IMG/VR virus record: IMGVR_UViG_3300025646_000162
Coordinates: 1 to 35,653 of that record
Direction: 5' to 3' (one strand)
From: a virus
Length of the DNA stretch: 35,653 bases
A program made the position numbers and the translations under genes. The notes below the pieces were generated by a model. The model worked only from the letters and a program-made list of their open reading frames with translations. It ran no database searches and had not been told where the DNA came from. How positions within the stretch are numbered: the first letter of the stretch is position 1; the number at the start of each line of letters is the position of its first letter. This document shows, piece by piece, positions 1-35,653 of this stretch.

Positions 1-1
1 A

Positions 2-1108
2 GATATTCTTGATCCACGGCAAGACGCTAGACTCATTATTGAGAATGGAATGAACCCTAATAGCTTCTTAGAAGACGCTCCTGACTATCCGCAATTTGGC
101 AGACGTTACCTTAAAGCTACATTGCCTGATGGCTCTACCACTATAGCTGATATGAAAGCTGAAATGGAAGCTACTGGGTATACTCGTCGACTTTATGGTG
201 AAGACTTAGCTTTATATAAAGAGCTTATGGGGTTGCGTAAAGATACCAAAAATACTTCTATGCAATCTGATATTCAATACATGACAGGTATCAGGCGACA
301 GGCAGACCCAAACGTTACTGAAGGTGAAGTTGCTGAAGAGCTGTGGGGTGCAAGAATTTCAGGGACTACCCCAGGTAAAGCAGCAGCGGCTGAAGAAGCA
401 ATACAAGAATTTACTACTTCTGGACTCATGGATATACCAGTTCATGAATATGATAATAGACAATTGAGTCAAGCATACGCTTTTGTCGATCGGTATGAAG
501 CGTTATCAGGTCGTAAACCTCCTAATGAGTTGATGGAAGATTTGAGGCTAATCAGAACACTAACTATGTTTGGCGGCAAAGTAGCTGCGGATCTTTCACC
601 TAGAGCAACTGGCGCGCTTGATAGACTAGTTGGAGGTGTAGAGAAGTATACAAGCAATGTGCCTGACTCAGTACGACGTAAAGTACAATCAGCGTATACA
701 GCCTACCGAAATGTTATGCTACGACTTACTTCAGGTGCTGCAGTAACTGATGGTGAGGCTGCACGCTTCCAGCAAGAATTTGGTGATTTGAATCAACGCT
801 ATGCTGCAGTAGTTCCAGCATTCGCAGTACAGTTAGAGAAGTTAAAATCAATGTACGAAGGTGCAGTAGCTAGCTTGCATCCTGCCCAAGTGCATTTATA
901 CATGGGTATGTCTCGTGCACAAATAGAGCAAGCGATTGGAGACATCAATTTTGCTCTTGATGTGCTAGAAAGGAATAAAGGAGATGCTACAGAAGCTAAT
1001 ATTCAGCGTGACTTAAATGTAGGTCGTGGAGGCTCTGGTGGTACTACTGGAGGCTCTAGTGGTACTAGCTTAGCTGATAGAATTAAGCAACGTAAAGGTA
1101 TTCAATAA
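2..1108 (+). CDS. Unidentified virion-type protein, C-terminal part (5' end outside window)
   Basis: The reading frame is open back to base 2 with no stop before the first ATG at 50, so the gene very likely starts upstream of the window and 2-1108 is its C-terminal part. The visible 369 residues are mostly polar and helical, with long predicted helices in the middle and no membrane segment. The C-terminus has a flexible Gly/Ser/Thr linker with two GGS(G/S)GT-like repeats followed by a basic tail ending KQRKGIQ. The stop codon overlaps the portal start by one base (TAATG), so it is translationally coupled to the portal and is probably a virion or assembly protein. I do not recognise its family. 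The linker followed by a short basic tail would suit a protein that docks through its C-terminus, which is inference. Confidence 0.7.
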   Translation, partial: DILDPRQDARLIIENGMNPNSFLEDAPDYPQFGRRYLKATLPDGSTTIADMKAEMEATGYTRRLYGEDLALYKELMGLRKDTKNTSMQSDIQYMTGIRRQADPNVTEGEVAEELWGARISGTTPGKAAAAEEAIQEFTTSGLMDIPVHEYDNRQLSQAYAFVDRYEALSGRKPPNELMEDLRLIRTLTMFGGKVAADLSPRATGALDRLVGGVEKYTSNVPDSVRRKVQSAYTAYRNVMLRLTSGAAVTDGEAARFQQEFGDLNQRYAAVVPAFAVQLEKLKSMYEGAVASLHPAQVHLYMGMSRAQIEQAIGDINFALDVLERNKGDATEANIQRDLNVGRGGSGGTTGGSSGTSLADRIKQRKGIQ

Positions 1109-2955
1109 TGGAACCGACTATTGAAGATTTAGAAGACACCTTTAAGATTGGTTATGAAGCCTATGAGGAGTCTAAAATAGAAGCAGCTGAAGCCTGGGAC
1201 ATGTACCATAACAGGCAATACACAGCTGAACAAAAAGCTATCTTAACTAATCGTGGTCAACCAATTGAGACCTTTAACGTTATCAAGGTGTTCGCTCGTA
1301 TGCTCATTGGCTACTACTCTAATGTAGTTAATGCCATTACAGCTAACCCTGTTGACCTTAAGGATATTCCCACTGCAGGGATCCTTAGTGACGCAATTAC
1401 ACATGCGCTTCGTAAGAACTATTTTGAAGCATTAGGTGATCGCCTTAAACTATGTGGCATCGTCTCTGGTGTTATGTGCTGCTACGTAGACGTTAAAGAT
1501 TCTGGCCGTCGTGATATGTTTGGCAGGGTTATCTACGAGCTTGACTTAGATTATGTGCCAGACAGTGAAATAGTTTTGGATCCAATGAGTCGTAAAGAGG
1601 ACTACTCAGATGCTAAGTACATCCACAGATACAAGTGGCTAGATGAAGACACAATAGTTGATAAGTTTGGTAAGAAAGCTTTTGAGAAGTTAGAAGCTTA
1701 CTACAACCATCTCAACATTGATGAGGCTGAGTTCACTTATGCATATAATGGAGAGTTCACAGGTCGTTATCGCATCTTTGATAACTACTTGATTGTTCAC
1801 TCTATAGTTAAAACACGTGATGGTAAGACATGGTCTGTGTATTGGTCTAATCACCATATACTAAAGAAGACTGACATTACGAAGAAGCAGATTAGTTTTC
1901 CATACCGAGTACAAAAGATTCACACTTCTGATAAGACAGAGTTTTATGGTGTCTTTAGAGAGGTTATAGAATCACAAAAGGCAATTAACCAAGCTGTTAT
2001 CAAGATTCAGCTAATGGTCAATACTCAAAAGGCTTTTGTAGAGACTGGAGCTGTTGAAGACATAGCTGAGTTCACTGCTGCATTTAACCGTGTCACAGGT
2101 GTAATTGAAGTTGCAGATCTCAAAGGTGTTAAGGTTGAGAATCTATCTGCAGACGTACTACAGCAGTACACTATCATTGATAAAGCTTTCGATCGCATAC
2201 AACGGGTATTGAATATCAATGATAGTTTCTTGGGTATGGCATTTGCGTCTGACTCTGGTCGGAAAGTAAAGTTACAACAGAACGCAACTATTGTAGCATT
2301 GCGATACCTTACACTGCGGTTTGAAGAGTTCTATCAAATGCTAGGCAGAGATATGGCGTCTTTGATTAAGCAATACTACACAGCTCATCAAGTGCTACGT
2401 ATAGCTGATGAGATAACTGGTGAGCGTTGGGTAGAGATTAACCAACCATTGCAAATGACTGTAGGCCAAGACCCACAGACAGGCCAGCCTATTCAACAGT
2501 TAGTTTTTGAAGAAGTCACGGATCCTACTACTGGAGAAATTTTAACTGACGATGAGGGCAACATATTAGTTGCCCCAGTTCCCACAGCTGAGTCAGAGAT
2601 AGCTTTTACTGATGTAGACATTGAGATTACTTCTACTTCTTATAATGATGAAGATGAAAAGAATCAGTTAATGTTAGAGACTTTCTTATCTGGTCAAGTA
2701 GGCAATATGTTAGCTCAGATCAATCCTGGTGGGTACTTTAAAGCTGCTAGTTTAGCTATCAAAACTATGAAGACTAAGCACTCTCCTGACATTAGTAAGA
2801 TCCTGGAAGAAACTGCTATGGCTTTGCAGGGCAATCCACAAGCACAAGCCTATGCTTCAGCTATAGCTCAAGGTAATGGCAGTCAGTATATGCAAACTCC
2901 AAAGAGTGAGCAGTTAAAGTTACCGCAAAATACTAATGAAGAACCTGTCCGATAG
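1108..2955 (+). CDS. Portal protein, P22-like family
   Basis: A 615-aa portal (head-tail connector) protein; twelve copies would form the ring at the DNA-packaging vertex. The N-terminal half has the P22-type portal pattern: an acidic helical start, then NRGQPIETFNVIKVFARMLIGYY, a long alpha/beta wing, and a stem-like helix region around residues 290-430. The C-terminal part is Gln/Gly-rich and flexible (about 450-500 and 590-615). The length is close to that of P22 gp1 relatives (about 600-725 aa). The start overlaps the preceding stop (TAATG). It is followed 9 bp later by the large ejection-type protein, which fits the usual order portal, then internal proteins. Sequence family recognition is good, and the size and context support it. 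Confidence 0.85.
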   Translation: MEPTIEDLEDTFKIGYEAYEESKIEAAEAWDMYHNRQYTAEQKAILTNRGQPIETFNVIKVFARMLIGYYSNVVNAITANPVDLKDIPTAGILSDAITHALRKNYFEALGDRLKLCGIVSGVMCCYVDVKDSGRRDMFGRVIYELDLDYVPDSEIVLDPMSRKEDYSDAKYIHRYKWLDEDTIVDKFGKKAFEKLEAYYNHLNIDEAEFTYAYNGEFTGRYRIFDNYLIVHSIVKTRDGKTWSVYWSNHHILKKTDITKKQISFPYRVQKIHTSDKTEFYGVFREVIESQKAINQAVIKIQLMVNTQKAFVETGAVEDIAEFTAAFNRVTGVIEVADLKGVKVENLSADVLQQYTIIDKAFDRIQRVLNINDSFLGMAFASDSGRKVKLQQNATIVALRYLTLRFEEFYQMLGRDMASLIKQYYTAHQVLRIADEITGERWVEINQPLQMTVGQDPQTGQPIQQLVFEEVTDPTTGEILTDDEGNILVAPVPTAESEIAFTDVDIEITSTSYNDEDEKNQLMLETFLSGQVGNMLAQINPGGYFKAASLAIKTMKTKHSPDISKILEETAMALQGNPQAQAYASAIAQGNGSQYMQTPKSEQLKLPQNTNEEPVR

Positions 2956-2964
2956 AGGTGTGAC

Positions 2965-5900
2965 ATGCCAGTACCGTTGAATGCAATTACTAGACCCTTA
3001 GCTAGAAGAGGGATTAAGTCCAGACTTACAGAGACTATTCACAGTTTACCAGAAAATTTTAGGGTTAAGCCTGAAAGTGCTGCAAATGAACTACAACGCC
3101 GTGGGCAGGTTAAACCTGAGGAAATGGAGTTCAGTGGCATGAATGATGCTATTGATGTCTATAAGGCTGAGCCTGGTGTAACTCCAATAACTAAGCAAGA
3201 GTTGGTAGAAATCGATGCTGGTAGAGAAGACTACCGGGTGGATATGCGCAGCTTCAATGAGAGTAGTTTAGATGAAATGGATGATCAGTTGATGTTTGGA
3301 GATCCTGCAAGAGGCTACTTTGAAATTACACTGCCAGACACTTCTCCTGACCGCTATGATATGCGTATTACTACTAATCCAAGGATTTCTGAGGCTAGCG
3401 ATGCTCACCTAACTAGTGAAGCTTGGTATGACGATTCCGGTAGACTTGTGTCAAGAGAAGACGAAGAAGTTCCTGGTGTAAACTTTTGGCGTCGACTGGA
3501 CTTTCTTAACCTAGCAGGTAGAGATACGCTACGAGTGCAAGAGTTGCAAGCGCCTATACATTCTAGACCCGGTGTACCTGCCTCTGACTTTGAAATTAAC
3601 CGCAAAAGCTTTGCTCATGAAGAACTTGGAGCAGAGTTATCTGCGTTTCATTATGACCATAACGAAGCTCTTAGAGAGCTGGAGCGCATTTCTGACTTTG
3701 GGCACTTAGACCCAGAGGATTTTGCTGCACATATCAAAGATGAAAAGCTAAAACTAGCTGCCAGGCAAAACTCTATAAAGGAGCAGAACCCGAATGCTAC
3801 AGTGCTTCCTGTAGCAGACACCGTATTAGCTGAAGCTCTTACTGCAAAAACTCAACGAGAATTCACAGAGATTTTAGAAGATATTAGAGCTAGATACCAT
3901 ACAGAACGAGTAGATCGTGTAAGGCAGTACGAGGAGGCAAGGACAGCCTTTAATAAGCTTAAACCAGCTTTGCCCCACGAAAAAACGTGGGTGCGTAAAG
4001 CTTTAGAGTTATCTGTGCTTGAGGCGGTAGATAACTGGCAGTCACAAGTAGCTGTGCCAATTCGGGGTTACGGCATTGAAAAACTGCACCGGTCTGCTGG
4101 AGTGCAACAGGCGGTGTATGAAGAGCAAGTTCCTGCGCAAATGAAAAAGATTGTAAAAGATCTTAAAGGTCAAGGTATAGATGTAGAATATACTACGTTT
4201 CAGCAGATGGCCCCGGGGTATACCAAAGTATTGCCGGACGATATCGACGCTGACGCTGTACGTCTTGCTAAGGCCACACTAAAAGCCCCGACTGCTTCAT
4301 CCTTGGATAAGGAACAAGCGAGGCATGCACTGCAGGATAAGAAGGCTAGAGCAACATTCTACGTTTCTTTTATGGCGTCTTCTAAGGATGCTTTACAACT
4401 AACTAGTTCTCCAGTAGAGATGCTATCCCATTATGGGGCGACCTTAGACGAGATTAGCCTTGCAGCAGAACGTTACAGAACTTTTAAGCTGCAGGATACT
4501 AGAAACGCTACTACCTATGCGGCTATCAGATTGCCTAAACCTGGCAGGCGAGGTGAAAACTTACCTTCTCCGTCTTTCGAGTTATATGCTAAAGCGCTAC
4601 CTGTTACGGCCGCGACATTAATGGCAACTACACAGTCTGAAGATGCCATGGCAGCATTGTCTCCTGAGGTGCAACAAGAAATTGACGCAGCTTTTGCGCA
4701 TCCAGATATCTCTCCAAAAGACGTTATGGAGCAATTAACACAGTATGAGGGGTTCTCTCCAGCTGAAGCCAGTAAGGCAGCTAAAGAGTACGCGCTACGG
4801 ACTAAAGCTGATTTAGTTAATGCTGGACTCAGTGAAGAAGAGGCAATACAAGAATTGATTAATGAAGGGTTTAGTCCACTGTACTTTACTCCAACCTCTG
4901 AGCCTGGTGAGCCTGCGTCATTGGACGTAGAACCAGTTACAACTCCAGGCAATTTAGAGGTTATTAAAGAAGCTGGAGTACCTGATATTCAAGAGCTGGT
5001 TAATAAGTCAGATGCAATGCACTTTTTACCCTCTGATATGTGGACAATGCTAAAACCTATCGTCTCAGAGTTGTATAGTACTGTGCCCTTTATCGGTTTC
5101 GACTTTGCTACTAAAGAAGATCAAATCTCAGCTATGCGTTACTCTTTAGAGCTTACAGCTAAAGCGCAAGAGACTTTACAGCGCTTTGGCATTGAAGCAG
5201 AGCTAAGAGACATTGATGGTTCTCAAGGACTATATGCAAAGAATCCTGAAACAGGTGAGTGGGAAGAAGCTACATCAGGCTGGGTAGAAGCTTTACTTGA
5301 TGGAGTAGTTAATGCTCGTCAAGAGATAGGTCTTGGCATAATGGGTAGCATCATTGGTTCACGTGGGGGTCCTATAGGTGAAAAGGCAGGTTCCGCTATT
5401 GGAACAGCTTTAGGTCGTTTTGAAGACCTGCATAGACTGTCTAAAGAGCTTAAGATGGCGGAAGGGATTAACGAGCGAGTCTATGCCAGACAAATGGTCG
5501 AAGCAGGCATGCTTGGAGTATTTGGGGATGTAATCATACGTTCTACAGTAGCTCCACTAGTTAAGTTTGGTGGTAAGTATAGTATGAAGGCGTTGCGTGG
5601 CACCATGAACCAAGTGCTTAAGCTATTTCCTGATAACCAAAATGGCGCTAGAGAAGTATTACTTCGCGAACTACATGTCACTGAAGAAGAAGCTACTGAT
5701 TTGATGAAGCGTTTAGCTAAGTTGACTGGCGTGCCGTATAAAAGCACTACTCAAGAATTGATAGCTAATCTTCCTCAGATGCTGCCAGGAGGCCAAAACA
5801 TAGCTGCAACTGTTAATGCATTAGACCCTGGTGCCGGTAATGCCTATGCTAAAGCAGTAAGAGAGCGGGCAGAAGCTTTCGATAAGCTGCTAACTGACGC

Positions 5901-7464
5901 AGATCCACAGATGGTTCCTATCGTATTAAAAGACGAGTTGGATGAGCTAATTGATACTGTACAAGGCGGTTATCGCATTATCCGTGACACAGGCCGTGAA
6001 GAGATGCGTCATACTCCATATCACTTTGATATGAAGAAGTTAGCTATTGAGCCTATGCTTAATCGTGTAAAAGGTATTATTCAGAATCCTGCTGTGCTTG
6101 ATCAGTTTAAAGGTATCTTGCTTAAGATTGAAGCGGCCTCACAAACACGTGACTTTGGTGCACTGTTAGATTTGCGCCAAGCTATCTCTGAATTCAAGAC
6201 AAATAAGAAGATCTTGAAAGCTGCTAATAAACAAGAGGTGGACCGTGTACTTAAGTCTATTGACGCAGAGATAGCTCATGCTGCCAATCGTCATATGAAA
6301 GACGGAGCTACATGGGTACATAACTATCGTGCTACTCGTCTTGAAGTAGCTAAGTTGAACCGTATGTACGATAACATTATCTTCAAGCAATTGATTAAAC
6401 CTGGTATTGACCCTGTTGCTGTAGTCAAAAAGTCTTACAAGCATTTAAGTGCACAAGACGGTACTTTTGAAGAGATTTCTGCTAAGTTAACTCCTAAGCT
6501 ACGGCATGCTTATGAGAAGGCTATGCTTAGTGAAGCTTTTGATAAATTTAGTTTAAAGCAAGGACAAGGAGCAGCGGCTGTGGACTGGGTTAAATTCTCT
6601 GCTGAGTTAGAGACTAAAGGCTTTAGGGATCCTAAAGTTAAGGAGATGAAACGCCTAGCAAGAGAGTTTGCGCAAGTATATCAGAATGACATTAGCTTAG
6701 CTACAGCTACTTCAGGTATTTCTATTCCACGTAACCAGTCGTATTTAACAACTAATATAGTTACACGCTTACATTTTGAAGCAGCCTCTGGTATTATGGG
6801 TTATCTTAAAAGGATGCGTAGTACTGATGTAGCTAAGTATTCGTCATTGGTTGTGCATGCAACTAAGTTCATGAAAAACCCTGCACAACTAAAATCAATG
6901 AAAGCTCTCCTTGAGCAAGTTAAAGAAGACCCACAATTAGCTAGTCAAATTGAACAGTTGCACTTTAAGTGGGCTGAGCATGGAGCTAATCAGCCACAGA
7001 TAGGTAAAGGTCCACTTAAAGTAGAGGTGTGGGGCAAAGAGAACACTAAGTCCACTAAAGGTCCTATCACTGAAGGCCAACGTTATATGTTAGATGAGAA
7101 GTCTTCTAAGAAACGTTTTGGTGAAGCTTCTGTGCGTGAGATTAGCTATCATCGTATAGCTAAGTATCAAGATATAGAGGATGTGCTTGGAACTGGTTGG
7201 GATATTGAAGACGTTCGTGTCAATAAAAAGAATGTAATTCAAAAGCTTCAAGACAAAGGATTTCAAGGAATTAACATTGGTGATGAAGTGGTTATGTTTC
7301 CTTCTACTGGTGCACCAAGTGCAGAACGTGGTGCTTATAAACCTCGTAAGACTGGTGAAACACCTGATACAACTTATCATCAAATTTATCCAGAACTGCC
7401 TAGCGGAGACTTTACTCCACCTAGTTCAGCTAAGGATATGACTAATTATACTAATTGGAGATAA
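2965..7464 (+). CDS. Giant internal virion / ejection protein with polyvalent-protein domains
   Basis: A 1499-aa protein. The start at 2965 has GAGG six bases upstream. The N-terminal third resembles large polyvalent phage proteins that are packaged and ejected with DNA. About residues 115-200 look like the family's degenerate 'LP...lhieElQSD' segment (here DTLRVQELQAPIHSR). About 340-410 resemble the 'W..L.LK..L..Av..g.d.v' segment with an invariant-type PHEKTW. Residues near 790-815 form a Gly-rich stretch (MGSIIGSRGGPIGEKAGSAIG) typical of glycine-zipper helices that could insert in a membrane. A long helical domain follows (about 830-1330). The C-terminus (about 1355-1470) ends in VIQKLQDKGFQGINIGDEVV followed by MFPS, which recalls the ART-PolyVal fold found at the end of such proteins. 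It is probably injected into the host. Domain assignments are from memory of the families and are tentative; the internal-virion role is inferred from size and position. Confidence 0.65.
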   Translation: MPVPLNAITRPLARRGIKSRLTETIHSLPENFRVKPESAANELQRRGQVKPEEMEFSGMNDAIDVYKAEPGVTPITKQELVEIDAGREDYRVDMRSFNESSLDEMDDQLMFGDPARGYFEITLPDTSPDRYDMRITTNPRISEASDAHLTSEAWYDDSGRLVSREDEEVPGVNFWRRLDFLNLAGRDTLRVQELQAPIHSRPGVPASDFEINRKSFAHEELGAELSAFHYDHNEALRELERISDFGHLDPEDFAAHIKDEKLKLAARQNSIKEQNPNATVLPVADTVLAEALTAKTQREFTEILEDIRARYHTERVDRVRQYEEARTAFNKLKPALPHEKTWVRKALELSVLEAVDNWQSQVAVPIRGYGIEKLHRSAGVQQAVYEEQVPAQMKKIVKDLKGQGIDVEYTTFQQMAPGYTKVLPDDIDADAVRLAKATLKAPTASSLDKEQARHALQDKKARATFYVSFMASSKDALQLTSSPVEMLSHYGATLDEISLAAERYRTFKLQDTRNATTYAAIRLPKPGRRGENLPSPSFELYAKALPVTAATLMATTQSEDAMAALSPEVQQEIDAAFAHPDISPKDVMEQLTQYEGFSPAEASKAAKEYALRTKADLVNAGLSEEEAIQELINEGFSPLYFTPTSEPGEPASLDVEPVTTPGNLEVIKEAGVPDIQELVNKSDAMHFLPSDMWTMLKPIVSELYSTVPFIGFDFATKEDQISAMRYSLELTAKAQETLQRFGIEAELRDIDGSQGLYAKNPETGEWEEATSGWVEALLDGVVNARQEIGLGIMGSIIGSRGGPIGEKAGSAIGTALGRFEDLHRLSKELKMAEGINERVYARQMVEAGMLGVFGDVIIRSTVAPLVKFGGKYSMKALRGTMNQVLKLFPDNQNGAREVLLRELHVTEEEATDLMKRLAKLTGVPYKSTTQELIANLPQMLPGGQNIAATVNALDPGAGNAYAKAVRERAEAFDKLLTDADPQMVPIVLKDELDELIDTVQGGYRIIRDTGREEMRHTPYHFDMKKLAIEPMLNRVKGIIQNPAVLDQFKGILLKIEAASQTRDFGALLDLRQAISEFKTNKKILKAANKQEVDRVLKSIDAEIAHAANRHMKDGATWVHNYRATRLEVAKLNRMYDNIIFKQLIKPGIDPVAVVKKSYKHLSAQDGTFEEISAKLTPKLRHAYEKAMLSEAFDKFSLKQGQGAAAVDWVKFSAELETKGFRDPKVKEMKRLAREFAQVYQNDISLATATSGISIPRNQSYLTTNIVTRLHFEAASGIMGYLKRMRSTDVAKYSSLVVHATKFMKNPAQLKSMKALLEQVKEDPQLASQIEQLHFKWAEHGANQPQIGKGPLKVEVWGKENTKSTKGPITEGQRYMLDEKSSKKRFGEASVREISYHRIAKYQDIEDVLGTGWDIEDVRVNKKNVIQKLQDKGFQGINIGDEVVMFPSTGAPSAERGAYKPRKTGETPDTTYHQIYPELPSGDFTPPSSAKDMTNYTNWR

Positions 7465-7466
7465 TC

Positions 7467-8714
7467 ATGTCAAGACAATTAGCTAAGACTAAGTTAGGGT
7501 TTGAGCAACAATTATTAGGTTTAACTGACTTAGTAGTAGATGCTTGGGGCAGACAAAAATTTATTGAAGACTACTCTGTCTTTAGAGGTTTGTTTACTTA
7601 TGATATTCCTGCATCACAATGGAAAGAATATCAAGCTGGAGTAGAGCAAAGCACTTTTAGTAACGCCATAGTCACTGATGGAGGGTTAGATTTAACTTCT
7701 ACTACTGGTATAACTACACAGTTAGTTAGTAAACGTCATCCTAGGTATCAGCCCAATAAAGGACACCTGTATTCTACTGCAGTATGGCTACCTACTGAAA
7801 GCGAGGCTAGCACAGTACGTGATTGGGGTTTAGGTTCTGCGGCTATGGGTAACTATGTATGCTTTAGGTTTACTAATGATAAACTGTACGCAGTAGTTGC
7901 TCGCGATGGAGTAGAGACAGTACAGCAAATTACAGAACATGCAGACGGTTGGGTAAACTTTGATTATACTAAAGGGCACCTATACGACATTCAAATGCAA
8001 TGGCGTGGAGTTGGCAATTACTTATTTTACGTAGACCAAGAACTAGTTGCAGAGATAGAAAACCTGGGAAGGTTAGGTGAAGGTGAATTACCTACACTAA
8101 CTATCCCAGCTTTGCCAGTACTGTGGTCAGTAACAGGTAATGCTAGGCTACGAGCAGGATGCGTTGATGTGGCTAGCGAAGGTGGTGGAGGTAACAATAC
8201 TATTTATCGATCAACTACAACTGGGATGGCCTTGATTAATATTAGTAATACTTACTCAGATGGTATGGCCACTTTAGCTATTCGAGTGCCTCCTACTTTT
8301 AACGGTATTTACAATGCTAGAGATGCTTTGTTAAACAGGATTACCACATTTTGTAGGGATCAAGCGGTGACTGGGGTATGGCTAACCAGGGACGCAACAG
8401 TGTTAGGCGGTATCTCAGCTAACGTAAATCCATTATTAGGTTGGGCTCCTGTAAGTGGAGATTCTAATTTACAGTATATGAAAGGTGGCACTGGTACAAC
8501 TCTAACTACAACTTTTGAGACTAATCATAGTAGTGCTAACTCTAGCCTATTAGTTGCAAAACGCGTACCACTAGATACCCCTAGTATTTTAGATAACCCA
8601 GGAGCTAAGAGTGATTTCTACTTAACTAATGGAGATTACATTATAGTTACAATATTGCCTGATGGAGCTAATAAAACAGCAGGCACTACAATTGAATGGT
8701 CAGAAGAGGTTTAA
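7467..8714 (+). CDS. Putative tail/virion protein with lectin-like (jelly-roll) domain
   Basis: A 415-aa protein. I chose the ATG at 7467, preceded by TGGAG, because the longer frame would use an internal TTG overlapping the previous gene. Residues about 30-230 alternate beta-strands with many aromatic and Gly/Asn turns (SQWKEYQAG, GHLYSTAVWLP, FRFTNDKLYAVVARDG, HLYDIQMQWRGVGNYLFYVD). This is the style of concanavalin A/LamG-like jelly rolls in phage tail and capsid-surface proteins. The second half (about 240-415) is a separate Thr/Asn/Gly-rich beta domain. It lies between the ejection-type protein and a tail-appendage gene, so a surface or tail role is likely. I cannot name the family, and carbohydrate binding is only a possibility. 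Confidence 0.6.
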   Translation: MSRQLAKTKLGFEQQLLGLTDLVVDAWGRQKFIEDYSVFRGLFTYDIPASQWKEYQAGVEQSTFSNAIVTDGGLDLTSTTGITTQLVSKRHPRYQPNKGHLYSTAVWLPTESEASTVRDWGLGSAAMGNYVCFRFTNDKLYAVVARDGVETVQQITEHADGWVNFDYTKGHLYDIQMQWRGVGNYLFYVDQELVAEIENLGRLGEGELPTLTIPALPVLWSVTGNARLRAGCVDVASEGGGGNNTIYRSTTTGMALINISNTYSDGMATLAIRVPPTFNGIYNARDALLNRITTFCRDQAVTGVWLTRDATVLGGISANVNPLLGWAPVSGDSNLQYMKGGTGTTLTTTFETNHSSANSSLLVAKRVPLDTPSILDNPGAKSDFYLTNGDYIIVTILPDGANKTAGTTIEWSEEV

Positions 8715-8718
8715 TAAC

Positions 8719-9285
8719 ATGGCGGTCCGTGAGATAGTAAAACAATTAGCTGGTACTGAAGATCTGTTACTAGGTGAAGGTATAGTAACACAACAAAGGG
8801 ATAGTGGTGAACAAGAGCTTACTAGAGTGGGTGCGGCTAGTCTTCCATTTGACACGCGTAGTCCTGATATACGTAGTATTAAAGATGAACTATTAGTTAA
8901 AGTTCGTCACTATGATTCTACGTTGAGTATGGTATCTGATGTAGCTAATGCTACTATTGGTGAGCTATGCTTTACATCAGGTCTTACAGCTGGTGATCAG
9001 CAAGGCACTTGGTGGAATGTAGTAGACGCCACTTCTGTTACTACAAATGGAGTAAATATCTTAGCTGGGTCTGCAACTAAAAGTTTTGTTAAGCTAAACT
9101 CAGTAGGACTTATAGCTACGACTGCAGAGTTGGCAGACATAACAGACCCAATCAATACGGTGAATAAAGCTGCGGGCTTACAGGTGTTTAATACATCTAC
9201 CAATAAACCTGTGTGGTCGTCTGGAGCTACAGCCGGAGCAGTTTGGGTTAACTCAGGTGGTACTACTGAACACACACCTGTTTAA
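8719..9285 (+). CDS. Small tail-appendage protein with head-binding N-terminus
   Basis: A 188-aa protein. I start it at the ATG at 8719, five bases after the upstream stop and with AGAAGAGG just before it; an in-frame ATG at 8662 lies inside the upstream gene and is unlikely. The first about 40 residues (KQLAGTEDLLLGEG, then ELTRVG) match the N-terminus of the tail-spike-type gene at 35021 (KQLAGLEDLLLGSG, then EITKIN). This identifies a shared anchor by which two different appendages probably attach to the tail. The rest is beta-rich and Gly/Thr/Ser-rich, ending GTTEHTPV, with no receptor-binding or enzyme domain visible. It may be a fibre base or a plug. Its 3' end overlaps the convergent VRR-NUC gene by 23 bp. 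Confidence 0.65.
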   Translation: MAVREIVKQLAGTEDLLLGEGIVTQQRDSGEQELTRVGAASLPFDTRSPDIRSIKDELLVKVRHYDSTLSMVSDVANATIGELCFTSGLTAGDQQGTWWNVVDATSVTTNGVNILAGSATKSFVKLNSVGLIATTAELADITDPINTVNKAAGLQVFNTSTNKPVWSSGATAGAVWVNSGGTTEHTPV

Positions 9286-9541
9286 TTAAGTCCTTCACAT
9301 CAGCAAGAGAGTACGCAAATATTGCGTACCCTCCTGCTTCTTTAACACGCTTTTGTTTAAGTTGCTGGAGACGCTTCTCAGTGTCTCCAACTCCTTTCAC
9401 TTCAATAAGACAGAACTTACCTTCAATACAAGCTACAATATCGCTCTCACCGTTCTTAGAAGCTGAGACAATATTAATAGCTGGATACTTGCATGCTTCT
9501 AAGTAGTCCAGTATTAGCTTTTGAAGTTTAGAGCCTCTCAT
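9263..9541 (-). CDS. VRR-NUC domain nuclease
   Basis: A 92-aa single-domain protein of the VRR-NUC branch of the PD-(D/E)XK nucleases, which cut branched or virus-replication DNA intermediates. Visible motifs: an N-terminal helix with LDYLEA, NGESDIVACIEGKFCLIEVKG carrying the catalytic D and ExK, then LQQLKQKRVKEAGGYAIFAYS with the family's Q...AGG helix-strand element. The length is typical for stand-alone VRR-NUC proteins (about 90-110 aa). The start overlaps the stop of the 87-aa gene (ATGA), so they are coupled. As the last gene of the minus-strand replication block it converges on the tail gene. A role in resolving replication or recombination forks, or in processing ends with the neighbouring helicase and ligase, is likely. 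Confidence 0.8.
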   Translation of the reverse strand: MRGSKLQKLILDYLEACKYPAINIVSASKNGESDIVACIEGKFCLIEVKGVGDTEKRLQQLKQKRVKEAGGYAIFAYSLADVKDLIKQVCVQ

Positions 9542-9801
9542 CCAGTAACAACTCCTACATTCTGAATAAAATCTGAAACTATTACAGGTAAGTTCTTAAC
9601 AGTTGGTGGAGCTTGATCTGTGTTGATATATACTTTAAGTGCGTAACTCTCTGCTATTGTTTTCATGCTCTTAGAGTTAAGCACTAGCCCAATTGGTTCT
9701 AACCCTGCGGCTTGAACCTTAGCTACTTTAGTTTCTATTTCAAACAGTATACTTGCTGCATCAGTAAACATAATATTCTCGCTATTTCGATCGTAAGTCA
9801 T
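9538..9801 (-). CDS. Hypothetical protein, 87 aa
   Basis: A small alpha/beta protein that I do not recognise. It has a helix-rich N-terminal half (TDAASILFEIETKVAKVQAAGLEP), a strand IGLVLNSKSM and a C-terminal strand-turn-strand (LKVYINTD, NLPVIVSDF). The first ATG (9801) has no good ribosome binding site. The in-frame ATG at 9771, with GAGA nearby, may be the real start and would give 77 aa. It follows a structured 134-base intergenic region after the ligase and overlaps the VRR-NUC start (ATGA). Possibly a virion or nucleic-acid accessory protein; no function is inferred. Confidence 0.6.
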   Translation of the reverse strand: MTYDRNSENIMFTDAASILFEIETKVAKVQAAGLEPIGLVLNSKSMKTIAESYALKVYINTDQAPPTVKNLPVIVSDFIQNVGVVTG

Positions 9802-9935
9802 TGATTTTTAAAGATTTTTCGGGCTGACGTGGCTCCATATAAGGCCACGAAATTTGGCCTTGGTCATGATATTAAAAATATTTTTTATCGCGACACGGGC
9901 CAAATTTAGAGGCCTATTTTTGTAGGATAGAATTG
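9802..9935 (-). promoter_or_regulatory. Structured leader with mutually exclusive stems
   Basis: This 134-base gap between the ligase and the 87-aa gene contains three inverted repeats that compete for bases: A (9828-9833 with 9844-9849, CGTGGC/GCCACG), B (9841-9847 with 9855-9861, AAGGCCA/TGGCCTT) and C (9850-9859 with 9898-9907, AAATTTGGCC/GGCCAAATTT). A and C can form together, and either excludes B. No run of T follows any of them on the minus strand, so it is not a simple terminator. A switch controlling translation of the 87-aa gene, an RNase-processing site or a protein-binding site are all possible. Confidence 0.4.
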
Positions 9936-11150
9936 TTATTTGTCTATCCTCACACAGGAGAATCTTGGAAGGAACAGACTATAGCTATTGGTAGCTGTAT
10001 CTAGGATTACTGAGTTATATTTAACTTCAATAGTCTTGCCTTCATAGCCGTCTAGTGTGCGATCATAGTCAGACAGTCCAGACCCAACATTGACAGTAAC
10101 AAATTTACCTTCAACTTCACCTACTAATTGCAAAGCTCCTATCATTCCTTCATACTTGCCTGCACCTTCTTCCCAACCGACACAAGTTAGATCAGCTGTT
10201 TTAGTTTCCTTCATTTTGACCCAATCTTTACTCCGTTTGAAAGTATACTTATGATCCTCTCGTTTAAGTATCAGTCCTTCATATCCATCAGCTATTAGCT
10301 CTTTATAAAGCTCTTGTACTTCATGTGTGTTTTCACATGGCATAGTAAATGCAGGCACAAGATGGTCGCTACGAACGCACTGTAAAATGTGAACCATATG
10401 GGTATACCTGGATTTATATTTAGTTGGACATGACCCCCTAATAAACTCATGGTAGTGCATAGCATCAAACACATTGAAACGAAGCTCTTCTTCTGCTATT
10501 CGCCCTCCATGTATAGCTGAGTTAATTTTACCAGAAATAGAGGTACGATCTTCAGACTTGCCAGACAAAAACGTAACTTCTGTGTCTAACATGAACCCGT
10601 CGACAGGTAAGCTATTAAATAGATGCCCTGTGACCGGTAAGTTAACTACTTTACCATTGCGCGTCTTAAATACAGCAGGCTGTCCAGGAGGTTTCAAAAT
10701 AACTATGCGTACACCATCATATTTAATCTGAGCTAACACAGGAAATTTCACTTGTTCAAGCGGCACCTCTTTAGCTAGTTGTACTTCAAACTGTGGAATA
10801 GCCCCAGGATACTCTGTATTAAATAACTTAGCTGATACTCCGCAATCTAAGTCCTTATTACAAATTAGCTTAATGAGGTTTCCGTGTTGCTGGGCAAAAT
10901 CTTCTACAGCATCTCGTGCTGCGTTACCAGTAAGCTCACGAGCAGCTAATTTATCTAGCAGTTGAAACATTTCAACACAGGGTTCACCTAAGCCAGTGTG
11001 GGGTACTGAAGAGAACTTAAGCCCATATTGCTTATCTTTATCATAAGCGTATTTAAAAGTATGGATTAACCAAGGATGATTACATTGCCGAATGAGCCTT
11101 TGCTTCTCAGATCTAGCAGAAGCTTTTTTTAGATCGTGTAGGATCTTCAT
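9936..11150 (-). CDS. ATP-dependent DNA ligase
   Basis: A 404-aa ligase that seals nicks in DNA using ATP. Motif I is KYDGVR with the adenylated lysine K143 (QIKYDGVRIVIL), motif III is near 188-192 (LDTEV), motif IV is YEGLILKRED and motif V is WVKMKE. The N-terminal about 130 residues form a T4-like helical domain and the C-terminal about 90 an OB fold. The length lies between T7 (359) and T4 (487) ligases. The start overlaps the stop of the SF2 helicase (ATGA). With the Fe-S nuclease, helicase and VRR-NUC it makes a repair and end-processing group. It would join lagging-strand fragments made with the phage's own polymerase. Confidence 0.93.
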   Translation of the reverse strand: MKILHDLKKASARSEKQRLIRQCNHPWLIHTFKYAYDKDKQYGLKFSSVPHTGLGEPCVEMFQLLDKLAARELTGNAARDAVEDFAQQHGNLIKLICNKDLDCGVSAKLFNTEYPGAIPQFEVQLAKEVPLEQVKFPVLAQIKYDGVRIVILKPPGQPAVFKTRNGKVVNLPVTGHLFNSLPVDGFMLDTEVTFLSGKSEDRTSISGKINSAIHGGRIAEEELRFNVFDAMHYHEFIRGSCPTKYKSRYTHMVHILQCVRSDHLVPAFTMPCENTHEVQELYKELIADGYEGLILKREDHKYTFKRSKDWVKMKETKTADLTCVGWEEGAGKYEGMIGALQLVGEVEGKFVTVNVGSGLSDYDRTLDGYEGKTIEVKYNSVILDTATNSYSLFLPRFSCVRIDK

Positions 11151-12385
11151 AATTGATTCCTCATGAATAATGCGTCAACATAGTTAACTTTGTTTAATGA
11201 AACAGATTGGTAGACTTCTTCACTGATGCCATCTTTAACTAATAAGAAATGGACTATTATAGGTTTATCTCTATGTTTGTTAGCTTGCCTGGCTCTACGC
11301 TGTGTGTGCCTGGCTGTAGAGAAGTCTTGACTGTATATAATTAAATGGTCAATATAACTAAGGTCCACGCCTTCAGCATAACTAGTAGCCTGCAGAATCA
11401 GAGCATGCTTGAAATGTTTCCTTAGTTTTTCACCTTCAACTATATAGTTATACATGATAGCAACATGTTCAGTGTCACCAAAGTGTTCTTTAATATAGTC
11501 AATCTTCTCTGTGTTAGGTAACTGAATAAATTCTGGCTTATCCACAGGATTACCTTTTTTATTCAGCACCTTAGTAACTTTCTTAGCTCCACCTCCTTCT
11601 AACATATGCAGAGTAGTTCGCAGTTTAGTGATAGTGTCGCATAGTATCTCGCCTTGATCTGTCTCCATTACCTTATGTTTCAATACGTCATTATATAGCG
11701 CTCTGGTCTCATCAGAGAGACTAATATAATGAATCTTATCAACGGGCTCATGTTTAAAATCTAAGGCCTTACGGGTCATTGTAAGGAACAGGTGTTGTGT
11801 CCTAGCTATAACCGCCTCGTCATGTACACGGTCCCACATTTCTACTTCTTTTTGATACAAGTATCTAGTGTAGGGTATGCCGTACACTTTATGCCATGCT
11901 TTATAGTCATGACAACCCGCCCAAGGTGACCAATCACTCAGCGCAAATTGATGATACAGCTGAGCATAGGTCTGTGCATGTGGAGTGGCTGAGATGTAGA
12001 TTATAGGCGTCTCATGCGTCTTAGTCCTTACCTGCATCCAAGTTTTAGACTTTTTAGGGAAACTACTGATATAATTATGGGCTTCATCTAAGATCACCAG
12101 GTCCCACTTATCACGTTGGATTTTACTAACTTGATGATAGTTAGTGACATAGTAATTCTTAGCGGTATCGAACTGAGCTAATAATTCTTTCCACCCATCT
12201 AATGGCTTACCTTTCTTAGTAAGGATTAAAATAGACTCTACATTAGCTTTCTCAGCTATAAGTAAAGCTATTAGTGACTTACCCGTACGCTCCTCCATTG
12301 CTAAGTAGACTATCATATTATCTTTGAGAATATGATAGCCTGACTCAGCAAAACTAAGCTGATGGTCCCATGGAGCTATAGCCAT
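11147..12385 (-). CDS. SF2 DEAD/DEAH-type helicase
   Basis: A 412-aa superfamily 2 ATPase. The ATG at 12385 is chosen over an upstream TTG at 12418; it overlaps the small membrane-protein gene. Motifs: Walker A in an unusual form (MEERTGKS rather than GxGKT), Walker B/DEAH as ILDEAHNYI, motif III SATPH, then the C-terminal RecA-like lobe with motif V-type ATSYAEGVDLSYIDHLIIY and motif VI RHTQRRARQANKHRDKP. It is similar in build to phage UvsW/Rad54-like helicases but shorter. It probably remodels forks or recombination intermediates with the adjacent nuclease and ligase. Motif VI with RRARQ supports ATP-dependent activity. Confidence 0.88.
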   Translation of the reverse strand: MAIAPWDHQLSFAESGYHILKDNMIVYLAMEERTGKSLIALLIAEKANVESILILTKKGKPLDGWKELLAQFDTAKNYYVTNYHQVSKIQRDKWDLVILDEAHNYISSFPKKSKTWMQVRTKTHETPIIYISATPHAQTYAQLYHQFALSDWSPWAGCHDYKAWHKVYGIPYTRYLYQKEVEMWDRVHDEAVIARTQHLFLTMTRKALDFKHEPVDKIHYISLSDETRALYNDVLKHKVMETDQGEILCDTITKLRTTLHMLEGGGAKKVTKVLNKKGNPVDKPEFIQLPNTEKIDYIKEHFGDTEHVAIMYNYIVEGEKLRKHFKHALILQATSYAEGVDLSYIDHLIIYSQDFSTARHTQRRARQANKHRDKPIIVHFLLVKDGISEEVYQSVSLNKVNYVDALFMRNQL

Positions 12386-12534
12386 ATCGCAGCCAACCCT
12401 GTGGGTACTAAACACCAAATGGTCAATACCGCTATCCGGTCACTAACAGTTGTGATGTATGGGCTAGACGCGTATAACCATAAAACCGCAATTACTGCAA
12501 CTAAACAGTTTGTTAAAAAAATATCAACCCACAT
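12376..12534 (-). CDS. Small two-pass membrane protein, 52 aa
   Basis: A short gene missed by length cut-offs. It starts at the ATG at 12534, seven bases after GCGAGG, inside the end of the HTH gene (11-base overlap), and it ends at 12376 inside the start of the helicase (10-base overlap). This nesting, with its good ribosome binding site, fits a coupled gene. The product starts MWVDIFLTNCLVAVIAVLWL and continues YASSPYITTV. It then has a second hydrophobic stretch (RIAVLTIWCLVPTGLAAIWL) ending at the C-terminus, so two membrane helices are predicted with a short periplasmic or cytoplasmic turn. No family is recognised. Roles such as superinfection exclusion, membrane anchoring of replication or lysis control are speculation. 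Confidence 0.65.
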   Translation of the reverse strand: MWVDIFLTNCLVAVIAVLWLYASSPYITTVSDRIAVLTIWCLVPTGLAAIWL

Positions 12535-12751
12535 TAGTCATCCTCGCTCTGTTGTCGTATTTATCAGTAATCTCTATGTTATAGAGCTCTTTAAACCGCT
12601 CTGCTATTGCCCAACCCATTCTAGTTCCCTTAAGATAGTTGTTAATCATAATAGGGCGTATGCCCAGCGCAACGGCTAGGGCATACTTTGATCTTACTAT
12701 CTCCTGGATTATGACATAAGCAACAGCCTCTTTAGTTGTTGCTTTATCCAT
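12524..12751 (-). CDS. Small Cro/XRE-like helix-turn-helix protein
   Basis: A 75-aa protein. The ATG at 12751, preceded by GGAGAATAAG just after the nuclease stop, is preferred to an earlier in-frame start at 12784. Residues about 20-55 (SKYALAVALGIRPIMINNYL then KGTRMGWAIAERFKELYNIEI) follow the pattern of Cro-like HTH DNA-binding proteins: a helix, a recognition-type helix with NNYLKG, and a third helix that packs the core. It could bind operators in this phage, for example the dyads near the repeated promoters, but nothing in the sequence shows its target. It is followed by a small membrane-protein gene and the SF2 helicase, all overlapping. Confidence 0.65.
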   Translation of the reverse strand: MDKATTKEAVAYVIIQEIVRSKYALAVALGIRPIMINNYLKGTRMGWAIAERFKELYNIEITDKYDNRARMTNVG

Positions 12752-12752
12752 C

Positions 12753-13565
12753 TTATTCTCCGTGTACGTAAGGGCAACCTTCATTGTACAAAGTACAATA
12801 CTTGTCTGAACAAAGGTAGTATTTAGGGTTACCGCGGAATAGCAAGTTAGGGGCTATACCACTGTGAAAAGCCTCTAATGTGTCTAACATAGTATTGATT
12901 AGATACTTAGCTCGTGGCACGTTTGACTCTAGCTCAAGCACATGTCCTGTAGGAGACTTAGTAAGAGCTACACCTTGAATGGTTGCACGAGATACATCAA
13001 AGCCTTCTGACTCAGCTAGGAATTTATACGTAGATTGCTGGGTGACGTACGACTGAGCTACTGGTTTACGCTTAGAAGTCTTAACGTCTGATAATACGCC
13101 TGGAGCAATGTAGTCAATAGTACCACCAACATTGCTAACTATCGGATGTGCCACTTCAATGTCAATGCGGTGCTCAACCTTAATAGGAATATCAACAAAA
13201 GGTACAATATCTTCTACAAAAGCTTTGGAGCCTTGTATTACTTCATTCTCAGCAGTACGAGAGTTTTCACCTGGGTCGTATTGAAGATCAGTATCCAGGT
13301 TTTGGAACTCTTCAATAGCTGCATCACACATCATAGTGAGATTAACCTCTTCTTTATTCTGTGTGAGTTGAGCTTCTTTCCACATCTCTTCTACGCCCTT
13401 GTGAATAGCTGTGCCAATAGCTGCACGAGCATTAGGAATAGTTACACGGCCTTCAAGGAAAACCTTAGCCCATTGAAAAGGGCAATTAAAGAAAGTATCA
13501 ATTGCAGAAGGGCGGATACAGATAGCTTTGCCATCGTAGTCAATATCAGTAGTAATTTTAGACAT
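12753..13565 (-). CDS. Cas4/RecB-like PD-(D/E)XK exonuclease with Fe-S cysteines
   Basis: A 270-aa nuclease of the RecB/Cas4 branch. The N-terminal motif SAIDTFFNCPFQWAKVFL provides the first cysteine. The C-terminal YLCSDKYCTLYNEGCPYVHG provides three more, in the order expected for a 4Fe-4S cluster closing the nuclease fold. Between them: GTAIHKGVEEMW (the H of motif I), VGGTIDYIA then VLSDVKTSKRKP (catalytic D and DxK), and SYVTQQSTYKFLAES (motif with Q and Y). The ATG at 13565 has GAGG 9 bases upstream; the ATG at 13571 is also possible. It probably resects ends for phage recombination, with the SF2 helicase and ligase downstream. Cas4 adaptation functions are unlikely, since no CRISPR genes are present. 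Confidence 0.87.
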   Translation of the reverse strand: MSKITTDIDYDGKAICIRPSAIDTFFNCPFQWAKVFLEGRVTIPNARAAIGTAIHKGVEEMWKEAQLTQNKEEVNLTMMCDAAIEEFQNLDTDLQYDPGENSRTAENEVIQGSKAFVEDIVPFVDIPIKVEHRIDIEVAHPIVSNVGGTIDYIAPGVLSDVKTSKRKPVAQSYVTQQSTYKFLAESEGFDVSRATIQGVALTKSPTGHVLELESNVPRAKYLINTMLDTLEAFHSGIAPNLLFRGNPKYYLCSDKYCTLYNEGCPYVHGE

Positions 13566-14181
13566 TTTCATTTGCCTCAGTAATAGTTAACAAAAAACCT
13601 ACATTAGTAAACACATGCCAAAGATGTGGCATACCAGAGTCAGGATCATTTATCTCACCTTGACGCCAGGCTGCTAAGTGCCTACGCAATGCCGCATAAT
13701 AACGATCAACTTCACCATGTTGCCAATTATTAGGTTTATATTTCTTAGCTCCATGAGTTAAGACTTTAGCTAAAGCTAACTCCCATTCTGGAGGTATAAG
13801 ATCATAGCGAACTTTGTCATCATCGAACTTAATAAACTGTTCGCACACATGAACTGATACGGGATAAGGCGCAGAGTTAATTACCTCAAGACATTTATTA
13901 CATGGTGGCTGAGTGACATACATAGTAAAAGTACTATCTGTAGTGTACTCCGGAGCTAAGCCATAATAGAACGCATCTTCAATAGCCATAGCTTCAGCAT
14001 GAACCACATCAGAAGGACACTTATCTTGTTTAGTGCACATGCAGGTCATAGAGTTGTTATACCCGCGACCTACCACTGCCTCTATTTTATCTAAGACAAT
14101 AATTGCCCCAACCTTTCGCTCATTACACACAGATTTTTTAGCTTCATCACGAGCTAATTGCTCAAACTTTTTTGTTAGCAT
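13558..14181 (-). CDS. Fusion: dCMP-deaminase-like domain + dNTP pyrophosphohydrolase-like domain
   Basis: A 207-aa protein with two enzyme domains. Residues 1-118 have the zinc-dependent cytidine deaminase fold: RKVGAIIV, VVHAEAMAIE with HAE at 61-63, and PPCNKC at 92-97, the Zn-binding H and C residues. Residues about 120-207 match the phage dATP/dGTP diphosphohydrolase (MazZ-like) N-domain: KVRYDLIPPEWELALAKVLT, HGAKKYKPNNW, ALRRHLAAWRQGEINDP then DSGMPHLWHVFTNVGFLL. The ATG at 14181 is chosen because GGAG lies seven bases before it; an ATG two codons earlier sits too close. It overlaps the MazG-like gene and the nuclease gene at either end. Deaminating dCMP to dUMP and hydrolysing a dNTP to dNMP would both reshape the dCTP/dTTP pool. 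The actual substrate of the second domain is unknown. Confidence 0.8.
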   Translation of the reverse strand: MLTKKFEQLARDEAKKSVCNERKVGAIIVLDKIEAVVGRGYNNSMTCMCTKQDKCPSDVVHAEAMAIEDAFYYGLAPEYTTDSTFTMYVTQPPCNKCLEVINSAPYPVSVHVCEQFIKFDDDKVRYDLIPPEWELALAKVLTHGAKKYKPNNWQHGEVDRYYAALRRHLAAWRQGEINDPDSGMPHLWHVFTNVGFLLTITEANENV

Positions 14182-14692
14182 TTGCATGCTCCTGTAGAAT
14201 TAATTGAAGTCGTGGTTCTGGTGGAATAAAACTAGAACCTTTACCTATGTTAGCTTTAACACTAGGATCAGTCTTTTTAACTGACTTAGAGTCATTACTA
14301 TCACAGACTATTAGCATGGCTTTGTTAAATAAAGCCTCAGATAAGCCAGATAAATCTTCACAAGCATTAATAATGCAACCAATAGTTCCAGCCATTAATT
14401 TAGGCTCATCCGCAGAACAAAAGCGATCGACATACCAATCTAGAAATGCTTTAGGTGGAACTTTAGTATAGATACACTCAACCATATCAAGCTTGTTCAT
14501 CTTCCACAAAATGCCTACTGCGATATAAGTAAGGTCACAAAGAGCGTCTAGCCGATCTACAGGTGTTTGTGCTGTTTCATACTCCATTAGCTCTTCTAAT
14601 AGAAGGTCTTCAGCTAATTGCTTATTAAAGACTTGGTCGTAACGTTGACGATTCCAATCTATAATACGTAGCACAACTAAATTACTTAACAT
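14162..14692 (-). CDS. MazG-like (all-alpha) NTP pyrophosphohydrolase
   Basis: A 176-aa helical protein of the PRA-PH/MazG-like superfamily, which hydrolyses nucleoside triphosphates to the monophosphate and pyrophosphate. The metal-binding helices are visible: EDLLLEELMEYETA (E33, E34, E37) and RLDALCDLTYIAVG (D49, D53). The C-terminal SND element (FNKAMLIVCDSNDSKSVKKT) matches the 'NMSK' segment of phage members, followed by a PPEPRLQLIL tail. The start has AGGTG five bases upstream. It lies between the thymidylate-synthase-like gene and the deaminase fusion. A dCTPase role like T4 gp56 would fit that company, feeding dCMP to the neighbouring enzyme, but substrate identity is inference. Confidence 0.82.
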   Translation of the reverse strand: MLSNLVVLRIIDWNRQRYDQVFNKQLAEDLLLEELMEYETAQTPVDRLDALCDLTYIAVGILWKMNKLDMVECIYTKVPPKAFLDWYVDRFCSADEPKLMAGTIGCIINACEDLSGLSEALFNKAMLIVCDSNDSKSVKKTDPSVKANIGKGSSFIPPEPRLQLILQEHANANKKV

Positions 14693-14700
14693 GTTTTCAC

Positions 14701-15522
14701 CTATGCGTGTAATTTAAAAGAAATGGAATCTAGTTGATCCCAAGTAGTGACTCTAAAAGAATCATTGTTAAACTCTTTATAGTCAGTAATCATTTGTAAC
14801 TCATAAACAGGGTAGAAACTCTCTGGATTAGTTACTCTATCTGAGTATCGTTCCGCTCTAGCTAAGTACTCAATAGCGCCAAAAGCATGATCCCCATAAA
14901 TATGACAGTCCCCCAATTGCATTGTTACTGCCCCAGGTTTAAGATTAGTTAGGTAAGCCACTAAGATAATAAACATATTAGCTAACATAATATCTGATGG
15001 TAACCCTATCATTACATCTATAGATCTTTGGATCCATACCATGTTCAGCTCACCATGCTGAGTCACATAGAACTGATACGCATAATGACAACAAGGCAAA
15101 CTAGACTTAGCTATATTAGTAGGATCCCAGCCACTAATCAAATGCCTACGACTATGTGGATTTAACTGTAAGTCAGAAATAACATTCTCTAACTGGTTTA
15201 CACCTCCGAAGTCAATCCATTTATTACCATAATCTACATTAAGTGAGCCGTCAGGTTTAGCCCACTGTTTCCAATAGTTACAACCTTCAATCTCAAAGTC
15301 TTGCACTGTTTTAGGTCCACGTAGAAATGCCGCCATCTCACCAATAACCCCTTTAGGGTATAACTTGCGCATTAAAGGCACTGGAAATTTATCGCCTACA
15401 TAGTACTTTAGTTGGTGGCCAAAGATACTACTGGTTACAGCATTACGACCTTCAGAGACTTTTCCATCATCCAGTATAGCACGTAGTAAACTACAATATT
15501 GTACTTCTAAATTGTTATTCAT
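14701..15522 (-). CDS. Thymidylate-synthase-fold dCMP (hydroxy)methylase candidate
   Basis: A 273-aa protein, about the length of ThyA (264). Catalytic features are present: Arg pair R125/R126 (PHSRRHL), Cys145 in SLPCCHYAYQF, QRS-x-D at 165-169, and H207/Y209 in DCHIYGDH. The decisive change is at residue 177 (bases 14992-14994, GAT). The motif is LPSDI where thymidylate synthase has LPFNI. Asn177 selects dUMP in E. coli TS. Asp at this site is found in T4 dCMP hydroxymethylase, and the N177D change in TS shifts it to dCMP. So the substrate is probably dCMP, and the product 5-hydroxymethyl- or 5-methyl-dCMP. Its start overlaps the exonuclease stop, and the MazG-like and deaminase genes follow. 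Plain thymidylate synthase remains the alternative. Confidence 0.8.
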   Translation of the reverse strand: MNNNLEVQYCSLLRAILDDGKVSEGRNAVTSSIFGHQLKYYVGDKFPVPLMRKLYPKGVIGEMAAFLRGPKTVQDFEIEGCNYWKQWAKPDGSLNVDYGNKWIDFGGVNQLENVISDLQLNPHSRRHLISGWDPTNIAKSSLPCCHYAYQFYVTQHGELNMVWIQRSIDVMIGLPSDIMLANMFIILVAYLTNLKPGAVTMQLGDCHIYGDHAFGAIEYLARAERYSDRVTNPESFYPVYELQMITDYKEFNNDSFRVTTWDQLDSISFKLHA

Positions 15523-16049
15523 TTTTGCATCTCTCTAAAAATATTAAGGATATGATGAGTTTGCCAAATCGCATCATGCAAAGCATTATGGTTAGTTAAT
15601 TCAGGCAGTTCTGGATGCTCTGCTTTAACTAAATGTTTTAATGTACGGTAACACCCGTCTTGGGTAAAATGCCATGGAGCTTTTAAACCATTATTTTTAT
15701 ACGCAGAGCGCAAAATCACATTATCAAAAGTGGCACCGTTCCCCCAAACTACTGGTTTGCTAGGCAAACTATTAATAAAGGCTGTAAACTTTTCTAAAGC
15801 TTGTAATAACCCTGTACTAGCGTTATATACCTCTCTTCTAGCTTCTTCTGATTGTTGTAGCCACCACAACACAGTATCGCCATTAACTTTTCCATTGTGT
15901 TCCATAGCATCAGTTAAGTTTACTTTGACGTAAAATTCACGGTGTATTCCGTTAGTATAAGTAAACGCTGTAGCCCCAATAGCTATAATAGCAGCATCAT
16001 TGTTAGTACCCATAGTTTCTAAATCTAACATTACATGTTGGTCTTTCAT
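15519..16049 (-). CDS. DEDDh 3'-5' exonuclease (DexA/RNase T-like)
   Basis: A 176-aa DnaQ-like exonuclease. Exo I is VMLDLETMG (D8, E10) and Exo II is WGNGATFDNVILRSAY (Asp). Exo III is NHNALHDAIWQTHHI, with the H...D pair that marks the DEDDh type. WW near residues 62-63 and the length match phage DexA and Rv2179c-like single-domain exonucleases. It follows the DNA polymerase directly (stop at 16052, two-base gap) and its stop overlaps the next start (ATGA). The polymerase already carries a proofreading domain, so this enzyme may trim ends, degrade single-stranded or host DNA, or process RNA. Confidence 0.86.
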   Translation of the reverse strand: MKDQHVMLDLETMGTNNDAAIIAIGATAFTYTNGIHREFYVKVNLTDAMEHNGKVNGDTVLWWLQQSEEARREVYNASTGLLQALEKFTAFINSLPSKPVVWGNGATFDNVILRSAYKNNGLKAPWHFTQDGCYRTLKHLVKAEHPELPELTNHNALHDAIWQTHHILNIFREMQK

Positions 16050-16051
16050 AA

Positions 16052-17698
16052 TTATTCCTTAGTAAATTTATAGATGTGCTCATCTTCAATCTTACCCCAA
16101 TTAAAGCCTGCATAGACATCCACAGGCATGGGTAAGTCCTTAATCTTAGTTGAACGACAACACTCAAACCAAGCCTCTTGCATTGCTTCAGACATAACCC
16201 TAGCTACTTGTTCGTGAACTGATCTGTCATTGTCACATTCAAGAACCCAAGAGTCATGTACAAAGTTACAAACCTTAATATCACCTGGCAAACCTCTTAA
16301 CGCAGGCATCATGTAGTGTGTAGCTAGTTTAGCCACTTCAGCACCAAAGCCTTGCACTTGTATATTAAGATGGTCAGTCATTAGTTTGCCAACATAACGA
16401 CGACCAAGAGGTGTCTGCCAGGGTTGCTTCTTGCGCCAAGCAGCTATACCGCGTTGTTGCCAGGCATAGATACCAGTCCATAAGTTTTGCCACTTCTTCT
16501 TAATCATAGCTAACTCAGCTTCTGGAACTAATAGGCCTGCGTCTTTAATCAAGATAGACCCCAGCATGCCATGACTACCTCCATACAATAAGTTGAAGTT
16601 AGCTGTCTTAGCTACTTGCCTAGACGCTTTAATCATGTCTGCAGTATATTGGTGCAAGTCTTCGCCTGAACGGAATAGCTCTTCCATACGTAGTTCGCCA
16701 GTTATTGCGCAACCTCCACGTAGCTCTAATTGTGAATAGTCACTGTATATAAGTGATCTACCGCTGTCAGGCTCTACGCCAAAGACGTCTTTAGTTTTGC
16801 GTGGGATCTGTTGAAGGTTCTGGTCACCACAAGTACAACGACCTGACCTGGCTGAGGGTTTAAACCGACCATAAATGCGGCCAGAAGCAACATCAAACTT
16901 AGTTAAGAAGCTATTCTGTTTTATTAACTTGCGAACTTCATTAACTTGTGCGGCTCGTTCATTACCTTGCAAGGCAAAGGTAGCTAAAGCTAAACCGTCT
17001 GATTCGCTCTCACCGATGTATGGACGAACTTGTTGCCAGGAGTTAACATTAATAGGTAAAGCTAACTCATCAATGCGAGCTAGGTTAGATCTGTAACGGT
17101 TTTGCAACTCTTCCGCTAACACAGGCATACCATTTTGCTGAAACTCAAGACAGTATCTGGTAAAGAGAATGTCTAGCTTATAGCTAAAATCGTCTTGCAT
17201 CTCAGATAACTTGTCAAGCACTTCAAACATATGGAATACATCTAGCGCCGCATACATTTCTTGTGCAGGAGACAATAGACCTGACCAACTAGATTTCTGC
17301 AAATCTTTCTTGCTCAGCCCTGCTTGTTCATAAGGATCATAGCCTAAAACATAGCTAAGGACATCATCAAGAGTGAACTTCTCTTTAGTATAATAGTACA
17401 AACGAGACAAGTAAAATGTATCAATAAACTCACCAGGCAGCCAGTTAGCTCCTGTTTGAGTTTGGAGTACTGAAAAATCATAGTGCAGGTTATGGCCAAT
17501 CGGGGTCACTTCTTTAATGAAGTTAGCTAATGTGTATGGCTCAGGCTTACGTACTAGCTTAACTTCAGGCCAATGTGGCTGATAGAATTGAGCAACCTCT
17601 ATTTGACCATAGAAACCATCAGTTTCTGTGTCAAAAGCTATGGGTTGCTTTATGTTTGTTGAGGACATTACATCCTCAAGAGTAGTGAATGCGTACAT
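16052..17698 (-). CDS. Family A DNA polymerase with 3'-5' exonuclease
   Basis: A 548-aa replicative polymerase, shorter than T7 gp5 (704). Proofreading: Exo I IAFDTETDG (D23, E25), Exo II GHNLHYDFSVL (D74), Exo III YAALD (Y149, D153). Polymerase: motif A SDYSQLELR (D320), motif B RQVAKTANFNLLYG (R360, K364, F368, Y372), motif C FVHDSW near residue 475. Phe at the E. coli 762 position is common in virulent phages. No extra thumb loop for thioredoxin binding is evident, so it may work without that factor. The start at 17698 has GAGG five bases upstream. The SSB gene precedes it and an exonuclease follows it. Confidence 0.95.
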   Translation of the reverse strand: MYAFTTLEDVMSSTNIKQPIAFDTETDGFYGQIEVAQFYQPHWPEVKLVRKPEPYTLANFIKEVTPIGHNLHYDFSVLQTQTGANWLPGEFIDTFYLSRLYYYTKEKFTLDDVLSYVLGYDPYEQAGLSKKDLQKSSWSGLLSPAQEMYAALDVFHMFEVLDKLSEMQDDFSYKLDILFTRYCLEFQQNGMPVLAEELQNRYRSNLARIDELALPINVNSWQQVRPYIGESESDGLALATFALQGNERAAQVNEVRKLIKQNSFLTKFDVASGRIYGRFKPSARSGRCTCGDQNLQQIPRKTKDVFGVEPDSGRSLIYSDYSQLELRGGCAITGELRMEELFRSGEDLHQYTADMIKASRQVAKTANFNLLYGGSHGMLGSILIKDAGLLVPEAELAMIKKKWQNLWTGIYAWQQRGIAAWRKKQPWQTPLGRRYVGKLMTDHLNIQVQGFGAEVAKLATHYMMPALRGLPGDIKVCNFVHDSWVLECDNDRSVHEQVARVMSEAMQEAWFECCRSTKIKDLPMPVDVYAGFNWGKIEDEHIYKFTKE

Positions 17699-17761
17699 GG
17701 AATCCTCTATAGGGTTATGTAAAGGCAGTTTAATGTCGTGCCCAGGACTTCAGCCTACAGT

Positions 17762-18364
17762 TTACAGGCGAGGCTTGACAGGTGTCTCAGCAGAGGACTC
17801 ATCAGGGATAGCTCCCATATCATCAACACCTTCAAATGCATCATCTTCGTCCTCATCAATAGCATCGAAGTTATCTCCGCCAGTGAATTCTTTGAACTTA
17901 GACAATTGAATAGAGTTGAGATACAGCGTGACTCCACGAGCGGCTTTGCCGTTGTCATAGATACCCATCGCACCACCAATACGACCGCGGGAACCGTTAC
18001 CAATCTTCTTGTTTCCAAGAGAGACTTCAGCACCCTTTGCATTGAAGGTTTTTACAACTTTGGCAGAACCGTCAGGAAAGACAGTACCTGTCCAGAAGTT
18101 GAACGACACACGACCGGTAGAGTTACCTTCGTCATCTTCAAGAATCTTGAAGCCCAGGGACTTGGGATCCTTACTACCTTTTGGCTTGTTTTCTTCCCAG
18201 AAATTCTCGATTTTTTCCATGAATGCTTTACAAGCATCAGAGTCTTCATCAAGAACCACAGAAGCAACAAAACGGTCGTTATCATTAAGGTCTTTCTTAC
18301 CTTTACCGGTAATGAAAACCCACTCAAGATCGCCCACAGGGGACTGTATATTTTCGGCTGTCAT
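17762..18364 (-). CDS. Single-stranded DNA-binding protein, T7 gp2.5 type
   Basis: A 200-aa protein: an OB-fold core (about 10-155) with the family's internal signature SRGRIGGAMGIYDNGKAARG then VTLYLNSIQL, and a strongly acidic C-terminal tail around 165-185 (DEDEDDAFEGVDD) that in gp2.5 contacts polymerase and helicase. The last residues are PVKPRL, so the acidic stretch does not sit at the extreme end as in T7, where the terminal Phe matters. It is the first gene of the SSB-polymerase-exonuclease unit. A promoter with TTGTAC and TATAAT is upstream at 18419-18448 and GGAG lies before the ATG. Codon use looks more G/C-ending than that of its neighbours, as expected for an abundant protein. 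Confidence 0.87.
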   Translation of the reverse strand: MTAENIQSPVGDLEWVFITGKGKKDLNDNDRFVASVVLDEDSDACKAFMEKIENFWEENKPKGSKDPKSLGFKILEDDEGNSTGRVSFNFWTGTVFPDGSAKVVKTFNAKGAEVSLGNKKIGNGSRGRIGGAMGIYDNGKAARGVTLYLNSIQLSKFKEFTGGDNFDAIDEDEDDAFEGVDDMGAIPDESSAETPVKPRL

Positions 18365-18418
18365 AATTGACTCCTAATTAGTTGAAGAATTGTCACATCT
18401 GACTGATGTAACTAACAT

Positions 18419-18480
18419 ATTATATTGTACTATACACAGCTTGTACAATAAAATATTTTTATGAGGCATAAGCATAACTT
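18419..18480 (-). promoter_or_regulatory. Minus-strand promoter P1 (SSB), long conserved type
   Basis: On the minus strand, TATAAT (18419-18424) lies 18 bp from TTGTAC (18443-18448). Upstream is an A/T stretch and a dyad around 18460-18480 (GGATAAG, then CTTATGCC). The same layout recurs before five other minus-strand genes. Transcription would start about 48 bases before the SSB start codon. Confidence 0.7.
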
Positions 18481-18485
18481 ATCCT

Positions 18486-19829
18486 CTAATTTGTAAACAC
18501 AGTGTCTGATGCACGGCTGATAGCTACATACATCAATCTTAAGTAGAGAGTAAAATCTCTAGCTGCGCAATGGTACAGGTCATCCGTGTCAATGCACACA
18601 TACTTATATGTACTACCTTGACTCTTATGCACTGTCATTGCATGAGGAAAGTCCAGGCATATTACACACTCTTTAAATGTGAGGTAGTCTCGCCAGGCCT
18701 TTGCTCGCTTCTTAGCTAATGGGTGTGTGGGATTAGCTTGAGCCCATAATCTGGCATTGCCGTTAGCAAACTTTTCACACTCTTTATTAGCTTTAGCAGC
18801 GGCTTCTTTGAGTCTTGTGGTATAGCACTTATACTCATAGTGGCCAAATATATAGGCTCTAACTGACTCTATATGGTCTAAGTCGACAAAGTAACCTATA
18901 CGAATATCAGGCATAGACACTAAATGCTCTAGTGTTCTATACTTAGAATCCCAACCTAACTTCTTTTCACCATAAGCTAAGCTGATTTCTTCAATATCAT
19001 GCAGATCTAAGGCATCATTGATAACAAAGTAATGTTCACGATTAGTTGGACTGAATACAGCATCATTAACTTCTACATATGATTTGCCCTCGATCTCAGC
19101 ATTCCATTGCTCAACTGCTTGGTTTGTATAAGCTAATAAGACAATATCTTCACCTGCGTTCTGCATAGCTTTGTATTGCTTAGCTAAGTCTACTTGACGA
19201 ATGAAGTTCTTATTAGCCTCTAAAGGCATAGGTTCTTCACCTCCAATATACTTAACTAATGTATGCAGTAAGTCTAATAACTCATTACCTTCTGCCTGGC
19301 GATAAACATGTGTTAATTGTACCCACCATTTACCATTAGGATTAATGGTTTGCATGTCTCCTATTGGAGGCAGCTGGTTCATATCGCCAATATAAACCAC
19401 TTTAGTTCGTGGCTCACCAGTCTCAGGATCCTCAGATGCAGTAACTATATCCATATAGTCTTGTTCTCCAACCATAGAGAACTCATCTACAAATAAGACT
19501 TGAGTGGTCTCAGGTGTTCCATGCTGACGACTTACTTCAATGTGTTGAGCTTTAGTAGCTAAGTCATTAATAGTAGGTCGTTTAGATAGATAGGCATGCA
19601 ATGTACAAATGTTGGCATTAGGTGAAAGCTTCTCAGCTAAGATTCCACATGCTTTGTGTGTGAAGGCACAAATAGTAGTCTCAAGCTTTTGGCTAACACA
19701 ATAGTCAACTAATTGCTTGAGTGAAGTTGTTTTTCCGGTCCCTGCCGGTCCAGTGATATAGAAAGTCCAAACAGTCTCATCCTTGAGAAACTGCTCGAAC
19801 TTATCTTGCAAACTAATAGTTAAATTCAT
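18486..19829 (-). CDS. SF1 helicase, Dda/RecD-like
   Basis: A 447-aa superfamily 1B (RecD/Dda) helicase. Motif I is GPAGTGKT (27-34), motif Ia CAFTHKAC, motif II VDEFSMVG, motif III GDMNQLPPIG, motif IV region HVYRQ, motif V DFPHAMTVHKSQGSTYKYV and motif VI LRLMYVAISRAS. The length is like T4 Dda (439). It is probably a 5'-3' helicase for fork progress or replication start. The start overlaps the stop of the 66-aa gene by one base (TAATG). It lies upstream of the SSB unit but is separated from it by promoter P1. Confidence 0.93.
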   Translation of the reverse strand: MNLTISLQDKFEQFLKDETVWTFYITGPAGTGKTTSLKQLVDYCVSQKLETTICAFTHKACGILAEKLSPNANICTLHAYLSKRPTINDLATKAQHIEVSRQHGTPETTQVLFVDEFSMVGEQDYMDIVTASEDPETGEPRTKVVYIGDMNQLPPIGDMQTINPNGKWWVQLTHVYRQAEGNELLDLLHTLVKYIGGEEPMPLEANKNFIRQVDLAKQYKAMQNAGEDIVLLAYTNQAVEQWNAEIEGKSYVEVNDAVFSPTNREHYFVINDALDLHDIEEISLAYGEKKLGWDSKYRTLEHLVSMPDIRIGYFVDLDHIESVRAYIFGHYEYKCYTTRLKEAAAKANKECEKFANGNARLWAQANPTHPLAKKRAKAWRDYLTFKECVICLDFPHAMTVHKSQGSTYKYVCIDTDDLYHCAARDFTLYLRLMYVAISRASDTVFTN

Positions 19830-20029
19830 TATCTACCTGAACCCGGTTCATGAATCGTGTCCAGCAGTTGTTTTGCAAGTGTCACGGCCCCATCGTCAGG
19901 GTGATGCAGTACAGTTTCCCCTGTGTCTACGTCATAGGGGTATTTGCCGTCCTTTTGCATTGGCTGTTCACGGGTCGCGCTTCGCGCAAAAATAGGCGAG
20001 CCATTGATGGAAATTGTCACAGTTATCAT
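19829..20029 (-). CDS. Small prophage-type hypothetical protein, 66 aa
   Basis: The start is at the ATG at 20029, six bases after GGAG; the longer frame would begin at a TTG. Pattern: ITVTISINGSPIFARSATR, then YPYDVDTGETVLHHPDDGAVTLAKQLLDTI. Proteins of this kind, with a strand pair and then H-x-P(D/E)DGA and a C-terminal helix, occur in many bacteria and prophages, with no known function. Its base composition is clearly richer in G+C than most neighbours. It overlaps the helicase start by one base. Confidence 0.7.
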   Translation of the reverse strand: MITVTISINGSPIFARSATREQPMQKDGKYPYDVDTGETVLHHPDDGAVTLAKQLLDTIHEPGSGR

Positions 20030-20055
20030 TTGTTGCTCCAATTTGTTTTGTTCAG

Positions 20056-20364
20056 TTATGCGGCAATAACATTTCTGCTATCTGCCTCACATTTTGCTGC
20101 TGCTTTCGTATCAAACAGTTTATCGGCATCGTGCAAAGTGCCGGTGCCGATGCCGGTTTCAATGCACATATATTGTTCCTTAGTTTCTTTCTGAGCCATG
20201 TAGTTGCTGAAAATTTCTTCGCCTTCAACTCCAAGAGAATCAGTGATTTCCACCCTTACCTGACCAATAGTCATCGGGCCTATTACTTGCCACTTATCAG
20301 TGATGTATTCGTGCTGAACGCCATACACCGTGTCGCCGTTACTAAATTTAGTTTCTATCTGCAT
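20056..20364 (-). CDS. Hypothetical phage/prophage protein, 102 aa
   Basis: The start is chosen at 20364 (GGAG seven bases upstream), not the earlier in-frame ATG. The N-terminus, MQIETKFSNGDTVYGVQHEYI, is a small beta-barrel (SH3-like) entry. A C-terminal segment follows with CIETGIGTGTLHDADKLFDT and a helix of Ala/Lys (KAAAKCEAD). Proteins with this 'KF..GD.VY....' start and 'LF.TK.eA' end are common small phage proteins of unknown function. Composition is G+C richer than the phage average, like its 66-aa neighbour. Confidence 0.7.
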   Translation of the reverse strand: MQIETKFSNGDTVYGVQHEYITDKWQVIGPMTIGQVRVEITDSLGVEGEEIFSNYMAQKETKEQYMCIETGIGTGTLHDADKLFDTKAAAKCEADSRNVIAA

Positions 20365-20407
20365 TGTAGTTCTCCATAAAATCTGCATAACAAGTCTAAG
20401 CTAATAG

Positions 20408-20815
20408 TCAGATCCATTGCTTTGTAGTAGGCGACGCATGCTTAGTAATATTTGTAGCTTTTGCATTGCGCAAGTCATTAGCTATACCTAACTTAGCTTT
20501 ACGGATTCGTAATTGTAAATCCGCATAACCTGTTAAGTCTACTATGTCCACAATATGTTTGAACTCAATAGTATTAGACAGCTCAACCTGGCAAGTCTCA
20601 TGGACTTCAACTACTTGTACAACAGAGAATCCTTTCTGAGTCTCTACTACTGCATAGTCACCCTCACTTACTTTGCCTTGCATATCATCAGGCACAATGT
20701 AAGTGTACTTGCGAGGCCCATCAGACCCATAAGTAGTTGAAGGAAAGATACAGCCAATAGTTTGCACCTGTTTTTCAATCAGCAATGCATTATACAATTT
20801 CAGTTCGTCTTTCAT
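20408..20815 (-). CDS. Hypothetical protein with SH3-like barrel, 135 aa
   Basis: Residues 35-75 (RKYTYIVPDDMQGKVSEGDY, then AVVETQKGFSVVQVVEVHE) read as a small barrel of the type seen in PriA N-domain and phage proteins with 'Y.y.vP......GDyvvV....g..v..Vv.v'. A helical C-terminal part (about 90-120) follows, with many Arg and Lys. The start has GGAGATCTGTA before ATG and overlaps the stop of the 52-aa gene. I do not know the function; a nucleic-acid-related role would suit the basic helices. Confidence 0.65.
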   Translation of the reverse strand: MKDELKLYNALLIEKQVQTIGCIFPSTTYGSDGPRKYTYIVPDDMQGKVSEGDYAVVETQKGFSVVQVVEVHETCQVELSNTIEFKHIVDIVDLTGYADLQLRIRKAKLGIANDLRNAKATNITKHASPTTKQWI

Positions 20816-20973
20816 TACAGATCTCCATAGTTAGTTACAAACCATTCAGCGAAAATCCGCTTCTTACCTTGGATCTTACAGATAAGAATTCCAGGCTTTT
20901 TACGAATGTCTTTTTCCAGGACTTCGACTTCAGTTCTGTTTAACAACTTAACAGTTATAGACCTAATACTCAT
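20815..20973 (-). CDS. Hypothetical protein, 52 aa
   Basis: A small basic beta-rich protein: MSIRSITVKLLNRTEVEVLE then KDIRKKPGILICKIQGKKR and IFAEWFVTNYGDL. The ATG at 20973 is inside the end of denV (11-base overlap) with GGAG 10 bases before it. It overlaps the next gene by one base (TAATG). No family is recognised. Confidence 0.6.
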   Translation of the reverse strand: MSIRSITVKLLNRTEVEVLEKDIRKKPGILICKIQGKKRIFAEWFVTNYGDL

Positions 20974-21364
20974 TTGCTTTTGTCTCCATTTGTTCAAGAC
21001 GTTCAAAGATACGCGCTAAGTTTAACGCGATTGCTTTACCATCAGGCTCCCAGTCATGCATACAATACTTTGGTATGCCAATAACTAAGGAGTCTGGATC
21101 AGTAAACTGTACTTGTATACCACGCCGTTTACATTCAGCAATCAATTGTTTTTGACGCTTAAGTAAATAGCCACAGCGAGTATAAAAGAATTTCATATGG
21201 CCAGTGCCAAGCACATACTGGTCAGATTGTGTGTGACAAGGTAATTCGCCTTTCCCTTCAAGTGCTTTCTTTACAAGAGTAAAGATACGAGGCAACTCAC
21301 GATACTCAGCTAACAAGTGTTTGTCGTGTAGTATCTCAGGATCCACACAGTTGATACGTGTCAT
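20963..21364 (-). CDS. denV: Pyrimidine-dimer DNA glycosylase (T4 endonuclease V homologue)
   Basis: A 133-aa protein with the T4 DenV pattern over nearly its whole length. It starts MTRINCVDPEILHDKHLLAE then YRELPRIF, against MTRIN...DQHLMAEYRELPRVF in T4. Thr2 (the N-terminal nucleophile after Met removal), Arg3, His16, Arg22, Glu23 (catalytic) and Arg26 are all present. The later blocks LGTGHMKFFYTR and LKRQKQLIAECKRRG match T4 GAGHVTFFYD and LRKRQIELIAECLKRG. It removes UV-induced cyclobutane pyrimidine dimers by glycosylase plus AP-lyase action, protecting phage DNA in sunlit habitats. It has its own promoter (P2) upstream and heads the small-gene operon that ends in the Dda-like helicase. 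Confidence 0.95.
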   Translation of the reverse strand: MTRINCVDPEILHDKHLLAEYRELPRIFTLVKKALEGKGELPCHTQSDQYVLGTGHMKFFYTRCGYLLKRQKQLIAECKRRGIQVQFTDPDSLVIGIPKYCMHDWEPDGKAIALNLARIFERLEQMETKANEY

Positions 21365-21393
21365 AACTAATTCCTACTGTTCTGTAAAACTCT

Positions 21394-21460
21394 ATTATAC
21401 TATGATACTATAAGATAGTATAATAAAAAGATTTTATACCGTCATAGATAAATCTTATGC
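21394..21460 (-). promoter_or_regulatory. Minus-strand promoter P2 (denV operon)
   Basis: TATAAT (21394-21399), an 18-bp spacer, TTATAC (21418-21423), A/T-rich upstream sequence and the dyad start GCATAAG at 21454-21460. The dyad overlaps the 3' end of the 92-aa gene. One mismatch to TTGTAC in the -35 box. Confidence 0.65.
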
Positions 21461-21733
21461 TATTAGCACTCCTGTGTCAACTTTATATCCATTAGCAAAT
21501 ATATCGCAATGTGACAGCGTGACAGCTATGTCCTTTTTTACTTGTAGGGCTATACTTAGATGTGTTTTGATCATAAAAGTGCAGTTATGCACAGTTACGC
21601 TACGATTAATTTTTAAAGTCCCATATAGGTAGAAGACTTTATTAGTTACTACACCTTTTCTAGCATACCAGTTAAATCTTATAGTCGTCTTAAGTACTTG
21701 AAATATGATATATATTTTAAGTAATATACTCAT
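21455..21733 (-). CDS. Hypothetical protein, 92 aa
   Basis: It begins at an ATGA overlap with the primase-helicase stop. The first about 20 residues are hydrophobic and basic (MSILLKIYIIFQVLKTTIRF). The rest looks like a beta-solenoid-like or beta-sheet run (KVFYLYGTLKINRSVTVHNC, then TFMIKTHLSIALQVKKDIAV). No family is recognised. The coupling to the primase gene supports it as real, but the strongly A/T composition leaves some doubt. Confidence 0.5.
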   Translation of the reverse strand: MSILLKIYIIFQVLKTTIRFNWYARKGVVTNKVFYLYGTLKINRSVTVHNCTFMIKTHLSIALQVKKDIAVTLSHCDIFANGYKVDTGVLIA

Positions 21734-24015
21734 AGTTCTATTCCTGGGTCTTCAAACCCTTCATCTTTAAGTTCAGAATATTGCAAGCTAGGTACATGGA
21801 AATAATAAGACTTTACTCCGTCTTTAGTTGTTGGTACTTTCTTAAACCCTGCATCTTGCATAGCTGCTGCCATGCCTCTCTTGACTCCAGCAAAATCTGT
21901 CATAAAAGAATATAGATCGAACAGGTCATCCTCATATATTCTTTGCTCACCTGCATGACTTAACACATGAGGCACATCAAACTCTTCTATTAAGTCATTA
22001 AGTGCATCAAACATATTGTGCTTAAAGTAATAAGCTAACTTAGGTGCAGCAGGTAATGAATCAGCTATTAGATTATGCTTAGTACTACTATATAACGGTG
22101 TTACATACTCATCGTATGACATATCCTCAACTTGAGTAGCTAAGTAATAACAGAAGTCTTTTGACTCTTGCTCAAGCAGCTCATGTACTTTAGCTAAGCC
22201 TCCGTAACCTTCTACCCACTCTGCTGTAGCCATGCTATTAGGCGTACCAGCAATCAGTGCTCGTCTGTCTCCATCCTCTAATAGTAGTGGATTAGTATTA
22301 GCTGTTAATATGAATGTAGCATTGTGCTTGTACGAGAAGCCATCTGACCGCATCTGCCTGACTTGAATAGTGTCTTTACCTGAGTATGCCTTTATCTTAC
22401 CTAAAGCTTCTTGCTTATCTGCATACCTGGATAACTGGTTTCCATACTCATCTAGTTGAACAAAGTATCGATCAACTATCCACCCATTATACTGCTCTAG
22501 GAATTCTTTAGTTGTTGGTTTAGCTATGTAGTCTTCTCCGATTATGTAACTAAGAAGTCTTACAAATGTGTCTTTGCCTGAGCCATGAGTACCTAAGAAG
22601 TAAAGTACTACTGGCGAATAACTAAATGTAGTTAGTTTCTTTCTTAAGAACTTTAGTATATAAATCCTGGTCCTAGTATGCGGCACTAAATGTTCAAAAA
22701 ACCTAAGTGTTACCTCAGGCTCCTTATATAGCTTAGCGTATACCTCAGGCTTATTGAGTATAGCTAATTGTGGAGTTTGTTGAAAGATATTAAATTGTCT
22801 GGTATAGTGGTCTTTAGAGTAGAATCCAAATTCCTTTGCAGGGTCGTTGATAGTGCGTACTATTGGCATAATGCTTTTGAAGTTCTTTCGTTGTGGTAAA
22901 CCCAGACCAATAGTATCGATGTAAGAGAACACGTCAGTGTCTTTATAATATGAGGCGACTGTACCTAATGTGAAGTTAACTAAGTAGTAACTGGCTCGTA
23001 TATCATCAAAGAACACCTCAATAGCCTCACCAAGTTTATTGATAAAGCTAAAGCCTCGTTGCTTCCATTCTTTATCATATGTCCATATAGACTCACCATT
23101 AATAGTAGCACTGCCACTTAACATAGGTTTGATTATAGTGGCTCGTAGCTGCTTTGGATCCATAGGCTCAGACCAGAGCTCGTTAATGAACTCTATGGCC
23201 TCCTCATACAGGTCCTGGTCAATGCTCGCATCTTTGCCCAATATAGCTGAGACTTTACTAAGGTACTCTGACCCACGACCAGTAGGCACTTGATCAGGAT
23301 GTAGATACCCGTGCTTAAGGTATTGTGGAAGCTCTCTGAAATCTTTAGGCGTAATTATTCTAAACAATGTAGGGCTGAACTCTTCTTTCTGTAGCATCAG
23401 TTCAACAGTAGGCGCCAGGAAGTTAGCTAATTGGACTTTACCATTCGTTGGCTCATCGGTTGCAACAGTCTTGGTCTTAGCTATATAATACTGGTCATAC
23501 AATGACTTTAGCATCGTATAGACCTCAATCGGCATACCTACTAGCTTAGGCATCTCCTCAAATGTCTCTTGCGGCCAGGGCTCCTTAGTTGTGTTAGCGT
23601 CGGTTGGCAAATATACAAAGCCATTATCAGAGTAAAAGTCTAGCTTAATAGTCTCATTGTTCAAACTAAACGATGGTATATTGTATTGCTCTTTCTCTGG
23701 ATACTTGTATAGGATAGTGCCGCCACCTGATGGCTTACCTTTAGATATAAAGTGGAATTGATTCTCTGGATCCAGGGCTTTGAACATTGAGTAAGTAACA
23801 GAGCTATCACAATCTATAGCTATCATGCCACTAACTTTACCGCACATAGTGCCGCCTAGAGATACAGCTTTCTCGTTAAAGGTACTGTTATATTTGTCCT
23901 TCCAATCCTTCTCAAACTGGGGTATAGTTTTTTTACCGTTCTCTAACCTCTTTAGCTCTCCTTTTAAAGGAACAGTATGAAACCCCATCTCTATGAATGG
24001 TTGTATAGTTTTCAT
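21730..24015 (-). CDS. D5-type bifunctional primase-helicase
   Basis: A 761-aa protein. The start is at 24015, where ATG overlaps the stop of the preceding gene (ATGA); an ATG four codons earlier has a poorly placed ribosome site. The N-terminal about 200 residues are primase-polymerase (AEP)-like: IAIDCDSS with D68 and D70, then GGGTILYKYP and KLDFYSDNGFVYLP. The C-terminal half is an SF3/D5-like helicase: LGTHGSGKDT (475-482, Walker A), VQLDEYGNQ (522-525, Walker B), NATFILTANTNPLL (motif C/sensor 1) and DRRALIAG (arginine finger region). It primes and unwinds at the fork. Preceded by promoter P3 and a 102-aa gene. Confidence 0.9.
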   Translation of the reverse strand: MKTIQPFIEMGFHTVPLKGELKRLENGKKTIPQFEKDWKDKYNSTFNEKAVSLGGTMCGKVSGMIAIDCDSSVTYSMFKALDPENQFHFISKGKPSGGGTILYKYPEKEQYNIPSFSLNNETIKLDFYSDNGFVYLPTDANTTKEPWPQETFEEMPKLVGMPIEVYTMLKSLYDQYYIAKTKTVATDEPTNGKVQLANFLAPTVELMLQKEEFSPTLFRIITPKDFRELPQYLKHGYLHPDQVPTGRGSEYLSKVSAILGKDASIDQDLYEEAIEFINELWSEPMDPKQLRATIIKPMLSGSATINGESIWTYDKEWKQRGFSFINKLGEAIEVFFDDIRASYYLVNFTLGTVASYYKDTDVFSYIDTIGLGLPQRKNFKSIMPIVRTINDPAKEFGFYSKDHYTRQFNIFQQTPQLAILNKPEVYAKLYKEPEVTLRFFEHLVPHTRTRIYILKFLRKKLTTFSYSPVVLYFLGTHGSGKDTFVRLLSYIIGEDYIAKPTTKEFLEQYNGWIVDRYFVQLDEYGNQLSRYADKQEALGKIKAYSGKDTIQVRQMRSDGFSYKHNATFILTANTNPLLLEDGDRRALIAGTPNSMATAEWVEGYGGLAKVHELLEQESKDFCYYLATQVEDMSYDEYVTPLYSSTKHNLIADSLPAAPKLAYYFKHNMFDALNDLIEEFDVPHVLSHAGEQRIYEDDLFDLYSFMTDFAGVKRGMAAAMQDAGFKKVPTTKDGVKSYYFHVPSLQYSELKDEGFEDPGIEL

Positions 24016-24320
24016 CGCTCTAGCCATGCTCCTACAGGGAATCTGCCTACATACTTCCAGGTCTCAGGTTGCTCTTGCGCACCAGGCACTTCATGTATAA
24101 GCCAGTCTGGAAATAGTGAAGCCTCCATAACTTTAGCTATCTTTGGATTAGTGTTTATATAACCCAGGAATTTTTCATAGTACTCTAGGAGTGTTGTGAA
24201 AGTAGGCACACTCATATTGATCTGATTATCAGTATGAATCTTCCTTACTGGTACACCTATGGTTGACAGTTCATACATTTTATGTAAGTACTGTTTGCTG
24301 ATTAACTTACGTGCTCTCAT
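24012..24320 (-). CDS. Hypothetical protein, 102 aa, upstream of primase
   Basis: A basic helical N-terminus (MRARKLISKQYLHKMYELST) and a possible helix-turn-helix around 20-45 (GVPVRKIHTDNQINMSVPTF then TTLLEYYEKF), ending WKYVGRFPVGAWLER. Its stop overlaps the primase start (ATGA), so the two are made together. This suggests a loader, an origin-recognition factor or another partner of the primase-helicase. No family is recognised; promoter P3 is 30 bases upstream. Confidence 0.6.
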   Translation of the reverse strand: MRARKLISKQYLHKMYELSTIGVPVRKIHTDNQINMSVPTFTTLLEYYEKFLGYINTNPKIAKVMEASLFPDWLIHEVPGAQEQPETWKYVGRFPVGAWLER

Positions 24321-24348
24321 TAGTTTCTCTTTTAGGAAGGGAACTATT

Positions 24349-24416
24349 ATTTTATAAGGATAAATTATAAAAGTAAAATTTAATTTATCTATTGTAATTA
24401 TAAGGTAAGCTTATAG
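24349..24416 (-). promoter_or_regulatory. Minus-strand promoter P3 (primase operon)
   Basis: TAAAAT (24349-24354), an 18-bp spacer and TTTTAC (24373-24378), with the dyad CTATAAG...CTTAT about 38 bases above the -35 box. The same spacing and layout as the others but weaker boxes. Confidence 0.5.
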
Positions 24417-24431
24417 CTAACTAGCAGGCAT

Positions 24432-24459
24432 AAAAAAGCCCCACTCCGAAGAGTGAGGC
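24432..24459 (-). terminator. Rho-independent terminator with TTCG loop
   Basis: On the minus strand, GCCTCACTC, loop TTCG, GAGTGGGGC, then TTTTTT. It ends the 165-aa gene 50 bases after its stop and precedes P3. Confidence 0.88.
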
Positions 24460-24511
24460 AACTACAGGGTAATCCTCGCTAAACCCCTGCAGCTATAGGG
24501 TATAGCTAAGG

Positions 24512-25009
24512 TTAGGCAGCTTTCTCAGCAGAGGCTTTGACCATGTCCTCTTCGCTGATGCCAATGCCGTCAGCACGCGGATGGATCTTGGCACGACGCT
24601 TCTCGATCTTGTCCATCTCAGCCTTGATAGCTGAGGGCTCGATCTCACCAGTAGCGACTTTGGCCAGGAGCGCGTCCTTCTCGCTCTTGCTGTCACGCTG
24701 TTGCTTGGTCCAGGCAGCTGTGCCCTCTTTGCACATGTTGCTGTAGCCAGTAGGAGAGCTGGCCTTCTTGCCATACTCGACCATACCTTCACCTTCGCCA
24801 ACAGGCTCCCACATTTTGTGGTAGTAGCAGAAGATGTGGGTCACGTTGCCTGCATCGTCACGAATGACAGTAGAGGCGGCACGACCACCGCCACCAACTT
24901 TGGCAGCACAGAGTTCAGTTGCTTCGGCCAGGATAGAAGAGACTTTCTTGTCTTTGTTCTGTTCCAGGAATTCGATGAGAGGCTGGAAAGCCTTTTTTAC
25001 ATTAGCCAT
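24512..25009 (-). CDS. Conserved phage protein of unknown function, CYYHK family, copy A
   Basis: A 165-aa soluble protein, paralogous to the protein at 27578. Shared blocks: an N-terminal helix KKAFQPLIEFLEQNKDKKV, FCYYHKMWE (about 60-68), VEYGKKASS, GYSNMCKEGTAAWTKQQR and GEIEPSAIKAEMDKIEKRR. The conserved Cys/His residues (CYYHK and MCKEG) could form a metal site or fold core. I recall relatives in other marine and enteric phages, without function. It stands alone between promoter P4 with AGGAG and a strong TTCG terminator. Its G+C-richer codon use suggests very high expression, as for a host-takeover or DNA-coating protein (inference). Confidence 0.75.
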   Translation of the reverse strand: MANVKKAFQPLIEFLEQNKDKKVSSILAEATELCAAKVGGGGRAASTVIRDDAGNVTHIFCYYHKMWEPVGEGEGMVEYGKKASSPTGYSNMCKEGTAAWTKQQRDSKSEKDALLAKVATGEIEPSAIKAEMDKIEKRRAKIHPRADGIGISEEDMVKASAEKAA

Positions 25010-25077
25010 GTTAGGTATCTCCTGTGTTGGCAGTTAGTTAAAATCCTTAGTTACTAAATGTATCTAAGGTAGTGAAT

Positions 25078-25149
25078 ATATTAAAACAATAAGAACTGTA
25101 AGTACAATTAAATATTTCTATGATGTTATAAATTTTGCTTATGTTAGCA
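25078..25149 (-). promoter_or_regulatory. Minus-strand promoter P4 (CYYHK copy A)
   Basis: TAATAT (25078-25083), an 18-bp spacer, TTGTAC (25102-25107), A-rich upstream bases and ACATAAG starting the dyad 37 bases above the -35 box. It drives the 165-aa gene with a leader of about 60 bases. Confidence 0.68.
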
Positions 25150-25152
25150 GAT

Positions 25153-25183
25153 AAAAAAAATCCCTACTGAGTTAGTAGGGATT
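25153..25183 (-). terminator. Rho-independent terminator after the 112-aa gene
   Basis: On the minus strand, AATCCCTACT, a 5-base loop, AGTAGGGATT, then a run of T. It closes the small-gene operon (26701 down to 25222) just before P4. Confidence 0.88.
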
Positions 25184-25221
25184 TTCATTTCCAGGATCCT
25201 AGAAACTAAGATGCTTATAGG

Positions 25222-25560
25222 CTACTCTCGCTTATGCTTCATAATAAACAAGGTGATCTTCTCCAGTACCGTTAGCAGCCCTCCTTCTAAGCTAATAGTG
25301 TCTCCTTCTTCTGAGTTCCAACTGATATACAGCTCTTGTAGTAGTGAGCCACCAGGTTGGGCATCACCGTCCTCATCAGCCTCACCAACGAAGTAGATAG
25401 TCACGGTGTCTTGTACCTCATTTGCTTTTGTAGGTACGTCATAGCTAAAGCCAGGCCATACATCGTTGCCGTATGACGAGTCATAAAAGCCTAGCACAGT
25501 TAAGGCTCTGAGCAGAGGGGTTGGCACTGACACTTGGCCAGGATGTTCATAGAATTGCAT
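25222..25560 (-). CDS. Hypothetical protein, 112 aa
   Basis: An acidic protein with a strand-rich middle (VQDTVTIYFVGEADEDGDAQ then PGGSLLQELYISWNSEEGDTI) and a hydrophobic C-terminal helix (LLTVLEKITLFIMKHKRE). AGGAG precedes the ATG. It is the last gene of the small-gene operon and is followed by a terminator. No family recognised. Confidence 0.6.
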   Translation of the reverse strand: MQFYEHPGQVSVPTPLLRALTVLGFYDSSYGNDVWPGFSYDVPTKANEVQDTVTIYFVGEADEDGDAQPGGSLLQELYISWNSEEGDTISLEGGLLTVLEKITLFIMKHKRE

Positions 25561-25571
25561 AGTGTTATCTC

Positions 25572-25796
25572 CTAAAAGGTCTTGTAATACTCAAGGGTTA
25601 CAAAGAAGCTCATCTTACCCATGGCATGCTCAATGTGTGCAGCAGCCTTGATACGAGAGTTACATTTAGCTTTGCGCAACTTACGGTACACTAGCTGAGT
25701 ATATTTGTGAGCTACATCGAGCTGCTCTTGAGTACGGCAGCTATTAATAACATTGACAGTTTTGTCAATTAGTTCATCAATTTCACGATCGTTCAT
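25572..25796 (-). CDS. Hypothetical helical protein, 74 aa
   Basis: All-helical with alternating charges: MNDREIDELIDKTVNVINSC, then YTQLVYRKLRKAKCNSRIKA and HIEHAMGKMSFFVTLEYYKTF. GGAG precedes the ATG. No family recognised; part of the small-gene operon. Confidence 0.6.
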   Translation of the reverse strand: MNDREIDELIDKTVNVINSCRTQEQLDVAHKYTQLVYRKLRKAKCNSRIKAAAHIEHAMGKMSFFVTLEYYKTF

Positions 25797-25806
25797 TGGT
25801 TGTCTC

Positions 25807-26136
25807 CTATTGAACTATTGGGTAAGGCTCAAAGCATACAGTGCTGCGTGTATGTATGTCATTATACCAGTCTATCATAACCTCATGTATGCAGAAGCCC
25901 TCTAACTGGTTAATAGAGTGGACTATAAGCCTTAACGCGATGCACTCGGCATAGTTAAAGAGTGGTTCCCCAAGCTTGTTATTAGTCAAGTGATAGATGT
26001 CATGCGGATCCTCGTCCATGTGGTAGTCTAAGCCAGCCTCACACATAGCTATAGCCCATTGAGTGGCCTCCTCAATAGTGAGATTAGCTAAGTTGATATA
26101 TGGAATGCGGAAGTCGTGGTGTTTGGCGTAGTTCAT
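25807..26136 (-). CDS. Hypothetical protein, 109 aa
   Basis: Helical and acidic, with MDEDPHDIYHLTNNKLGEPL and several Trp, His and Cys residues. It overlaps the 76-aa gene (ATGA). No family recognised; it could be an early host-interaction protein like other members of this operon. Confidence 0.6.
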   Translation of the reverse strand: MNYAKHHDFRIPYINLANLTIEEATQWAIAMCEAGLDYHMDEDPHDIYHLTNNKLGEPLFNYAECIALRLIVHSINQLEGFCIHEVMIDWYNDIHTRSTVCFEPYPIVQ

Positions 26137-26363
26137 CTGTAGACCCTCGTAATCATGATTGTTTCTTTAGTGTTGTAGCGGGCCTCTACATAGGTCTGCA
26201 ACCACTTAGCTATATGCTCCAACTGTACAGTGTTGCCGTACATCGCAGCTATCAAGTGGGTCTGGTGCAGTGCAGGTATAGAATACTCTATTATCACCAT
26301 GTCTAGTGCCTTGAGCGTATTGCCTGTGTCAGTGTCTTTAAAATCAATGGGTATGCTTATCAT
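26133..26363 (-). CDS. Hypothetical protein, 76 aa
   Basis: Begins MISIPIDFKDTDTGNTLKAL, has a middle MVIIEYSIPALHQTHLIAAM and a C-terminal ARYNTKETIMITRVYR. GGAGA before the ATG gives a good start. Possibly an alpha/beta mini-domain; no family recognised. Confidence 0.6.
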   Translation of the reverse strand: MISIPIDFKDTDTGNTLKALDMVIIEYSIPALHQTHLIAAMYGNTVQLEHIAKWLQTYVEARYNTKETIMITRVYR

Positions 26364-26452
26364 AGCTATCTCCTATGTTGTTGATGTGTAGTATGAGGGA
26401 TGCCCCTCGCATAGCCCACTAACTAATAAGCTAATGAGCTATACGTGGAGCA

Positions 26453-26701
26453 CTATATGTTAGCTCTCCTCTTCAGTTCTGCTTTGATTGTGCGAGCAGT
26501 CTCGCCACGCCATGTCTGTGCGTTAGCCAGGAAGTGCAGTACAATAGACTTGCCTGTATCTAAGAGGTAGGGGTCGTGGATTGAGTTGAGAGTCTGCATT
26601 GCCTTTAAGTAAGGTTCAGCCGCATAGTTGACGTTAGACCAGTCTCTGTATATAAGAGAAGCCAGTTCGTATAGTGGCAGGTTGTGTAAGGATTCATTCA
26701 T
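26453..26701 (-). CDS. Small phage protein of a widespread family, 82 aa
   Basis: Helical; the pattern YELASLIYRDWSNVNYAAEP then YLKAMQTLNSIHDPYLLDTG and SIVLHFLANAQTWRGETART is one I recognise from many phages ('RDWKNVYFGAVPYLEAM... YFLANATTWRGEKAR'), always small, without a known role. It is the first gene of the operon after P5. TAGGTA precedes the ATG. Confidence 0.7.
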   Translation of the reverse strand: MNESLHNLPLYELASLIYRDWSNVNYAAEPYLKAMQTLNSIHDPYLLDTGKSIVLHFLANAQTWRGETARTIKAELKRRANI

Positions 26702-26760
26702 AATAAGTACCTATAAGTTGATTAACTAAATACTGGTAGATCTAACCACTACCATCTATT

Positions 26761-26790
26761 ATTATAGCCCATTGCGTCAGTATAGTACAA
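26761..26790 (-). promoter_or_regulatory. Minus-strand promoter P5 (small-gene operon)
   Basis: TATAAT (26761-26766), an 18-bp spacer and TTGTAC (26785-26790), with A/T-rich sequence above. The upstream dyad seen at other copies is poorly conserved here. Confidence 0.65.
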
Positions 26791-27235
26791 TAAAATAATT
26801 TTATCCTACATAAAAAAATTTTATTACGACTAGCGAATATAGAAAACTACTGGTGCTATTAGTGTGTGACAATGCATGCTTGTTAGTGCAAATCCAAAAA
26901 ATCCATTATAAATTATCTGGGCCATTTTGAGAAATTTTAATAAAATCAATAACTTAGACAAAAAGTACAAATCCAAAAAATCCAATATAAGGTTACAAAA
27001 TCTGAAAAATCCAAAATCCAAAGTTTTTCTTAATATATATAAATGATCTGACCCCTTTTTTCAATAATTGTGTTTTTAATTATTATATAAGATTTTGGAT
27101 TTATTATATTTTATATTGGATTTTTTGGATTTATACTAACAATATCGCACCAGACCCTCTTTTAGCTATTAGTTTGATAGAATACTGAACAGTATTATAA
27201 AATGACCACCTTTAGTTGCCACCAGGTTAGCACAT
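26791..27235. repeat. AT-rich non-coding region with ATCCAAAA repeats and inverted copies
   Basis: No convincing gene. A 21-bp unit built on ATCCAAAAAATCC occurs at 26890-26910 and 26969-26989 in the same direction (one mismatch) and, perfectly inverted, at 27112-27132. Looser ATCCAAAA copies lie at about 27005-27025, and GATTTTGGATTT at about 27091. The inverted copies bracket about 120 bp of very A/T-rich DNA. A 16-bp palindrome AATACTG-AA-CAGTATT is at 27181-27196. A replication origin or DNA-unwinding element is one possibility. Confidence 0.5.
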
Positions 27236-27237
27236 CG

Positions 27238-27522
27238 ATCAATCTGCTGAGCAGTCGTCAGTCTTTTAAACCTGGATCACTGGATTCCTGGCCACAGACC
27301 TGTTTAGTTAATTGAACAATCTGCTGAGCATAACATTGACCGACAGGCCCTTACATATTAGTTTAGCTGTTTTGCAAACCTGGATCCCAGGATTCCTGGC
27401 CGCAGGCCTATTTAGCTAATTGAATAATCTGCTGAGCAGCTGCTGCCAGGGATTTTCTAAACCTGGATCCCTAGATTCTGGGACGCTAATTAGTTAATTG
27501 AACAATCTGCTGATCAGCAGAT
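27238..27522. repeat. Three and a partial fourth diverged 80-108 bp repeats
   Basis: Units begin at AATCTGCTGAGCA (27241, 27318, 27426, and AATCTGCTGATCA at 27504). They contain AAACCTGGATC (27268, 27376, 27459) and GATTCCTGGCC (27283, 27391, degenerate in the third), and close with TTAGYTAATTGA. The last copy holds an 18-bp perfect palindrome (ATCTGCTGATCAGCAGAT at 27506-27523). Non-coding; it lies between the CYYHK copy B terminator and P5. Confidence 0.55.
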
Positions 27523-27542
27523 CATTTGATTTATTTTGAAGT

Positions 27543-27573
27543 AAAAAAAACCCCAACCAAGAGGCTGGGGTTT
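27543..27573 (-). terminator. Rho-independent terminator after CYYHK copy B
   Basis: On the minus strand, AAACCCCAGCC, loop TCTT, GGTTGGGGTTT, then a run of T, 5 bases after the stop of the gene at 27578. Confidence 0.9.
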
Positions 27574-27577
27574 AGTG

Positions 27578-28036
27578 TTACTTAAGAGCAGGTGCTTCTT
27601 GAGTACCAACTGGAGCATTCTCCATGTTGATCGTTTGACGTTGCTGCTCAACTTCATCAAGTTTGACCTTGATCAGTGAAGGATCAATTTCACCTTTAGC
27701 AACACCATCGAGGATTGCAGCTTTAGCTTTCTCAGCCTCCTTTTGCTGCTTAGTCCACTGGTTGGTACCAATCTTGCACATTGTATTGTAGCCACTCTTA
27801 GCACTTGCTTTCTTGCCGTATTCCACTTCACTGAGCAGTTCCCACTGCTTGTGGTAGTAACAGTAGATGGCATAAGCATTGCCTTTGTCATCATAAAGCA
27901 CAGTCTCAGTCTTCTTCTTAGTGGCACACATCTCGAGCACCTCATTGAAGATAGTTTCAACTTTCTTGTTTTTGTTGTCTTCTAAGAACTTGACAACATC
28001 AACAAATGCTTTTTTGATTTCAACTGTATTAGACAT
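27578..28036 (-). CDS. Conserved phage protein of unknown function, CYYHK family, copy B
   Basis: A 152-aa protein. The ATG at 28036 is preferred, with AGGTG seven bases before it; an upstream GTG at 28045 gives three more residues. It aligns along nearly its full length with the protein at 24512: KKAFVDVVKFLEDNKNKKV, YCYYHKQWE, VEYGKKASAKSGYNTMCKIG, WTKQQK and GEIDPSLIKVKLDEVEQQR. This is an in-genome duplication, so both copies are probably needed or differently timed. It has the heaviest regulation in the window: an upstream array of promoter repeats, a boxA-like leader and hairpins, and a strong terminator. No enzyme motif is seen. Confidence 0.75.
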   Translation of the reverse strand: MSNTVEIKKAFVDVVKFLEDNKNKKVETIFNEVLEMCATKKKTETVLYDDKGNAYAIYCYYHKQWELLSEVEYGKKASAKSGYNTMCKIGTNQWTKQQKEAEKAKAAILDGVAKGEIDPSLIKVKLDEVEQQRQTINMENAPVGTQEAPALK

Positions 28037-28080
28037 AATAATCACCTATAGTGTAGAAGTTAATAAGTAGATTGTATGTC

Positions 28081-28183
28081 TCACTGTTGTGTACTCACAA
28101 CAGTGAGTACAATACAATAAATTGTTAAAGAACAATCTGAGGGGAACGCCCTCAGTGAAAGTGAACATTTGTTTATTCACTTT
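28081..28183 (-). promoter_or_regulatory. Leader with boxA-like element and three hairpins
   Basis: In RNA order on the minus strand: hairpin 28158-28183 (AAAGTGAA/TTCACTTT, perfect 8 bp), hairpin 28137-28155 (CTGAGGG/CCCTCAG, 7 bp), then GTTCTTTAACA (28123-28133), which fits the boxA consensus GYTCTTTANNA and continues like the E. coli rrn leader (TCTTTAACAATTTAT). A perfect 11-bp hairpin follows (28081-28106). The order hairpin-boxA recalls rRNA leaders, and boxA-hairpin recalls lambda nut sites. Confidence 0.55.
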
Positions 28184-28192
28184 ATGTAATAT

Positions 28193-28221
28193 ATTATACG
28201 CTCTTTTTTATAAAAGTAAAT
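28193..28221 (-). promoter_or_regulatory. Minus-strand promoter P6 (just above the leader)
   Basis: TATAAT at 28193-28198 with a weak -35 (ATTTAC, 28216-28221, 17-bp spacer). It would start transcription just upstream of the boxA leader of CYYHK copy B. Confidence 0.45.
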
Positions 28222-28290
28222 ATATTTTTTAGTTATTTCTACTAGAAGTTTTTTATAGGCCTAATAAATTCCACTTATTAGTTTAAATAG

Positions 28291-28567
28291 GCTATAGTTT
28301 AGTTTCACTTAAAAGTACAATCAAATGTTTCTATAGCTTATAGGTAAAACTTATCCAGGTCTTATACTACAATTCTAGGCAAAAGTACAATCAATTGTTT
28401 TTATACTGGCATCGATTTTACTTATGGCCAGGCTTATCACAATTCCAGGCAAAAGTACAATCAATTGTTCTTATACTGGCATCGATTTTACTTATGGCCA
28501 GGCTTATCACAATTCCAGGCAAAAGTACAATCAATTGTTCTTATACTGACATAAGCAAAATCTATGG
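28291..28567 (-). promoter_or_regulatory. Tandem array of four promoter-containing 70-bp repeats (P7-P10)
   Basis: Units 28301-28370, 28371-28440, 28441-28510 and 28511 to about 28570. Units 2 and 3 differ at only a few bases, and units 1 and 4 are diverged. Each carries TTGTAC on the minus strand (28315-28320, 28385-28390, 28455-28460, 28525-28530), with TATAGC (28291-28296) and TATAAG (28361-28366) 18 bp beyond for P7 and P8, and GATAAG (16 bp) for P9 and P10. Each has a dyad of CATAAG/CTTATG type above it. All point at CYYHK copy B. Confidence 0.6.
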
Positions 28568-28590
28568 CCATACAAACGCAAATGTAAAAC

Positions 28591-28697
28591 TAAATGATAG
28601 GCATTCTCACTTGCAGGTGTAAATGATTATCATTCTCACTTGCAGGTGTAAATGATTATCATTCTCACTTGCAGGTGTAAATGATTATCATTCTCAC
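28591..28697. repeat. Four tandem 29-bp repeats, each a Fur-box-like site
   Basis: Units at 28591-28619, 28620-28648 and 28649-28677, plus a truncated one at 28678-28697, directly abutting. The core TGATTATCATTCTCA fits the Fur 7-1-7 pattern TGATAATNATTATCA at 12 of 14 defined positions in three units; the first unit is a variant (11 of 14). On the other strand GAGAATGATAATCATTTAC agrees with the 19-bp E. coli Fur consensus at 16 of 19. They lie just upstream of the promoter array. Iterons for a replication protein are an alternative. Confidence 0.55.
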
Positions 28698-28767
28698 TGG
28701 AGGGCGGGTAGGGAAGGTCCCAGGCCCAGTCGGAATCACACATCATGGTGGGGTGAAAGTAACTGGT

Positions 28768-28849
28768 TTTCAGTGTAATAAATTTAATAAATTATTAGCA
28801 GTGTGAAAATAGGAAGAGTTTCAGTGTGATAAATTTAATAAATTACTAG
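28768..28849. repeat. 31-bp direct repeat with A/T core
   Basis: Two copies (28768-28798 and 28819-28849) of a 31-bp sequence starting TTTCAGTGT and containing AATAAATTTAATAAATTA, two mismatches, 51 bases apart, just past the terminator of the terminase operon. Confidence 0.55.
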
Positions 28850-28873
28850 TAAAGAAAAGCCCATCCTTGGGCT
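28850..28873 (-). terminator. Rho-independent terminator of the terminase/Tad2 operon
   Basis: On the minus strand, AGCCCA, loop AGGA, TGGGCT, then TTTTCTTT, 8 bases after the stop at 28881. Confidence 0.85.
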
Positions 28874-28880
28874 AAGGGGA

Positions 28881-29387
28881 CTAAACTAAATTCCAGTCAT
28901 TGCTGTTCATGTCATCCTGCGATGCAAGCCAAGGAAAGACTCTGCCATCAGCTGCTTTAATATCGATATGACTGCCATAAGTGATAGCAGTGCCTTCAGG
29001 ATAGATACCTAGCAAAGGAGGGCGGTTGACTTCAAAACGTGAACCAGGCACCAGGAAGATAAACATACCTTTACCATTCCATCCAGATCTTGCTACTCTA
29101 TATCCACGCTGGACCAAGTGCATAGCATGTGCAAAAGACATGTTCTGCACAGGCTCATAAGCTTCCTCAAATACATTAGCTGGTGACCAAGAGATGTACC
29201 CTTCATGATCAGGGTGATTACTGGGACCGCCATCAACGTACTCTACAAGGTAACCAGGATCGGAGCCATCTTCATCAGCAGGCAGTTCCCAATTACGATA
29301 CTCGTTGTACTGCGCACGAGTCATAGTTTTAGCTTTAATTAGCTTAGTTCCGATAAAAGTTACTTCTGTGTCAATTGGTTTAAACAT
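28881..29387 (-). CDS. DUF2829 (Tad2-like) protein with N-terminal phage domain
   Basis: A 168-aa two-part protein. Residues 83-168 fit the DUF2829 family: MSFAHAMHLVQRGYRVARSG then WNGKGMFIFLVPGSR, later GIYPEGTAITYGSHIDIKAA and RVFPWLASQDDMNSNDWNLV. DUF2829 includes Tad2, the Thoeris anti-defence protein that traps the cyclic ADP-ribose-type signal. Residues 1-80 (KLIKAKTMTRAQYNEYRNWE then ELPADEDGSDPGYLVEY and GYISWSPANVFEEAY) are a phage domain often seen in front of DUF2829. It lies after the large terminase with a 16-base gap and is the operon's last gene. Anti-Thoeris action is inference from the family; only some DUF2829 members have been tested. Confidence 0.8.
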   Translation of the reverse strand: MFKPIDTEVTFIGTKLIKAKTMTRAQYNEYRNWELPADEDGSDPGYLVEYVDGGPSNHPDHEGYISWSPANVFEEAYEPVQNMSFAHAMHLVQRGYRVARSGWNGKGMFIFLVPGSRFEVNRPPLLGIYPEGTAITYGSHIDIKAADGRVFPWLASQDDMNSNDWNLV

Positions 29388-29403
29388 TACTTTCTCTCAT
29401 TAG

Positions 29404-31002
29404 TTAAAAGGCAATACCACCAGCAATCCCTACAGCGGCATTTGCCCGGTTCTTTAAACGCTCCTGTTTCTGTTTAGTCAGCCCAGCACTTCTGCTTAGG
29501 GCTATCATGCGCACCATGTCAGCGCCATGTGACCATTCGTTGTGCAGAGGCTTATCCTTCCACACCTCTAGTTTAGCATCCCACTCCTTACTATAGTTTT
29601 GGAAACAGTCGTGTATATAGGTACACTGCGAGTCTATCCAAAAGTTGTCTAACATAGCTCTAACTAGCTCAATACCAGTCTGCACTGGCATACGAGGCAA
29701 CGTTACTACATTACGCACACCCAGTTCACGCAATCTAGCTTTACGTGACTTGCCAGTACTTAGTTCACGCACTTCAATGTCGTGTGGGCCATACACTTTA
29801 GCTATAGGGTAAGACTGTGCGTTCATATGGTTGACATAGTGCTCAAGGCCTTCGCCACTATTGACGTACTCATTGATAAGGCGTACCTCCTTACCAAAGA
29901 TCTGCACATACCCCATAACAAAGTCATCGTTCATACCTAGGTCCATAAAGACCTCCACAGGCAGATTCTCATCATATAGCTTAGGTAAGCGACGGTTACG
30001 AGCCAGTACCTTGCGCTTGTACAGCGCGTCATAGAAGGAGCCATCACGTATAGCTTTGAAGGCCTCTTCAGGTGTAGCGGGGTATTCCTGGAAAGTAGCT
30101 TCACCTAACTCCTGGTATTGATCGATCCAGAAGTTACGCTGCTGTCTAGAGATCTTCCGCTTTAGTTGAGCTTCTAGATCAGCGAAGTACTTCTGTTGAT
30201 CTAGAGTAGGTATCCTATCAGTGTCAGACACACAATCAGGGTCATCAAGCCAGGAAAGAAAGATACCGTAGAACTCTTTAGGGCCCAATGATTTAGGGTC
30301 TCTACCTTCTGTGGCGTCCCACATTCTTTTGAAGTCATTGATTCCCTCCGCAGTACTCTCGATAATCGTTGGGTTGCCAGGCGCGATCGCTTGGAGCGTT
30401 CCCGTCTTCGTCTCTTTGGCCCGTTCTGGGAATTTGTTACAAATTTTTCCGTACTCTGAAATGTGCAAACGCTGCAAGGTTGCGGAACGGAAGGAAGTGC
30501 GTATAAAGATAGTGCTGCCATTAGTAAGACCGATTTCATCTGAATTATCCTTATTGATTGAGAGAGATAAGAACTTCTTAATGTCTCCATTAAAGGTGTT
30601 CCACCCTAATTTAGCTCTAGTTAGAAGAGTACCAGCTTCATCTTTACCTTGTGCCATAAGACCAATACTTAGGTCGTCAATGAACATGCCGTCATCTAGG
30701 AAGCACAGTAGCCAGAAGGTCGAGATGCCTTGCTGGCGAGACTTGAGAATCAGCAGACGAGGGTGCTCCAGTGATGCTGAGTACACACGCAGTTGTGACC
30801 TGTTCATAACAAAGGGTACACGCTCACCGAACTTATTAACGATTGTATAGAGGTTGTTCATCCTCCATAGTTTGTTGGGTAAGAAGCGCTCCATAAACTC
30901 CACATCGGAGGTAGGGTCGCGGAAGAAGATACTAGAGTCACAGCCAGGGAACAGTCGCTCTAGCTCTGCTTTAGACACACTCATCTTATTAGTTATGTTC
31001 AT
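29404..31002 (-). CDS. terL: Terminase large subunit
   Basis: A 532-aa packaging motor and nuclease. ATPase: a Walker A-like LKSRQQGIST (about 86-95), the typical 'R-Q-Q-G-I/K-S/T' form of phage terminases, and Walker B as LHISEYGKI with Glu183. Nuclease (RNase H-like) in the C-terminal half: EVFMDLGMNDDFVMGY near 350-365 with the first Asp, a middle acidic residue region, and the last Asp in HNEWSHGADMVRMIALSRS. The start at 31002 overlaps the small-subunit stop (ATGA). It belongs to the same minus-strand operon as TerS and the Tad2-like gene, although the other head genes are on the plus strand. Confidence 0.93.
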   Translation of the reverse strand: MNITNKMSVSKAELERLFPGCDSSIFFRDPTSDVEFMERFLPNKLWRMNNLYTIVNKFGERVPFVMNRSQLRVYSASLEHPRLLILKSRQQGISTFWLLCFLDDGMFIDDLSIGLMAQGKDEAGTLLTRAKLGWNTFNGDIKKFLSLSINKDNSDEIGLTNGSTIFIRTSFRSATLQRLHISEYGKICNKFPERAKETKTGTLQAIAPGNPTIIESTAEGINDFKRMWDATEGRDPKSLGPKEFYGIFLSWLDDPDCVSDTDRIPTLDQQKYFADLEAQLKRKISRQQRNFWIDQYQELGEATFQEYPATPEEAFKAIRDGSFYDALYKRKVLARNRRLPKLYDENLPVEVFMDLGMNDDFVMGYVQIFGKEVRLINEYVNSGEGLEHYVNHMNAQSYPIAKVYGPHDIEVRELSTGKSRKARLRELGVRNVVTLPRMPVQTGIELVRAMLDNFWIDSQCTYIHDCFQNYSKEWDAKLEVWKDKPLHNEWSHGADMVRMIALSRSAGLTKQKQERLKNRANAAVGIAGGIAF

Positions 31003-31523
31003 GCGCTTCTCTGTAAGGACTTGAAGGCGGATAAGCCAGTGTCTGAGGTCTGGCCGTTCACATTTAGGACGTTAACATTAGCTCCCTTAGCAAAGAAAGC
31101 GTTCTGCAGCTTAGTTAGAGCCTCTACAAGCACCATTAGCTCTGACTCATTCTGGATACTTCTAGTCATGGACCTGATTTTATCTGTTAGTTTACGTCCT
31201 ACTTGGATCAGTTCAAGGTTTAGCTCTTGCATTTCATCCATTTGGGTGACTATATCGTCTACCAATTCTCCCGCAACAGGGGTATCTAACTCCTCAGTTA
31301 GCTCTTCCTTGACATGATCAGCAATACGATGCAGAATTTCTTTGTCTACATTGAGAAAACCTGCTAAATCCTCTTTAGTTTCAATGCTCTCTACTGATTT
31401 ACGCCACTTTGTTATAGTTGAGACAGGTACTTCTAGCTTCTGAGCTATGGCAGCGTTAGTTTCACCGGCTTTGATTAGTCCCATTGCAGGGTATTTCTTG
31501 TCCTCGTATTTACTTTTGGCCAT
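30999..31523 (-). CDS. terS: Terminase small subunit
   Basis: A 174-aa protein. The ATG at 31523 (MAKSKYEDKK), with GGTGA upstream, is preferred to one four codons earlier. Residues 10-40 form an HTH: AMGLIKAGETNAAIAQKLEV then PVSTITKWRK, the DNA-recognition domain that finds the packaging site. A helical oligomerisation core follows (ELVDDIVTQMDEMQELNLEL, then IQVGRKLTDKIRSMTRSIQ), with a C-terminal flexible tail. Its stop overlaps the TerL start (ATGA). Family and context agree. Confidence 0.85.
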   Translation of the reverse strand: MAKSKYEDKKYPAMGLIKAGETNAAIAQKLEVPVSTITKWRKSVESIETKEDLAGFLNVDKEILHRIADHVKEELTEELDTPVAGELVDDIVTQMDEMQELNLELIQVGRKLTDKIRSMTRSIQNESELMVLVEALTKLQNAFFAKGANVNVLNVNGQTSDTGLSAFKSLQRSA

Positions 31524-31692
31524 GCGGTTCACCATTAGCTATTAGTTTAGCTATAGTTGGGCTTTCTTTAAGAGCTACAAGGACTAGATAGCTAAAGGAG
31601 GTGCCTGTTGAGAAGCAATAATCTTTAATTTTAGTTATTAGCTCTTGATGAGTAGCCTCTCCTGGCTTTACTGAGAATGAATATCGTAGCAT
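31510..31692 (-). CDS. Small ribbon-helix-helix-like protein, 60 aa
   Basis: The start is at the ATG at 31692; a longer frame would need a TTG. The layout looks like RHH DNA-binding proteins: a strand (MLRYSFSVKPGE), then helix 1 (HQELITKIKDYCFSTG), then helix 2 (SFSYLVLVALKESPTI). It overlaps the small terminase start region by 14 bases and is the first gene of the terminase operon, next to the divergent region before the scaffold gene. It could regulate that region. The RHH reading is tentative. Confidence 0.55.
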   Translation of the reverse strand: MLRYSFSVKPGEATHQELITKIKDYCFSTGTSFSYLVLVALKESPTIAKLIANGEPHGQK

Positions 31693-31806
31693 ACTGGGCC
31701 TATATAATAAGGAATAAAATTTAATAAATTTAATATTATCACAGGCTATGTACAAAGTAAACGATTTTTGATAAAATTAAATTTGGCTGATATTAGGTAC
31801 TAAATA
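31693..31806. promoter_or_regulatory. Divergent intergenic region with candidate late promoters
   Basis: 114 bp of very A/T-rich DNA between the terminase operon (leftward) and the scaffold operon (rightward). On the plus strand TTGATA (31768-31773), a 17-bp spacer and TATTAG (31791-31796) lie just before the scaffold ATG, leaving almost no leader. On the minus strand TTGTAC (31750-31755) recalls the promoter family, but no -10 box stands 18 bp away. These are candidates only. Confidence 0.35.
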
Positions 31807-32550
31807 ATGAGTAATCCATCTACTGATGCTACTCCTGGAGCCAACACAGGAGAAGCTTTGTCATTTGACCAACAGGTCGCCCAACTGGCTTCTACTGTAA
31901 CTCGTGGAGATGACGGTAAATACCAGTTTCCTGAGGATGCTAGCGTTGAGCTTAAGACTGCTACTCGTGCAGAGCTTCGACGTCGAGATACTCAGGCAGC
32001 GTTCACCCAAACTTCACAAAAGGCTAAGTCCCTTGAAGCAGAAAATAAAAGGTTGAAAGATTTGCTGTCTAAGCGCAATCCTATCCAACTGACTGCCGAG
32101 CAGAAAGATGAGCTTGAGGAGTTGAAGTCAGAGGATCCTGATGCTTGGAGAGCTAAGCTTAATGAATACGAGCAGGCTGCTAATCAACGATTAAACCAGG
32201 AGCTCGAAGAAGTATCAACCTCTGCAAGTTCAGAAGGTGAACTTGCTCGTAGACAACTGATTCTTGACCAGTTCCTTGAAGATAATCCAGGGCTGAAGAT
32301 TGATGATGATGTCATTGCTAATGACGTTCCTCCGCGGATCACTAAGCAACTTGAGAATGGCGATATTACATTTGAAAAGTTCTTAGACGAGGTGAAAGGA
32401 TACCTTACTACGTCGCGTAAAGTAGCAGGTTCAGTGCCTGGCGAAGAGACTAAAGAGGTAAATCTGAGTAGCACAGGAGGAGGTAGTAATGCCTCTAAGA
32501 CTGCGGTCTCTGAGGACATTGTAACCTCTTATCAAAATGAGCTCTATTAA
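31807..32550 (+). CDS. Capsid scaffolding protein
   Basis: A 247-aa acidic, mostly helical protein directly before the capsid gene. A flexible Ser/Thr/Gly-rich N-terminus is followed by coiled-coil stretches: TQTSQKAKSLEAENKRLKDL, then AEQKDELEELKSEDPDAWRA and LNEYEQAANQRLNQELEEV. The C-terminal part ends in a Ser/Gly linker and a short tail. Low complexity, charge, coiled coil and position are those of phage scaffolds, which guide capsid assembly and then leave or are cut. The family cannot be named more exactly. Confidence 0.8.
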   Translation: MSNPSTDATPGANTGEALSFDQQVAQLASTVTRGDDGKYQFPEDASVELKTATRAELRRRDTQAAFTQTSQKAKSLEAENKRLKDLLSKRNPIQLTAEQKDELEELKSEDPDAWRAKLNEYEQAANQRLNQELEEVSTSASSEGELARRQLILDQFLEDNPGLKIDDDVIANDVPPRITKQLENGDITFEKFLDEVKGYLTTSRKVAGSVPGEETKEVNLSSTGGGSNASKTAVSEDIVTSYQNELY

Positions 32551-32561
32551 GAGGATTTATC

Positions 32562-33722
32562 ATGGCTACTGGTGTAGTTGACATTAACAGCGATTTGGTT
32601 CGCAAAAAGTGGATGCGAGAGGGCCTCATTCAGGCTGCATCCAAGTCCTTCTGGGCTCCCTACACGGGCAACTCTTTCGATTCAGTTGTATACCAAGTGA
32701 ATAACCAGTCTGCAGCTGAAGGACATACTGTAGTTTTTGACTTTGATGGTAACCTTTCAGGTAAAGCCAAAAAAGGCAAAGAGACTGCGTATGGTACTGG
32801 TGAACAGAAGAAGAAATTCTCTGACAAGATCACTGTTGAGCGTTATCGTCTGGTCGTTGACAACGGCGATGAGTTTGATGCGGTTAACATCGGTGACCTT
32901 AACATTGCTCAGCACATGGACTCACGTCAAAAGCTGGGTGATCTGTTCGTTCGTTTCAAGGATCAAGCACTGTTCGATGCGGCTCAAGGAGTTAAAGGTG
33001 CAGTTTCACCTACTCACAAGATCAACATCGATGCATCGGCAACAGCGCTGTCTTATGCCAACCTGGTAGCTATTGAGAAGTCTCTGCGCACTGGCACTGG
33101 CTTTGTAACTGGTTTGCCTGATGTGGTTACCGCTGCCGGCTCTCGTGCCCCTCTGAAGCCGTATCGTCTGTCCGATGGTCGTAGCATCTGGATCATGGTT
33201 ATCGATCCGCACACTGCTGCTAATATCAAAGGCAATACTGCTGCTGGAGGCATCATGACGCTTGCACAGCATGCTGATCTGCGTGGCTCTGAGAATCGCG
33301 TATTCCGCGGCTTGCTGGGTCAGATCGGTCAGTTGGTGATTGTAGAGGCTGAAGCATTCTTTGGTGAGACTGAAGGTACTGATGCGACTGCATTGGGCCT
33401 CAACCAGTCTGAGATTGAGATTGCCGGTCTGCGTCAATACGATGCTACTAACAGTGCCTGGTCTGGACAAGCCGGTTTTGCAACTGCTGAATACTCTCGG
33501 AACCTTATCCTGGGAGCTTCTGCTCTGCAATCTGCGTTCGGTAAGATGCCCGATTACAAGTGGCAACCTTCTCAAGACTTTGGTATCAAGTCCGAGTCTG
33601 CGCTTGAAGTATGGATGGAAACTCAGAAGACAAACATGACTGCTGAGAACTCCGACTACAAGCAAGCTAAGGTAGCTTCTATGGACGCCGGCGTCATTGC
33701 TCTTGACGTTAAATTGGTCTAA
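32562..33722 (+). CDS. Major capsid protein, N4-gp56 family
   Basis: A 386-aa HK97-fold capsid protein of the N4 gp56 family. The N-terminal region (SDLVRKKWMREGLIQAASKS then FWAPYTGNSFDSVVYQVN) leads into GHTVVFDFDGNLSGKAKKGK. The family's FSDKITVERYRLVVDNGDEF then DAVNIGDLNIAQHMDSRQKL and DLFVRFKDQALFDAAQG blocks follow, with a long P-domain and A-domain in the second half (SDGRSIWIMVIDPHTAANIK, VFRGLLGQIGQLVIVEAEAFF). AGAGGATTTATC before the ATG is a strong ribosome site. G/C-ending codons (CTG, GGC, ATC) are much more frequent than in neighbouring genes, the mark of the most abundant virion protein. Confidence 0.93.
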   Translation: MATGVVDINSDLVRKKWMREGLIQAASKSFWAPYTGNSFDSVVYQVNNQSAAEGHTVVFDFDGNLSGKAKKGKETAYGTGEQKKKFSDKITVERYRLVVDNGDEFDAVNIGDLNIAQHMDSRQKLGDLFVRFKDQALFDAAQGVKGAVSPTHKINIDASATALSYANLVAIEKSLRTGTGFVTGLPDVVTAAGSRAPLKPYRLSDGRSIWIMVIDPHTAANIKGNTAAGGIMTLAQHADLRGSENRVFRGLLGQIGQLVIVEAEAFFGETEGTDATALGLNQSEIEIAGLRQYDATNSAWSGQAGFATAEYSRNLILGASALQSAFGKMPDYKWQPSQDFGIKSESALEVWMETQKTNMTAENSDYKQAKVASMDAGVIALDVKLV

Positions 33723-33734
33723 TAGGAGGTAATC

Positions 33735-34139
33735 ATGGCTGACAAAAAACGTACTGGTCTGAACAACCAGAAGCGTGGTGTAAGCGTACTGGTAGCGGAT
33801 TTGGCTGAAGCCGACATCCTGACTACTGGTTCCATTTACGCCACTTTGCCGGACAATACAGTCATTATGTCTGTAGCTGTTCTGGTTACTACTGCCTCTG
33901 GCACTGTAAGTTCCACTCTGGACGTAACCTATAATGGTACGGTTGTTGCCAACGAAATCGACGTTGACGACACTGGCATGAAGGTTGGTACTGTAGTTGA
34001 GGATGCTGCATACAGTGCGACTGGTGGTGATGTGGTAGTCCTGGCTGGAGCGGTTACTCCGGCAGCAGGCACCTTGGTTGGCAAGCTGGTGGTTGAGTAT
34101 ATCGAGCTTGACAAAGTCACTGGAGAGTACACCAACTAA
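33735..34139 (+). CDS. Small beta-rich virion (decoration/head-fibre type) protein
   Basis: A 134-aa, Thr/Val/Ala/Gly-rich beta protein with no charged clusters: LTTGSIYATLPDNTVIMSVA, VTTASGTVSSTLDVTYNGTV, ATGGDVVVLAGAVTPAAGTL. A perfect AGGAGG stands before the ATG, 12 bp after the capsid stop, and a strong terminator follows. Codon use is like the capsid gene, so the product is abundant. Position and fold style fit a capsid decoration or head-fibre protein, but no family is named. Confidence 0.7.
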   Translation: MADKKRTGLNNQKRGVSVLVADLAEADILTTGSIYATLPDNTVIMSVAVLVTTASGTVSSTLDVTYNGTVVANEIDVDDTGMKVGTVVEDAAYSATGGDVVVLAGAVTPAAGTLVGKLVVEYIELDKVTGEYTN

Positions 34140-34153
34140 CTCTCCCCTCGGAT

Positions 34154-34179
34154 GCCCCTCTTCGGAGGGGCTTCTTTTT
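34154..34179 (+). terminator. Rho-independent terminator after capsid/decoration genes
   Basis: GCCCCTC, loop TTCG, GAGGGGC, then TTCTTTTT. It lets the capsid and decoration genes be made in excess over the downstream adaptor and tail genes. Confidence 0.9.
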
Positions 34180-34190
34180 AAGAGGTAGCT

Positions 34191-35027
34191 ATGGGCTTAG
34201 TAGCCAATACCATATTAGCTGTACGAGATTCATTAACTGATCCTAATGGAGACAGGCATTCAGATGCTCGTCTCCTTCGTCTTTTAGATGAGGGCCAAAA
34301 AGTAATAGCTCGTCACGCCAGGATCCTAAGGGAAGTAGCATCTATTTCACTACGGGCTAGTGTTGCGGAATACGACATGCCTGCTGACTGCTATGCTATA
34401 ACCAGAGCAATACACTCTGAGAATGGTAAATTGCCTTTACGTACTCGTGCTTGGATGGACGAGTATGACGCTAAATGGGAAATTGAAACAGGCGCCGACC
34501 CTGAATATTTAGTTACAGACAAACTAAAACCTCGTCGCATTCGCATATACCCTATCCCCACAGCAACTGATGGGATTGAGTTTGACTCCATAGTTTCTGA
34601 TTTTGGAGTGGTTACTTCGTCAACAGGAGATTCTTTCACTTCTGACTTTGGAATAGTTTCTGAAGTAGTTGAATCAGCAGTTAACACTACTGACATGAGT
34701 GGGGACTTTGGTGTATTAGTTTCCCAGTCAGAAGTGGCAGCTCAAGTACTGGTTCATTATATTCGCACTCCTCCTACCATTTCTGATATTAACACAGAAG
34801 ATGCTGACTTTGCTTTAGATGAGACCCATATAAAGGCCCTTAAGCACTATATAGTTGGCATGGCGTTGAGAGATGATAAAGACACTCAGAATCGCCAGGT
34901 AGGTAACGAAGAATTAGCTTTCTTTGAAGTAGAGATGCGAGAATTTAAGAAGCTGATTGGCAAGGATAACACTCAGCAAAGCGAAAACCAAACATATTAC
35001 GATGGTGGCGGATTCAGATCATGGTAG
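34191..35027 (+). CDS. Head-tail adaptor protein, SU10-adaptor type
   Basis: A 278-aa protein with the phage adaptor pattern: SLTDPNGDRHSDARLLRLLD, EGQKVIARHARILREVASIS then VAEYDMPADCYAITRAIH. The middle is YLVTDKLKPRRIRIYPIP and the C-terminal helix VHYIRTPPTISDINTEDADF, LDETHIKALKHYIVGMALRD, ending in KKLIGKDNTQQSE. Two SDFGIV/SDFGVV repeats around 143-175 (VSDFGVVTSSTGDSFTSDFG) look like an inserted variable loop. It would sit under the portal to mount the tail. The start has GAGG five bases before the ATG. The next gene starts inside its end (7-base overlap). Confidence 0.82.
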   Translation: MGLVANTILAVRDSLTDPNGDRHSDARLLRLLDEGQKVIARHARILREVASISLRASVAEYDMPADCYAITRAIHSENGKLPLRTRAWMDEYDAKWEIETGADPEYLVTDKLKPRRIRIYPIPTATDGIEFDSIVSDFGVVTSSTGDSFTSDFGIVSEVVESAVNTTDMSGDFGVLVSQSEVAAQVLVHYIRTPPTISDINTEDADFALDETHIKALKHYIVGMALRDDKDTQNRQVGNEELAFFEVEMREFKKLIGKDNTQQSENQTYYDGGGFRSW

Positions 35028-35653
35028 CACGCGTTGTTAACAAACAGCTTGCAGGTCTAGAGGATCTGCTATTAGGTTCAGGTACTGAAGAACAAGAGCG
35101 ATACTCTGGTACTCGAGAAATTACTAAGATCAATATGCTACACTTTGTAGCATCTATTGATGCAGTACGTTCTGTAGATTATACTCAGTTTCTTCATGTT
35201 CAAGTAGAGTCTAATACTACAGCTAATCAGTATTACTTTGATCCTAATGCGACTGCTGATGACGACGGGTTAGAAGTTCTTTTGCCCGTTACAGCACCTG
35301 CTACAGGCCGCTGGCTTCGTCAAGCATTTAATGCAAGCGGCTCGTACACCAGGACGACTACTGAATCTCAAGTAGCTTCAGCTGGTCAGACTGTCTTTAC
35401 TCTGCGCACTATTCAGTATGTAAAAGACCTAGGCAGTATCCAGGTACACATAAATGGGGTGTACCAGAACCCAGACACTTACACTGAATTTTCTGATGGT
35501 GTAACTATTACATTTAGTTCTGCGCTTGAAGGAGGTGATGCAGTTGATTTTACTGTTGGTGAAGTTCTTGGTAGCGCTCCTACAGCCGATTTGATCAGTT
35601 ACACCCCAGCAGGCACTGGTGCTGTAACCACCAATGTTCAGGATAAGCTCAGA
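35021..35653 (+). CDS. Tail-spike/tail-fibre protein, N-terminal part (3' end outside window)
   Basis: Open from the ATG at 35021 to the window end (211 codons, no stop). Residues 1-40 (VNKQLAGLEDLLLGSGTEE) are the anchor shared with the protein at 8719. About 50-105 are a domain with QFLHVQVESNTTANQYYFD and LPVTAPATGRWLRQAF. About 110-185 form a phage-fibre domain with TVFTLRTIQYVKDLGSIQVH then INGVYQNPD and FSSALEGGDAVDFTVGEVL. The last residues (SYTPAGTGAVTTNVQDKLR) match the linker that leads into the right-handed beta-helix of tailspikes. The receptor-binding or depolymerase part is beyond the window. Confidence 0.85.
   Translation, partial: MVARVVNKQLAGLEDLLLGSGTEEQERYSGTREITKINMLHFVASIDAVRSVDYTQFLHVQVESNTTANQYYFDPNATADDDGLEVLLPVTAPATGRWLRQAFNASGSYTRTTTESQVASAGQTVFTLRTIQYVKDLGSIQVHINGVYQNPDTYTEFSDGVTITFSSALEGGDAVDFTVGEVLGSAPTADLISYTPAGTGAVTTNVQDKLR

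Follow-up and report, generated by a model that had tools for sequence, protein, structure and literature searches.

A predicted cytosine-replacement cassette around a thymidylate synthase-fold dCMP enzyme in podovirus-type phages

What three tightly packed genes of nucleotide metabolism do within a phage replication operon, and what becomes of cytosine in the DNA of such a phage, are the questions raised by the window analysed here, a viral record of 35.65 kb classed as linear or possibly as a fragment. Because it may be a fragment, the absence of a gene from the window is weak evidence. A first-pass annotation had proposed that the three genes form an independently assembled counterpart of the T4 route of gp42, gp56 and cd. 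We consider it just about probable that the trio is a cytosine-replacement cassette with 5-methyl-dCMP as product and 5-methylcytosine in the phage DNA, as in Xp12-type phages.

The gene run and its relatives

The genes of the run are the following, in order of transcription:

16052..17698, minus strand: family A DNA polymerase, heading the run (PF00476, E=1.9e-30)
15519..16049, minus strand: 3'-5' exonuclease (PF16473, E=1.2e-48)
14701..15522, minus strand: thymidylate synthase (TS)-fold enzyme, 273 aa, ATG start
14162..14692, minus strand: all-alpha NTP pyrophosphohydrolase, 176 aa, ATG start
13558..14187, minus strand: deaminase-DUF5664 (PF18909) fusion, 209 aa, ATG start
12753..13571, minus strand: PD-(D/E)XK nuclease (PF12705, E=4.9e-9)

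Open reading frames, spacing and domains confirm three tightly packed adjacent genes at 13558-15522 on the minus strand. The spacing is +8 nt between the TS and the pyrophosphohydrolase genes and -26 nt between the latter and the fusion gene, while the TS gene overlaps the upstream exonuclease gene by 4 nt and the fusion gene overlaps the downstream nuclease gene by 14 nt. Since all gaps in the run from the polymerase to the nuclease are ≤8 nt or replaced by overlaps, including those with the exonuclease and the nuclease, the trio is part of a longer replication operon.

From IMG/VR and phage records 78 distinct TS proteins of the same branch were gathered. Among the same-strand neighbours within 2.5 kb of these 78 genes we found the pyrophosphohydrolase in 60 loci, a deaminase in 54, DUF5664 in 36, DUF6378 in 24, a small DHFR-like protein in 10, a dNMP-kinase-like protein in 4 and DHFR in 3; the TS itself was the search bait, and its constancy across the loci is therefore by construction. 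Each locus holds one or more of the partners pyrophosphohydrolase, DUF6378, DHFR, DHFR-like protein and kinase, and the neighbour counts show that the adjacency of the trio is beyond chance. None of the 78 loci has both DUF5664 and DUF6378 (Fisher p 5.7e-9, uncorrected for ancestry), and DUF6378 may substitute for DUF5664.

The same gene set, with the fusion, is also found in complete phage genomes, namely KF-1 (ORF25-27, Kafunavirus), Pseudoalteromonas phage PH1 and Dickeya phage Amaethon, which share with the window the family A polymerase, TS, pyrophosphohydrolase, deaminase-DUF5664 fusion, nuclease, helicase and ligase. The PD-(D/E)XK nuclease is a conserved neighbour in the relatives, and the gene order is kept. 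Their TS proteins are 43-44% identical to that of the window over the full length (Amaethon: 46% over 85%). KF-1 and other close relatives are podovirus-type phages, in agreement with the setting assumed previously. Cassette variants are seen in Vibrio phage VPMS1, which has a DUF6378 protein instead of the fusion, and in two Manatee Spring genomes. The cassette is thus already visible in databases, for example in Edwardsiella phage KF-1, although the genes of KF-1, PH1 and Amaethon are annotated only as thymidylate synthase, pyrophosphohydrolase, dCMP deaminase or hypothetical. In the literature we found no report of modified DNA or nucleoside data for any member of the family, and search results and abstract openings held no report on the DNA composition of KF-1, VPMS1, PH1 or Amaethon.

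Substrate and reaction of the TS-fold enzyme

The TS-fold enzyme matches PF00303 (E=2.2e-57), and its nucleophile C145 is encoded by codon 15088-15090. All 78 relatives keep the catalytic and binding residues E58, C146, R166, H207 and Y209 of ThyA. The base-selecting residue at position 177 (E. coli numbering; codon 14992-14994), however, is Asp in 77 of the 78 relatives, the sole exception being an Asn in the locus L111, whereas Asn is found in 81/81 cellular ThyA proteins compared; the larger of our TS searches used CCH and GCNYW motif patterns and did not select positions 177 and 93. In 77/78 relatives F176 is replaced by Ser or Ala. An exchange of Asn for Asp at position 177 turns TS into a dCMP methylase, and the MetaGPA study of 2021 found Asp177 to be a mark of TS proteins from contigs with modified cytosine, in which PF00303, PF01503 and PF00383 co-occur, often specifically (PMC8670742). 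Together with this literature D177 strongly predicts dCMP as the substrate, and the earlier designation as a dCMP enzyme is supported.

Whether such an enzyme methylates or hydroxymethylates can be judged from its pocket. The published signature of the T4 hydroxymethylase consists of an Asp/Glu three residues before the catalytic Cys, a Ser/Thr two before the catalytic Tyr, Val in place of W83 and the absence of the C-terminal tail (PMC6400193). Three residues before the Cys, where T4, 44RR and SPO1 have an Asp (D145 in T4), all 78 relatives have Leu, and two before the Tyr (S94 in T4) they have V, I or L (78/78). Like TS, all 78 carry W80, L143 and H147, 76/78 carry W83, and Q165 is kept in the family. 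The AlphaFold model (pLDDT 95.8) matches ThyA best, with a Z of 35 and an rmsd of 1.4, and the two superpose up to the final residue (273 on 264), so the tail is kept. W80, W83, L143, H147, Q165 and the full tail are features of methylation.

One residue may point in the other direction. Immediately before the catalytic Tyr, at position 93 (D97 in the window, codon 15232-15234), an invariant Asp is found in 78/78 relatives, whereas V or I occupies this position in 81/81 cellular ThyA proteins; a smaller search included among its six patterns DYGNKWID, which covers position 93. None of the other aligned sequences of the TS family has an Asp here. T4 S94 is the structural equivalent of V93, and in T4 S94 touches D145, the pair coordinating the reacting waters (PMC6400193). 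By analogy, the carboxylate of D93 could perform the water-activating work of D145 from the opposite side, and we count this prospect of hydroxymethylation against our best explanation.

A TS that oxidises its folate needs DHFR, while the T4 hydroxymethylase and MilA release tetrahydrofolate and therefore need none (PMC5175136). DHFR was detected in five family records, two of them genomes of 42-43 kb; it adjoins the TS gene in L015, in L064 and L075 it follows ∼2-2.5 kb downstream, and in the L019 and L077 genomes it is located elsewhere. The window and six complete family genomes (seven records) have no DHFR, and the window has neither of the two kinase types sought in it; both absences count against the best explanation. 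Each of 15 records has one TS-fold gene, L019 being the only DHFR carrier among these, and no ThyX that could serve as backup dTMP synthase was found in 18 records. Shortly downstream of the TS gene dNMP-kinase-like genes occur in four loci, in two of them directly adjacent. A T4 gp1-type kinase was absent from 15 family records, with T4 itself detected as control. For the small DHFR-like protein next to TS in 10 loci we do not claim homology with DHFR (one weak Pfam match of 0.0033; weak profile comparison with a probability of 4.5% and E 0.009), and the label 'Bifunctional DHFR-TS' in MW202744 is wrong, as this record has a single TS and shows no match to DHFR.

The pyrophosphohydrolase and the deaminase fusion

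The pyrophosphohydrolase of the window matches PF01503 below threshold (E=0.0042), but 23 of 30 members of its family match this profile (best E=1.1e-8), and it also matches phrog_671 (E=6.8e-14). Its motif is E33 E34 xx E37 ... D49 xxx D53, of which the catalytic acids E33, E34, E37 and D53 do not vary across the family alignment. The top 16 structural matches of the model (pLDDT 93.5) are all entries of the dimeric dUTPase type with Z 8.8-10.7, values that helical bundles can reach by chance, the nearest entry of another fold being a toxin chain with Z 8.2. The best of them are dimeric dUTPases from Campylobacter, trypanosomatids and a staphylococcal phage and related entries. Foldseek alone gave no match at E<0.001 for the model and a sequence search of the PDB nothing useful, which leaves the fold comparison as the informative result. 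In view of the fold comparison, the term 'MazG-like' used previously is better replaced by dimeric-dUTPase-like all-alpha NTP pyrophosphohydrolase. T4 gp56 matches PF08761 (dUTPase_2) and weakly PF01503, and the window protein is likely its counterpart within one superfamily. It is a candidate dCTPase/dUTPase, and we hold the dCTPase role with moderate confidence.

The fusion predicted earlier is borne out by PF00383 (E=3.7e-12) and PF18909 (105.7 bits vs. a cut-off of 27, E=1.3e-30) in one protein. The former half is a zinc deaminase of the cytidylate type with H63 A64 E65 (HAE) and P95 C96 C99 (PCxxC), and the motifs of both halves are invariant in 26 aligned sequences; DUF5664 was detected in 11/15 family records. 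Phage deaminases of this family can use dCTP (PMC12697855). Since the DUF5664 members characterised so far use dATP, dUTP and dGTP (PMC12884076), this half is unlikely to drain dCTP. As an economical reading we propose that the fusion couples deamination of dC nucleotides to the removal of dUTP, yielding dUMP, which would make it an unusual natural link between these two activities. DUF5664 also prompted a search for a Z-genome (2-aminoadenine) route, which was rejected, as no relative of adenylosuccinate synthetase/PurZ (PF00709) is present in 15 family records. The PF18909 domain studied in Arthrobacter phage Wayne and SH-Ab 15497 stands alone or fused to DUF550 in Z-genome phages (PMC12884076), whereas in the window it is fused to the deaminase.

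Cytosine replacement and its alternatives

According to our best explanation, the dimeric-dUTPase-like pyrophosphohydrolase would hydrolyse dCTP, and probably also dUTP, to the monophosphate. The TS-fold enzyme, for which D177 strongly suggests binding of dCMP, would add the one-carbon unit of methylene-tetrahydrofolate at C5, and given that the hydride-transfer features of ordinary TS are kept, 5-methyl-dCMP would be the most likely product. Host kinases, or the adjacent dNMP kinase in some relatives, would raise it to the triphosphate, and the resulting phage DNA would, like that of Xp12-type phages, carry 5-methylcytosine. The deaminase would convert surplus dC nucleotide to dU nucleotide and the fused DUF5664 would remove dUTP (and dATP/dGTP); the dUMP would go to ThyA of the host, since the phage itself lacks a dTMP synthase. 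That the phages of this family have modified DNA is a prediction of moderate confidence. Of the T4-like logic assumed by the first-pass annotation, dCTP removal by the pyrophosphohydrolase and dCMP modification (D177) are supported as the best reading, while DUF5664 is an unlikely dCTP drain.

In a more literally T4-like route the TS-fold protein would be a dCMP hydroxymethylase with its water-activating carboxylate at D93, and the DNA would contain 5-hydroxymethylcytosine. Both D177 and D93, at a place whose T4 equivalents handle the reacting waters, fit such a route. Because D93 is invariant and DHFR is missing from seven family records, the window among them, we keep hydroxymethylation as an unlikely but serious candidate. 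It is opposed by the departures from the published signature, namely Leu before the Cys, no Ser/Thr before the Tyr, W83, L143 and the tail, as well as by DHFR in five relatives and by the lack of a gp1 kinase (15 family records) and of a carbamoyltransferase, for which reason carbamoylated hydroxymethylcytosine was also rejected. The production of 5-methyl-dCMP is favoured since the signature is absent, the methylation pocket and the tail are kept, DHFR occurs in five relatives, ThyX is missing from 18 records and each of 15 records has a single TS-fold gene; methylation rather than hydroxymethylation is held with moderate confidence, and the analogy to gp42 is not supported. Slightly more doubtful than the T4-like route is the idea that, in a dCMP enzyme whose pocket is otherwise TS-like, an Asp beside the Tyr takes the place of the T4-type Asp close to the Cys, a distinct solution to pyrimidine hydroxymethylation in which a bifunctional deaminase-dUTP pyrophosphohydrolase drains dC nucleotides to dUMP.

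Ordinary thymidylate supply, from dCTP/dUTP via dUMP to dTMP with unmodified phage DNA, has in its favour that the window TS passes the NCBI equivalog model for thymidylate synthase (TIGR03284, 136.7 vs. 108.35 bits), that similar operons are so read in phage papers (PMC9206674), and that the pyrophosphohydrolase fold is dUTPase-like. Asp at position 177, the very substitution that switches TS to dCMP (PMC8670742), and the loss of F176 make it improbable. More improbable still is a cassette that chiefly degrades host dNTPs or starves a nucleotide-sensing defence, with the TS-fold enzyme being secondary. Two pyrophosphohydrolase domains plus a deaminase and the variation of the cassette around TS would suit this function, but the TS catalytic residues and D177 are near-invariant, and some relatives have added DHFR or dNMP-kinase-like genes.

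Comparison with known systems shows the claim of different protein families to be wrong and does not support that of independent assembly. The T4 proteins belong to PF00303 (gp42), PF00383 (cd) and the dUTPase_2/PRA-PH superfamily (gp56), as do those of the window, and gp42 has the base-selecting Asp (D179). Unlike in the window, the three T4 genes are scattered, gp42 has D145 and S94 and no tail, and T4 also encodes a gp1 kinase and glucosyltransferase. In the TS tree, which carries long branches, the window family is a clade (support 100/99); a single origin of all D177 enzymes is not rejected (p-AU 0.48), and grouping of the window family with the T4 type alone has a p-AU of 0.069. Pamexvirus enzymes join the window family in the best tree with a support of only 52/87, and their pocket residues differ. 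These phages of the 5-methylcytosine (Xp12) type, represented by the Xp12 relatives AXL1 and AAT-1, likewise have adjacent genes for a pyrophosphohydrolase, a D177 TS and a dCMP deaminase, with DHFR beside TS in both. However, their TS has A93, V143 and P147, no DUF5664 fusion is annotated, and AXL1 is a siphovirus. The differing pocket (A93, P147), like N177 in L111, is counted against the best explanation. The MetaGPA contigs share PF00303, PF01503, PF00383 and the tie of D177 to modified cytosine, but are centred on a carbamoyltransferase and altered at position 147, where the window family keeps H147 (PMC8670742).

Public viral contigs and phages contain at least 78 distinct members of this family, and its present name, thymidylate synthase, probably refers to the wrong reaction. 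If confirmed, cytosine would be replaced in small podophages, isolated ones included, which bears on restriction escape, sequencing and cloning, and the invariant D93 would offer a single-residue handle on the choice between methylation and hydroxymethylation.

Neighbours of the TS gene

In the seven loci listed below, the slot adjoining the gene of the TS-fold enzyme (TS) is occupied by a DUF6378 protein, which is possibly an uncharacterised substitute pyrophosphohydrolase. DUF6378 and DUF5664, the latter forming one half of the deaminase fusion, occur together in 0 of the 78 loci compared. A protein of ∼120–140 aa that adjoins TS in other loci looks like a truncated DHFR, the homology being weak. 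This small protein and the pyrophosphohydrolase show a near-absence of co-occurrence, being found together in one of 10 loci. Four loci encode a dNMP-kinase-like protein downstream of TS: L077 and L069 have its gene immediately after TS, and L098 and L066 at a distance of ∼0.5 kb.

L050, L053, L056, L059, L067, L090 and L002:14726-15256, DUF6378 protein
L052:3785-4141, L020:6780-7142, L006:6794-7207 and L111:3810-4223, small DHFR-like protein
L077:3804-4436, dNMP-kinase-like protein (phrog_139, E=2.7e-10)

The MW202744 gene labelled 'bifunctional dihydrofolate reductase-thymidylate synthase' (L023:329-1339) contains neither domain.

Other genes of the window

Two further genes were annotated in the window, of which the glycosylase annotation is also present in Vibrio phage VPMS1. 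Tad2-like (PF11195) is a Thoeris anti-defence domain.

20963-21364 (-), pyrimidine dimer glycosylase resembling T4 endonuclease V (PF03013; phrog_1183, E=1e-41)
28881-29387 (-), protein with a Tad2-like domain in its C-terminal part (PF11195, E=2e-21)

Unusual TS members

L006:5089-6792, TS-like gene, open frame reaching 567 aa
L111:3001-3804, TS with Asn177

The L006 frame carries an additional N-terminal region of ∼300 aa (IALIDADTLAW...) and may represent a fusion. The L111 enzyme, the sole family member with Asn177 (E. coli ThyA numbering), retains Asp93; it is a natural near-revertant and of use as an assay control.

Follow-up and report, generated by a model that had tools for sequence, protein, structure and literature searches.

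Full replacement of cytosine by 5-methylcytosine has been documented in very few phages. The reference among them is Xp12, in whose DNA 5-methylcytosine takes the place of 100% of the cytosine (PMC7653180); AXL1, a phage of the same genus, has a similar restriction resistance, the mechanism of which was left open by its authors (PMC9206674). It is established (Hardy and Nalivaika 1992; Liu and Santi 1992; both cited in PMC8670742) that an Asn-to-Asp change at residue 177 turns thymidylate synthase (TS) to dCMP, with 5-methyl-dCMP as the product. The same paper found TS homologues with Asp177 to be enriched on metagenome contigs with modified cytosine, and position 147 to be a second site at which modified and unmodified contigs differ. 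In the dCMP hydroxymethylase of T4 (gp42), a ternary-complex study identified Asp145, which stands three positions ahead of the catalytic Cys and has Ser94 as its partner, as the residue that activates water, and the D145N variant makes no product; this enzyme is without the C-terminal tail by which the TS site is closed for hydride transfer (PMC6400193).

The window analysed here, 35,653 bases long, is an entire IMG/VR viral record that may cover only part of the viral genome. Its reverse strand encodes at 14701-15522 a protein of 273 residues that looks like an ordinary TS but carries the single-residue switch toward dCMP. The protein belongs to the TS superfamily (PF00303, E=2.2e-57), and its AlphaFold2 model (pLDDT 95.9, pTM 0.93) superposes on solved thymidylate synthases with a TM score of about 0.9. 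Translation of this reverse-strand reading frame bore out what the first-pass annotation had read from it, namely an Asp at residue 177 (codon GAT, 14992-14994) within the motif LPSDI and the retention of Cys145, R125/R126, Q165-R166-S167, H207 and Y209. Alignment places this Asp at the base-specificity residue, opposite Asn177 of E. coli TS and Asp179 of T4 gp42. The catalytic Cys145 lies in an LPCCH motif (residues 142-146; 15085-15099, reverse strand), the Leu142 of which stands where hydroxymethylases have Asp. The same protein is encoded by a contig from a separate metagenome (L014) whose DNA is 99.99% identical to the window over 27.6 kb, so Asp177 is no sequencing or base-calling error.

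The nearest annotated relatives of the enzyme, at 43-51% protein identity, are found in the podoviruses Edwardsiella KF-1/IW-1, Vibrio VPMS1, Pseudoalteromonas PH1 and Dickeya Amaethon, in two metagenomic podoviruses and in the SAR11 (Pelagibacter) phage Kolga; at the nucleotide level, our search returned no phage close to the window. The clade comprises Zobellviridae-like podoviruses, among them KF-1, VPMS1, PH1 and Amaethon, plus Kolga. Asp177 is present in 8/8 of the window and its annotated relatives. We took 80 further loci from IMG/VR with the patterns CNYW and PCCH, neither of which covers position 177, and with these the count rises to 87/88 clade members, against Asn in 81/81 ThyA-like viral enzymes sampled likewise, a frequency far beyond chance. 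The clade is divergent, with 39-49% identity to the window protein, and near-perfect conservation of Asp across such a group points to selection for this residue. In E. coli numbering, R126, R127, C146, H147, R166, S167, D169, H207, Y209 and W80 are invariant in all 88, for C146, H147 and W80 partly by construction, since the first two lie in one search pattern and W80 in the other.

The sole clade member with Asn177 (codon AAC) is encoded at 9998-10810 of record L072, which has a DHFR-like gene and is without a detectable PRA-PH pyrophosphohydrolase or dCMP deaminase. In this single case the enzyme appears as if reverted to an ordinary TS, and the switch of substrate thereby has a naturally occurring control. 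Each clade genome examined has one TS-family copy, and no ThyX or second TS was detected in these records, so the host would have to supply dTMP. In public records most genes of the clade bear simply the name thymidylate synthase. A further label, 'bifunctional DHFR-TS' at 329-1339 of MW202744.1 (L004), is probably a mislabel; the TS profile matches that record only at 8480-9295.

We then read two positions as a pair, residue 177 and the one that precedes the catalytic Cys by three, across the window clade (n=88), T4 gp42-like enzymes (n=81), ThyA-like enzymes (n=81), Xp12-genus enzymes (n=10) and SPO1 gp29. ThyA-like enzymes combine Leu with Asn (each in 81/81), the SPO1 dUMP hydroxymethylase gp29 Asp with Asn, T4-type dCMP hydroxymethylases Asp with Asp (Asp before the Cys in 81/81) and Xp12-genus enzymes Asn with Asp. 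The window clade combines Leu, in 88/88, with Asp. Taken as a rule, position 143 (E. coli numbering) would tell methyl from hydroxymethyl transfer, and position 177 uracil from cytosine.

This comparison bears directly on whether the window enzyme could be a dCMP hydroxymethylase of the gp42 kind, yielding 5-hydroxymethylcytosine DNA, as its Asp at the base-specificity position, shared with gp42, and the annotation of one relative (MW202665) as 'pyrimidine hmase' would allow. The rest of the T4 signature is missing: Asp or Glu three before the catalytic Cys occurs in 0/88 clade members, the equivalent of T4 Ser94 is Val, Ile or Leu in 88/88 where Ser or Thr would be expected, that of Val85 is Trp (Phe in two), and the 273-residue enzyme aligns through the ThyA C-terminus, tail included, with final residues that differ from the PVAI/PVAV of ThyA. 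Pfam and PHROG scans of the window found no glucosyl- or other hydroxymethylcytosine-decorating enzyme, and the DHFR neighbours of relatives, described below, can be understood only if the reaction releases dihydrofolate. On the residue signature, the tail and these neighbours we reject a hydroxymethylase as very unlikely. Because the T4 signature is absent in 88/88, a 5-methyl product is favoured and gp42 is not the right model. The first-pass annotation had left the choice between hydroxymethyl and methyl modification; the methyl half gains from the retained TS-type seal and tail, and the hydroxymethyl half loses ground with the missing signature. The clade keeps the TS-type Leu143, Trp80, Trp83 (Phe in two), His147 and C-terminal tail; with this site in place and the marks of a hydroxymethylase absent, the chemistry should be a TS-like hydride transfer, and combined with Asp177 it should give 5-methyl-dCMP.

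The Xp12 genus was represented by DLP4 and PaMx28, Xp12's own sequence (MT664984) not being part of the comparison. Like the window enzyme, those of Xp12 and its relatives (Bosavirus/Pamexvirus: DLP4, AXL1 and PaMx28) have Asp177 and neither Asp nor Glu at the water-activating position before the catalytic Cys, so that the window enzyme shares with them a TS fold of this class. The Xp12 genus also has a PRA-PH pyrophosphohydrolase and a dCMP deaminase beside its D177 enzyme, in a different gene order and, in DLP4 and PaMx28, with a DHFR in the gene set that the window does not have. The proteins themselves are only about 27-30% identical over part of their length, and the Xp12 type has Asn143, Phe83, Pro147 and a long insert where the window clade has Leu143, Trp83 and His147. 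E. coli ThyA, at 31% identity, shares with the window enzyme the fold, the catalytic Cys, the Arg cluster, His147, Leu143, Trp80, Trp83 and the tail, but has at position 177 the dUMP-selecting Asn in place of Asp. T4 gp42 (27% identity over 156 residues) has in common the family and the Asp at the base-specificity position, and differs in its Asp145, Ser94 and Val85, all three missing from the window clade, and in lacking the tail that the clade has. SPO1 gp29, also of the TS family, shows the opposite combination, Asp before the Cys with Asn177. The engineered N229D L. casei and N177D E. coli TS, laboratory-made dCMP methylases cited in PMC8670742, likewise join a TS site to a single Asn-to-Asp change; the window enzyme, unlike these mutants, occurs in nature, throughout a clade and within a cassette of nucleotide-pool genes.

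In a tree built without the discriminating columns, the window clade forms one branch (SH-aLRT 99), as do the T4-type (98), Xp12-type (100) and ThyA-like (94) enzymes, and the Asn/Asp state at 177 needs three changes. Separate origins of the window clade, Xp12 and T4 enzymes are therefore likely, and are put no more firmly because the tree is unrooted and has long branches. By function the window enzyme is predicted to work like that of Xp12; by sequence it belongs to a separate lineage and represents a different solution.

Around the enzyme gene, all on the reverse strand, lies a cassette of replication and nucleotide-pool genes. Upstream, a DEDD 3'-5' exonuclease (Rv2179c-like; 15519-16049, PF16473 E=1.2e-48) overlaps the start of the enzyme gene by 4 bases, and a family A DNA polymerase follows in the same operon (16052-17698, PF00476 E=1.9e-30). 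The next gene downstream (14162-14692) encodes an all-alpha NTP pyrophosphohydrolase of the PRA-PH/MazG-like type, a candidate remover of dCTP, which matches phrog_671 (E=6.8e-14) and, below the cut-off, PF01503 (E=0.0042), a profile that many relatives match above it. Its EExxE...D motif is invariant, and in 60/81 loci it is the next gene downstream of the enzyme. It is followed at 13558-14187 by a dCMP deaminase (PF00383, E=3.7e-12) with the zinc motifs HAE and PPCxxC, fused to a DUF5664-type domain (dATP/dGTP diphosphohydrolase N-terminal; PF18909, E=1.3e-30). Deaminase and DUF5664 occur together in 26 ORFs of the window and related loci, and in L055 the pyrophosphohydrolase, deaminase and DUF5664 are all part of a single ORF. 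The replication module continues with a PD-(D/E)XK nuclease (12753-13571, PF12705 E=4.9e-9), an SNF2/superfamily 2 helicase (11147-12418, PF00176 E=2.1e-7) and an ATP-dependent DNA ligase (9936-11150, PF01068 E=9.7e-16 and PF14743 E=1.6e-8). In all annotated relatives except Kolga the enzyme gene sits within a module of PolA, PRA-PH/MazG-like, PD-(D/E)XK, helicase and ligase genes, with the deaminase present in most.

The pyrophosphohydrolase tracks the Asp enzyme more closely than ordinary TS. With the PF01503 profile it is found in 25/37 D177-type records (23/35 of the clade, with the Asn-bearing L072 counted among the 35, and 2/2 of the Xp12 genus) against 2/42 records with ordinary Asn177 TS, a supportive contrast with no formal test, drawn from control phages that differ in kind and counts uncorrected for kinship. 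PF00383 finds a dCMP deaminase in 30/35 clade records; it was not detected in VPMS1, Kolga, G015 or G028, although the D177 enzyme is present there.

Several relatives place a DHFR beside the enzyme. In L058 a canonical DHFR occupies the slot after it (PF00186, E=9.7e-46), in L028 and L037 a DHFR lies about 2 kb downstream, and in the L039 genome it lies elsewhere. Six records have an unannotated protein of about 118-138 residues directly downstream of the enzyme (L020:10794-11204, L017:4849-5202, L051:9501-9914, L055:9997-10383, L059:10785-11183 and L072:10810-11220). Three members scanned gave no Pfam and no significant PHROG match, and for the 137-residue neighbour a PDB profile match was not significant (E=0.18). 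The predicted structure of this family of about 130 residues (pLDDT 76) had only DHFRs as its top matches (E about 1e-7, TM about 0.7), with an Asp-Lys pair conserved where DHFR has its catalytic Asp, and the family thus has a predicted DHFR fold that was visible only by fold comparison. Methylation, which releases dihydrofolate, would call for a DHFR partner, and hydroxymethylation, which releases tetrahydrofolate, would not; such a partner says nothing on whether dCMP or dUMP is the substrate. In the window itself we found no DHFR.

The earlier observation that no monophosphate kinase is present in the window stands after profile scans of the window, and none is encoded in the 3.1 kb of extra flank on a near-identical contig, so the host, or the product of a gene beyond the known approximately 38.8 kb, would have to phosphorylate 5-methyl-dCMP. 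Four lineages of the clade do have a dNMP-kinase-like P-loop (GKD) gene in the cassette (L033:10795-11316, the L039 group with L039:10804-11433, L060:11359-11853 and L030:11344-11826), with matches to phrog_139 (E=9e-13), to the Pfam DNMK profile (E=6.3e-4, below the cut-off) and to PDB 1dek (E=0.0025). A simple Walker-A scan had missed these GKD genes, which were found by reading the gene slots. The family phrog_38514 spans pyrophosphohydrolase-like and kinase-like parts, which suggests that fused versions of the two exist.

Taken together, we consider it probable that the enzyme is a dCMP methyltransferase of the TS family and that most or all of the cytosine in the phage DNA gives way to 5-methylcytosine, which blocks restriction. 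Asp177, in place of the uracil-recognising Asn, would select cytosine; Cys145 would attack C6 of dCMP, with the carbon coming from methylene-tetrahydrofolate; and the methylene intermediate would be reduced by the folate hydride to 5-methyl-dCMP and dihydrofolate, because the seal (Leu143, Trp80, Trp83 and the C-terminal tail) is kept and the water-activating Asp is absent. The pyrophosphohydrolase would clear dCTP from the pool and return it as dCMP, the deaminase would supply dUMP for the host thymidylate synthase, and 5-methyl-dCMP would reach the triphosphate through a host kinase here and, in some relatives, through one of the phage. The phage PolA, accepting the modified dCTP, would then put 5-methylcytosine in for most or all cytosine, and restriction would be blocked. 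The first-pass proposal of dCMP as the likely substrate is supported as an inference, in line with the published association of Asp177 TS homologues with modified-cytosine DNA (PMC8670742), and the earlier interpretation as a whole, partly supported, sharpens to a dCMP methyltransferase.

Some features call for caution as to the base. At position 147 the TS-type His is found in 88/88 of the clade, where T4-type enzymes have Thr and Xp12-type enzymes Pro, which counts against a dCMP methyltransferase; the laboratory Asn-to-Asp mutants kept the rest of the TS site, so His147 is compatible with dCMP use. The pyrophosphohydrolase resembles DR2231 (E=0.0095), a dUTPase, and in that role it would fit thymidylate synthesis and speak against dCMP as the substrate. 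The methyltransferase reading also has against it the lack of a kinase and a DHFR in the window and the Asn177 of L072. That the enzyme is a TS still using dUMP, with Asp177 tolerated and the cassette serving dTMP supply, is conceivable in view of a site that largely resembles that of TS: His147, Leu143, Trp83 and the fold are those of TS, the pyrophosphohydrolase, deaminase and DHFR neighbours fit dTMP synthesis too, and one clade member, L072, has Asn177. We nonetheless think it unlikely, given that Asp is almost perfectly conserved in a divergent clade, that Asp at this site disfavours dUMP in the family (PMC8670742, PMC6400193), that PRA-PH is rare alongside Asn177, and that the Asn member is itself without PRA-PH and deaminase.

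A somewhat smaller chance attaches to a two-step thymidylate route, in which dCMP is methylated, the deaminase makes dTMP from 5-methyl-dCMP and virion cytosine stays unmodified. The presence of the deaminase, two genes downstream in the window and frequent in the clade, makes such a route possible; it would need no kinase, and the lack of ThyX in the clade speaks for it. Yet the D177 enzyme persists in the four records without a detectable deaminase, the pyrophosphohydrolase is the steadier partner, and the Xp12 genus has a deaminase too while Xp12 DNA is wholly methylated. We give an equally slim chance to a mixed outcome in which methylation comes before deamination and 5-methyl-dCMP is partly incorporated and partly deaminated to dTMP, a single cassette then governing the pools of dTTP and 5-methyl-dCTP alike. 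That the TS homologue is catalytically dead or has been repurposed has nothing in its favour beyond the unusual active-site residue; the clade shows little or no variation in the catalytic residues, and the gene is kept in exactly one copy per genome, inside the replication operon, which makes this reading extremely improbable.

We therefore predict that the window phage, and a large group of its aquatic and marine relatives, probably make 5-methyl-dCMP for their DNA. If this is true, a large podovirus clade of wide distribution, with a SAR11 phage and several cultured isolates among its members, replaces its cytosine as Xp12 does, using an enzyme that probably evolved apart from those of Xp12 and T4 and that matches in nature what the Asn-to-Asp TS mutant is in the laboratory. 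A literature search returned no published restriction or base-composition data for any clade member.

Outside the cassette, the window encodes at 20963-21364 a T4 DenV-like pyrimidine-dimer glycosylase (phrog_1183, E=1e-41), and a DenV gene is annotated in VPMS1 too. Two genes, at 24512-25009 and 27578-28045, both belong to phrog_10459, and a 1499-residue ORF at 2965-7464 adjoins the portal gene and represents a family found in 34 of the loci compared. The near-identical contig extends the window upstream by 3.1 kb (L264:1-3130), where it carries unassigned genes and one that is GNAT-like, and differs from the window by one homopolymer T at 27056 and one C/T at 14244.
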